Assembly: GCA_029571225.1 (NCBI GenBank)
Contig: JAKPTF010000003.1
Coordinates: forward strand, 1 to 47,271
Length of the DNA: 47,271 nt
DNA from: Candidatus Omnitrophota bacterium
Lineage (GTDB): Bacteria > Omnitrophota > Gorgyraeia > Gygaellales > Profunditerraquicolaceae
Direction of reading: 5' to 3'
The translations under genes were made by a program, and so were the position numbers. How positions within the stretch are numbered: the first letter of the stretch is position 1; each line of letters begins with the position of its first letter. Below, one piece after another: positions 1 to 47,271 of the stretch. The notes below the pieces were generated by a model. The model saw nothing but the letters and a program-made list of their open reading frames with translations. It had not been told where the DNA came from and searched no databases.

Positions 1-255
1 GCCGCGCTCGGCATCCGTCTCGATATCAGGTATTTTTTCATCTACATGCCGATTATCGGCACGATAACCATGCTGCCGGTTTCTATCGCGGGCCTCGGGG
101 TCCGGGAGGACGCGACCGTTCGTTTTTTCTCGAAAGCGGGCGTCGGCCACGATGCCGCGCTGGCCATGTCCCTGACCGGTTTTTTCATCTCGGTCTTGTT
201 CGCCGCCGCAGGGGGGCTCTATTATGTCTTTACACTACATCGTAGACGGGTATAA
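1..255 (+). CDS. C-terminal fragment of a lysylphosphatidylglycerol synthase TM-region/flippase-like membrane protein (partial at window start)
   Basis: Frame open from base 1 (AALGIRLDIRYFFIYMPIIGTITMLPVSIAGLGVREDATVRFF...); 'MLPVSIAGLGVRE' is typical of the UPF0104/AglD-like family C-terminus. Confidence 0.7.
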   Translation, partial: AALGIRLDIRYFFIYMPIIGTITMLPVSIAGLGVREDATVRFFSKAGVGHDAALAMSLTGFFISVLFAAAGGLYYVFTLHRRRV

Positions 256-709
256 CGTCGTGCGCCATGCCTCGTTCGTGTCCCGCGGCCATACGTCGCC
301 TGCGCAGGCGCTGGCCCGGTGCATCAGGGACAAAAGGCTCTGCGGCAGCATGAAGAACAAAGTGACGCTTGTGTTCGACGGCTATCCGACCATGGGCATC
401 CCTTTGCGGCAGTCGCTTGACTGCGATATCGTATTTTCGCAGGACCGTAGCGCCGACGAGCAGATCCTGGACATGGCAGAGCATAGCGTCAATCCGAAGA
501 TCATGATCGTCGTGACGGACGACAGGAGAGTGCAGTTTCACGCAAAGGCGGCGGGAGTTTCGGTAGTGGGCGTGGAAGAATTCCTGACGGCAAAGCAAGA
601 GTCGGAAGCTGCGCGCAGGCGCAGAGAAGACCGCACGCCGGAAATCAGCGCAGTGGACGCCGCCCGCATCAACAAAGAGCTCCGGAACCTATGGCTGAAA
701 GAAAAGTGA
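224..709 (+). CDS. NYN-domain (YacP-like) ribonuclease family protein
   Basis: N-terminal 'HYIVDGYNVVRH', internal 'LVFDGYP' and 'IVVTDDRRVQFHAKAAGVSVVGVEEFL' match the YacP/NYN pattern. Confidence 0.8.
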   Translation: MSLHYIVDGYNVVRHASFVSRGHTSPAQALARCIRDKRLCGSMKNKVTLVFDGYPTMGIPLRQSLDCDIVFSQDRSADEQILDMAEHSVNPKIMIVVTDDRRVQFHAKAAGVSVVGVEEFLTAKQESEAARRRREDRTPEISAVDAARINKELRNLWLKEK

Positions 710-1467
710 TCCAGGGCGATTTTCTCAAGTTCCTCGGCACCGCAGGCGCGCGCTTCGTCATGATCAAGCAGTTGCGCAGGTCAGGCGGTATCTGGCTGCG
801 CGCACAAGGCGCGAACATCATCATTGACCCGGGGCCGGGGAGCCTGGTGCGCTGCCTCGCAAGCAGGCCGAAGCTCGAGCCCTCGGAGCTGAACGCCATC
901 ATCCTCACCCACCGGCACATCGACCACTGCAACGACGTCAATGTCATGATCGAGGCGATGACAGAAGGCGGGTTCAAGAAACGGGGCATTGTCTTCTGCC
1001 CAGCGGACGCGGTCAAGGGAGATCCGGTCATTTTTAAATACGCCCGCGGTTACGTGGAAAAAACCGTCATGCTCAAAGAGCGCTGTGATTACCGAGTCGG
1101 GGATTTCACATTCCGCACGTCAATGCGCCATATACACCCTGCCGAGACTTACGGATTGAAATTCGACCTCAACGGCCGCAGCGTCGGATTGATGACCGAC
1201 ACCAAAGCGTTCAAAGGGCTCAAAACATTCTATAAGGTCCATACCCTCATCATGAGCGTCGTTTTCCCGGAGCGCAGGCCTGCCATTGATCATTTGAGCC
1301 TTGAGGAAGCGCAGGAGCTGATAAAAGAATTGAAACCCCGGCAAGCGGTCCTGACACATTTCGGCATGCGGATGCTCGCTGCTGACCCGGCAGCGCAGGC
1401 CCGGCGGCTCACCCAGGCCCTCGGCATCGAAGTCATCGCCGCAACCGACGGCCTGACCATTACATAA
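691..1467 (+). CDS. MBL-fold metallo-hydrolase (RNase Z-like)
   Basis: 'IILTHRHIDHCND' HxHxDH-like motif, 'GLMTDTKAF', 'AVLTHFGMRM' near the C-terminus. Confidence 0.8.
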   Translation: MAERKVIQGDFLKFLGTAGARFVMIKQLRRSGGIWLRAQGANIIIDPGPGSLVRCLASRPKLEPSELNAIILTHRHIDHCNDVNVMIEAMTEGGFKKRGIVFCPADAVKGDPVIFKYARGYVEKTVMLKERCDYRVGDFTFRTSMRHIHPAETYGLKFDLNGRSVGLMTDTKAFKGLKTFYKVHTLIMSVVFPERRPAIDHLSLEEAQELIKELKPRQAVLTHFGMRMLAADPAAQARRLTQALGIEVIAATDGLTIT

Positions 1468-2025
1468 GTGGATAAGCCAAAGGCGCTTTTACATATCTGC
1501 TGCGGCATTTGCGCGAGCTGGTCCATTGAGAAGCTGAAAATGGACGGTTACGAAGTCACGGGCTTTTTCTATAACCCGAACATCGAGCCTCGCGAGGAAT
1601 ACGACCGCAGGCAGCAGGTTGCAGCAAATGTCTGCCGCATACACGGCGTCGCGTTTATCGAAGGCACTTATGACAACGGCGATTGGCAGCGTTGCATAGC
1701 CGGCCTTGAACGCGAACCCGAAGGCGGCCTGCGCTGCCATGAGTGTTTTCGCTTCAGGCTTGCGGCTGCGGCCGGATGCGCCCGCGATCACGGGATCAGC
1801 CATTTTACCACGACCCTCACCATCAGCCCGCACAAAAACGCCGGGGTCATCAATAATATTGGAAAAACTATAGCGCCGCAAGCGTTTCTGATGTATAATC
1901 TTAAAAAAGAAGACGGCTTCAAAAAGGCAAATATTTTCGCCAGAGACCACGGGCTTTACCGGCAGCATTATTGCGGCTGCAGATACAGCATGGCTAACAG
2001 AGAAGCCGGCACGAAAGGAAGGTGA
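1468..2025 (+). CDS. queH: Epoxyqueuosine reductase QueH
   Basis: 'LLHICCGICASWSIEKLKMDGYEVTGFFYNPNIEPREEYDRR', 'RCHECFRFRL', 'TTTLTISPHKN', 'YRQHYCGCRYS' are characteristic of QueH (former DUF208). GTG start. Confidence 0.88.
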   Translation: MDKPKALLHICCGICASWSIEKLKMDGYEVTGFFYNPNIEPREEYDRRQQVAANVCRIHGVAFIEGTYDNGDWQRCIAGLEREPEGGLRCHECFRFRLAAAAGCARDHGISHFTTTLTISPHKNAGVINNIGKTIAPQAFLMYNLKKEDGFKKANIFARDHGLYRQHYCGCRYSMANREAGTKGR

Positions 2026-2028
2026 CGC

Positions 2029-2262
2029 GTGAAATTCGACAGCAACCTGGATGAGAAGCTTTTTTCAAAGGAGCTTGAATCTGACGGCGTAAAAATCGTG
2101 GTAAGCGTGCATTCATATAACAACGGGGCAAAGAAGCTGCAGCTTGTCCGCGAAACGCGGGATTCCGAAGGCAACTGGCGTTTCGGCAAGCTCGGGCGCC
2201 TGACAAAGGCCGAAGTCGAAGGCATCCTGCCGCTCATCAACGAAGCGCTCGGCCACATGTAA
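2029..2262 (+). CDS. Small (77 aa) PC4/p15-like possible ssDNA-binding protein
   Basis: GTG start after an RBS-like 'gaaaggaaggtgac'; pattern 'VVSVHSYNNGAKKLQLVRETRDSEGNWRFGKLGRLTKAEVEGILPLI' resembles PC4-like folds (motif resemblance only). Confidence 0.45.
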   Translation: MKFDSNLDEKLFSKELESDGVKIVVSVHSYNNGAKKLQLVRETRDSEGNWRFGKLGRLTKAEVEGILPLINEALGHM

Positions 2263-2306
2263 TAGAAAGCATCATCAGCTGACCATATCCACAACCTTTC
2301 CAGCCA

Positions 2307-3512
2307 ATGGCGGATAAGCAGCTAATCAAGGTTCTGCTCGTAGAGGACAATCCCGAAATAGCCAGGCTAATCCGGGATATGCTGCGCAGGAGCCCGACGT
2401 GCACGTTCGAGGTTACCCATCATGCCGCGTTGAAACCTGCCCTCGAGTATGCCGCCTCGAATCCCATCGATATAGTAGTTGCGGACCTTACCCTTCCGGA
2501 TTCAGAAGGTTTCCCCACTTTTTTTTCCATCCGGTCAACGGTTCCCAATGTGCCCATCATCATCCTTACGGGCATTGACGACGAAGAAATGGCTGTCCAG
2601 GCAGTAAGGGAGGGCGCCCAGGATTACCTCGTCAAAAGCCAGATAGACATGCATATTCTGCTGCGCGCCGTTCAGTACGCGATCGAGCGCCATCGCATCG
2701 AAGCGGCGTTGCGGCGCGCCACGGTCGAGCTCGAGGAAAGGGTCAATGAGCGCACCGCAGAGCTTAGCCTTGCCAACAAAGAGCTCGAGCGCGAGATTGA
2801 GGAGCGCATCCAGGCCCAGACCCAGCTTGTACAGGCGGCAAAAATGGAGGTTATCGGCAGGCTTGCGAGCGGCGTGGCCCACGAGGTGCGCAATCCCCTT
2901 GCCATCATCCTCCAGGCCAAGGAGTATCTCGAGGGCCTTGTCGATACAAAGAACGAAGAAGTTTCATCGACCCTCCAATCAATGACCAGGGCGCTTACCC
3001 GTGCCGACACGATCATCAACGGCCTGCTCGATTTTTCCCGCATATCGCAGCTTGAGATCAAACCGCACAGCGTCAATGAGCTTGTAGAAAATTCACTCAT
3101 GCTCGTCAAGCATCAGTGCGACCGGGCCCATGTCACCGTCGAAAAGAAATTCGGCGAATCCCTGCCGCCTGTCAAGGCGGATAAGGTCAAGATTGAGCAG
3201 GTGCTTGTGAACCTGCTTATAAACGCCATAGACGCAATGCCCGACGGCGGAGTCATACGGATCGAAACCTCCGTTTCCGACACCGTTTCGGGCAAGGCCG
3301 TATGCGTCGAGATCCATGATTCGGGCAGCGGCATACCGCAGGAAAATCTTGCCAAGGTTTTTGATCCTTTTTTTACGACCAAGCGCGTAAAACACGGCAC
3401 AGGCCTTGGCCTTTCCATTGTCAAAAGCATCATGGAGATGCATCACGGATCCATTGATATACGGAACCGCACGGAAGGCGGGGCGACGGTAACATTGCTG
3501 TTCCCGCTGTAA
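2307..3512 (+). CDS. Receiver-histidine kinase hybrid (REC - coiled coil - HisKA - HATPase)
   Basis: REC 'LLVEDNPEIARLI...DIVVADLTLPDSEG...LVKSQ'; H-box '[16 protein letters not shown]'; G-boxes '[31 protein letters not shown]'. Confidence 0.92.
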   Translation: MADKQLIKVLLVEDNPEIARLIRDMLRRSPTCTFEVTHHAALKPALEYAASNPIDIVVADLTLPDSEGFPTFFSIRSTVPNVPIIILTGIDDEEMAVQAVREGAQDYLVKSQIDMHILLRAVQYAIERHRIEAALRRATVELEERVNERTAELSLANKELEREIEERIQAQTQLVQAAKMEVIGRLASGVAHEVRNPLAIILQAKEYLEGLVDTKNEEVSSTLQSMTRALTRADTIINGLLDFSRISQLEIKPHSVNELVENSLMLVKHQCDRAHVTVEKKFGESLPPVKADKVKIEQVLVNLLINAIDAMPDGGVIRIETSVSDTVSGKAVCVEIHDSGSGIPQENLAKVFDPFFTTKRVKHGTGLGLSIVKSIMEMHHGSIDIRNRTEGGATVTLLFPL

Positions 3513-3530
3513 CGTCTAAGGAGGAGCCAT

Positions 3531-3908
3531 ATGGCTGGAGTAAAAAAAATACTGATCGTGGACGATGAAGTGGATTTCGGGAAAATGGTCAAGCTCAATC
3601 TTGAGCGGACCGGGGAGTACCAGGTCATGCAGGAGACAAAGGGCCGCAATGCGGTCGAAACGGCAAAGGCATTCATGCCCGACATGATCTTTCTTGACGT
3701 CGTCATGCCCGAGATAGACGGCGGGGACGTCCTCGCCAAGCTCAAAGACAATGCGGCGCTCAAGGATATTCCCGTCGTATTCCTTACCGCGATCATCACG
3801 GACAAGGAAGCGTCCGCGGGCGATGGGATCGTCGCCGGACGGCCATTCCTCGCCAAACCGGTCACAACCGCGAAGCTGATAGACTGCATCAAAAAATACT
3901 TAAAATGA
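3531..3908 (+). CDS. Single-domain response regulator (REC only)
   Basis: 'ILIVDDEVDFGKMV', 'MIFLDVVMPEIDG', 'PFLAKPV'; RBS-like 'aaggagg' upstream. Confidence 0.9.
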   Translation: MAGVKKILIVDDEVDFGKMVKLNLERTGEYQVMQETKGRNAVETAKAFMPDMIFLDVVMPEIDGGDVLAKLKDNAALKDIPVVFLTAIITDKEASAGDGIVAGRPFLAKPVTTAKLIDCIKKYLK

Positions 3909-6247
3909 ACATAAGGCATTCCATGTCGGTGCGCATCATGCTGATCGTGTTCTTGATACTTTTTGTCGTTTTCACGGCAATGACCATCATGACGACCGTG
4001 CGCCAGACTGAATTGATCTGGAAAAGGAATCTCGAAGAGGCGGATATCATATCGGATCTGATCCTGAATGGCATCAGGTATCCCATGCTGACCGGAGACC
4101 AGGATGTTATCCAGCGCCAGTTCGACAACTATGCGCAGAATAAGAAGGGCATTGATGCGATATCCCTGCTCGATCACCGGGGCGTTGTCATGCGTTCGAC
4201 AGACCGCAGCCTGATCAATCAGATGTCCCTGGCGGATAATCTTGATCTTGCTTTGAAAGGTTCCGAGATACAGGGTTTCGTGAAAAAGAAGCGTACCGGC
4301 AAGCAAATTTTTTCGCGCCTGGTGCCCATACGTAATGAGCAGAAATGCTATGCGTGCCATGGCTCTGAGCGAAACATCCTTGGTGTCCTGCGCATTACCC
4401 TTGATCTTGAACGCGCGTTTGTCGAATTGCGCGATCTTCGCATCAGAAGCCTTCTGCTGGCGATTGTGAGCTTCCTTGCCATTGTGGTATTGCTCAATAT
4501 CTTTTTATTCAGGACCGTGATTGTGCCCATACGGAAACTGGCGGAAGGGATGAACGAGGTCGCGCACGGAAACTTGAACCAGCAGATTCTTTGCGCCGGC
4601 AGTGATGAAATCGGGTCGCTGACAAGAATATTCAACAAAATGATCGTCGATATCAGTACCCTGATCGAGAAAGAAAAGGCGCTGACCGCCGCTGAGCAGG
4701 AGCGCAAGGAGAAACTCGCGTCGGTCAATGCTGACCTCGTGCTTGAGATCAAGGAGCGGCGTAAGGCAGAGGAGAGGCTCAACACGGCGTACCGGCAGTT
4801 TTCCGATATCATCGAGTTCCTTCCCGACGCCACATTCGTCATCGATCGTGACCGCAAGGTCATTGCGTGGAACAAGGCCATGGAAGAGTGCACAGGAATA
4901 CTTAAGCGGGATATCATCGGTAAAGGCGATTACGCGTATTCGGTCCCTTTTTACGGCATTGCCCGGCCGATGCTTATTGACCTGATATTTCAATCTGATG
5001 TGGAAACCGAAACAGGCTATTCGTTTTTCGAACGCAAGGGGGACCGTCTTTATGCGGAAAGCCTTTCAACGACCCTCAAGGAAGGTTCGACCGTAATACT
5101 CTGGGCAATCGCATCGCCGTTGTACGACAATAACGGCGCGCTTGCAGGCGCGATCGAATCGGTGCGCGACGTAACCCAGCTCAAGCAGAACGAGGAGAAG
5201 ATTCTCCATGCGGCAAAGGAATGGCGCATCACCTTTGATTCCATCAACGACCTTATCTCGATCATCGACCGCGACATGGGTATTGTCAGGTGCAACAACG
5301 CCTTTGCCGCGCTTTCCAGCCAGAAGCCCGAAGACATGATCGGTAGGAACTGGTTTGACGTGGTGTACGGGCCGACGCAAAAGGTCGATTCGGAGATAAT
5401 CAAGGCCGTTTTTTTGAGCGGCCGCACACAGTTTGAGGAGATCTTTCTGCAGGAGATAAACAAGTTTTACGAGGTTACCGCGTCCCCGATCTTTGATTCG
5501 GCAGGCACCGTTACCGCATCGGTCCTTATCCTCAAAGACATCACGTCCCGCAAGGAACTTCAGAAAAAGGAGCGCCTGGCGCAGCTCGGCAAGCTCGTCG
5601 CGGACATGGCGCACGAGGTCAATAACCCGCTTATGATCATTTCCGGCCGCGCCCAGCTGTCCCTTATGGAGGACATCGATAATCCGGAGATCAAGAGCAA
5701 CCTTGGCATCATCATGGACGAATGCCAGCGCGCCAAGGATATCATACAGCGCCTTTTGAAGTTTTCGCGCCGCGGCAAGAACGAGATCACGGCGATCGAC
5801 GTCAATAAGTCTCTTGATTCCATCATCTCGATCATCGAACATCAATTCTCCCTGTCGAGCGTCGAGATCAGGAAACATTTCGGCGAGGGACTGCCGCCGG
5901 TTTACGGGGACGAACGCCAGCTCCAGGAAGTGTACATGAACCTGTTGTCGAACGCGCGGGATGCCATGCCCACCGGAGGAACGATCGATGTTACGACTAC
6001 CTGCACAACGAATATGGTCAAGATCACGTTAAAGGATTCAGGCATGGGCATGAGCGCTGAAGTCATGTCGCGCATATTTGAGCCCTTCTACACGACCAAG
6101 GAAAAGGGCACGGGTCTGGGCCTTTCGGTGTGTTACGGCATCATCAAGAACCACGGCGGAGAGCTTAATTTCGTCAGCGAAATCGGCAAGGGCACTGCCG
6201 CCATCATACAACTGCCAATAACGCGCGGAGGTACGGAAAATGGCTAA
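3905..6247 (+). CDS. Membrane sensor histidine kinase: periplasmic domain with CxxCH, HAMP, two PAS domains, HisKA, HATPase
   Basis: Two TM segments; periplasmic 'CYACHG'; HAMP 'IVPIRKLAEGMNEVAHGNL'; PAS 'FLPDATFVIDRDRKVIAWNKAMEE' and 'SINDLISIIDRDMGIVRCNNAF'; 'ADMAHEVNNPLMIIS'; 'GTGLGLSVCYGI'. Confidence 0.92.
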   Translation: MNIRHSMSVRIMLIVFLILFVVFTAMTIMTTVRQTELIWKRNLEEADIISDLILNGIRYPMLTGDQDVIQRQFDNYAQNKKGIDAISLLDHRGVVMRSTDRSLINQMSLADNLDLALKGSEIQGFVKKKRTGKQIFSRLVPIRNEQKCYACHGSERNILGVLRITLDLERAFVELRDLRIRSLLLAIVSFLAIVVLLNIFLFRTVIVPIRKLAEGMNEVAHGNLNQQILCAGSDEIGSLTRIFNKMIVDISTLIEKEKALTAAEQERKEKLASVNADLVLEIKERRKAEERLNTAYRQFSDIIEFLPDATFVIDRDRKVIAWNKAMEECTGILKRDIIGKGDYAYSVPFYGIARPMLIDLIFQSDVETETGYSFFERKGDRLYAESLSTTLKEGSTVILWAIASPLYDNNGALAGAIESVRDVTQLKQNEEKILHAAKEWRITFDSINDLISIIDRDMGIVRCNNAFAALSSQKPEDMIGRNWFDVVYGPTQKVDSEIIKAVFLSGRTQFEEIFLQEINKFYEVTASPIFDSAGTVTASVLILKDITSRKELQKKERLAQLGKLVADMAHEVNNPLMIISGRAQLSLMEDIDNPEIKSNLGIIMDECQRAKDIIQRLLKFSRRGKNEITAIDVNKSLDSIISIIEHQFSLSSVEIRKHFGEGLPPVYGDERQLQEVYMNLLSNARDAMPTGGTIDVTTTCTTNMVKITLKDSGMGMSAEVMSRIFEPFYTTKEKGTGLGLSVCYGIIKNHGGELNFVSEIGKGTAAIIQLPITRGGTENG

Positions 6248-6617
6248 GATCCTCATTGTCGACGATGAAGTCGAAATCGTCAGGATCCTTGAGAAATTCC
6301 TGACCAAGATGTCGTATGAGGTTGTTTCGACCTCCGACGGAGAAAAAGCGATCTCCCTCCTGGGAGAGGATAAGTCGCTTAACATGGCCATCCTGGACAT
6401 GAAGATGCCCCGGATTAAGGGCATCGACATCCTCAAGACCATGGCGGAGCGCAATATCACGCTTCCCGTCATAGTTCTGACCGGTTCGTTCGATGAGGAA
6501 AAGTATCTCGCCGATCTTCAAAAGCTCGGATACGGCCATGACGATATACTTCTCAAACCCATCGACCTGAACGAATTGCTGACGATGGTAAAAGAGAAGC
6601 TGGGTAAGAAAACGTAA
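6240..6617 (+). CDS. Single-domain response regulator (REC only)
   Basis: 'ILIVDDEVEIVRIL', 'MAILDMKMPRIKGIDIL', 'LLKPIDL'. Confidence 0.88.
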   Translation: MAKILIVDDEVEIVRILEKFLTKMSYEVVSTSDGEKAISLLGEDKSLNMAILDMKMPRIKGIDILKTMAERNITLPVIVLTGSFDEEKYLADLQKLGYGHDDILLKPIDLNELLTMVKEKLGKKT

Positions 6618-6650
6618 TACGGATCCTGTTATCTTCAAGGAGATGCCTGT

Positions 6651-7424
6651 ATGCTAAAAAGCGTTCTTGTTGTTGACGGCGATGTCGATTCGCGCGACAG
6701 GATCTATGAGATCCTGTCATCCATGGGGTATAAGGTCGAGTGCGCGCCGAACCTGAATGAGGCGATGGTCCGGCTTGAGAATGAGCGGCCGCAGCTGGTT
6801 ATCGTGGACGAGTCTTTGCGTCCGGAAGACGGGGTGAAGGCAGTTAAGAAAATCCGCCTCATAGACCAGGGGATGCATATTATTTTTCTTTTGAGCTCGG
6901 TCCCGGGCGCGGAGCAGGAGAAACAGGCGTACGCGGCCGGCGCCAGCAACGTGGTCCGCAAGGATTTTTCCAGCCATTTCATGTTCAAGAGCATCATCGA
7001 ATCGCTCCATGAGGTCAAGGAAAAAGCCCCCGCGGATACCTACGCGCCTCTCGGCCGGATCCTTGTCGTCGATGATAGCCAGGACATGCGGCTGATGCTG
7101 ACGACTTTCCTGCGCAACAGGGGTTTTTCAGTGGCGGAGGCAGGCAGCGGCGACCAGGCGCTTATGGAGATCAAGATCGAAAAACCAACGCTGGTGCTCC
7201 TTGACGAACGCATGCCCGGCATGGACGGGCTTGTCGCGTTGAAAAAGATCAAGGATTTTGACGAAGGGATCAACGTGGTCCTGTTGACCGGCGTCCAGGA
7301 CCAGGATATCATTCGCGAAGCGACCAAACTCGGCGCTGCGGATTACATCAATAAACCGTGCGACCTCGAGAAGCTCGAGGCCCTTATTTTGTCGATATTG
7401 GTGCGAAAGAAATACGTAAAATAA
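6651..7424 (+). CDS. Tandem-receiver protein (REC-REC)
   Basis: First REC 'VLVVDGDVDSRD...LVIVDESLRPEDG...VRKDF'; second REC 'ILVVDDSQDMR...LVLLDERMPGMDG...INKPCDLEKLE'. Confidence 0.88.
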   Translation: MLKSVLVVDGDVDSRDRIYEILSSMGYKVECAPNLNEAMVRLENERPQLVIVDESLRPEDGVKAVKKIRLIDQGMHIIFLLSSVPGAEQEKQAYAAGASNVVRKDFSSHFMFKSIIESLHEVKEKAPADTYAPLGRILVVDDSQDMRLMLTTFLRNRGFSVAEAGSGDQALMEIKIEKPTLVLLDERMPGMDGLVALKKIKDFDEGINVVLLTGVQDQDIIREATKLGAADYINKPCDLEKLEALILSILVRKKYVK

Positions 7425-7448
7425 CCACTCTGGAGGGGAAAGGGCTCT

Positions 7449-8204
7449 ATGGCAAAAAAGATCCTGATTGTTGACAACGATATTCAGGTAAGGGAACTGT
7501 TTTACGATCTGCTGACAAAAAAAGGGTACCAGGTTATCACTGCGGCCGGCGGTGCAGAGGGGGTGGATTATAGCGCGAAGGAATCGCCTGACCTTGTGCT
7601 CCTCGACATCAATATGCCAGGCATGGACGGTATTGACACACTAAGAAAGATCAAGGCCAATAACCTTTCAACCAAGGTTGTCATGCTGACCGGCCTTGAG
7701 CAGTCGATCCTGGAGAATCAGGCGCGGTTGAGCGGGGCTGCGGGGTTCTTGCGCAAGTCGCTTGACATTAAGGTCATCATGTCCATTATCGACGAAATGT
7801 TCATTCCCGGCAACCAGCAGCATGTCGCTGCGCTCGGGAAATCCGTGCTTGTCGTCGATGATGAGCCGCAGATCAGGTCTCTTCTGCGGGATTTCTTGAA
7901 GAAAAAGGGCTATAATCCCCAGACCGCTGTTGACGGCAATGAGGCGTTGAAGATGATCGACGAGGTAAAGCCAGAGATGATACTCTTGGACATGCGCATG
8001 CCCGGCATGGACGGCCTGGAAACACTGAAAAAGATCCGCGAGGTAAATCAGAAAGTCGGCGTGATCATGATCACTGCGGTCGAGGACCAGACAAAGGCCG
8101 AAACCGCGATGCGCCTGGGAGCGTATGATTATATCCTCAAACCCATTGATCTTGGATATCTGGATCTGTGCCTGCTTACCAAGTTTTTCTTGTCTGACAC
8201 TTGA
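7449..8204 (+). CDS. Tandem-receiver protein (REC-REC)
   Basis: First REC 'ILIVDNDIQVRE...LVLLDINMPGMDG...LRKSLD'; second REC 'VLVVDDEPQIR...MILLDMRMPGMDG...ILKPIDL'. Confidence 0.88.
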   Translation: MAKKILIVDNDIQVRELFYDLLTKKGYQVITAAGGAEGVDYSAKESPDLVLLDINMPGMDGIDTLRKIKANNLSTKVVMLTGLEQSILENQARLSGAAGFLRKSLDIKVIMSIIDEMFIPGNQQHVAALGKSVLVVDDEPQIRSLLRDFLKKKGYNPQTAVDGNEALKMIDEVKPEMILLDMRMPGMDGLETLKKIREVNQKVGVIMITAVEDQTKAETAMRLGAYDYILKPIDLGYLDLCLLTKFFLSDT

Positions 8205-8305
8205 TTTCTCATGAAAACATGTGTCGCGATTATGCAACTTTCTTTGCCGCATAAAGTTAAGCCGGATATCAGCCAGAAAATAATTATCATTTTAACCTTA
8301 AGGCA

Positions 8306-8334
8306 TTGCGATAGTTATAGATAGCGCGTATAAT
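8306..8334 (+). promoter_or_regulatory. Putative sigma-70 promoter for the PilZ gene
   Basis: TTGCGA (8306-8311), 17-bp spacer, TATAAT (8329-8334) in the intergenic region upstream of 8417. Confidence 0.5.
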
Positions 8335-8416
8335 CCCCAATTATCTTGGTATGATTAATGCTACTATTGAAGTAAGGATAATTATAGCTTAAACCGCTTC
8401 TGATCACGGGGGGGGC

Positions 8417-8776
8417 ATGGTACAGGCATTTCAAGGCGAAGACCGCAGGGCATCAAAAAGGATGCGCATGAACTGCACGGTTATCTATCGTGTCAATGAG
8501 CCGGTTACTGCGCGGTTCATGATGGCCGGCCGCGATATCCAGGCCAGGATGGTGGATATCAGCCAGAACGGCATGGCCATGGTGACAGATTACGATATTC
8601 CGCAAGACACGGTCCTGTCCATGCGTTTTACGCTGCTGAAAGTCAAGCCGGACGTTGTAAATTTTTCAGGGCCGATGGAGATCGTGGGGGAGGTCAGGTC
8701 GAACACGCCTGAAGAGAATAACAGCCACAGGCTCGGTATTTACTTTACCAAGATGCGCAGGGTCAACGTATCTTAA
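8417..8776 (+). CDS. PilZ-domain protein (predicted c-di-GMP binding)
   Basis: 'EDRRASKRMR' (RxxxR) and 'MVDISQNGMAM' (DxSxxG) PilZ signature; 'GGGGGG' RBS-like tract before ATG. Confidence 0.8.
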   Translation: MVQAFQGEDRRASKRMRMNCTVIYRVNEPVTARFMMAGRDIQARMVDISQNGMAMVTDYDIPQDTVLSMRFTLLKVKPDVVNFSGPMEIVGEVRSNTPEENNSHRLGIYFTKMRRVNVS

Positions 8777-8806
8777 TGGGCACGATACACCATCTGGATG
8801 GTATTC

Positions 8807-8885
8807 AAAAAAATCGGTGTCAGACACGAATTAAAGCGATTATTCGCGACAATAGATTTAATTCGTGTCTGACACCGATTTTTTT
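8807..8885. repeat. Perfect 29-bp inverted repeat around a 21-nt loop (REPIN-like doublet)
   Basis: Left arm AAAAAAATCGGTGTCAGACACGAATTAAA (8807-8835); right arm is its exact reverse complement (8857-8885). The same arm recurs at 12347. Confidence 0.85.
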
Positions 8886-8891
8886 TCAACT

Positions 8892-10178
8892 ATGATCGAA
8901 CGCACCAAGATCCTCATGATCGAGGACAATAAACTCATGGCAAAGAATCTCCGGGACGTGCTGGAAACCGTCCAGGGCGGGATGGATATCGCCTGGGAGC
9001 CTGACCCGGCGCAGGGGCTGCGGTATCTTGCCGCAAAACCGGTTGATATCGTGCTTCTCGATCTGATCCTGCCTGACAGCCAGGGGCTTGAGACCTTCAC
9101 GAAAATTTCGCTTCTATCTCCATCCGTGCCTATCATCGTCATGACCGGCGTTGATGACGAGACCGTTGCCGTATCGGCGGTGCGCAGCGGGGCGCAGGAT
9201 TACATCGTCAAGGGCCAGGTGGACGGCCAGGTCCTGGTCAAAAGCATCCGGTACGCCATAGAGCGCAAGCGCATCGAAGAGGACCTTCGCAAGGCCCGCT
9301 CTGACCTGGAGTACAAGGTCCAGGAACGCACCGAAGAGCTCATCGATATCAACGAGAACCTGCAGAAGGAGATCGATGAGCGCAGGAAGGCCGAAGAGGC
9401 GCTCAAGGTCGCCTATGAACAATTGAAGCTGGCGCAGTCGCAGCTGGTATATTCGGAGAAAATGGAAACGGTCGGCCGGCTTGCCAGCGGCGTGGCCCAC
9501 GAGGTCAAGAACCCGCTTGCGATCTTGCTGCAGTGCGTTGAATACCTCCAGCGCAACCTCAGCAAGGACAATGAGAAGATCACCCGGACGCTTGAGTTCA
9601 TGTCCGAGGCGGTCATGCGCGCGGATTCGATCATCAAAGGCATGCTTGATTTCTCAAGCGTGTCCCAGATGGAGTTGAGCGACCAGGGGCCGGTGGAACT
9701 CATCGAGAATGCGCTCCTGTTCATCAAGCATGAGATCGATCTGCACCACATCAATCTCGAGAAAGCCTACGCGCCGGACCTGCCGGCGATCAAGGTCGAT
9801 AAGAACCGCATCGAGCACGTATTCCTGAACATCCTGATGAATGCGATCGATGCCATGGGGGATAACGGGAAGATTACCATCAGGATAAAAAGCCGCGTCC
9901 TGGACAACGTCGGCGACGGGGCAGGAAGGCGGGGCGCCGATACGTTCAAGCTCGGCGACCGTGTCGTGATATTCGAGTTCGAAGACAACGGCCCCGGCAT
10001 TCCCGAGAGCATCCTTGAAAAAGTCTTTGATCCGTTCTTTACCACCAAACACGACAAGGGCGGCACCGGACTCGGCCTGTCCATTATCAAAAACATCATG
10101 GAAATGCATCATGGCAGGATCACATTGAAGAACCGCGAACAGGGCGGGGTCATCGCGACGCTTACATTCCGCGCCTGA
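8892..10178 (+). CDS. Receiver-histidine kinase hybrid (REC - coiled coil - HisKA - HATPase), paralogous to 2307..3512
   Basis: '[16 protein letters not shown]', '[14 protein letters not shown]', '[17 protein letters not shown]', '[22 protein letters not shown]'. The ORF-track start at 8865 lies inside the repeat arm, so ATG 8892 is preferred. Confidence 0.9.
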
Positions 10179-10195
10179 CAGCACCGGGAGGGAGC

Positions 10196-10573
10196 ATGGC
10201 AGAGGCAAAGAAAAAAGTTCTTTTTATAGACGATGAAGAGGCATTCGTCACGATGGTGAAGATGAACCTCGAGGAAGCCGGCGGTTTTGACGTGAGGACC
10301 GAGACCCGCGGCACGCGCGCGCTTGAGGCCATCCGCGAATTCAAGCCAGACATGATATTCCTTGACGTCATCATGCCGGATATCAGCGGCACTGACGTTT
10401 TCGACGAGATCAGGGATTACGTCCAGGCGCACAAGATCCCGGTCGTGTTCCTGACCGCGATCGTCGCTGACCAGGCAGAGGCGGGCCAGTGCTCATCCAT
10501 CGGTGGCCGCGAATTCCTTGCAAAGCCCATCACCACCGAGACCCTCATCGCCTGCATCAACAGCCACCTCTAA
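10196..10573 (+). CDS. Single-domain response regulator (REC only), paralogous to 3531..3908
   Basis: 'VLFIDDEEAFVTMV', 'MIFLDVIMPDISG', 'REFLAKPITTETLIACI'. Confidence 0.9.
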   Translation: MAEAKKKVLFIDDEEAFVTMVKMNLEEAGGFDVRTETRGTRALEAIREFKPDMIFLDVIMPDISGTDVFDEIRDYVQAHKIPVVFLTAIVADQAEAGQCSSIGGREFLAKPITTETLIACINSHL

Positions 10574-10608
10574 AAAAAGGGGTCAGGCACAATTAAAAGT
10601 GGATAACC
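10574..10608 (+). repeat. Degenerate REP-like sequence (aaaaaaggggtcaggcacaattaaaagtggataac)
   Basis: Aligns with 12347-12380 (aatcggtgtcagacacgaattaaagtggataac); both precede kor subunit genes. Confidence 0.55.
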
Positions 10609-10620
10609 CTGTGGATAACT

Positions 10621-12348
10621 ATGGCGCATGAAGTGTCGATCAGGATAACCGGGGAAGCAGGGCAGGGCACGCAGACCATCGGCGACGTGCTGTGCCGCGT
10701 GTTCAAGGCCGCGGGATATCATCTCTTCGCGTACCAGGATTTCATGTCGCGCATCCGCGGCGGCAACAATTTCTTCGAGATCCGCGTTTCCACACGCCCG
10801 GTGCATTCGCCCCGCCACAAGCAGGATCTGATCCTCTGCCTCGATAAAGCGAGCGTCGATATCCATAAGAAAGACCTTGCCACAGACGGGATTCTGTTCC
10901 TTGACCGGGCCGCCTCAAAGCTCGCCGCGCTCGAGGAGCCGATGTTCGACGTCGGATTCGATGAGATCTCAATGCGCATCGCCAATGACCGGCTGTATAT
11001 CAATTCGATCGCCTGCGGCTTGATCGCCGGGGTCACGGGCATCGATTTCTCGATCGTCACCCAGAGCCTCAAAGAGGTTTTTGCCCGAAAATCCGAAGCG
11101 GTCATCCAGAACAATATCAACACCAGCCGCGCGGGGTTCGAGCTGGGCATGGAAAATCCGCATAAAGAGATGTTCACCCTTGCGCCGGGAGCCAAATACG
11201 ACCCCATGGCGCACGCGCCGCTGCTGCTCGACGGTTCAGAAGCGATTGCGTCTGCCGCCATCCAGGCAGGATGCGGATTTTACAGCGCGTATCCCATGTC
11301 TCCGTCAACCAACATCATGAACATCATCGCCGGCCGCAGCGCCCAGCACCATATCGTCGTCGAGCAGGCGGAAGACGAGATCGCGGCGGTCAACATGGCC
11401 ATCGGCGCGTCATTCGCCGGAAGCCGCGCTATGACTTCGACCTCCGGGGGCGGTTTTTGCCTCATGGCCGAAGGCGTCAGCCTTGCGGGAATGACCGAGA
11501 CGCCCATTGTGATCGTCGATGCCCAGCGGCCGGGGCCCGCAACAGGATTTCCCACCCGCACCGAGCAGGCTGACCTCGATTTCGTCATATCGGCGGGCCA
11601 CGGCGAGTTCGCCCGCGTCGTGTATGCGCCGGGATCGCCCGAACAGGCCTATTACCTGACCATGCAGGCGTTCAACATAGCCGATAAATACCAGATCCCG
11701 GTTATCATCCTCACTGACCAGTTCCTGCAGGATTCGATCGTCGATACTGCAGCGCTCGATCCGGGCCGCATCCCTGTCGCGCGTTACGTCATATCAAAAC
11801 AAGAATCCGCCAAGATCTCAGGCTATAAGCGTTACGCGCTCACCGATACCGGCATATCCCCGCGCGCGATCCCGTCCTGGTTCGACGAGGTGATGTATGC
11901 CGATTCGGATGAGCACACGGAAGAGGGCCACATAACGGAAGACGCTGCCATGCGCAAGCAGATGGTCCAGAAGCGGCTCCATAAAAAACTGCACGGTTTG
12001 CTATCTGAGATCGAAAAACCCACGGCGGTTAATGTGGAAAATGCAGATGTGATCCTTCTGGGATTCGGTTCGACATTGGGCATACTTCAGGAAACGACCC
12101 AGGCGCTCGAAAAGAGAAAAGTGGGCTTCGTTCATCTTTCTCAGGTCTGGCCGTTCCCCTCGAACGAAATGCTGCGCCTGCTTTCTGACGCGCGCATGAT
12201 CATAAGCATCGAGAACAACGCCCAGGGCCAGCTCGCAAAGCTCCTGCGCCGCGAGACCGGCATCAAGGTAAGCAAATCGATCCTGAAATACGACGGCCGT
12301 CCGTTCTGCCTGGACTGCGTCATCGACATCGTCAAACCTGAACTTTAA
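10621..12348 (+). CDS. korA: 2-oxoacid:acceptor oxidoreductase, fused gamma/alpha subunit (KorA-like)
   Basis: N-terminal 'ITGEAGQGTQTIGDVLCRVFKAAGYHLFAYQDFMSRIRGG' (gamma domain); 'GCGFYSAYPMSPSTNIMN...EDEIAAVNMAIGASFAGSRAMTSTSGGGFCLM' (alpha, PP domain). Confidence 0.88.
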   Translation: MAHEVSIRITGEAGQGTQTIGDVLCRVFKAAGYHLFAYQDFMSRIRGGNNFFEIRVSTRPVHSPRHKQDLILCLDKASVDIHKKDLATDGILFLDRAASKLAALEEPMFDVGFDEISMRIANDRLYINSIACGLIAGVTGIDFSIVTQSLKEVFARKSEAVIQNNINTSRAGFELGMENPHKEMFTLAPGAKYDPMAHAPLLLDGSEAIASAAIQAGCGFYSAYPMSPSTNIMNIIAGRSAQHHIVVEQAEDEIAAVNMAIGASFAGSRAMTSTSGGGFCLMAEGVSLAGMTETPIVIVDAQRPGPATGFPTRTEQADLDFVISAGHGEFARVVYAPGSPEQAYYLTMQAFNIADKYQIPVIILTDQFLQDSIVDTAALDPGRIPVARYVISKQESAKISGYKRYALTDTGISPRAIPSWFDEVMYADSDEHTEEGHITEDAAMRKQMVQKRLHKKLHGLLSEIEKPTAVNVENADVILLGFGSTLGILQETTQALEKRKVGFVHLSQVWPFPSNEMLRLLSDARMIISIENNAQGQLAKLLRRETGIKVSKSILKYDGRPFCLDCVIDIVKPEL

Positions 12349-12374
12349 AAAATCGGTGTCAGACACGAATTAAA
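12347..12374 (+). repeat. Single REP-like arm (AAAAAATCGGTGTCAGACACGAATTAAA) between korA and korB
   Basis: Identical over 28 nt to the left arm of the inverted repeat at 8807-8835. Confidence 0.8.
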
Positions 12375-12386
12375 GTGGATAACTAA

Positions 12387-13157
12387 ATGGCAATGACCGC
12401 GAATGACTTCACATCAAATGACCCAATAGCCTGGTGCCCTGGATGCGGTAACTTCGGTATCCTTACCAGCCTTAAGCTGGCGCTTGCCAGGCTCGGCACT
12501 CAGCCCAAAGACCTGCTTCTGGTATCCGGCATAGGCCAGGCAGCGAAAATGCCCCATTACATCAAGGCAAACTGCTTTAACGGCCTGCATGGCCGCAGCC
12601 TTCCTGTTGCCGCAGGCGCAAAAATGGCAAACCCCAACCTGACCATCATCGTCACCACAGGCGACGGAGACTGCTACGGAGAAGGGGGCAACCACCTTAT
12701 TCACAACATCCGCCGCAATCTCGATATCACCGTCATAGTCTGCGACAACCAGATCTACGGCCTTACTAAAGGCCAGGCCTCGCCCACATCCGACCCTGGC
12801 ATGGTCACCAAAGTCCAGCCCGAAGGCGTGTCAGCGCAGCATCTTCAGCCGCTTGCGCTGGCGCTTGCCGCAGGCGCAGGTTTTGTCGCCCGCGGCTTCA
12901 GCCAGGATACCAACCACCTTGCAGGCTTGATTCTTGCTGCGATCAAGTACAAGGGATTCAGCCTGGTGGACGTGCTCCAGCCATGCGTCAGCTTCAACAA
13001 GGTCAACACCTACGATTGGTATTCCAAGCGCGTGTATAAGCTCGACGCTTCTTATAAGCCAACAGATCTCAACGCCGCGTTTGCCAGGTCCCTGGAATGG
13101 GGCGACCGCATCCCAATCGGCGTAATCTATTCTAGAGATAAGCCCGCTCGCGTGTAA
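12387..13157 (+). CDS. korB: 2-oxoacid:acceptor oxidoreductase beta subunit (TPP-binding, KorB-like)
   Basis: 'WCPGCGNFGILTSLKLAL', 'SGIGQAAKMPHYI', 'GRSLPVAAGAKMANPNLTIIVTTGDGDCYGEGGNHLIHNIRRN', 'NQIYGLTKGQASPTS'. Confidence 0.9.
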   Translation: MAMTANDFTSNDPIAWCPGCGNFGILTSLKLALARLGTQPKDLLLVSGIGQAAKMPHYIKANCFNGLHGRSLPVAAGAKMANPNLTIIVTTGDGDCYGEGGNHLIHNIRRNLDITVIVCDNQIYGLTKGQASPTSDPGMVTKVQPEGVSAQHLQPLALALAAGAGFVARGFSQDTNHLAGLILAAIKYKGFSLVDVLQPCVSFNKVNTYDWYSKRVYKLDASYKPTDLNAAFARSLEWGDRIPIGVIYSRDKPARV

Positions 13158-13184
13158 AAAGAAACAATATTAAGTTTTTGTAAC

Positions 13185-13212
13185 TTGAAAAATTTAAAAA
13201 TTGTGCAATACT
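13185..13212 (+). promoter_or_regulatory. Putative sigma-70 promoter for the tandem riboswitch leader
   Basis: TTGAAA (13185-13190), 16-bp spacer, AATACT (13207-13212); a start near 13219 would coincide with the aptamer P1 5' strand. Confidence 0.4.
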
Positions 13213-13222
13213 TGTATTGAGC

Positions 13223-13346
13223 ATTCTTATCGATAACGCCGATCTCCCGACGGAGAGAGGAAAGCCACGGATCGATAGCGAATAAAGTCCTGATTTATTC
13301 GATAACCGGGTTGCCGAAATAAGAATACGCAACGCGGTTTTTTATT
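13223..13346 (+). ncRNA. GEMM/c-di-GMP-I-like riboswitch candidate 1 with intrinsic terminator
   Basis: P1 ATTCTTAT (13223-13230)/ATAAGAAT (13319-13326); P2 TCTCC/GGAGA; 'GGAAAGCCACGGATC' and 'AACCGGGTTGCCGAA' resemble conserved GEMM segments; P3 GAATAAA/TTTATTC; terminator AACCGGGTTGC/GCAACGCGGTTTTTT. Confidence 0.6.
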
Positions 13347-13378
13347 TGTACCGCAGGCGGGGTCAGCGGGGCACAGAT

Positions 13379-13536
13379 TTTGTCCTTACCGATAAAGGGT
13401 CCTTGTACGGCATGCAGGGGCCAAAGCCACGGATCGATAAGGCGCATATGCCAAGCTGATTCGTTTTAAGCTTTCATATGGGCTTTCGACAGCCGGGCTG
13501 CTAAAGTAAGGAACAAGCGACCCGGCTTTTGATTTT
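13379..13536 (+). ncRNA. GEMM/c-di-GMP-I-like riboswitch candidate 2 with intrinsic terminator
   Basis: P1 TTGTCCTTAC/GTAAGGAACAA; 'CCAAAGCCACGGATC' and 'CAGCCGGGCTGC'; P3 hairpin CATATG..AAGCT/AAGCTT.CATATG; terminator GCCGGGCTGC/GCGACCCGGCTTTT. Second copy of the motif at 13220. Confidence 0.6.
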
Positions 13537-13576
13537 GCCACTGATGCCGGGCAACAACCATAACCCGGGGGGGATT

Positions 13577-15727
13577 ATGAAAGCAACACACCGTTTCGCG
13601 CTCGCAGTGGTACTTGTCATTCTGGCCGCCTATCCTGTAAATACCTGCCTGGCATTTTTGGGCCGCTCAATGGGCGATTCGTCCGAGTCAGGCGGTAGCC
13701 GCTTCCAGATCCAGGCGTCTTACAACCAAGAGGGCTCGCGTTTTGCTCCCATATCCAGCTTTTCCGATACTCTGGCAGCCTGGAAATCGAATGCCCAGGC
13801 CTTTTCTGCCCAGGCTCCGTCAGGCAGCACCTCCCAGCCGGCAATAGCGAGCGATTTCGGCAGTTTGAGTTCCCGGTTCGTATACGATCCGACGCACATC
13901 ATTTCCTCGCCCAGATTCAGCGATTACTCCATTATTTCATACAATGCCGGCATTATCCTCAGTTCGAAAATCATGTCGATGCCATCGAGCCAGGTAAGTC
14001 TCGGCAATACGTTCGCCATTGTCACCATGCCTTCGGGCATACGGCAGGCAGCGACGTTCGTCACCGCATTGCCGCAAACAGGCCAGGCGAATCAACTTGT
14101 TGTTTATAATAACAAAGTCTTTCAGTGGACCACAGCTAAAGGCGGCCAGGACTGCTCCTGGCAGGAAGTGAAGGTCCAGGGCGACAATGGAACAGCCCGT
14201 ACGCCCGATTATACGACCATGCAGGAGGTCGAGGTGACTCTCTACGGCCAGAAGATCACCTTGAACCTCGAGGTCGTTGCAAGCACAACTGAGATCGAGC
14301 ATCCTCGTCCCGGCCAGACCGTGTTTGTCGCCGCAGACGAGACATACGGTCCGCGCATATTCCAGTACGACGCCATACTCGACGGCTGGGTGAAAAAGTC
14401 GCTGTCGTCACCCGGCACACAGACAGAAGCGGCTGTTTCATCGACTACGGGCAAAGGTTTGCAGAAAACTGATGGCGCGCCGGCTCAAACCGCGACCTAC
14501 CGCAACGATGCGAACACGGAATATGTCAAAGATGGCAAAGGCAACCTGGTTCAGAAGACCTATCCCGCAGGGACCGAGTTCCAGGCAGGCAACACGGTGC
14601 TCATCAGTATCGGGACGATCACCCGCGACAGCAGCGGCAACATCCCCGTCGGGACTGAATTCGCCACTAAAGACGGCAGGAGAGTCGTTCTCAATGCCGA
14701 CGGTAATTATTATTACAAGTCAGCCGGATCATCGAAGACCGATAGCACCCCGTCGCAGGTAAAAAAAGTGGTATGGAACTCCGTGATTACGACGGCCAAT
14801 GGCACAACCCTGTATGCACTGCAGGAAAATGGTTCGGGTAAATCCAGCGGTTCTTCCGATAACAGGTATTATGCTGATATGGACGGGAACGTGTATAAAT
14901 GCAATACGGACGGCACAATATCCCGCACGGCCGCCAATCAGAATCCTGATAAGGGATGGGTAACAGGCGATAAAACATCAACCGGCGCCACAATCGAGAA
15001 GGCGTATAAGCTAGATGATGATACTTGGTATCTGGTAACCGACCAGGGGACGTACACTGCCATGCCCGGCCCGGATGAGACCGCTGACGAACGCGCCTCA
15101 GACCGGAACGTGTATGATTACTGCGATTCCCTGCTGGCTACAAAGGGATACACGAAAAGCGTCACGCACGAGAAGAATGGTTCGACGGTCTTGACCTATA
15201 CGCCGTCAAAAAATACACCTGAAGGATATCCGACATATGTCGTTACGATAGACAGCGATAACAATATGACGACCCAGAATATCCCCGATGACCGGGGATC
15301 GGGTTCGTCGTCCGTCAGTGACGGCAATACCGGTAGCAACGGCTGGGTTTCGAACGGCAACGGGACTTATTCCGACGGCAACGGCCATACGCTGACCCCG
15401 AATGCTGACGGCAGCTATGTCGTGACGGGTGTGTCGCGCGGCGGTAACGTGATAGAGATCGGGGGGGGGCAGCCAGGCTCGTTCGGCAACGATCTGCTTA
15501 CCGAAAATATTACAGGGCAGTCACACCAGACAAATGAGTCCGGCGACAGCGGAACAAGCGGCCAGAACACAAGCGAATCAGCCGGAGATTCGGACGGTTG
15601 GGAAGCCGGCGACACGCTTGCCAGCGGCCAAACCGTTGAGTCAGCAACGCCAAACGGCGATGGTACCTGGTCAATTGAAACTGTAGAGGGTAATTCGTAT
15701 TCCAGCATCGATTACAGCCCTTCGTAA
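13577..15727 (+). CDS. Uncharacterised secreted repetitive protein (signal peptide, Gly/Ser/Asp-rich)
   Basis: Start at ATG 13577 after 'cgggggggatt'; signal-like 'MKATHRFALAVVLVILAAYPVNTCLAF'; repeated 'NGTYSDGNGHTLTPNADGSYVVTG'/'NGDGTWSIETVEGNSYSS'-type segments. Confidence 0.7.
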   Translation: MKATHRFALAVVLVILAAYPVNTCLAFLGRSMGDSSESGGSRFQIQASYNQEGSRFAPISSFSDTLAAWKSNAQAFSAQAPSGSTSQPAIASDFGSLSSRFVYDPTHIISSPRFSDYSIISYNAGIILSSKIMSMPSSQVSLGNTFAIVTMPSGIRQAATFVTALPQTGQANQLVVYNNKVFQWTTAKGGQDCSWQEVKVQGDNGTARTPDYTTMQEVEVTLYGQKITLNLEVVASTTEIEHPRPGQTVFVAADETYGPRIFQYDAILDGWVKKSLSSPGTQTEAAVSSTTGKGLQKTDGAPAQTATYRNDANTEYVKDGKGNLVQKTYPAGTEFQAGNTVLISIGTITRDSSGNIPVGTEFATKDGRRVVLNADGNYYYKSAGSSKTDSTPSQVKKVVWNSVITTANGTTLYALQENGSGKSSGSSDNRYYADMDGNVYKCNTDGTISRTAANQNPDKGWVTGDKTSTGATIEKAYKLDDDTWYLVTDQGTYTAMPGPDETADERASDRNVYDYCDSLLATKGYTKSVTHEKNGSTVLTYTPSKNTPEGYPTYVVTIDSDNNMTTQNIPDDRGSGSSSVSDGNTGSNGWVSNGNGTYSDGNGHTLTPNADGSYVVTGVSRGGNVIEIGGGQPGSFGNDLLTENITGQSHQTNESGDSGTSGQNTSESAGDSDGWEAGDTLASGQTVESATPNGDGTWSIETVEGNSYSSIDYSPS

Positions 15728-15763
15728 AAAAATACCCGATAAGAGGGCCCTTACAAGCTACGG

Positions 15764-15811
15764 ACCCGGATCAGGCATGTCAGTCACGTCTGGTCCGGGT
15801 TCTGCATTTTT
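15764..15811 (+). terminator. Intrinsic terminator after the secreted-protein gene
   Basis: ACCCGGATCAGGC...GTCTGGTCCGGGT stem followed by a T-rich tract. Confidence 0.8.
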
Positions 15812-15812
15812 C

Positions 15813-15841
15813 TTGAATTTCCTGCCTAAACGTGCTATACT
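15813..15841 (+). promoter_or_regulatory. Putative sigma-70 promoter of the exopolysaccharide locus
   Basis: TTGAAT (15813-15818), 17-bp spacer, TATACT (15836-15841), just after the terminator and before ORF 15893. Confidence 0.6.
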
Positions 15842-15892
15842 TACTTCCACGTACTTTTTAAATAACCCTTTGTAACAATTGAGGTTTGAAAC

Positions 15893-17020
15893 ATGAATTA
15901 TGCAAGAAGCTTTGCGTTTATGGCAGCGGTGATTTTGTCTGTTCCGGCATTGTGTTTCGCCACCCAGCTTGGCGCATTCGACGTCAAAGTGCTCACGAGC
16001 CTCACCGAGACCTACGACGACAATGTCGCCTACACGAGCACGAACGAGAAGGACGACTTCATCACCCGCGCCAAAATCGGACTTTCCGCGCTCTACGAAT
16101 CCAAAACAGAATCCCTTGAGCTCCGAGGCAACATAGCGCATAACAAATATGCCGATTACTCCAATTACGACAACACCTCCGAGGACCTGACGATCAACGC
16201 CAAGAAGGAATTCTCTGCCTACGAACGCGCGATCCTTACCGACACTTTTACCCACGCAGAGGAGCCCAGCAGTTTTGAGGACGAATTCGGCCGCACCTCC
16301 GGCAGGTACAGCTATAACCGCAATCGCTTCAACATCGCATACAGCAGGGATTTTTCAAAGGAATTCACCCTTATCGCACGGTACCTCAACGATTTCGACA
16401 CCTATTCCCGTTCTGACCTGAGCGATTCAGTGCAGCACCGCATCGGCTTCGAAGGCGATTACACGGTCAGCTCCCATACGACGCTTTTGGCAATGTACGA
16501 TTTCTATTATCGCGACTTCGACCCCGGCACCTCAGCCACCATCAACGGCCTGACCGCGGGCGCCAGGCAGTTCTTCACCGAGCACACATACGCAGACGCC
16601 AGCTTCGGTTACGACTTCATCAATTCCTTCAATAACAAGGATTACATCAAGCCGCGCGTCAGCCTGCGCCTCACTGACGATTTCGACCCTGCCACGCGCG
16701 CCTCGGTCTCCTTTGACAAGCGTTCCTATACCAATGCCTCGACACAGGACCTGTTCAACTACTGGCAGACCGCGCTCAGCTTCTCCAGGCGCCTGTTCGA
16801 TCGCCTCGGATTCAACGCGTCCGGCTTTTACGGCAAAGGCAGGTACATGGTCTATAATATCAAAGACACCCTCAAGGGCGTTTCCGCCGGCTTTGCCTAT
16901 GATATCAGCCACAACGTCACAGGAACCCTCAATTATTCATATTCAAAGACAACATCCAACGACCCAGGCCGCGAATACGAGAAGAACACTGTTTCCGCAG
17001 GCATAACCGCCGTATTCTGA
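15893..17020 (+). CDS. Outer-membrane beta-barrel protein of an exopolysaccharide locus
   Basis: Signal peptide; alternating amphipathic strands with many aromatic residues; 'LTETYDDNVAYTSTNEKDDFITR' start; C-terminal Phe ('SAGITAVF'). Confidence 0.75.
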   Translation: MNYARSFAFMAAVILSVPALCFATQLGAFDVKVLTSLTETYDDNVAYTSTNEKDDFITRAKIGLSALYESKTESLELRGNIAHNKYADYSNYDNTSEDLTINAKKEFSAYERAILTDTFTHAEEPSSFEDEFGRTSGRYSYNRNRFNIAYSRDFSKEFTLIARYLNDFDTYSRSDLSDSVQHRIGFEGDYTVSSHTTLLAMYDFYYRDFDPGTSATINGLTAGARQFFTEHTYADASFGYDFINSFNNKDYIKPRVSLRLTDDFDPATRASVSFDKRSYTNASTQDLFNYWQTALSFSRRLFDRLGFNASGFYGKGRYMVYNIKDTLKGVSAGFAYDISHNVTGTLNYSYSKTTSNDPGREYEKNTVSAGITAVF

Positions 17021-18438
17021 TGATCAAAGAACGCATAGCCCTGTTCAGGAAACTCGCCATTCTTACCGACTCAACGCTCGTATGCGCGGCGTTTTTCATC
17101 GCGTACGCTGTGCGCCATCATCTCAACGACGGCGTAAGCGGCCTGTATCCTTTGCAGTCATATATCGTATTCCTGCCCGTAATCCTGCTCGTTACGGGGG
17201 CCATGCTGTATTTCTTCGGCATCTACGATTCATTCAGGACAAAGACCCTCTGGGAAGTGCTTGTTATCGTCGCAAAATCCCATTTTTCGTCGTTCGTCGT
17301 CTTCAGCAGTATCGTTTTCATCACCCAGCAGGCGCACATCAGCCGCGCCTTCATCGGCCTCATATTCGCCATCGCCGCCGCGCTTATCTACGCAGAGAAG
17401 GTCGGCGTGATCCTGGCCTTCAGGGCTATCCGGCGCCGCGGCTATAATTACAAGCATCTGCTTATCGTGGGAACCGGCCGCCGCGCCCAGCATTTCATCA
17501 ACATCATCAACGAGCATAGCTCCTGGGGATTCAAGATCGTGGGCCTGATCGACGACGATCCGTCGCTCAAAGGCACATCCATGTACGGCAAAAAGGTCCT
17601 GGGGACGCTTCAGGACGTACCCGATATCATCCATAACCAGGTCATCGACGAGATCATCTTCGTCGTGCCGCGGTCGTGGCTCAACAAGATCGAGGATATC
17701 ATGTACCTGTGCGAGGCAGAGGGCCTGCGCATCCATATCGCGGTCGATTACTTCGAGCTCAAGTTTTCCCGCGGCAGGCTCAGCGAACTTGACAGGTTCC
17801 CGCTGCTGACGTTTTCCAGTACGCCGGCGCGCCTCGGCAGCCTCGTGTGCAAGCGCATATTCGACGTGCTCATATCAGCGGCAATTCTGCTTTTATCCCT
17901 GCCGCTGTTCGTTGCGGTGGCGATACTCATCAAATTGACGTCTGACGGGCCCGTATTCTTCAAACAGAAACGGGTGGGGCTCAACGGCCGCATATTCAGA
18001 TTGTATAAATTCCGCACTATGGTCAGGGATGCGGAGCTTAAGCTCCAGGAGCTGATGCCCCACAACGAGATGCACGGCCCGGTGTTCAAGATGTCCAACG
18101 ACCCGCGCATCACCCCGGTAGGCAGGGTCCTGCGCAAGTTCAGCATAGACGAGCTGCCGCAATTTTGGAACGTGCTGACCGGCACCATGTCGGTCGTGGG
18201 CCCCAGGCCGCCGCTTCCAAGCGAGGTCAAACAGTATGACTCCTGGCAGCGACGCCGGCTCTCCATGCGCCCGGGCATCACCTGCCTCTGGCAGGTTTCC
18301 GGACGCAACAGGATCGTGGATTTTGCCAAATGGGTCAAGATGGACCTCGATTACATAGACGAGTGGTCGTTCTGGCTCGACATGAAGATATTTTTTAAAA
18401 CAATACCCGTTGTCATATTCGGCATCGGAGCGAAATAA
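17020..18438 (+). CDS. Exopolysaccharide polyprenyl glycosylphosphotransferase (initiating sugar transferase)
   Basis: N-terminal TM bundle; C-terminal 'KRIFDVLISAAILLLSLPLFVAVAILIKLTSDGPVFFKQKRVGLNGRIFRLYKFRTMV...DELPQFWNVLTGTMSVVGPRPPLPSEV...RPGITCLWQVSGRN'. Confidence 0.93.
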   Translation: MIKERIALFRKLAILTDSTLVCAAFFIAYAVRHHLNDGVSGLYPLQSYIVFLPVILLVTGAMLYFFGIYDSFRTKTLWEVLVIVAKSHFSSFVVFSSIVFITQQAHISRAFIGLIFAIAAALIYAEKVGVILAFRAIRRRGYNYKHLLIVGTGRRAQHFINIINEHSSWGFKIVGLIDDDPSLKGTSMYGKKVLGTLQDVPDIIHNQVIDEIIFVVPRSWLNKIEDIMYLCEAEGLRIHIAVDYFELKFSRGRLSELDRFPLLTFSSTPARLGSLVCKRIFDVLISAAILLLSLPLFVAVAILIKLTSDGPVFFKQKRVGLNGRIFRLYKFRTMVRDAELKLQELMPHNEMHGPVFKMSNDPRITPVGRVLRKFSIDELPQFWNVLTGTMSVVGPRPPLPSEVKQYDSWQRRRLSMRPGITCLWQVSGRNRIVDFAKWVKMDLDYIDEWSFWLDMKIFFKTIPVVIFGIGAK

Positions 18439-18470
18439 TAGGGACGGTTCTCATCACTAAAGGAGGCATC

Positions 18471-19070
18471 ATGAAACGAGTTTTATCCGCTCTTATCGCT
18501 TTCTGCATCATCGCGCCGCAGGCATTTTGCGCTGATGAACCGGCTGCAGAGCAGGCGCCGGGAACATCGGCTATCGAATACGTCGTCGGCGTGGACGACG
18601 TCCTGGACATCAGCGTGCTCCAGCCGGAGAAACTGCTCTCGACCGTCGTCGTTTCTCCGGACGGCTCTATCGCGTTTCCCTATATCGGCTCGGTCATCGT
18701 CAAGGGCCAGACGCTCAGCCAGGTCCAGCGCACCATTGAGAGCAAACTCGCCGACGGCTACATGAAATACCCAATCGTTTCGGTCGCGCTTAAAGAATCA
18801 CGCTCGCGGAAATTCTTCGTTTACGGCGAGGTCAACAAGCCCGGCACGTATTACATAAACGAGAACGTAACGGTCCTGCGCGGCATCACCATGGCAGGGG
18901 GATTCAGCAAATTCGGCTCAAGCAAAGTCAAGGTCCTGCGGCCCAACAAAGACCGGCCCGGCTATTCTACCATACGCGTTGACATCAAGGCGGTTATGGA
19001 AGGCAACGCTGCCGAAGACCTTGTGCTGGAGCCCGAAGACATCATCGTAGTCACCCAGGGCATATTCTAA
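18471..19070 (+). CDS. Polysaccharide export protein (Wza/SLBB family)
   Basis: 'YVVGVDDVLDISVLQPEKLLSTVVVSPDGSIAFPYIGSVIVKGQTLSQVQ', 'FFVYGEVNKPGTYYI', 'LEPEDIIVV'. Confidence 0.9.
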   Translation: MKRVLSALIAFCIIAPQAFCADEPAAEQAPGTSAIEYVVGVDDVLDISVLQPEKLLSTVVVSPDGSIAFPYIGSVIVKGQTLSQVQRTIESKLADGYMKYPIVSVALKESRSRKFFVYGEVNKPGTYYINENVTVLRGITMAGGFSKFGSSKVKVLRPNKDRPGYSTIRVDIKAVMEGNAAEDLVLEPEDIIVVTQGIF

Positions 19071-19089
19071 ATCATAAAAGGAGGCTTCA

Positions 19090-20631
19090 ATGATCCAGCA
19101 AGTCGAAACGACATTCCGCGATTACATGCGCGTCCTATTCCGCCAGAAGGCGGTCGTCATAACGTGCTTCTTCACGGTCATGATCACGGTTGTCATCGGC
19201 ATCATGCTCAAGACCCCGGTGTACGAGGCAAAAGTGAAGATGCTCATCTCAGCTTCAAAACAGGTCGAGGCAACCTATTACCGCGACCTGCTTATGGGCC
19301 AGAACATGGAGGTTACCCTGACACAGGCGGAGATCGTCAAATCCGCCCCTGTCCTGGAAAAGACCATCCGCGCTTTAGGCCTTGCCCAAAAGCCCTTCGA
19401 TTACGAAAAACAATTCGCTTCTCCCTTGAAAGCGAAGCTCGTAGGCATACAGGCCAGCATGACCAAGGCAAAGCTTGAAAACCTTCCCGAACAGCAGCGC
19501 ACCATGTTCCAGGTGCGCATGGCAATGGAAGATTTGCTTAAAAATGTCAGAGTCGAACCGATCCGCGATACGAACCTTTTTACTATTTCAGCGCGCGATT
19601 TTTCGCCGGTCGGCGCAGCCATAATCGCCAATGTAATCAGCCGTTCCTATGTCATCTTCGACCTTGAACAGCAGGTCGCGGAACTCCAGCTTAAATACGG
19701 CGAAAAGCACGCAACTGTCATCCAGCTTAAGGAATTCATAGGAAAGATGGAGAAAGCGCTCAACGGCCAACCATTGCCCAACATCGAGGCCATCGGCCCT
19801 GCGAGCGTCAAGGTCATCGAACAGGCGAACGTGCCGCTCTTGCCCGTTGGCCCGTCGCCGCTGTTGATCTTCGTTCTTGCGTTCTTCATGTCCATATTCT
19901 TAGGGATAATGCTCGCGTTCATGTTCGAATACATGGACCAGACATTCAAGAGCCCGCAGGATGTAGAAAACTATCTCAACACACCTTACCTGGGCGCAGT
20001 GCCAAGAAAGCCAAAGCAGAAACAGCTCTCGTATGAGAACCTCGCAGAGCAGGTGCTTTTGATTTCAAAGGATCGGAAACTCCACACGCTCATGTTCACC
20101 ACAGCCGAGGCCTCGGATGATGCGGCGAATATCGTAGTTAACCTGGGCAAAGTCCTTGCGGAAAAGGGGCTCAAGGTGCTTGTCGTGGATGCCAATTTCC
20201 GGCACCTGACTTTCAAGAAATATTTCAATCTTGAAAAAGGCCCGGGCCTTGTGGATGTAATAGAAGAGAAGGTCACGTTCGAGAAGTCGATCCATTCAGC
20301 AGCAAAGAACCTCGCGGTCATGACCGCAGGAGAAACCCAGCTCAATCCCTTGACTGTTGTCGAATCCAACAAAATGCACCAGCTTCTTGCGCAGGCAGGG
20401 GAGAAGTACGACCTGGTCCTGATCGCAGCCCCTGACCTCAAGCACCGCGACTCGATCCTGCTGGCAGCCCAGACCGACGGCGTGATCCTGGTAGTCAACG
20501 AAGGCAAGACCCGCAAGCAGGTTGTGTTGAACTGCCTTGAGCCGGTGATCGCAAAGAAGGCCAATATCCTCGGCGTGATCCTGAACAACCGCACCTATTC
20601 GATCCCGAAGGCGATCTACGACAGGGTGTGA
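19090..20631 (+). CDS. Chain-length determinant/BY-kinase-like protein with degenerate P-loop
   Basis: Wzz-like N-terminus and GNVR-like segment, TM before 'FEYMDQTFKSPQDVENYLNTPYLGAVPR'; kinase-like domain with 'TTAEASDDAANIVVNLGKVLAEKGLKVLVVDANFR'. Confidence 0.85.
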   Translation: MIQQVETTFRDYMRVLFRQKAVVITCFFTVMITVVIGIMLKTPVYEAKVKMLISASKQVEATYYRDLLMGQNMEVTLTQAEIVKSAPVLEKTIRALGLAQKPFDYEKQFASPLKAKLVGIQASMTKAKLENLPEQQRTMFQVRMAMEDLLKNVRVEPIRDTNLFTISARDFSPVGAAIIANVISRSYVIFDLEQQVAELQLKYGEKHATVIQLKEFIGKMEKALNGQPLPNIEAIGPASVKVIEQANVPLLPVGPSPLLIFVLAFFMSIFLGIMLAFMFEYMDQTFKSPQDVENYLNTPYLGAVPRKPKQKQLSYENLAEQVLLISKDRKLHTLMFTTAEASDDAANIVVNLGKVLAEKGLKVLVVDANFRHLTFKKYFNLEKGPGLVDVIEEKVTFEKSIHSAAKNLAVMTAGETQLNPLTVVESNKMHQLLAQAGEKYDLVLIAAPDLKHRDSILLAAQTDGVILVVNEGKTRKQVVLNCLEPVIAKKANILGVILNNRTYSIPKAIYDRV

Positions 20632-21152
20632 TGATGTCCCCGGACGATCTCAAGATCGGCGATGTCATCCTTGTCGCAGGCCGCAACCCTGCGATCGAGA
20701 AGATGCAAAAGAAGGCAGGGTTTGGCGAATCGAGCAAATGGACGCATGTGTGCGGCTGTCTCGGCGGCTACACCTGCATCGAAGCCGCAGTGCCGCGCAG
20801 CCATCTCGTGGATCTGAAAAAGAAGTATCTGGACAAAGGCATTGAGATCAAAGTCCTGCGGCGCAAGGGCCAGACCGACCGCCAGCGCTACAAGGTCGCA
20901 CTCTGGTGGGCGACCATGAACAACCTGCCCTACGACGCCCTGCAGTTCTTCTGGATGCCGCTGTCGCTTTTCTGCGCCTGGATGGGAAGCGCCCTGCACC
21001 GGCTCTTCAGCAGCAGGATGCGGCTGGTATGCTCGGAGCTCATTGCCCAGGGCTTTTACAAGGAAGGCGACTACCTGTTTAACAAACCCGCGCACCTGGT
21101 TGTTCCAGCGGACTTTGATAACCCGCAGCTGTTTGAGGAAGTAAAAGAGTAA
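20628..21152 (+). CDS. YiiX/YebB-like permuted NlpC/P60 papain-like enzyme
   Basis: 'LKIGDVILVAG', 'KWTHVCGCLGGYTCIEAA' (His) and 'VCSELIAQGFY' (Cys). Start may be 20628, 20631 or 20634. Confidence 0.65.
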   Translation: MMMSPDDLKIGDVILVAGRNPAIEKMQKKAGFGESSKWTHVCGCLGGYTCIEAAVPRSHLVDLKKKYLDKGIEIKVLRRKGQTDRQRYKVALWWATMNNLPYDALQFFWMPLSLFCAWMGSALHRLFSSRMRLVCSELIAQGFYKEGDYLFNKPAHLVVPADFDNPQLFEEVKE

Positions 21153-21159
21153 CAAAAAT

Positions 21160-22422
21160 ATGTTCAGGACTTTTAAGGATTACCTCATTGTTTTATTCGG
21201 CACTGCTTTTAGTAGAGGGCTTTCTTTTCTTAATTCAGTGATTGTAGCCCGAATTCTGGGCCCCGAAGATTTCGGAAGGTTCTCCATTTTTTTTATTGTT
21301 TCAGTGCTAACCTGGATTTTTCCTCAAGCATTTGACACTTCCTATGTGCGTTTTGCCAAGACAAGCAACTCGCACGCGGAAAAAGACAAGTTTCTGCGCA
21401 GTTCTATCTTCCTGAAATTACTTTACGGGGTTTTTGTGGCGGTAATATCGTATCCTTTAGCTATGGTTTTGGCAACCCATGTATTTCATAAGCCAGAAAT
21501 AAAAGGGATTTTGATTTTCGGTTTGTTGAGCGGAGTTTTCCAGTCCTTTTTAATGTCCATAGCCAGTATCTTTCAGGAGAAAGAAAATTTCACCATCTTT
21601 GCGTTTGTGTATAGTTTTTATACAGGATTAATCTTTGTTTTATTACTGGTTATGGTGGTTATGCAACGGCATTTTAGTTTAGCCAATGTAGTATTGGTTT
21701 ATTTTGCTTCTTCAGTGTGTGTCGGAGTAATAAGTTTGGGCACTCTTTTTGTGAAGAAGCTTAAGACGTTTATGTTTGTTAACAAGGAGTTTCTTAGCAA
21801 GACATTTAGTTTGAGCAAATGGGCATTCGGTACGAATATTTTATCCTCGCTATTTCCGCGGTTAGATACGCTTTTTCTTCCGCGCTTTGTAGAATTTGGT
21901 TTACTTGGTATTTATTCTGCGGCGCAGCAGATTATTATGGTAATCTCGGTTATGACGGGTTCTATAAGTAGCACGTTTTTACCTAAGGCATGCAGGGCAG
22001 TAGAATCTGCCAAGCAGTTTGCTGCCTTTCGCCGCGAATCCCTGTGGTTAGCAGGGGTTATTAATCTTTTGGTAGCAATTTTATTTATTCTTGCGCCAAT
22101 ATTGCTACCTTTTATTTTTGGGGCTCAGTATCAATTGGCAGGGCGCATTACCCAGATATTGCTGGTGGGTTGGTTTGTATCAATTTTTTACTTTCCTTTC
22201 GCAGGGATTTTTTATGTCATTGATGAAGCGCCCACGCGTTTTTGGCTTGAAGTAGCGCGGTTTGGCTTGGCTGTGCCGTTATTGCTTTTTTGCATCCCTC
22301 GTTGGGGAATTATGGGCGCTGCTATTGCGGTTAGTACGACCCTTATTGTAAATACTGTTCTTTCTTTAGTTATTTTAAGAGCACAGCTTAAAATAAAGAA
22401 GAAATGGTATGCTATCAATTAA
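21160..22422 (+). CDS. Polysaccharide flippase (Wzx/MATE-like)
   Basis: About 12 hydrophobic segments; 'GTAFSRGLSFLNSVIVARILGPEDFGRFSIFF' N-terminus. Confidence 0.88.
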   Translation: MFRTFKDYLIVLFGTAFSRGLSFLNSVIVARILGPEDFGRFSIFFIVSVLTWIFPQAFDTSYVRFAKTSNSHAEKDKFLRSSIFLKLLYGVFVAVISYPLAMVLATHVFHKPEIKGILIFGLLSGVFQSFLMSIASIFQEKENFTIFAFVYSFYTGLIFVLLLVMVVMQRHFSLANVVLVYFASSVCVGVISLGTLFVKKLKTFMFVNKEFLSKTFSLSKWAFGTNILSSLFPRLDTLFLPRFVEFGLLGIYSAAQQIIMVISVMTGSISSTFLPKACRAVESAKQFAAFRRESLWLAGVINLLVAILFILAPILLPFIFGAQYQLAGRITQILLVGWFVSIFYFPFAGIFYVIDEAPTRFWLEVARFGLAVPLLLFCIPRWGIMGAAIAVSTTLIVNTVLSLVILRAQLKIKKKWYAIN

Positions 22423-23785
22423 TAACGTGCTGAGAAATAATATAATTATAAAGTTGCTTATTGTTATTTTCTTGTCATATGTTTTGGGTGCTGTCTTTGT
22501 AAGTAGCACAATTGGCCAAATCTTTGTTTTGGTTATTTTGTTTTTTTCCCTCCTCTTAGTGAAAACATTCTCCAGTAGTTATGACTCAATTATTACAATT
22601 ATACTTATAGCAGTGTTTTTTATCCCTTTCTCATACTTTCCTTTTCTTAATATCTTTAATGTTCTTAATCCCGTAGTTTTATTAGGAATTGTCCTAGCAT
22701 CAAAAGTCTTTTATGAAAAGTTTATTATAAAAAAACAGGTATTATTTCAATCTGATCCCATTGATTACTTATATCTTGCTTTTATTATTTCAGCTCTAAT
22801 TTCAACATTATTTGCTATAAGCAAATTAGGTGCTTTAAACTGGGTTTTCTATTCTTATATTACAGGTTTCTTAATCTACAAAGTCCTTACAAATCTTAAG
22901 ACAGAACAGATAGTTAAAATTGTAAAGTTAATTGTTATAATAGCAACACTATGCTCTTTCTACGGCATTGTTGAATTTTTATTATTTAGAAGAAGCTTAT
23001 TTCTACCGGAAATACGTGTAGGGACAGGACGTTTGACTTCTTGCTTGGGGCATCCCTTGCTAAATGGTATTATATATACTTCCATTTGGCCGTTGAGTTA
23101 TATTTGTTATTTACAAACCAAGAAGAGAATTTACATTTTAACGAGTTTCATTCTCATAGTAGCAATTTTGTTGACTTTCTCACGAGGCAGTTGGTTGGCA
23201 GGATTAATAGGTTTGTTTTTCTTATTCAGTTTTTTAAATTTTAGATATAAGCTTCGCTCTTTACTAGCATTTCTTATCTTGGGATTAATTTTCAGTGTAA
23301 TTTCTCCTTTGCGACAAGAAGTTAGAGACCGTATTTTTCAATCAGAACGCAAATCTTTTAGTTCCTGGAACATCCGGATTAAATCTATCCCTATTGCTTT
23401 TCAAATTGTGAAAGAGAGGCCTTTTTTTGGCGGCGGTCCATTTAACGCCAGCCGTTATAAGGACCGTTTCGCGCCAGAGTTTGAATTGAGGAAAACGAGC
23501 TTTGAGAATTCATATTTAGGTCTCTTGGTGGATTTAGGCTTTGTTGGATTGAGTATCTTTATAGCAATAGTAATATTTGTCCTTTGGAAATGTTTACTTA
23601 TCTTGTGTGCTGGTAAAAGCAGCCCTTATTATTTTTATAGGGTAGGATCTTTTGTCAGTTTAATTATTCTCTTGGTTAATATGGCGACTTTTAATTTTGA
23701 TAGTTATCGTTTATTTCATTTCTTTCTGTGGTTTTATTTAGGATTAAACATTGGGTTAACGAAAGATTATAAAAATGAAAACTAA
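22409..23785 (+). CDS. O-antigen ligase/polymerase-like membrane protein (Wzy/WaaL)
   Basis: Polytopic; 'FSRGSWLAGLIGLFFL', 'RPFFGGGPFNASRYKDRFAPEFELRKTSFENSYLGLLVDLGFVGL'. Confidence 0.85.
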   Translation: MLSINNVLRNNIIIKLLIVIFLSYVLGAVFVSSTIGQIFVLVILFFSLLLVKTFSSSYDSIITIILIAVFFIPFSYFPFLNIFNVLNPVVLLGIVLASKVFYEKFIIKKQVLFQSDPIDYLYLAFIISALISTLFAISKLGALNWVFYSYITGFLIYKVLTNLKTEQIVKIVKLIVIIATLCSFYGIVEFLLFRRSLFLPEIRVGTGRLTSCLGHPLLNGIIYTSIWPLSYICYLQTKKRIYILTSFILIVAILLTFSRGSWLAGLIGLFFLFSFLNFRYKLRSLLAFLILGLIFSVISPLRQEVRDRIFQSERKSFSSWNIRIKSIPIAFQIVKERPFFGGGPFNASRYKDRFAPEFELRKTSFENSYLGLLVDLGFVGLSIFIAIVIFVLWKCLLILCAGKSSPYYFYRVGSFVSLIILLVNMATFNFDSYRLFHFFLWFYLGLNIGLTKDYKNEN

Positions 23786-24908
23786 ACTAATATTTATCTT
23801 GCCCAGTATGGTAGGGGGTGGGGCAGAGAAAGTGGCTTTGCTTTTAATGAAGTATTTTGATAGAAGCAAATTTGAGATTACACTGGTTTTGTTTAAGAAA
23901 GAAGGCGAGTATTTATCACAGGTTCCAGAGGATGTAAAAATTATTGATTTAGGAAAGAAATCTAAGTTTGATATCTTTAAGTTAATCTGGCGGCTGAGAA
24001 ACAAAATAAATAAATTACAACCCGATGCAATGATTAGCTTTCTTACATATACAAACGCCATTAGTATTATTTCGGCTTTTCATACCTGTCAGTTGTCAAA
24101 ATTGATAATTAGTCAACAAATTTTCCCAAGCCTTGAAGCAAAGTCCAGAATGAGAAAAATTATTTATGCTTTTTTATACCGAAAGGCAAGAAGAATTGTT
24201 TGCGCTTCAGAAGGAATTAAAGAGTGTTTAAGAAGAGATTGGAAGGTATGTTCAGAAAGAATGAGTGTTTTCTATAATCCTTTGGAGTTTTCTAACATTG
24301 AGGCGCTTAGAAATGGGCACGTTGAACACCCTTGTTTTGCGCCAGATAGGCATTTCAAGGTTATCATTACTGTAGGAAGATTGGAGCCGCAAAAAAATCA
24401 TGCTTTATTGTTAAATGCTTTTAAGAAAGTTGCAGAATCCACTGACGCTCGGTTGGTGATACTGGGACAGGGTAGATTAGAGCAAAAACTTAAAGACAAA
24501 GCGCAGGAATTAGGCATTCTTGAGAAAGTTTTTTTTATAGGATTTCAACATAATCCCTATGCCTGGTTAAGCAAGGCAGATGTCTTCGTGCTGTCTTCGG
24601 ATTATGAAGGGTTTGGCAATGTTATTATTGAGGCAATGGCCTGCGGTGTGCCGGTAATTTCAACAAATTGTCCTTCAGGTCCTTCTGAAATTATTACCTC
24701 CGGAGTTAACGGCCTTTTAGTTAGGCCTGGGGATGCAATGGAATTATCTTCTGCAATAATCCGTCTTCTACTTCATCCCGAAGAAGCAAAAAGATTTGCG
24801 CAAAATGCCTTAGAGTCTGTAAAAAAGTATGATATTTCTATTATAGGCCAGCAATACGAAAAAGAAATCTTGCGGGTCGAGAATAATGCACATTCTTTTA
24901 GCCAATAA
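23775..24908 (+). CDS. GT4-family glycosyltransferase
   Basis: 'MVGGGAEKVALLLMKYF', 'VGRLEPQKNHALLLNAFKKV', 'LSSDYEGFGNVIIEAMACGVPVISTNCPSGPSEII'. Confidence 0.92.
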   Translation: MKTKLIFILPSMVGGGAEKVALLLMKYFDRSKFEITLVLFKKEGEYLSQVPEDVKIIDLGKKSKFDIFKLIWRLRNKINKLQPDAMISFLTYTNAISIISAFHTCQLSKLIISQQIFPSLEAKSRMRKIIYAFLYRKARRIVCASEGIKECLRRDWKVCSERMSVFYNPLEFSNIEALRNGHVEHPCFAPDRHFKVIITVGRLEPQKNHALLLNAFKKVAESTDARLVILGQGRLEQKLKDKAQELGILEKVFFIGFQHNPYAWLSKADVFVLSSDYEGFGNVIIEAMACGVPVISTNCPSGPSEIITSGVNGLLVRPGDAMELSSAIIRLLLHPEEAKRFAQNALESVKKYDISIIGQQYEKEILRVENNAHSFSQ

Positions 24909-24993
24909 ATACTTCTATCCTAAAGGTGGGGCGGAGCAGTCGTTTCTTCAGACTGCGGAATTTTTGTTCAAGAATAGCCATAGGACGAGCTAA
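24886..24993 (+). pseudogene. 5' remnant of a GT4 glycosyltransferase (35 codons then stop)
   Basis: Translates to MHILLANKYFYPKGGAEQSFLQTAEFLFKNSHRTS*, close to the N-terminus of the intact GT at 26108 (MKILLGHKYFYPRSGAEKSFLQTVEILKKNGHKVS). Confidence 0.75.
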
Positions 24994-25114
24994 AAATAGC
25001 AATTATGTGCCACAAGGTACTATTTATTTCCGAAGTTTTTAATGCTCCTTTTCTTTGATTTCATGATTCTGCCCATATTAATTTTTATTAAACCGAAGTA
25101 TATTCTTTCTGTTA

Positions 25115-26107
25115 TTGAAAAACATTTTTGCGGAATTTATTATAGCCTATTTTCAAAAATCAATGTTCCGAATTTTCGCCATAGCTAACAACTATTTCAG
25201 GAGAAGCTGCAGGCTTTATCGTCAAGGTGGTATTTTATTTATTTTAGCAAAGCTAATCCGCAGGTTGCTTCTTTTTTTTAGACCTTTACTAGAAGTGGAT
25301 TGGTTTACTAAAGTTGAGATGTTGCTTTTTCTAGGTTATTGGCCCAATTTAAAAAATCCCAGATCTTTTAATGAAAAAATAGTCTACCGGAAATTATATG
25401 TTAATGTTCCATTAGCTAAAGTTTTGTGTGATAAGTTGGCCGCTCGTGACTATGTGAGAGAAAAAACAGGTAGAGCTGATATTTTGAATGACCTCTATTG
25501 GGTAGGTACCGATGCTAATGATATTCCTTTTGATTCTCTACCTAATAAATACGTTATCAAAGTAACTCATGGTTCCGGTTGGAATATTTTCGTTAAAGAT
25601 AAAACGGCAATAAAAAGGGAAGAGATTCGTGTAAACGTTACTACATGGCTTAAGAGTAAATATTCACTAAGTTCAACTATGATTTCTGAAAAACATTATG
25701 ATGACATCCCCCCTAAGATAATAATCGAAAAATTTATTGATGACTTAAAGTGGGGATTCCCTCTAGATTACAAGTTTTTTTGTTTTTACGGAAAAGCTTA
25801 TTATATACAAGTTGACGTGGATAGATTTGGAGCACATAAGAGAATTTTGTTCAACATTAATTGGCAAGAGATGCCATTTTCTTACGCTTACCCGAAATCT
25901 AAAGAAAGGATAGATAAACCTTTTAAATTTGAAGAAATGAAGTTAATAGCAGAGCAAATTGCGCAAGGATTAGAATTCTGTAGAGTGGACTTATATAATC
26001 CTGATGAAAAAGGGATATTTTTTGGAGAGATTACACTGTATCCTGAAAGCGGTTTAGGTCGATTTATTCCGCGAGAGTGGGATTTTCGTTTGGGAAAATT
26101 ATTATAA
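25115..26107 (+). CDS. TupA-like ATP-grasp family protein
   Basis: 'NPRSFNEKIVYRKLYVNVPLAKVLCDKLAARDYVREKTG', 'YVIKVTHGSGWNIFVKDK', 'IIIEKFIDD', 'FCRVDLYN..EKGIFFGEITLYPESGLGRFIP'. Start uncertain (possibly ATG 25163). Confidence 0.8.
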   Translation: MKNIFAEFIIAYFQKSMFRIFAIANNYFRRSCRLYRQGGILFILAKLIRRLLLFFRPLLEVDWFTKVEMLLFLGYWPNLKNPRSFNEKIVYRKLYVNVPLAKVLCDKLAARDYVREKTGRADILNDLYWVGTDANDIPFDSLPNKYVIKVTHGSGWNIFVKDKTAIKREEIRVNVTTWLKSKYSLSSTMISEKHYDDIPPKIIIEKFIDDLKWGFPLDYKFFCFYGKAYYIQVDVDRFGAHKRILFNINWQEMPFSYAYPKSKERIDKPFKFEEMKLIAEQIAQGLEFCRVDLYNPDEKGIFFGEITLYPESGLGRFIPREWDFRLGKLL

Positions 26108-27331
26108 ATGAAAATTCTCTTAGGCCATAAATATTTCTATCCTAGAAGTGGCGCTGAAAAATCTTTTTTACAAACAGTCGAGATCTTGAAAAAGAACGGC
26201 CATAAGGTTAGTATTTTTTCAATGCGACATCCGCGCAATTTTGCTTCGGAGTATGATAAGTTTTTCGTGAACAATGTTGACTACGATGATAAAAATGCCT
26301 TACATTCAATTCACTACGCGGTAAAACTGCTGTATTCGTTACATGCGAGAAGGAGAATAGAAGCGCTAATCAGGCAGGAGAGGCCTGATATTGCCCACCT
26401 TAACAATATTTATCATCAAGTTTCTCCCTCTATTATTCATTCGTTGAAGAAATGGCGCATACCTATAGTAATGACACTACGAGATTACAAGCTGGTGTGT
26501 GCTTCGTATTCAATGTTTGCCGGTAGCGGAGCGTGTGAGGCTTGCAAGAATGAGAAGTATTATCATTGTGTCCTTAAGAAGTGTGTTAAAGATTCCCGCT
26601 TAAAAAGTTTCTTAAATACGCTTGAGATGTATTTTCATCACAGCCTGCTGCATATTTATAACAAAATTGATGTTTTCATCTCCCCTAGCCAGTTCTTAAA
26701 AGCCAAAACCAGGGAAATGGGTTTTAAGGGGCATATCGAATATCTGCCTAACTTTGTGCAGGTTGATGAATACCAGCCGCGATTCGACTGGCAGGAGCGC
26801 TCGATTGTTTACTTCGGCCGCCTTTCTAAAGAAAAAGGATTAGTGACTCTGCTCAAGGCGATGCAGGGTTTGCCTGACATTAAATTAAAAATTATCGGAG
26901 AAGGCCCTTTAAGAGGATTGCTGGAACAAGAAACTAAAGACCTGAAACTTAAGAATGTTGGATTTCTGGGGTATAAAAACAAAGACGAATTAAACGAAGA
27001 GATTAAAAAATCAATGTTTGTGGTTCTACCATCCGAGTGGTACGAAAATAATCCGCGTACGATTATTGAGGGGTTTGCGCTTGGTAAGCCAGCAGTGGGA
27101 GCGAGGATAGGTGGGATCCCTGAGCTTATCCGCGACAATGAGACGGGGTTGCTTTTTGAGCCGGGCAATGTGGAAGATCTGAAGCAAAAGATTGAAATGC
27201 AGGCAGCGGATTCGGATAAGATTAAACAAATGGGCAAGAATGCGTGGCAGTTTGTAGAACAAGAGCTGAATGAACAAAAGCATTACGCGGGACTGATGAA
27301 AATATACGAACAGGCCAGAACCCATAAATAA
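26108..27331 (+). CDS. GT4-family glycosyltransferase
   Basis: 'YFYPRSGAEKSFLQTVEILKKNGHKVSIFSM', 'VYFGRLSKEKGLVTLLKAM', 'PSEWYENNPRTIIEGFALGKPAVGARIGGIPELI'. Confidence 0.93.
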   Translation: MKILLGHKYFYPRSGAEKSFLQTVEILKKNGHKVSIFSMRHPRNFASEYDKFFVNNVDYDDKNALHSIHYAVKLLYSLHARRRIEALIRQERPDIAHLNNIYHQVSPSIIHSLKKWRIPIVMTLRDYKLVCASYSMFAGSGACEACKNEKYYHCVLKKCVKDSRLKSFLNTLEMYFHHSLLHIYNKIDVFISPSQFLKAKTREMGFKGHIEYLPNFVQVDEYQPRFDWQERSIVYFGRLSKEKGLVTLLKAMQGLPDIKLKIIGEGPLRGLLEQETKDLKLKNVGFLGYKNKDELNEEIKKSMFVVLPSEWYENNPRTIIEGFALGKPAVGARIGGIPELIRDNETGLLFEPGNVEDLKQKIEMQAADSDKIKQMGKNAWQFVEQELNEQKHYAGLMKIYEQARTHK

Positions 27332-27347
27332 AAGCCCCAGACTTAGA

Positions 27348-28259
27348 ATGCGCTTAGTCAAGCCCAAAGATATCAGAAATACCCAATATTTCAGTATAGG
27401 TGCTTTCTTAATAATCCTAAATTATTTTCGCCACCGCTTTCTTGGGTATAAAACAACAAGGGCCTTCCCGATATCCAAGACTTCTCAAGCGGTTGAGTAC
27501 GATCTTAATGTTGTACGAGGATGGGTGAATGCGCTGGCAGATTATACTCAGAACAGCGATTTTCTAAAGGGGAAAGTTGTTTTGGAGCTTGGTCCAGGGG
27601 CTGATCTGGGCATAGGGCTAATACTTCTGGCCATGGGAGCCAGGAAGTATATCGCTTTTGATGTGAATCCGTTAGCCAGGAATACTCCGGTTGAATTCTA
27701 TGATCGGTTATTATCCGTTTTGTCTGCAAAATTCCCGGGCGTAAAGGAAAGCTATCTTAGAGGACAATTGGAAAAGGCTCATGCCGGAAATCCCGAAAAT
27801 CTGGAGTACATTGTTGATAGTAATTTTTATATTGCCGGCTTAAAAGAAAATCCGGAAATTGTTTTCGGGCAGGCAGCTTTTGAACATTTCTTTGACATTC
27901 AAAAATCGTTGAGTGAATTATCTGGCATAGTAAAGCCCGGATGCGTTATGGTTTCCCTGGTAGATTTAAAAACGCATACTGCCTGGATCAGGCCACGGGA
28001 CCCTTTAAACATTTACAGATATGGAAGGAAATTCTGGGGTGCTTTTCAATTTGCGGGGTCTCCTAATAGAATACGAAGCTTTGAATATAAGAATATTTTA
28101 GAAAATAATCATTGGCACAATGTCAAAGTTGAACCATTAACAGTATTGGAAGATTCGTATGTCGAGCAAGTTAAACCAACATTATCGGAGCCATTTAGGT
28201 CATTAGAAACATCTGAACTGCGAAATTTAAGTATTATGCTCTTGGCAACCAAGAGTTAG
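27348..28259 (+). CDS. SAM-dependent methyltransferase-like protein
   Basis: Motif I 'VVLELGPGADLGIGLILLAMGARKYIAFDVN'; 'GQAAFEHFFDIQKSLSELSGIVKPGCVMVSLVDL'. Confidence 0.8.
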   Translation: MRLVKPKDIRNTQYFSIGAFLIILNYFRHRFLGYKTTRAFPISKTSQAVEYDLNVVRGWVNALADYTQNSDFLKGKVVLELGPGADLGIGLILLAMGARKYIAFDVNPLARNTPVEFYDRLLSVLSAKFPGVKESYLRGQLEKAHAGNPENLEYIVDSNFYIAGLKENPEIVFGQAAFEHFFDIQKSLSELSGIVKPGCVMVSLVDLKTHTAWIRPRDPLNIYRYGRKFWGAFQFAGSPNRIRSFEYKNILENNHWHNVKVEPLTVLEDSYVEQVKPTLSEPFRSLETSELRNLSIMLLATKS

Positions 28260-28276
28260 AAAACTTTTTTGACTTC

Positions 28277-30688
28277 ATGCGCAAAATAATAGGGGTCGTA
28301 GTCGTCGTTTTAGCTGTCGGGGTGTTTGCTTACTGGCTTAAGTGCCAGCTGCAGATAAACCTCGTTAAATCTTTTTCCCTATCCCAGATCCTGCCTGTTC
28401 AATCTTTGCAAAAAAGCTGTGCTGTGGCGTATGCATCGGAGTTTGCGCCCGGAAAGACGCTTGTGCTGGAAAAGCCGTCTGACTGGCAGAAAATCTGGAT
28501 GCGCGAAAAGGATTCTGTCAGCGTGGAGTTTAAGGACGCGGGAAAGATCTTTGTGAGTAGCAAAAGCAAGCAGGATTGGTCATTGGCGCATGATTTATTA
28601 GTTGAGGTACAGCCTGGGGATGTGTTTGGCTTTAGCTCGGATATAGTGAATTCCGCTCCGGAGCTTACCTCAAGCGCAAGCGTTGTGCTGTACGACAAGA
28701 ACAAGCAGGTGAGCAAATGGCATTATGGCAGGAAAGGGTTTAGCGGAAAAGGCGTAAAACAGGTTGCCAATGAGTTTGTAGTGCCGTATGGAGTAAGTTT
28801 CATACGGTTTCGGCTGACTGGCTCAGGCGTAGGTAATTCTCAATTCTCCAATGTAAAGTTTTATCGCAAAGAGCGAATTTTTTTAGAACAAAATCCCTTT
28901 GTTTTAGAAAATACTTTTCTTAAGATGACCTTTGAGACACAGGAGAGTCGTATTTCTGTGCTGGATAAGCGTTGCGCAAGGGTTTGGAAAGCAGACATTG
29001 AGTTTGGCGTAAGAAATATTCAACAAAACAATACACAAGATGCGCAGTTTACTTTACTTGATTGGCAGTCATTGCAGGAATATCAGGTAGAAGTTGTGCT
29101 AGCTCAGGATAAGCCGGAGATAATTTTTAAACTGAATGCTCCACCTAATAGGCGGTTTGAAGGGTTAGTGTTTCCTCCGTCATTCGCTACTTCTAATTCT
29201 GCCTTAGTAGTAGCGCCTATCGCAGAAGGTATGCTACTTAACCGCGACGCCTGGCAGGAAGTAGTGCCAGGGGCTGTGCGCTATAAAGGCGGATGGTCAA
29301 TGCCTTTTGTAGGTGTGCTGGATGGTGGCGCGGGGTGGATGGAGATATTTGAGACGCCTTTTGATTTTGAGCTTGTCTCTGTGCAAGATAGGCCAAATTT
29401 ATTTGAGAATAGGTGGGTAGTAGAAAAAAATTTTTTTGGCTATGAAAGGAATATGCGGTATGTGTTTTTTGACCAGCCGTCGTATGTAGCAATGGCGAAA
29501 AGGTATCGCCAATGGGCGCAAGAAAAAGGGCTTGTAGTTACCTTGCGTAATAAAGATAAACTGCGCAATTATAATATAGGTAAGTTGCTTGGTGCTGTAA
29601 ATGTGTGGTTTTGGGGAAGCGATAGACCGCATTTTATTAAAGAACTCGAACGGCTGGGTGTAAAGAAATGTTTGTTTTCAACTGCAGAGAATCGTCAAGA
29701 TATCGTGGAAGCAGATAAGGCAGGGTTTCTTAGCTCGCACTATGACATTTACCAAGACGTATGGCCGCCAATTTACCATGATGTTACTCATCGTCACGAA
29801 GGTTGGCCAGAGGATTTGGTGCTGGATGAACAAGGTGCGCCAATACAAGGATGGGTCATAAAGCGCGGGTTGAAAGAGTATCCGGGTGGGGTGGTATGTT
29901 CAATACCGGGACTTAAGCGAGCAAAAAAGGTAATTGCGGAGGAACTAAAAACCAAGCCCTACACAGCAAGATTTATTGATACTACAACCTCAACTCCATG
30001 GAGAGAATGTTTTAGTCCCAAGCATCCTACGACGCGCAGAGAGGACTTAGAAAATAAGATGAATCTTCTGGCTTTAAGTTCAATTGAGCATGGTTTGGTT
30101 ACAGGAAGCGAGGATGGTGTAGCTGATGCAGTGCCATACTGCGATTATTTTGAAGGTATGCTCAGCATTGGAAAAGGAAGGCTTCCTGAATCAGGTAGAA
30201 ATGTGGCTAAAGTAGAGTATATGCCACCCACAGAAAATTTCTTAAAGTATCAGGTTGGGGTTAATTATAGGATACCTCTATGGGAATTAGTGTTTCATGA
30301 CTGTGCAGTTGCAACATGGTATTGGGGCGATTCCTCTAATCGTATCCCTGAGCTTTGGTGGAGAAAGGACTTGTTTAATATTTTGTATGGAACAATGCCT
30401 TTATGGGCGATTCGTGACTGGGACCATTGGCAGAAACTGAAAATGCGTTTCAGGGATAGTTATCAAAATGTCTGCCCTGTATTTGAGCAAACATCAGCAA
30501 AAGAAATGCTTTTACACAGATTTATTACTGAAGACCATCTTGTACAAGAGACAGTTTTTGACGGCGGGTTAAGCGTTGTGGTTAATTTTGGCGATTCAGA
30601 TTCTGTATTAGAAAAAGTATCTATCCCCGCGCACGGGTTTGTTTTAAGAGACGACTCCAAGATTCTGAAACAAGGGGTTTGCAGGTAA
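28277..30688 (+). CDS. Membrane-anchored glycoside hydrolase-like protein of uncertain family
   Basis: N-terminal TM; beta-sandwich-like N-half; C-half with 'LGAVNVWFWGSDRPHFIKELERLGVKKCLFSTAENRQDIVEADKAGFLSSHYDIYQDVWPP', 'ARFIDTTTSTPWRECFSPKHPTTRRED' resembling TIM-barrel glycosidases. Confidence 0.55.
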   Translation: MRKIIGVVVVVLAVGVFAYWLKCQLQINLVKSFSLSQILPVQSLQKSCAVAYASEFAPGKTLVLEKPSDWQKIWMREKDSVSVEFKDAGKIFVSSKSKQDWSLAHDLLVEVQPGDVFGFSSDIVNSAPELTSSASVVLYDKNKQVSKWHYGRKGFSGKGVKQVANEFVVPYGVSFIRFRLTGSGVGNSQFSNVKFYRKERIFLEQNPFVLENTFLKMTFETQESRISVLDKRCARVWKADIEFGVRNIQQNNTQDAQFTLLDWQSLQEYQVEVVLAQDKPEIIFKLNAPPNRRFEGLVFPPSFATSNSALVVAPIAEGMLLNRDAWQEVVPGAVRYKGGWSMPFVGVLDGGAGWMEIFETPFDFELVSVQDRPNLFENRWVVEKNFFGYERNMRYVFFDQPSYVAMAKRYRQWAQEKGLVVTLRNKDKLRNYNIGKLLGAVNVWFWGSDRPHFIKELERLGVKKCLFSTAENRQDIVEADKAGFLSSHYDIYQDVWPPIYHDVTHRHEGWPEDLVLDEQGAPIQGWVIKRGLKEYPGGVVCSIPGLKRAKKVIAEELKTKPYTARFIDTTTSTPWRECFSPKHPTTRREDLENKMNLLALSSIEHGLVTGSEDGVADAVPYCDYFEGMLSIGKGRLPESGRNVAKVEYMPPTENFLKYQVGVNYRIPLWELVFHDCAVATWYWGDSSNRIPELWWRKDLFNILYGTMPLWAIRDWDHWQKLKMRFRDSYQNVCPVFEQTSAKEMLLHRFITEDHLVQETVFDGGLSVVVNFGDSDSVLEKVSIPAHGFVLRDDSKILKQGVCR

Positions 30689-30773
30689 CATAATGGGGGA
30701 CGCTTCTCCTTAACCCTACCCCTTGCGTATAAAGAGTTATGCAGCAGGAAGGACCGTTTCCAAAGGATGAAAG

Positions 30774-31673
30774 ATGAAACTCCACGGCTCTATTATCGTA
30801 ACCTACCGTTGCAACGCGCGCTGCAATATGTGCGACGTCTGGAAGTTTCCCTCAAAGCCAGCAGATGAGATTGGCGTTGAGGTTATTCGTAAGTTGCCAC
30901 AGATGTTTTTTGCAAATGTAACCGGTGGAGAACCATTTGCCAGACAGGATTTGCCTGATATTATCACCGAACTGCGCAAGAAAGCAAAACGCATTGTTAT
31001 TAGCACGAACGGTTTTTTTACTGACCGGATTGTGACTTTGTGCAAGCGGTACCCTGATCTGGGAATTCGTATCAGCATTGAGGGTTTGCAGGAATCGAAT
31101 GATGCGATCAGGGGAATGCCGGGGCAGTATGAGCGGACGCAGGCAACACTCAAGCAGCTTCAGGAAATGGGGCTGAAGGATATTGGGTTTGCCATGACTG
31201 TGCAGGATAAGAATTATCAGGATTTGGTTACTTTATATAAGATGGCCCGTGATCTGGATTACGAGTTTGCCACGGCTACGGTGCATAATTCGCATTATTT
31301 CCATAAGTGGGATAACAAGGTAGAGAAGCAGGAAGAGGTATTTGCAGCATTCAGGGCATTGATCGCTGAGTTATTGAAGTCGAAAAAACCCAAAGAATGG
31401 TTCCGGGCGTATTTTAATCATGGATTGATCAATTATATCCAGGGCAACCCGCGGTTTCTGCCGTGTGAGATGGGGAAAGACGGGTTTTTTGTTGATCCTT
31501 ACGGCGATGTTCTGGCATATAACGGTATGGATGAGAAGATGCCGATGGGGAATCTCAAGGAACAGAGTTGGGATGAGATCTGGGATAGCAAGCGGGCTCA
31601 GGAAGTGCGCCAGGCAGTCAAAAACTGTAAGAAGAATTGCTGGATGATCGGTTCTGCGGCTCCGGCGATCTGA
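30774..31673 (+). CDS. Radical SAM protein (SPASM-like C-terminus)
   Basis: 'YRCNARCNMCDVW' CxxxCxxC, 'NVTGGEPFARQDL', 'ISIEGLQESNDAIRG', C-terminal 'FLPCEMGKDGFFVDPYGDV...CKKNCWM'. Confidence 0.9.
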   Translation: MKLHGSIIVTYRCNARCNMCDVWKFPSKPADEIGVEVIRKLPQMFFANVTGGEPFARQDLPDIITELRKKAKRIVISTNGFFTDRIVTLCKRYPDLGIRISIEGLQESNDAIRGMPGQYERTQATLKQLQEMGLKDIGFAMTVQDKNYQDLVTLYKMARDLDYEFATATVHNSHYFHKWDNKVEKQEEVFAAFRALIAELLKSKKPKEWFRAYFNHGLINYIQGNPRFLPCEMGKDGFFVDPYGDVLAYNGMDEKMPMGNLKEQSWDEIWDSKRAQEVRQAVKNCKKNCWMIGSAAPAI

Positions 31674-31723
31674 CACCATCCTCTTAAGCCAATCTGGTGG
31701 GTTCTTAAGAATAAGATCAAAAG

Positions 31724-32836
31724 ATGAAGATAGTTGCGCTAGGATTGCGGGGATTTCCAGACGTGCAGGGCGGGGTGGAAGCTCATTGCCGGAATCTTTA
31801 TCCGAGGCTGGTCAAGCTGGGGTGTGAGGTGACGGTGCTTGCGCGGCAGCCGTATGTGGGATCAAGGGAATATTCGTATGAAGGAGTGACGATCAAGCCG
31901 ATTCCGTGCACAAGGAATAAATTCCTCGAGGCGTTTACTCATACCAGGAAAGGGGTTCGTGTTGCGCAGGGCTTGAAGCCGGATATTCTACATATTCACG
32001 CGGTCGGGCCTGCGTTGTTCGTGCCTATGGCGCGGGAGCTGGGCATGAAGGTTGTGATGACGCACCACGGCCCGGATTATGAGCGCAAGAAATGGAACTG
32101 GGTGGCGAAGATGGTGCTGCGCGAAGGCGAAAAGCGCGGGTGCGTGAATGCGAATGAGGTGATTTGCATTTCAAAGCAGATCGCGCTTGATGTTAAGCAG
32201 AAGTTCAGTAGAGATTCGCACGTTATTCCGAATGGGGTGATGATGCATGAGCGGGTCACTACTGATGAAGTATTAAGGAAGCACGGCCTTGAGAAGGGCA
32301 AATATATTCTTGCTGTGGGCAGGTTTGTGCCGGAAAAGGGGTTTGCGGAACTTATTGAGGCGTGGCGGGGGTTGGAACCCCGTGGCGTATGGAAGTTGGT
32401 GATCGTTGGCGATGCTGACCATGAGGATGCGTATAGCAGGAAGTTGAAAGAAATGGCTGCGGAAGCGCCTCATGTGGTGCTGACGGGGTTTTTAAGCGGC
32501 ATGCCGCTTGCTGAAGTTTACAGCCAAGCAGGATTGTTCGTTCTGCCGTCGTATTACGAGGGCCTGCCTATTGTACTCCTTGAGGCAATGAGTTACGGGC
32601 TGTCGTGCGTTGTTTCGGACATACCGGCGAACAGGGAAGTGCAGTTAAGCGAGGACAGGTATTTTAATCCAGGGGATGTGCGTGCAATAGCGCAAAAGAT
32701 CAAGGAATTCATGGTAAAGCCGATGGATGAAACTGGGAAAGCCCGGCAAAGGGACATGGTAAGCCAGAGGTATGATTGGGATAAGATCGCGCAGGAGACG
32801 CTAAGGGTGTATCAGCAAGTTATAGCCCGAAAATAA
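31724..32836 (+). CDS. GT4-family glycosyltransferase (DUF1972-type N-terminus)
   Basis: 'GLRGFPDVQGGVEAHCRNLYPRL', 'TRNKFLEAFTHTRKGVRVA', 'AVGRFVPEKGFAELIEAW', 'PSYYEGLPIVLLEAMSYGLSCVVSDIPANREV'. Confidence 0.93.
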   Translation: MKIVALGLRGFPDVQGGVEAHCRNLYPRLVKLGCEVTVLARQPYVGSREYSYEGVTIKPIPCTRNKFLEAFTHTRKGVRVAQGLKPDILHIHAVGPALFVPMARELGMKVVMTHHGPDYERKKWNWVAKMVLREGEKRGCVNANEVICISKQIALDVKQKFSRDSHVIPNGVMMHERVTTDEVLRKHGLEKGKYILAVGRFVPEKGFAELIEAWRGLEPRGVWKLVIVGDADHEDAYSRKLKEMAAEAPHVVLTGFLSGMPLAEVYSQAGLFVLPSYYEGLPIVLLEAMSYGLSCVVSDIPANREVQLSEDRYFNPGDVRAIAQKIKEFMVKPMDETGKARQRDMVSQRYDWDKIAQETLRVYQQVIARK

Positions 32837-33455
32837 ACTCGAGATCTTGAGGAGATAGGGATTTTGAAAAATCAGAGATGAACTGTTTCCCAAGCGCGAT
32901 CGCGCCGGAGGTGGTTTGTTCAGACGACGGAATATCGAGCCGGACCATGAGTCCGGCTTTTTTCTTTCCTATAAGGGAAGCCCAGAATTCTTTTGCTTTC
33001 TGACCGGTCCAGCCCGTGATCTGTTTGTCAATGCAGAGCCAGTACATAAGCACATACCCCTCGCCGGGTTTCTGGGTGTAGAGGGTTGTTGTGCGGAAGG
33101 TTTTGCTGCCTACCTCAATCGTTTCGTCGCTCAATTCCTTGATGGTATAGCCGGATGAGCCGAAGCACACCTTGGGGTTGTGGAAGTTTCCGGCGTCGAG
33201 GATGAGAAAGAGCAGGCTTGCGCCTTCTTTGTTGGTATAGGTGCGGGCGAATATGTCGCTGATGAACTTGTAGCGGTCGTCGTTGATGTTGAGGCTCTGG
33301 GAAACATCCTTGCCTGACCACTGGCCGAATTCAGCGGGGATGTTAATCTGCTTGAGGATGTTCAGGCCCTGGTATTTCGGTTTGGGCAAAGCAAAGGCGA
33401 TGAGCATGGCGATGCCGATTATTGCGATGACAATTATCTGTTTAAGATTCTTCAT
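32820..33455 (-). CDS. epsI: EpsI-family exosortase-associated protein
   Basis: 'YKFISDIFARTYTNKEGASLLFLILDAGNFHNPKVCFGSSGYTIKELSDETI', 'LMYWLCIDKQITGW', adjacent to and overlapping the exosortase gene. Confidence 0.85.
   Translation of the reverse strand: MKNLKQIIVIAIIGIAMLIAFALPKPKYQGLNILKQINIPAEFGQWSGKDVSQSLNINDDRYKFISDIFARTYTNKEGASLLFLILDAGNFHNPKVCFGSSGYTIKELSDETIEVGSKTFRTTTLYTQKPGEGYVLMYWLCIDKQITGWTGQKAKEFWASLIGKKKAGLMVRLDIPSSEQTTSGAIALGKQFISDFSKSLSPQDLEFIFGL
32939..32963 (+). terminator. Intrinsic terminator for the GT gene, embedded antisense in epsI
   Basis: GCCGGAC-catga-GTCCGGC followed by TTTTTT on the + strand, about 100 bp after the GT stop. Confidence 0.6.
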
Positions 33456-34275
33456 GGATGGCCCGTTTCATTTTGAGATACGCCTCGATGCCAAGAAGCC
33501 CGAGGATCATGATCACAAATACAATGATGCCGCTGAAGTCATGGAAGAATCCCTGGCCTGTTTCCTGGCCGAAGTAGTAGGTGACCAGGCACAGGGAAAG
33601 CACGCGCAGGAGGTTGCCGAAAAGCGCCATGGGCACGACTGACAGAAGGATGATGAACTTGTTCTTGCGGGTTTCTTTTAGGATATGGATATATGCAAGG
33701 CCGAGGGAGAGCATGGTGATGAGCGAGCGGAAGCCGGAGCAGGGCGCGCCCATAAAGATCTCTTGGTTGCCGATGTAGAGCAAAAGGCCCTGGCGCATGA
33801 CAGGGTAATGGAACGATTTGAGGATGCCGCCTGCGACTGCGGAGATGCCGTAGCGCATGGGAAGCGTGATGGCGTCGAGGATGCCCAGAGGCGGCGGGAT
33901 CATGAGCGCTAAATAGGCGATCGGAAATGCGAGCGTGCGCACTGCTTTGGGGCCGTAGAGGAAGCCGATGAGTCCGATAAGCACCGGGATCATGGAGCCT
34001 GCGGTGAGCGAGAGATACTCGTTGCGCCAGCCGAGGATGAAGAGCAGGATGCCGGCAAGGAGGAACGCGGGGAACAAGAAGCCAGTGCCGGCGGGTTTCG
34101 CTTTTGCAATGATCGCCATGAGCTCTTTGCGTTTGCGCCAGGCAAGGAACAGCGATACTGGCAGAATGAAATACGCGTGGGTGTAGTCGATGATCTCCCA
34201 GCGGCTGCGGTAGAGCTGGTACACGACCGGGCTGTAGAGGATCGCGACTAATGCCCAGACAATGTAGTTGAACAT
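33442..34275 (-). CDS. xrt: Exosortase (EpsH-family archaeosortase/exosortase)
   Basis: Polytopic; catalytic-type motifs 'GAPCSGFRSLITMLSL' (Cys), 'LLRVLSL' (Arg), 'GFFHDFSGIIVF' (His). Confidence 0.92.
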   Translation of the reverse strand: MFNYIVWALVAILYSPVVYQLYRSRWEIIDYTHAYFILPVSLFLAWRKRKELMAIIAKAKPAGTGFLFPAFLLAGILLFILGWRNEYLSLTAGSMIPVLIGLIGFLYGPKAVRTLAFPIAYLALMIPPPLGILDAITLPMRYGISAVAGGILKSFHYPVMRQGLLLYIGNQEIFMGAPCSGFRSLITMLSLGLAYIHILKETRKNKFIILLSVVPMALFGNLLRVLSLCLVTYYFGQETGQGFFHDFSGIIVFVIMILGLLGIEAYLKMKRAIHEES

Positions 34276-34281
34276 GACGAC

Positions 34282-34309
34282 ATTATAGCACAGGAAGCTC
34301 GCTGGACAA
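34282..34309 (-). promoter_or_regulatory. Putative sigma-70 promoter for exosortase-epsI, close to the ATG
   Basis: On the minus strand TTGTCC (34309-34304), 16-bp spacer, TATAAT (34287-34282); ATG at 34275. Confidence 0.55.
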
Positions 34310-34315
34310 ATAGAG
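34291..34315. repeat. 25-bp direct repeat, copy 1 (caggaagctcgctggacaaatagag)
   Basis: 24/25 identical to copy 2 at 35266-35290. Confidence 0.85.
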
Positions 34316-34380
34316 AATTAGCGGTAAAATACGGCAAAAAATTAGATTTGAGACAACGTGCGATGAAGGGTATTTTGGCG

Positions 34381-34405
34381 CCGGACTGTGAGTCCGGTTT
34401 TTTTT
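34381..34405 (+). terminator. Hairpin plus T-tract (CCGGACT-gtg-AGTCCGG-TTTTTTTT)
   Basis: Perfect 7-bp stem and 8 T; similar hairpin at 32939. Confidence 0.65.
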
Positions 34406-34473
34406 ATGTGAGATAGTTGACAATAGAGCGTCAATTACGGTAGGAGGATGGGAATAAAAAACTTCTTATAAGC

Positions 34474-34504
34474 TTGACAAAGGTTAGCATATATGCTAAC
34501 CTTT
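34474..34504 (+). promoter_or_regulatory. HigBA promoter/operator: 26-bp perfect palindrome overlapping a sigma-70 promoter
   Basis: AAAGGTTAGCATATATGCTAACCTTT (34479-34504) is self-complementary; TTGACA (34474-34479), 17 bp, TAACCT (34497-34502). Confidence 0.75.
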
Positions 34505-34521
34505 AAACGCAGGGGTGAGAA

Positions 34522-34929
34522 GTGGGGATTCCAAGGAAAGAAGACTATGTCTTCTGTCAGGGGGAGCAGTTTCAAGGGGAGTTTTATTTTACAGAATCAG
34601 GGGATATGCCGGCAAAGGAGAGTCTGGCAGAAGCAGCTTTGGATGTGAGAGTAAAGATGGCTGTTTTGGTTAAATATATGTCAGAACAGGGAAAAATTTA
34701 CGATGAAAACAAGTATAGAATTATTGATGCCAGGGATAAAATTTACGAATTTAAACCTCTGCAGTTCCGGTTTTTCAACTTTTTCTACGAGGGGAAGAAG
34801 ATCATCATTACGAACGGTTATGTTAAGAAAACGCAGAAGGTGAGCAGGAAAGATTTAGAAAGGGCCAGGAATTATAGAAACGATTATATTTCCCGCGTTA
34901 AAGGAGGAATTTACTATGGAAAAGAATAG
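34522..34929 (+). CDS. higB: RelE/HigB-type (Gp49-like) toxin candidate
   Basis: 'KYRIIDARDKIYEFKPLQFRFFNFFYEGKKIIITNGYVKKTQKVSRKDLERARNYRNDYISRVKGG' typical of phage-derived Gp49-like/HigB; overlaps the downstream XRE gene. Confidence 0.8.
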   Translation: MGIPRKEDYVFCQGEQFQGEFYFTESGDMPAKESLAEAALDVRVKMAVLVKYMSEQGKIYDENKYRIIDARDKIYEFKPLQFRFFNFFYEGKKIIITNGYVKKTQKVSRKDLERARNYRNDYISRVKGGIYYGKE

Positions 34930-35221
34930 GACATATCTGGACACATTAATGACTGATCATGAATTCCGGCAGAAGTTTGATCAGGAGTATCAGAATTTCT
35001 CTATCGCAGAACAGATCGCCCGGGCGCGCCATCATGCGCGTTTGACACAGGCTGATCTGGCGAAGCGGATCCATACAACGAAATCGGCAATTTCCCGGTA
35101 TGAGAATGCCGGTTATAAGAAATACGGGTTAGCGCTTTTGACAAGGATCGCCAGGGCCTGCGGGACGGAATTAAAGATCATGTTTGTCGCGTCAGGTGAC
35201 AATACCGGGCGCTCTTTTTAG
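34916..35221 (+). CDS. higA: HigA-type XRE antitoxin
   Basis: HTH 'IARARHHARLTQADLAKRIHTTKSAISRYENAGYKKYGLALLTRIARACGTELKI'. Confidence 0.88.
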   Translation: MEKNRTYLDTLMTDHEFRQKFDQEYQNFSIAEQIARARHHARLTQADLAKRIHTTKSAISRYENAGYKKYGLALLTRIARACGTELKIMFVASGDNTGRSF

Positions 35222-35229
35222 GACATACT

Positions 35230-35265
35230 CTAAATCCCGAAGATATATTCGAGGTCTTGAGGGGA
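35230..35265 (-). pseudogene. Relic of an EpsI C-terminus
   Basis: Minus strand reads TCC CCT CAA GAC CTC GAA TAT ATC TTC GGG ATT TAG = SPQDLEYIFGI*; the intact EpsI ends SPQDLEFIFGL*. Confidence 0.7.
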
Positions 35266-35290
35266 CAGGAAACTCGCTGGACAAATAGAG
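35266..35290. repeat. 25-bp direct repeat, copy 2 (caggaaactcgctggacaaatagag)
   Basis: 24/25 identical to 34291-34315. Confidence 0.85.
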
Positions 35291-35569
35291 TTGTATATAG
35301 TCCGGGTCTTGTTTTGAGCGAAATTTGAGGTTTCATTTTGCAACCTCACAGCCAGGAATGTTGATATTAACCACATCTGCAATATCTTTTAGCACAATGG
35401 GTTACAGGATATATCGCTGACGTTTGTCAGGGCGTTTATATATATACACATAAGTAAGTCCACTGCGGTCAACTGCAAGACATCCTGCCAAAGCCTTCAA
35501 AAATAATATTGCAAATTATTGTGCTGCAAAATATTAGAATATTATAGTTTATGATTGATCTGCCTTATG

Positions 35570-35585
35570 TGGCACGAAATATGCT
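35570..35585 (+). promoter_or_regulatory. Putative sigma-54 promoter of the PEP-CTERM gene
   Basis: TGGCACGAAATATGCT: GG-N10-GC spacing, -24 TGGCAC perfect, -12 ATGC versus consensus TTGC. Confidence 0.55.
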
Positions 35586-35633
35586 TAATTATGACTGATG
35601 GATTCTTATTATCTTATTAAAAAGGAGTTTAGT

Positions 35634-37916
35634 ATGCGGTTTACGACTGTGGCCTTGGCAGTGGTTGTTGGTATTATTATGGCATCGAGCGCATATGCGC
35701 AGACGACATATTTCTGGGACGGCGGGGATGGATCGGATAATTATTGGGAAAATACCGATAATTGGGACCCTGACGACATGCCCGGGGTTAGCGATGACGC
35801 GATTATAGCGGGTTCGTCAATGGGTTATTATTCCGTTGAAATTAATTCTGCGCAGGAAATCAATTCGCTCACACTCGATCAGGGAATGGCGCTCAATATT
35901 TATTCCGAAGGCGCTGACCTGATGGTGCGCGATAACGCGTATTTCGGGTATGATACCTTTGGCTATGGATATCAGGAGGATGGAAAGCTCGAGGTTCAGA
36001 ATCAACTTCGTTTTGCTGACATGCCGGATTCGTACGGCGAATATGATCTTATGGCAGGGACCCTGGTGAGCAAGGAAATGGTTCTTGGCAGTGAGGGATA
36101 CGGTTATATGGCGCATTGGGGCGGGACGAATACAGTTAAAACGGGTTTGGGACTGGGCATGTCCGGCGCAAGCACCGCGATGTATGAGCTGAATGGTTTT
36201 AATTATCCTGAATTAACTGCAGGCCATGAAGTGATCGCCAGTCGATCTGCCGGTTATGACGATCCTCTTTGGGGCCCCCAGCCCGGGGCATATTTTATTC
36301 AATCAGGCGGAGTGAACGAGATCATCGGCGATAATGCGGTGTATAACGAGGAAGAGGGACGGCTGGAAGTGCGCGAGGGTAGTTTTTCCGACCTGGTGAT
36401 CGGCGATGTGGCAGGTAGTTTCGGCGAATACAGTCTTTATTCAGGCACGCTGCACAGCAGGACGGCGATCGTCCTTGATGAATCGGGTTCGCCCATTCCT
36501 GACTGGGACGGCTACGATACGTATATCGGCGGCAATGAGTACATCGGGTTTGACGGAAGGGGCCGGTTTGTTCATGAGTCAGGGTCAAATTTGCTCGATC
36601 AGGACCTTGTGCTGGGCGCGGGTGCCGGATCGCTGGGGGAGTATTATTTTTCGAACGGGTATCTGGCGGTTAACCTTGATGATCACCGGCCTGAGGTTTT
36701 TATCGGATTGGAAGGGAGCGGGTATTTTCAGCAGGACGGCGGCACGTTCGATGCGCAGAACAGCGGTGTGTATCTGGGCGTTTATGAGAGCGGTCATGGC
36801 GTGTATAATATGACAGGCGGATGGTTTGGCGCTGCCGGCATGGCTTTAGGGGAATGGGGCGGTACGGGCGAGTTCAACCACAGCGGCGGAACGGTCGCGA
36901 TGACAACGCATCCTCTGGATCTTGCGCGGCAGGATAACAGCATTGGAATATACCGGCTTTCAGGAACGGGATTGCTGAATGTCAGCAATAACGACCTGGT
37001 TGTGGGCACGCGCGGCCATGGCGAGTTCTGGCAGTCCGGCGGCACGGCGAATGTCAACGGCAATGTGTGGATATCTGCGACGCCGGTTGAGAATGGCAGT
37101 ACGGGCGAGTATCATTTAAGCGGCGGCACTGTGAATGCAGGGACGGTCAATAACTTTGACCGGCTGTATTATTCAGGCGGGACGCTGAATGCGTCGATAG
37201 CCAATTCGCAGGGCGCGGTGGTTGAATTGAGCGGGGAAGGGACGCGCATTGTGTCAGGGACGCTGCATAACTACGGCACAGTCAGGGCAACGGACACGAC
37301 GGTTCAGATCAATGGGGAGATGTATAATTTTAATGAAATGAGCAGCGAAGGTTCTGCGTGGTATTTGCAGGATTTTAAAGTGGATGTGGCCGGATATATC
37401 GCAGCGGGGGATAAGGACCAGTTCCATGTCGCCGGCGTATTTCAGAATCGCAGCGCCATGGCCGGGGAATGGATGACGGATAATGCCCTGCTTATATTCA
37501 ACGGTACAAGCCACGATGTGGTATTTAACGCGGTTGACATGGGCGGGGTGAATGCGGGGTATGTGCAGAATTTTGCCTGGGGCACGGTGGATTTCGGAGG
37601 AGACACGTTTTATTTGAAGTCGCTGGATGAGGCAGGCACGCAGTTCGGGGCATTATATGTGGAGACGATCGCGGGGATCGATTATATCAACGATGACCTG
37701 AATAAGATATACATGGTCGATAATTTCAACGGCGGCGGCAATATTTATTACATGGCGCAGGCGAATCCGTGGCTTGAGGGAAAGACGTATGCGTTTGCGT
37801 CCGGAACCGGGCAATTGAGGCCGGTGGGCGTGGTGCCGGAGCCGGTGAGTGTGGTGCTGTTTGTTGTGGGAAGCGGGGTGCTGGGCGCTGCGGCTGCGAA
37901 GCGAAGGAAGGTGTAG
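35634..37916 (+). CDS. Secreted beta-repeat protein with PEP-CTERM sorting signal
   Basis: Start ATG 35634 after 'aaaaggag'; signal peptide 'MRFTTVALAVVVGIIMASSAYAQ'; C-terminus 'VVPEPVSVVLFVVGSGVLGAAAAKRRKV' = PEP motif, TM, basic tail. Confidence 0.9.
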   Translation: MRFTTVALAVVVGIIMASSAYAQTTYFWDGGDGSDNYWENTDNWDPDDMPGVSDDAIIAGSSMGYYSVEINSAQEINSLTLDQGMALNIYSEGADLMVRDNAYFGYDTFGYGYQEDGKLEVQNQLRFADMPDSYGEYDLMAGTLVSKEMVLGSEGYGYMAHWGGTNTVKTGLGLGMSGASTAMYELNGFNYPELTAGHEVIASRSAGYDDPLWGPQPGAYFIQSGGVNEIIGDNAVYNEEEGRLEVREGSFSDLVIGDVAGSFGEYSLYSGTLHSRTAIVLDESGSPIPDWDGYDTYIGGNEYIGFDGRGRFVHESGSNLLDQDLVLGAGAGSLGEYYFSNGYLAVNLDDHRPEVFIGLEGSGYFQQDGGTFDAQNSGVYLGVYESGHGVYNMTGGWFGAAGMALGEWGGTGEFNHSGGTVAMTTHPLDLARQDNSIGIYRLSGTGLLNVSNNDLVVGTRGHGEFWQSGGTANVNGNVWISATPVENGSTGEYHLSGGTVNAGTVNNFDRLYYSGGTLNASIANSQGAVVELSGEGTRIVSGTLHNYGTVRATDTTVQINGEMYNFNEMSSEGSAWYLQDFKVDVAGYIAAGDKDQFHVAGVFQNRSAMAGEWMTDNALLIFNGTSHDVVFNAVDMGGVNAGYVQNFAWGTVDFGGDTFYLKSLDEAGTQFGALYVETIAGIDYINDDLNKIYMVDNFNGGGNIYYMAQANPWLEGKTYAFASGTGQLRPVGVVPEPVSVVLFVVGSGVLGAAAAKRRKV

Positions 37917-37963
37917 GGCTGCGTAGGCGGTGGCGTAGGCAGGGGGCGTGTCGGTTTTATAGG

Positions 37964-38009
37964 CCCGGATTATTCACGGCTGTTTGGCTGTGAATGGTCC
38001 GGGTTTTTG
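37964..38009 (+). terminator. Intrinsic terminator after the PEP-CTERM gene
   Basis: CCCGGATTATTCAC...GTGAATGGTCCGGG stem followed by TTTTT. Confidence 0.8.
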
Positions 38010-38089
38010 TGTTTATTGGCAGCGTTGAAGCGAAATTTGTGTGAGATTGGGCGCTGCGGGGCGTCTATTTGGGGGAAAGGAGGCGCACT

Positions 38090-38602
38090 ATGAGCGCGCG
38101 GGAGATCTCGGTGGAGGTGGTGGCTGCGAAGATCTTGTTCATACGGGGCAAGAAGGTCATGCTTGACCGGGACCTGGCGGAGTTGTATGGGGTAAAGACC
38201 AAAGAGTTGAATAAAGCAGTCAGTAGAAATTGCGAAAGGTTCCCCGAAGATTTTATGTATCAACTTACAAGAGAGGAGGTTGCAAACTTGAGGTTCCAAA
38301 TTGGAACCTCAAGTTATGGAGGCTTAAGATACTTACCATATGTATTTACCCAAGAAGGCGTGGCAATGTTGTCGAGTGTTTTAAGAAGTAAGCGGGCTGT
38401 GCAGGTGAACATTGCAATAATGCGGGCGTTTGTGAAGTTGAGGGAACTGCTGTTGACTCACAAGGAGCTGGCAGAAAAGATCGATGAACTGGAGCGGAAG
38501 TACCAAATGCATGAGACGGATATTCAGGTGATCTTTCAGGCAATCAAGAAGCTTTTGGAACCGCCAGATGAGCCTCCAAAGCCACGTTTTGGGATGAATT
38601 AA
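38090..38602 (+). CDS. ORF6N-domain (phage anti-repressor-like) DNA-binding protein
   Basis: ATG 38090 after 'aaaggagg'; 'ILFIRGKKVMLDRDLAELYGVKTKELNKAVSRNCERFPEDFMYQLTREEV', 'YLPYVFTQEGVAMLSSVLRSKRAVQVNIAIMRAFV'. Confidence 0.88.
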   Translation: MSAREISVEVVAAKILFIRGKKVMLDRDLAELYGVKTKELNKAVSRNCERFPEDFMYQLTREEVANLRFQIGTSSYGGLRYLPYVFTQEGVAMLSSVLRSKRAVQVNIAIMRAFVKLRELLLTHKELAEKIDELERKYQMHETDIQVIFQAIKKLLEPPDEPPKPRFGMN

Positions 38603-38708
38603 ATAGTTCTGACCCCTATTATTTTAGCCTTAAAAAACTTGAAATTTGGCGTTTTATTGGCTATACTTATCTATATTATAGGTAAGTGTATGGTACGTTA
38701 GGAATTGG

Positions 38709-38766
38709 CCACGGTTCTTAATAACTTTGCCACAAAGGCAAGGGTATTAAAATCGTGGTTTTTTTT
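38709..38766 (+). promoter_or_regulatory. Terminator-like leader hairpin directly upstream of the giant ORF (attenuator candidate)
   Basis: CCACGGTTCTTAATA...TATTAAAATCGTGG stem with inner hairpin CTTTGCC-acaaa-GGCAAG, then T8, 14 nt before the ATG at 38781. Confidence 0.55.
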
Positions 38767-38780
38767 ATGGAGGTTGTTTA

Positions 38781-41700
38781 ATGTTAAAGATGATCAATCG
38801 TATTGTTGCGTTTTCAGTAATGTTCTGCCTTGTGTTCGAGCAGTCGGGCTTTGCGCAGGTTGCGCCGGATATGAATATACCGGCATACCTGAACGGACTG
38901 GTCAGGGCTGATAAATTCAGGCCTATGCATATGCGCTGGCTGTCGTATGATCCAATCAATAATTCATTCGACCTGGCTGTAGAACGAGGAGATGATGCGA
39001 GGGTCAAAGAGGCGGATATCAAAAGATCAACTGCGAAGATCATGGAATATTTCCAGATCGGCCTGCGGCTTCCGGACAGCATGTTCTGGGTAAACCTGCG
39101 GCCTGATGCCGCTGATCAGATCATTGATCCGTATCTGGCGCGCACTGACCTTGGCAAAATAATGCTTGAGGCTGACCTCCAGCTTAAAAAGGACCTTGCC
39201 CGGTTTACTTCGCCTGACACAAAGGATGGAAGGGAATATTGGAACAAATTATATGCCCGCGCAGAGCAGCTTTTCGGCGCAGAAGGATTGACTATACCTG
39301 CCGTAACCCGCCCCTGGATCGTCCCCAATGAGATCATTATCAAAGAATATAAAGACGGCGCCTATGTGTATAAGGCGACCATGAAGGTTATGCTGGAGCA
39401 GGATTATCTGAAAGACGCGCCGGGGTATACCTTTGACGACCCGCGCATGAAAGAGTTGAACGAGTATTCTTCGGAACTTGTGCGTCAACTAATCATCCCG
39501 CAATTGACCAGAGAAGTCAATTCATCAAAACGGTATTCAGGATTGCGCCAGGTATTTTATTCATTGGTGTTATCGCAGTGGTTCAAACAGAGGTATGCGA
39601 AGCGCCAGGGGCAGCAGGGTTCGGCAGTGACTGATATGATTGATAGCCGTGATCTGAGCGGACTGACGTCTGCGGCCGCATGGTCGAAAGACATATATTT
39701 CAACCAGTATGTCCAGTCGTTCAAGAAAGGCGAATACAACAAGCAAGAGACAGTTAACGGCCTTAATGGCATAACGATCAGGCAGTATTTCTCGGGCGGT
39801 ATCCTTTTCAGGCTTCAGCAGGGTGTTGAGGCCATGGGCCGGAATGCGCCGCTTATGACGATTTTGCCTGCTGCGGCAGAGGCAAGCCCTGAGCGGAGCC
39901 TGCCGGTCAGGGTGCTGGGCAATTCCTCGGAGTATAACCTCGGATTCAACGGCGCTCGGTTAAAGATCCACGTGCTTGAACATGCGGATCTGCGGGCAGA
40001 TACCGTTGAGCAACCGCAGAAGAATGACGGCGGCGACGCTCAGGAAGAGACGATTGATTGGAAAAAACGCATGCAGCGTTTGCTGATGTTAGAAATCGCC
40101 TCAATCGTATTGACTACGGGATCTATGTTGGGGTTCTTTTTTTCGGTTTTCTATTTCCCGCATGCTGCGGCGCTCGTTTCTACATATTTTGGGACTATTA
40201 CAGGGGGTATTGCATGGCAAGAACTTGATAAGAAGCGGGAAGACGCCGAGCGCAAGCGTCAGATAGCTGAACAACCGTATTCTCCGGCTATCAAGGCGTT
40301 TCTGAGCGTGCCGCCGCAATATCGCAGTGCCATTCTCAGCGCTCAGGATCATGTCTATGGGTATTGGCGAGTTCTTGAAATCCTGCGAGACATGCGGTAT
40401 GCGGATCCGGATCCCGAGATTGCCAGTGCGCTTGAGGCCATATTGCACAAGCCGTATTCGCTGGCGCAGAAACTGCGGAACGTGTATCTGGTGTTCGCAA
40501 ACCTTGTTTGGTTTGAGTTGACAGTCAAGCTTCAGGTGGCGAATATACTTAAGAAATATTACAGCCAGAACGATCCTGGCCGGGTTTCCGCGTTTCTGGA
40601 AGAGAACTTCGAGCTGTTATCTGAGCTGATGAACCAGGCGTCTGTCCGCGCGTGGTGGGATAAAATTTTTGATGAGCGCTTTTTCCAAAGGGAAATGATA
40701 GCCAGCGCAAGGCTTATGGCTGAGTTATACGGCAGGGACTATTTGCTCTTGCATACCGGCGATTTTAACGACGAGGCTGTATATTTCATACAGACAGCGC
40801 TTTGGGAGATGAATGCTTATGACAGGACCCTGGCAGGTGCCGACAGCCGCAAAGACGGCGGCTACGGCTTGAGCGCGCCGAAACTGGCGGCGTGGAGCGT
40901 CGGCAGCGCGATCGCAACATTCGGATTCATATATTGGCAGTTGAACTCAATGCTTTTAGCGCTTGGGTATGCTGCGTTCGCCGGAATCATGCAGGCGGCG
41001 CTTTACAGCGATCCGGTGATGAACAAGATAATGGCCACGCAGGACCCGTCTTTCGAGTTTGGCGGAATGCGGCGCAGGGACGGCGGCGCGCTTCAAGACA
41101 TCGACAGCCTGCTGGCTGATTTGAAGAGCGATAATAAAGTGCTTCGCGACAACGCGATCGACGGATTATCCGGATCGCGCGATCCGCGAGCTGTAACGGC
41201 TTTGGGCGATCTGCTGCTGGAAACTGCAGAGCTATCGCAGAAGTTAGGCAAAAGTACTGTGGGGGCGACTGATCCTAGCGCACTTGACCAAAAGATCAGA
41301 GAGAGTGTGAGTCTTGTCGAGAAGCTTATTAAGGCTCTGGCAAAGACCCGCAACGAACGCGCGTCGGATTATCTTCTTAAAGCGTACAATTTTGAGTATC
41401 CCGGGTTCGCGTTCTTTCCCAATGGCACTGGCGTAATGGGTGGACCAGGATGGGCATCGTCGTACTGGGATGTTTTAATTCCTGCGCAGATCATCAAGGC
41501 GCTCGGCAGGACCGGCGGTGCGCAGGCGCTTTATTTTTTAATGGAACGCGCTCAAGATGGCTATCCTGTCGGCATGGGGGGAGGCCATTTCGCGTGGATA
41601 CCGATGGCGGCCATCGAGGGGCTGGCAATGATCGGGGACAAAAAAGCATTGCCGTTCGTGCGGTCGCGCGCACGCGCGCCGTTCATGGGCAATATTGTCG

Positions 41701-44700
41701 CTGATGCCGAAGCGGTGATCGTGGAATCCGTGCGCCAGCGCGCGGTTATTGCCGTTGCAGAGGTTTTTCCGACAGCAATATCCATTTTCGGCACGCAGGT
41801 GTCGTTATCGAAGGATGAGATCGATTACAGCGTATATGACGTAACAAAGCTGGTTTATGAAGCGTTTGTAAAAAATACCTATAAGACGCGCGAGGAGCGC
41901 ATGAGGGGTGTTGCAGAACGGGATCGCTGGTCCCATCGAGTGCCGTCAGGCCAGGACGTGATCTATCATTTTCAGGAGGATTCCATATTTGAAGGCCTGA
42001 TGATGGGCGATAAAGAGATCAGCGTTATCAGGAAATATATTGACGTCCGGAAGAAGAACGCCGGCATTCTCGAGCGGTTGGGCCTGCGCAGCTCCCGCAT
42101 TGAAGCGATTGAAAAGGACGTCATGGTGCGGCTCGGGCAGCAAGGTGAGCAGCGCGACGGCGGTGAGGATGAAATACGCCCATGGTCGAAGGAATATTTC
42201 AGCGCGCCTGAGTTCTTGAACAGGCAGATAAACTTGGCTCAGAAGAAGCAGTCGCTGGGCAGATTGCTCAAGGTCTTCATGGGCTTGACCGTGGCTGCTG
42301 TAGGCGCAGTCATTGTCCATGCTCTAATTATACCGGGGACCAAGCTGTCGAATATCGTTTTTGTGGGCTTATGCGCATACGTGGCTATTGTTGCCGCAGT
42401 GATGATATATGAGTCAAGGATAGCCTTGAGCGAGCCGGATATTTTGCCGTCAGAGCTTGTCAGATGGATCCAGGAGCAGGTGCAAGACCCGTTCGTCCCG
42501 AGGTATATATCAGCCGCGACTCTTTCGATGTATGTCACACATCAGCCCAAATTAATATTGCATAAGGAAGATAGGGGATTTGGCAATTATGACCGGGTTT
42601 TGTATGCGTATCCCGGGCAGGGGGCTGAGCGGCAGATTAGTTCTGCCAAATACAATGCGATCATTCAAAGCATCGAGAATTATTTCGCCGCTATGCAAGA
42701 CGTCGTAAAGAACCACTGGTTCAGTCGGTATGGACCGAAGAAAGGCGAGATGATGGAAAAATATCTCGAAAAGCAGCAAGACTTTTATTTCTACCGAAAA
42801 GCGTATGCCCGCAGGCCTTATATCCGGGAGATAAACAGGTATCATGTCCACACGTTAAACTATGATGAGAAACGGGAGTTCGAGTCTTTGCGGTATCAAG
42901 GCCGGGATACCGGGCCTTTCTTGGAGAAGATATTTGACCGGAATGTCAGGGATATCTTTTCCCGGTATGATCAAGCTCGGCAGGATGCAGGCGCAGGCAT
43001 ACAAAAAGACGGCGGGTTAGCGGTTCAGGCCGAAAATGCCATGGCAGACTCGCAGTATGTCCTGCTGGTATTAAACGGAATAAGCGAAATTCAGAACAGG
43101 AGAGGGACAAAGTACGCTCTGACCGGAGAGGAATGGAAAAAAGCGATTGCGGCCGTGCTGCACAGCCTTTCTGTTATCGGGTTGGATCGCCTCCTTGAGG
43201 TGCGTAATAATATCGAGCCCTCAGGCTTAAGCGATGCGCAGAAATTCATCCTTGACCGCGCCATCAATGATTTAACAACTGCGCAGGTTTTGAGCAAGGT
43301 CGATGCCGGAGAGGCTGTTGTATCAGGCAAGGACGGCGGTATCGTTGAGCTGTCGCAGATGATAAGGGATAATTTTACCGCGATGACCATTAATGAATAC
43401 AATGCCGCATACGCCCAGCTTGAGTCATATTTGAGAAACCTGAATGCGCAATTGAAGGAACGTGGCATAGCTATGCAGGATTATGTTACGATAGGTGACG
43501 CTATGAAGGCTTTGAAGGATGACCGTGTCCTCAAGCTGCTCAATAAGAAGAACTTCGCGTTTATAACCAGATTAACAGGCCCGCTCGTGGATATTGTTGA
43601 TGCAAGCGGCCAGACCGTTACACAGACTCAGGAATGGGTGGCTCACATGTTCGGCCTGCCGCACCGGGCAGCGTATGCGCTCGTCATAGGCCCGAATGAC
43701 GAAGTGGTTTTCCAAAGGCTGGCCCATGGCCGGGTTGAAGCAGGCTCTCTTGCCGCTTTCGGAAGCCATGTTGAGCCGGGCGCTGATGAGAAAGAAACGG
43801 TCCGCAGAGAGCTTATGAAGGATTTGCGCCTGCAGGCCCTGAAAGGCAGGCTGTTGCCGTTAGGCAAAGCGGGCCAGTTCACCTATGATGTTAAAATGAC
43901 GAACGTTGAGGATAAATGGCTCAATAATAACGAATACCGCGCCTTGTTTGCGTATTTTCTCACGCAGGAAGAGTTCGAATGGATCCGCCGGGACCGCAAT
44001 GAGATGGTCAGGGACCGGAGTTTGATGGCGTTTGAGGAGTTCGTTCAGTCGGGGCTCTGGCCGGTGCGTAATTACGCGATAGTTTCGTTAGATGCTCTGA
44101 AAAAGGCAGCCGCGGATGGCAAGCACGCATTCTATATGGAGGAAGATTATGTGGACAGGGCCGAGTCAGGCCGGGTTGCGTTCAATTCGATCCTTGAGGG
44201 TATCGTGATTTCTCAGGCGCGGAATGACACGGCAAGCCTCACGGTTCTGGACGAACTGCAGGAGCTGTTGGATAAGGAGAAAGCTGCAGGGCTGAGCATA
44301 ACTGAACGGTTGAAAGGGAAGTTGAGCTCAAAGTTGAGTTCTGTCAAAGACCGCATCAGGCCGCAATCCGATACGTCTCAGCTCCAGCGCGACGGCGGTG
44401 CTACGGAGAAAAGGATACGGGAGATCGTCGAGCTTCTGAACATTCTGCGCAAGGAAAATATTATTCTTGAGAATGAATTAGCAAGCGCCGGTCCTGCAGA
44501 GGCAAACGGTATACGCGAAAGGATAGCGACAAACCGGCATTTAATCGAGCAGTTGACTGAAGAGCTTGAGGCAAAGCAGGAATATCTCAGGAATCTTCCG
44601 CCTGCGCAGATCTGGGCACAGGGAAGGATCGTCCAGGGCAGGAAATACTACATAAAAGGCGCTCCCGAGGAGTTGCGGGAGCTTTACGGCAGCGAACGGC

Positions 44701-45905
44701 CTGTGTTCGAGGTTGAGGGGCTATATGAAGGGCCCCTTATGGAAGGCCAGAAGGGATATTTCTTTACCGGACATGTCTATCAAGGGAATTTGAGGATATC
44801 TGCTGTCGTGAGCATCGATGACCTCGAGGAGATACCGGATGAAGACGCTGACGCGTTAGACGGGGGCATGCCTGTGGCAGACAGATACAGGGCTGTGGAT
44901 CACGCGGGCCAGGTGAAGAGCGAGGCAGGCGCGAGATCGAGCTCATCAACGGCGTCGGGCGACAGTACTGCGGATAACACCTCAAATGATCTCTTTGACA
45001 GCGGAAAAAATCTTCCTGAAGACAAAGATTGGGAGAACCGACTTGTGGAGGTGCAGGATCATAACCAGGCAGTGCGTGTTGCATATGCGTTGCGTGCATT
45101 AGCCCACCTTGCAAAGAACGAAATCGATACGGAGGTTGACAACAACATAGTATCGCTTTATCAGAAAGTAGTCCAGGATCTGCGCGCTGCTGCGCTGGGG
45201 CATGAAAGGACCGTTGTGTCATATGCCGATGGGAGGAATCGAAAGCTGTTGATCTCGACCTATACGCAAAGGAATGGAGACGGGCCTGCTGATTTTAAGG
45301 TTAACAACACAGGCAATTGGCAAGTTTATCTGCTCACTGACAGCGAAGATATCGTACTTAAATCGCCGGTTGGCATATACCGTATCCGCACAACGCAGGC
45401 TAATAAATACAAGGTAAAGATTAAGTTCCTGAAGACGATAGAGGAGAAATTTGACGATCAGGATGCTGATGGTCGGGAAACAGAAGCAGTGCAGGCTGGT
45501 GAGGCTCATCAGGACGCTGACAGGCGCGCGATTTTGCTTCAGCAGATCAAAAAACTGGATGCTGCGGTAAGTGACGGCGGTAAGGATCAGCCCGCAACAG
45601 TCGGCGGTGTGGATTTCAGGGCTATTCCTGCTGTAGTAGTGCCTGCGGTCGGGGGGGTAGCGGGCGCTGTTGTCGTGAATATACAGGATTTGAACAGGCA
45701 ATGGAATGCTTTACAGAAGAAAGTCGCAGACGGCCAGATGCCCTATGATGATATTCGAGCCTATATAGCTGCATGCTGCGCGAATAAAGAGGCGTGTGCT
45801 AATCTAAAAAAGGCGTCCCTCTGGATTTCCGAAGTTTTAAAGATGGAAGAAGACGCCTGCGTGGAGTCCTCCGCAAAGATGAAGGAGCTGATAGCTATTT
45901 TGTAA
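38781..45905 (+). CDS. Giant (2374 aa) secreted/membrane mosaic protein with nine DGG module-boundary motifs; includes HEAT-like and Nudix-like segments
   Basis: RBS 'atggagg'; signal-like 'MLKMINRIVAFSVMFCLVFEQSGFAQVAP'; DGG at aa 416, 692, 767, 1126, 1410, 1518, 1871, 2027 and 2265; TM hairpins after the 1st, 2nd and 4th DGG; HEAT-like 'LQDIDSLLADLKSDNKVLRDNAIDGLSGSRDPRAVTALGDLL'; Nudix-like 'AAFGSHVEPGADEKETVRREL'. Confidence 0.85.
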   Translation: MLKMINRIVAFSVMFCLVFEQSGFAQVAPDMNIPAYLNGLVRADKFRPMHMRWLSYDPINNSFDLAVERGDDARVKEADIKRSTAKIMEYFQIGLRLPDSMFWVNLRPDAADQIIDPYLARTDLGKIMLEADLQLKKDLARFTSPDTKDGREYWNKLYARAEQLFGAEGLTIPAVTRPWIVPNEIIIKEYKDGAYVYKATMKVMLEQDYLKDAPGYTFDDPRMKELNEYSSELVRQLIIPQLTREVNSSKRYSGLRQVFYSLVLSQWFKQRYAKRQGQQGSAVTDMIDSRDLSGLTSAAAWSKDIYFNQYVQSFKKGEYNKQETVNGLNGITIRQYFSGGILFRLQQGVEAMGRNAPLMTILPAAAEASPERSLPVRVLGNSSEYNLGFNGARLKIHVLEHADLRADTVEQPQKNDGGDAQEETIDWKKRMQRLLMLEIASIVLTTGSMLGFFFSVFYFPHAAALVSTYFGTITGGIAWQELDKKREDAERKRQIAEQPYSPAIKAFLSVPPQYRSAILSAQDHVYGYWRVLEILRDMRYADPDPEIASALEAILHKPYSLAQKLRNVYLVFANLVWFELTVKLQVANILKKYYSQNDPGRVSAFLEENFELLSELMNQASVRAWWDKIFDERFFQREMIASARLMAELYGRDYLLLHTGDFNDEAVYFIQTALWEMNAYDRTLAGADSRKDGGYGLSAPKLAAWSVGSAIATFGFIYWQLNSMLLALGYAAFAGIMQAALYSDPVMNKIMATQDPSFEFGGMRRRDGGALQDIDSLLADLKSDNKVLRDNAIDGLSGSRDPRAVTALGDLLLETAELSQKLGKSTVGATDPSALDQKIRESVSLVEKLIKALAKTRNERASDYLLKAYNFEYPGFAFFPNGTGVMGGPGWASSYWDVLIPAQIIKALGRTGGAQALYFLMERAQDGYPVGMGGGHFAWIPMAAIEGLAMIGDKKALPFVRSRARAPFMGNIVADAEAVIVESVRQRAVIAVAEVFPTAISIFGTQVSLSKDEIDYSVYDVTKLVYEAFVKNTYKTREERMRGVAERDRWSHRVPSGQDVIYHFQEDSIFEGLMMGDKEISVIRKYIDVRKKNAGILERLGLRSSRIEAIEKDVMVRLGQQGEQRDGGEDEIRPWSKEYFSAPEFLNRQINLAQKKQSLGRLLKVFMGLTVAAVGAVIVHALIIPGTKLSNIVFVGLCAYVAIVAAVMIYESRIALSEPDILPSELVRWIQEQVQDPFVPRYISAATLSMYVTHQPKLILHKEDRGFGNYDRVLYAYPGQGAERQISSAKYNAIIQSIENYFAAMQDVVKNHWFSRYGPKKGEMMEKYLEKQQDFYFYRKAYARRPYIREINRYHVHTLNYDEKREFESLRYQGRDTGPFLEKIFDRNVRDIFSRYDQARQDAGAGIQKDGGLAVQAENAMADSQYVLLVLNGISEIQNRRGTKYALTGEEWKKAIAAVLHSLSVIGLDRLLEVRNNIEPSGLSDAQKFILDRAINDLTTAQVLSKVDAGEAVVSGKDGGIVELSQMIRDNFTAMTINEYNAAYAQLESYLRNLNAQLKERGIAMQDYVTIGDAMKALKDDRVLKLLNKKNFAFITRLTGPLVDIVDASGQTVTQTQEWVAHMFGLPHRAAYALVIGPNDEVVFQRLAHGRVEAGSLAAFGSHVEPGADEKETVRRELMKDLRLQALKGRLLPLGKAGQFTYDVKMTNVEDKWLNNNEYRALFAYFLTQEEFEWIRRDRNEMVRDRSLMAFEEFVQSGLWPVRNYAIVSLDALKKAAADGKHAFYMEEDYVDRAESGRVAFNSILEGIVISQARNDTASLTVLDELQELLDKEKAAGLSITERLKGKLSSKLSSVKDRIRPQSDTSQLQRDGGATEKRIREIVELLNILRKENIILENELASAGPAEANGIRERIATNRHLIEQLTEELEAKQEYLRNLPPAQIWAQGRIVQGRKYYIKGAPEELRELYGSERPVFEVEGLYEGPLMEGQKGYFFTGHVYQGNLRISAVVSIDDLEEIPDEDADALDGGMPVADRYRAVDHAGQVKSEAGARSSSSTASGDSTADNTSNDLFDSGKNLPEDKDWENRLVEVQDHNQAVRVAYALRALAHLAKNEIDTEVDNNIVSLYQKVVQDLRAAALGHERTVVSYADGRNRKLLISTYTQRNGDGPADFKVNNTGNWQVYLLTDSEDIVLKSPVGIYRIRTTQANKYKVKIKFLKTIEEKFDDQDADGRETEAVQAGEAHQDADRRAILLQQIKKLDAAVSDGGKDQPATVGGVDFRAIPAVVVPAVGGVAGAVVVNIQDLNRQWNALQKKVADGQMPYDDIRAYIAACCANKEACANLKKASLWISEVLKMEEDACVESSAKMKELIAIL

Positions 45906-45906
45906 A

Positions 45907-47270
45907 GGTAATGTCAAATAAATTGTGTAAATTCTTTTAAAGGTTTTTCTTCCCATTTGGAGTTCAAACGGTTAAAGATGGCGTAAATAATGCGACTAAC
46001 ACTGTCGTAATTGGTAAAACATCCCATAGGCCTAGATCTACGTCTGACTTCACGGAATGATCGTTCGATAATGTTAGTAGTACGAATCTGACGACGAATA
46101 AATACACGGAACTGTTCTTTAATAGGTATGGTTAAGAAGGCCAAGAGCTCGTCCATATCGCGTTCAAGACATGCAACTGCTTCAGGTGCGACGGTATACC
46201 AGTGTTTGCGAAGGATTTTGAAGGTAGCTACTGCTTCTCTATGGGTAGAAGCGTTGTAAATATTACGCGCATCCAGCTTAAAGGGTTTAATATCATCCTT
46301 TTTAAGATACTTCGTAGCGTTTCGCAGTTTATGCACCCAGCATCTTTGGTGCTTGGCGTGAGGATAGACGATTTCGATGGCGTTAATAAAACCTTTGGAG
46401 CCGTCGGTAACGATCATCTTGAGATTTCTGCCTTCGAGTCCGCGTTTAAACAGGTCGTTGAGGAAGCCTTCGCAGGCAGCGTTAGATTCGGCATTGGCGA
46501 TTGTAAACGCGATCAGCTCTTTTTTACCGAATACGGTAATGCCATAAGCAACCAGGATAAGGATTTTCTTAGCTTTGAGCGAGCCTTTGACAGATATGGC
46601 AATCCCGTCTAGGAATAGGAATTGGTACTCATCAAGAAGTTTGCGTTGATGGAATTCTTTGACGCTTGAATCCAGTCTTTTAGTTATACGAGAGATACCA
46701 GAAGCGGAGATTGTTGTGCCAAGAACTGGTTTAAGCGTTTCAGCAACGTCTCTGGTGGATATACCCCGCAGGAATACATTGCAAACGAGGTCATCGACTG
46801 TTTGTTGTCTGCGGTGATATCGAGCGAATACCGACGGCCTGAATAATCCCCGGCGTGATCGAGGGACTGCGATTCGTTCTATAGGGCCGAAGGTGGTATC
46901 AAGATTGCGGCAGTAATGTCCGTTACGGTAGTCTAAACGATTTTCTCCGGCTCTTTGATACGGTTGTGTCCGCATGTATTGGATCATTTCTTCATCCAGG
47001 GTGTCCTCAATAAGGCTTTTGGTTAACTTACGCAGGTACGAGTTGACATCTATCCAGAAGTCTTTAGGATCTATTTGGTTAACAAAATCCTTGACCCTGC
47101 CCCAACGATGCTTTAAAGTGTTATAGGTTTGATTCATGGGCGTATCCTTTCTGTTGGGGTAGACGTTTCCGCGTTCACCCTAGGTTGGTTAAGAAATTGT
47201 TTCCAAACAGAAAGATACGCCTTTTTTAACTTTTAGTAAAGCGAATTTACACACAATCGAGTATACTACC
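45907..47270 (-). mobile_element. IS256-family insertion sequence, apparently complete to both terminal repeats
   Basis: Left GGTAATGTCAAATAAATTGTGTAAATTC (45907-45934) and reverse complement of right end GGTAGTATACTCGATTGTGTGTAAATTC (47243-47270) are 28-bp imperfect TIRs sharing GGTA and TGTGTAAATTC. Confidence 0.8.
45914..47137 (-). CDS. IS256-family (mutator-type) transposase
   Basis: 'DLVCNVFLRGISTRDVAETL', 'FLFLDGIAISVKG', 'MIVTDGSKGFINAIEIVYPHAKHQRCWVHKLRN', 'RTTNIIERSFREVRRRSRPMG'. Confidence 0.95.
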   Translation of the reverse strand: MNQTYNTLKHRWGRVKDFVNQIDPKDFWIDVNSYLRKLTKSLIEDTLDEEMIQYMRTQPYQRAGENRLDYRNGHYCRNLDTTFGPIERIAVPRSRRGLFRPSVFARYHRRQQTVDDLVCNVFLRGISTRDVAETLKPVLGTTISASGISRITKRLDSSVKEFHQRKLLDEYQFLFLDGIAISVKGSLKAKKILILVAYGITVFGKKELIAFTIANAESNAACEGFLNDLFKRGLEGRNLKMIVTDGSKGFINAIEIVYPHAKHQRCWVHKLRNATKYLKKDDIKPFKLDARNIYNASTHREAVATFKILRKHWYTVAPEAVACLERDMDELLAFLTIPIKEQFRVFIRRQIRTTNIIERSFREVRRRSRPMGCFTNYDSVSRIIYAIFNRLNSKWEEKPLKEFTQFI

Positions 47271-47271
47271 T

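Follow-up and report, generated by a model that had tools for sequence, protein, structure and literature searches.

Short lineage-specific peptides appear to join, and perhaps mark for cutting, the modules of giant Omnitrophota proteins

The preprint 'Giant genes are rare...' is reportedly the main giant-gene account. Giant ORFs (>20 kb) have been described in Omnitrophota (Seymour et al., 2023; PMC10066038), and PMC12057145, which cites that preprint, states that the post-transcriptional integrity of giant Omnitrophota proteins remains unclear. The published giant-ORF accounts emphasize the scarcity of annotated domains, together with adhesion and predation, and the passages of PMC10066038 and PMC12057145 consulted make no mention of a joint motif, of dialects of such a motif, of shared N- and C-domains or of glycolytic cargo. 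The giant ORFs of PMC10066038 and the protein reported here are alike in belonging to the same phylum and in being very long, exported by prediction, partly transmembrane and of unclear function. The ORF studied here (7,125 bases) is shorter than the >20 kb of the giant class, which is exceeded by a 144.9-kb ORF of 48,300 codons in the same genome that carries joints of the same type. A literature search, the main giant-gene preprint excluded, returned nothing relevant on Omnitrophota polyproteins, KDGG linkers, giant proteins with glycolytic enzymes or exported glycolysis. In the literature searched there was no description of the joints, their dialects or the cargo, while giant Omnitrophota ORFs are already published, and priority is not certain.

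The window, that is, the whole stretch of DNA analysed, comprises 47,271 nucleotides from a Candidatus Omnitrophota bacterium (GCA_029571225.1, contig JAKPTF010000003.1). Positions 38781-45905 of its forward strand form one frame of 2,374 codons without interruption, as a preliminary description made from the letters alone had stated, and all features of the protein given below lie on that strand. The protein begins with a signal-peptide-like N-terminus that is conserved among paralogs (aa 1-25, MLKMINRIVAFSVMFCLVFEQSGFA before Q, 38781..38855), followed by a conserved N-terminal domain ending at YFSGG (aa 26-345, 38856..39815), and its last part is a C-terminal domain (aa 2274-2374, 45600..45902), likewise conserved, whose first residues are GGVDFRAIP; that the block from 'VGGVDFRAIP' is common to the paralogs is an addition to that description. 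An exopolysaccharide-type gene cluster (15893-34275) with exosortase EpsH (33442-34275) and DUF3485 (32820-33455) lies upstream of the ORF, and a Mutator-family transposase gene on the minus strand (45914-47137) is convergent with it and ends 8 bases past its stop codon.

About ten further ORFs of the same genome share the first 345 residues, in whole or in part (39-61% identity), or the last 110 (24-39%), while their middles are unrelated; against eight paralogs, the N-domain of the window protein has 47-62% identity. Three features define the family here, namely a conserved N-domain (about 340 aa) that follows a signal-like N-terminus, a C-domain beginning GG(I/V)DF and a joint motif between modules, and the window protein possesses all three. 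The preliminary description ascribed a similar N-terminus to large Omnitrophota proteins, and relatives across the phylum do share the N-domain, which is present in 71 of 237 phylum genomes, many with several copies, and is accompanied by a signal-like N-terminus in 91 of 93 proteins by a simple hydropathy and charge test. From 208 relatives detected in public genomes with names, the 77 best loci were retained; almost all of these are labelled Omnitrophota, a few 'bacterium' only and one Colwellbacteria; this last contig (L090) holds an Omnitrophota-type N-domain protein, and its label is probably a binning error. AlphaFold gives the N-domain a confident core (aa 50-340, pLDDT mostly above 80-90), for which there was no Pfam match, no trustworthy PDB sequence match and nothing significant by Foldseek against PDB (best E 0.047, TM 0.12); the C-domain likewise had no convincing match in PDB. 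In another, short type of protein, part of which resembles the N-domain (L014:3789-5105 and L169:1141-2418), YFSGG passes directly into GGIDWRSIP or GGVDLRDI, hinting that the cargo of the longer relatives may have been inserted at this point. The window protein is a member of a large multi-paralog Omnitrophota family, apparently undescribed, of carrier proteins that are exported by prediction.

Between its constant ends the window protein carries nine DGG motifs, with the aspartates exactly at the residues reported earlier and with K or R preceding six of the nine. They are NDGG at aa 416 (40026..40034), lying within a pLDDT<50 segment (aa 405-430); KDGG at aa 692 (40854..40862); RDGG at aa 767 (41079..41087), with a HEAT match beginning 9 aa later; RDGG at aa 1126 (42156..42164); KDGG at aa 1410 (43008..43016), in a low-pLDDT inter-helix loop; KDGG at aa 1518 (43332..43340), where the homologous module of relatives has SSAI instead; RDGG at aa 1871 (44391..44399) and LDGG at aa 2027 (44859..44867), both covered by an AlphaFold model; and SDGG at aa 2265 (45573..45581), immediately ahead of the C-terminal domain, a position that joints also occupy in other family proteins. 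Shuffles of the window protein gave means of 0.71 DGG and 0.09 [KR]DGG, with maxima of 6 and 3 over 5,000 shuffles, against the 9 and 6 observed. In the 48,300-codon ORF, [KR]DGG occurs 47 times against 1.6 expected, and in the own-genome set 82 times against 2.9 when residues were shuffled within 30-residue windows, whereas 253 non-family ORFs drawn from 16 stretches of the same genome (90,098 aa) hold none against 3.5 expected. The order of the letters is specific as well, since the family and giant ORFs of this genome have 55 KDGG and only 0-13 of each alternative order. The DGG joint recurs in further large proteins of this genome and genus, as had been anticipated; the preference for K or R before it holds in the genus of the window, but other DGG-using genomes carry different residues there.

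That the DGG motifs fall between modules, the central suggestion of the preliminary description, agrees with both domain matches and structure models. In the family and giant proteins none of 114 DGG sites lies inside a Pfam envelope, against 18.7 expected, with the reservation that the giant ORF had been divided at DGG sites before the scan, which could hide a split domain; the domains seen to run on past a cut, those of glycogen debranching enzyme and starch synthase, did this where the cut had been placed arbitrarily and not at a DGG. All five modelled DGG sites of the window protein (416, 1410, 1518, 1871 and 2027) fall within segments of pLDDT below 50 or at their borders, the last four in a second, shallow model (5 sequences, mean pLDDT 65), and this modelled position supports joints, short of proof; a 13-row alignment of the C-terminal half was left out of folding because its Nudix rows were misaligned. 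By Pfam and by the two AlphaFold models, the sites thus lie between rather than inside folded modules, as in a polyprotein. The same modules were moreover found in different proteins and in different orders, the arrangement that had been proposed as a check.

Among the module labels proposed earlier, the HEAT repeats (aa 776-814, 41106..41222; Pfam HEAT_2, E 2.8e-6) and the hydrophobic segments (aa 1-19, 434-452, 723-741 and 1166-1210) stand, while the Nudix label has only a weak match (PF00293, aa 1627-1756, E 4e-4, 20.8 bits against a curated cut-off of 21.1). The module concerned (aa 1522-1805, 43344..44195) resembles the NUDIX hydrolase family by this match, and four other genomes encode homologs of it. 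However, the Nudix box GX5EX7REUXEEXGU is not intact in the window, where it reads as the degenerate GSHVEPGADEKETVRRELMKDLRL with altered acidic residues (RELMKDLRL), whereas homologous modules keep, for example, REELLEELSL. Because the box is degenerate here and looks more intact in the modules of other genomes, the window copy (43659-44048) may be inactive. Among the loci examined of G205, a genome of the same genus, no ortholog of the whole protein was found, the end domains alone being in common, and among the order's other genomes that were searched (128 in all) none matched aa 416-1409.

Most other genera have few DGG and are instead enriched in SS(P/A)(V/I/L), often ASSPV or ASSAI, a motif that occurs 137 times in family proteins against 16 expected and 26 times against 22 in the other ORFs of the same loci. 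The motif replaces DGG at the joints of the same modules. The Nudix module is preceded by KDGG in the window and by SSAI in three foreign genomes (G122, at L070, G240 and G162), and its copy in a fourth (G241) has no visible joint; phosphoglycerate kinase is preceded by KDGG in an ORF of the window's genome on contig C26, by SSPV in L048, by SSSPI in L026 and by QDGG in G232; and in two genera the GAPDH module is closed by a DGG joint (YAKDGG and THRDGG). One protein, L065, has DGG joints like the other proteins of its own genome, and its N-domain groups with those of SSxx proteins; as a single case it lends thin support to a joint independent of the N-domain. Because the same modules carry different joints by genome, and with the case of L065, the joint seems to be a property of the genome, not of the module or the N-domain, and one that can change in chemistry. 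Among the 61 rows of the tree, 18 show no clear dialect and were left unclassified. A candidate third dialect, 'EKDFP', was rejected as an internal repeat of one protein (L082).

The giant ORF of the window's genome (G000) is an open frame at C26:29654-174553 (loci L116-L123), with 48,300 codons and no stop across 144.9 kb in the assembly as given. It has a signal-like N-terminus, 91 DGG sites and domains that include phosphoglycerate mutase, glycogen enzymes, AAA ATPases, VWA and M50, among others. Four ORFs with signal-like N-termini adjoin it on C26 (fusions C26:5099-28043; L115, L116). One carries phosphoglucose isomerase (a weak match), one aldolase, phosphofructokinase and GAPDH, one pyruvate phosphate dikinase, and one triosephosphate isomerase along with phosphoglycerate kinase and enolase (the last two at C26:5099-12031). 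Several of the glycolytic matches are partial (aldolase, isomerases), and key catalytic residues seem by eye to be retained in phosphofructokinase (TMDND), GAPDH (SCTSN) and enolase (SHRSGET). The same genome has an ordinary stand-alone phosphoglycerate kinase (C79), which scores 524 bits where the fused one scores 277, and such pairs of stand-alone and fused kinase exist in six other family genomes. Fused glycolytic copies recur in other genera (L026, L048, L049, L081, L136 and L139), among them the N-domain proteins L026 and L048. These fusions, whose export is predicted from the signal-like N-termini, hold almost the whole of glycolysis in a second copy.

Between unrelated modules, which are often copies of ordinary metabolic enzymes, stands a short peptide that varies with the lineage, suggesting that coded joints are where giant bacterial proteins are put together and perhaps cut. 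The architecture found here runs from a signal peptide through a conserved N-domain and a varying set of cargo modules to a conserved C-domain; family members share their ends, (K/R)DGG stands between modules, and SS(P/A)(V/I/L) replaces it in sister lineages. On the sequences compared there is strong support for modules that make up a kit, delimited by joints and assembled through recombination, and this reading is highly probable. We propose that the chain would be exported by Sec, and that a factor acting in trans, with a preference that has shifted from lineage to lineage, could recognize the joint; this factor would most likely be a protease that releases the modules after export. Such cutting is our leading reading, to which we give an even chance. 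It is favoured because the exact letter order, the confinement to one class of exported proteins and the exchange between lineages resemble a recognition site. It is weakened because about 43% of the DGG sites in the own-genome set lack a preceding K or R, which is loose for a protease site, because some proteins show neither motif clearly and the G241 Nudix copy has no visible joint, and because the joints are unevenly spaced, the 48,300-codon ORF having runs of about 5,000 residues that contain no DGG. A further point against cutting is that the residues of DGG and SSP are of the kind usual in turns and linkers.

As the main alternative, the joints could be a passive standard linker, namely a turn or flexible sequence spread by copying at recombination, with neither recognition nor cutting, and with lineage founders that happened to differ. 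This alternative, possible if somewhat doubtful, accounts by founder effect for the dialects, the loose K/R position and the joints without motif; modules clearly move between proteins, and a modest codon excess, with GACGGCGG at 57 of 73 [KR]DGG against about 44-57% from local context, could reflect copying. However, the flanks share no sequence from -12 to +15, so that copying would have to be limited to four codons. A passive linker also needs a composition and not the exact order that the KDGG counts reveal, and at the same module joint the motif has been exchanged as a unit, not merely drifted.

Recognition without cutting, wherein the joint would serve as a site of glycosylation, cross-linking or docking that arranges the modules on the surface, is quite improbable. 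The serines of SSP and SSA, and the position of the window gene downstream of the exopolysaccharide and exosortase cluster, would suit it, but KDGG offers no hydroxyl acceptor, so that one modification cannot serve both dialects, and gene neighbourhood alone is weak evidence. Self-cleavage at the chemically labile Asp-Gly bond, proposed in the preliminary description, is very improbable and largely refuted by the dialect switch: DGG does include Asp-Gly, but most other genera carry SS(P/A)(V/I/L) and thus no Asp-Gly at the same joints, and ordinary DG is common inside these proteins (240 DG without a following G). Because the same modules are flanked by DGG or SSxx according to lineage, a lineage-specific recognized joint is favoured over Asp-Gly chemistry. 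A DNA-level element (uptake sequence or recombination site) of which KDGG is the mere translation is mostly refuted and hardly tenable: the motif codons are biased (GAC 93%, GGC 84%), but the apparently strong nucleotide signature of GACGGCGG was weakened by the codon-context control (DG pairs use GAC at 70-85%, GG pairs start with GGC at 63-67%), and frame specificity speaks against such an element, the giant ORF having GACGGCGG sixty times in frame, once in other frames and once antisense.

With a coded joint, any giant ORF whose dialect is known can be divided into modules before its structure is predicted, and the exact peptide termini to look for in existing proteomes can be foretold; one such proteome, of Ca. 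Velamenicoccus archaeovorus (PXD025008), is cited in PMC12583861, in which a search returned no test of termini. Exported second glycolytic copies in several genera are unexpected and would alter the genome-based metabolic reading of small, possibly predatory bacteria. It is an unlikely though conceivable extension that giant chains of Omnitrophota are exported and cut at the lineage-specific peptides to give working glycolytic and glycogen enzymes, and with them a glycolysis outside the cytoplasm, for example for prey contents.

Among known systems, viral-type polyproteins have in common with the Omnitrophota family many modules per chain and, between them, a short repeated peptide that varies with lineage; they are, however, cleaved at fixed short sites, while the joint reported here is looser and its cleavage is a proposal. 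Polymorphic exported proteins, such as polymorphic toxins, resemble it in a constant N-terminus, a variable payload and many paralogs per genome, whereas the Omnitrophota family has a constant C-terminus too, payloads of the housekeeping-enzyme type and several payloads in one chain.
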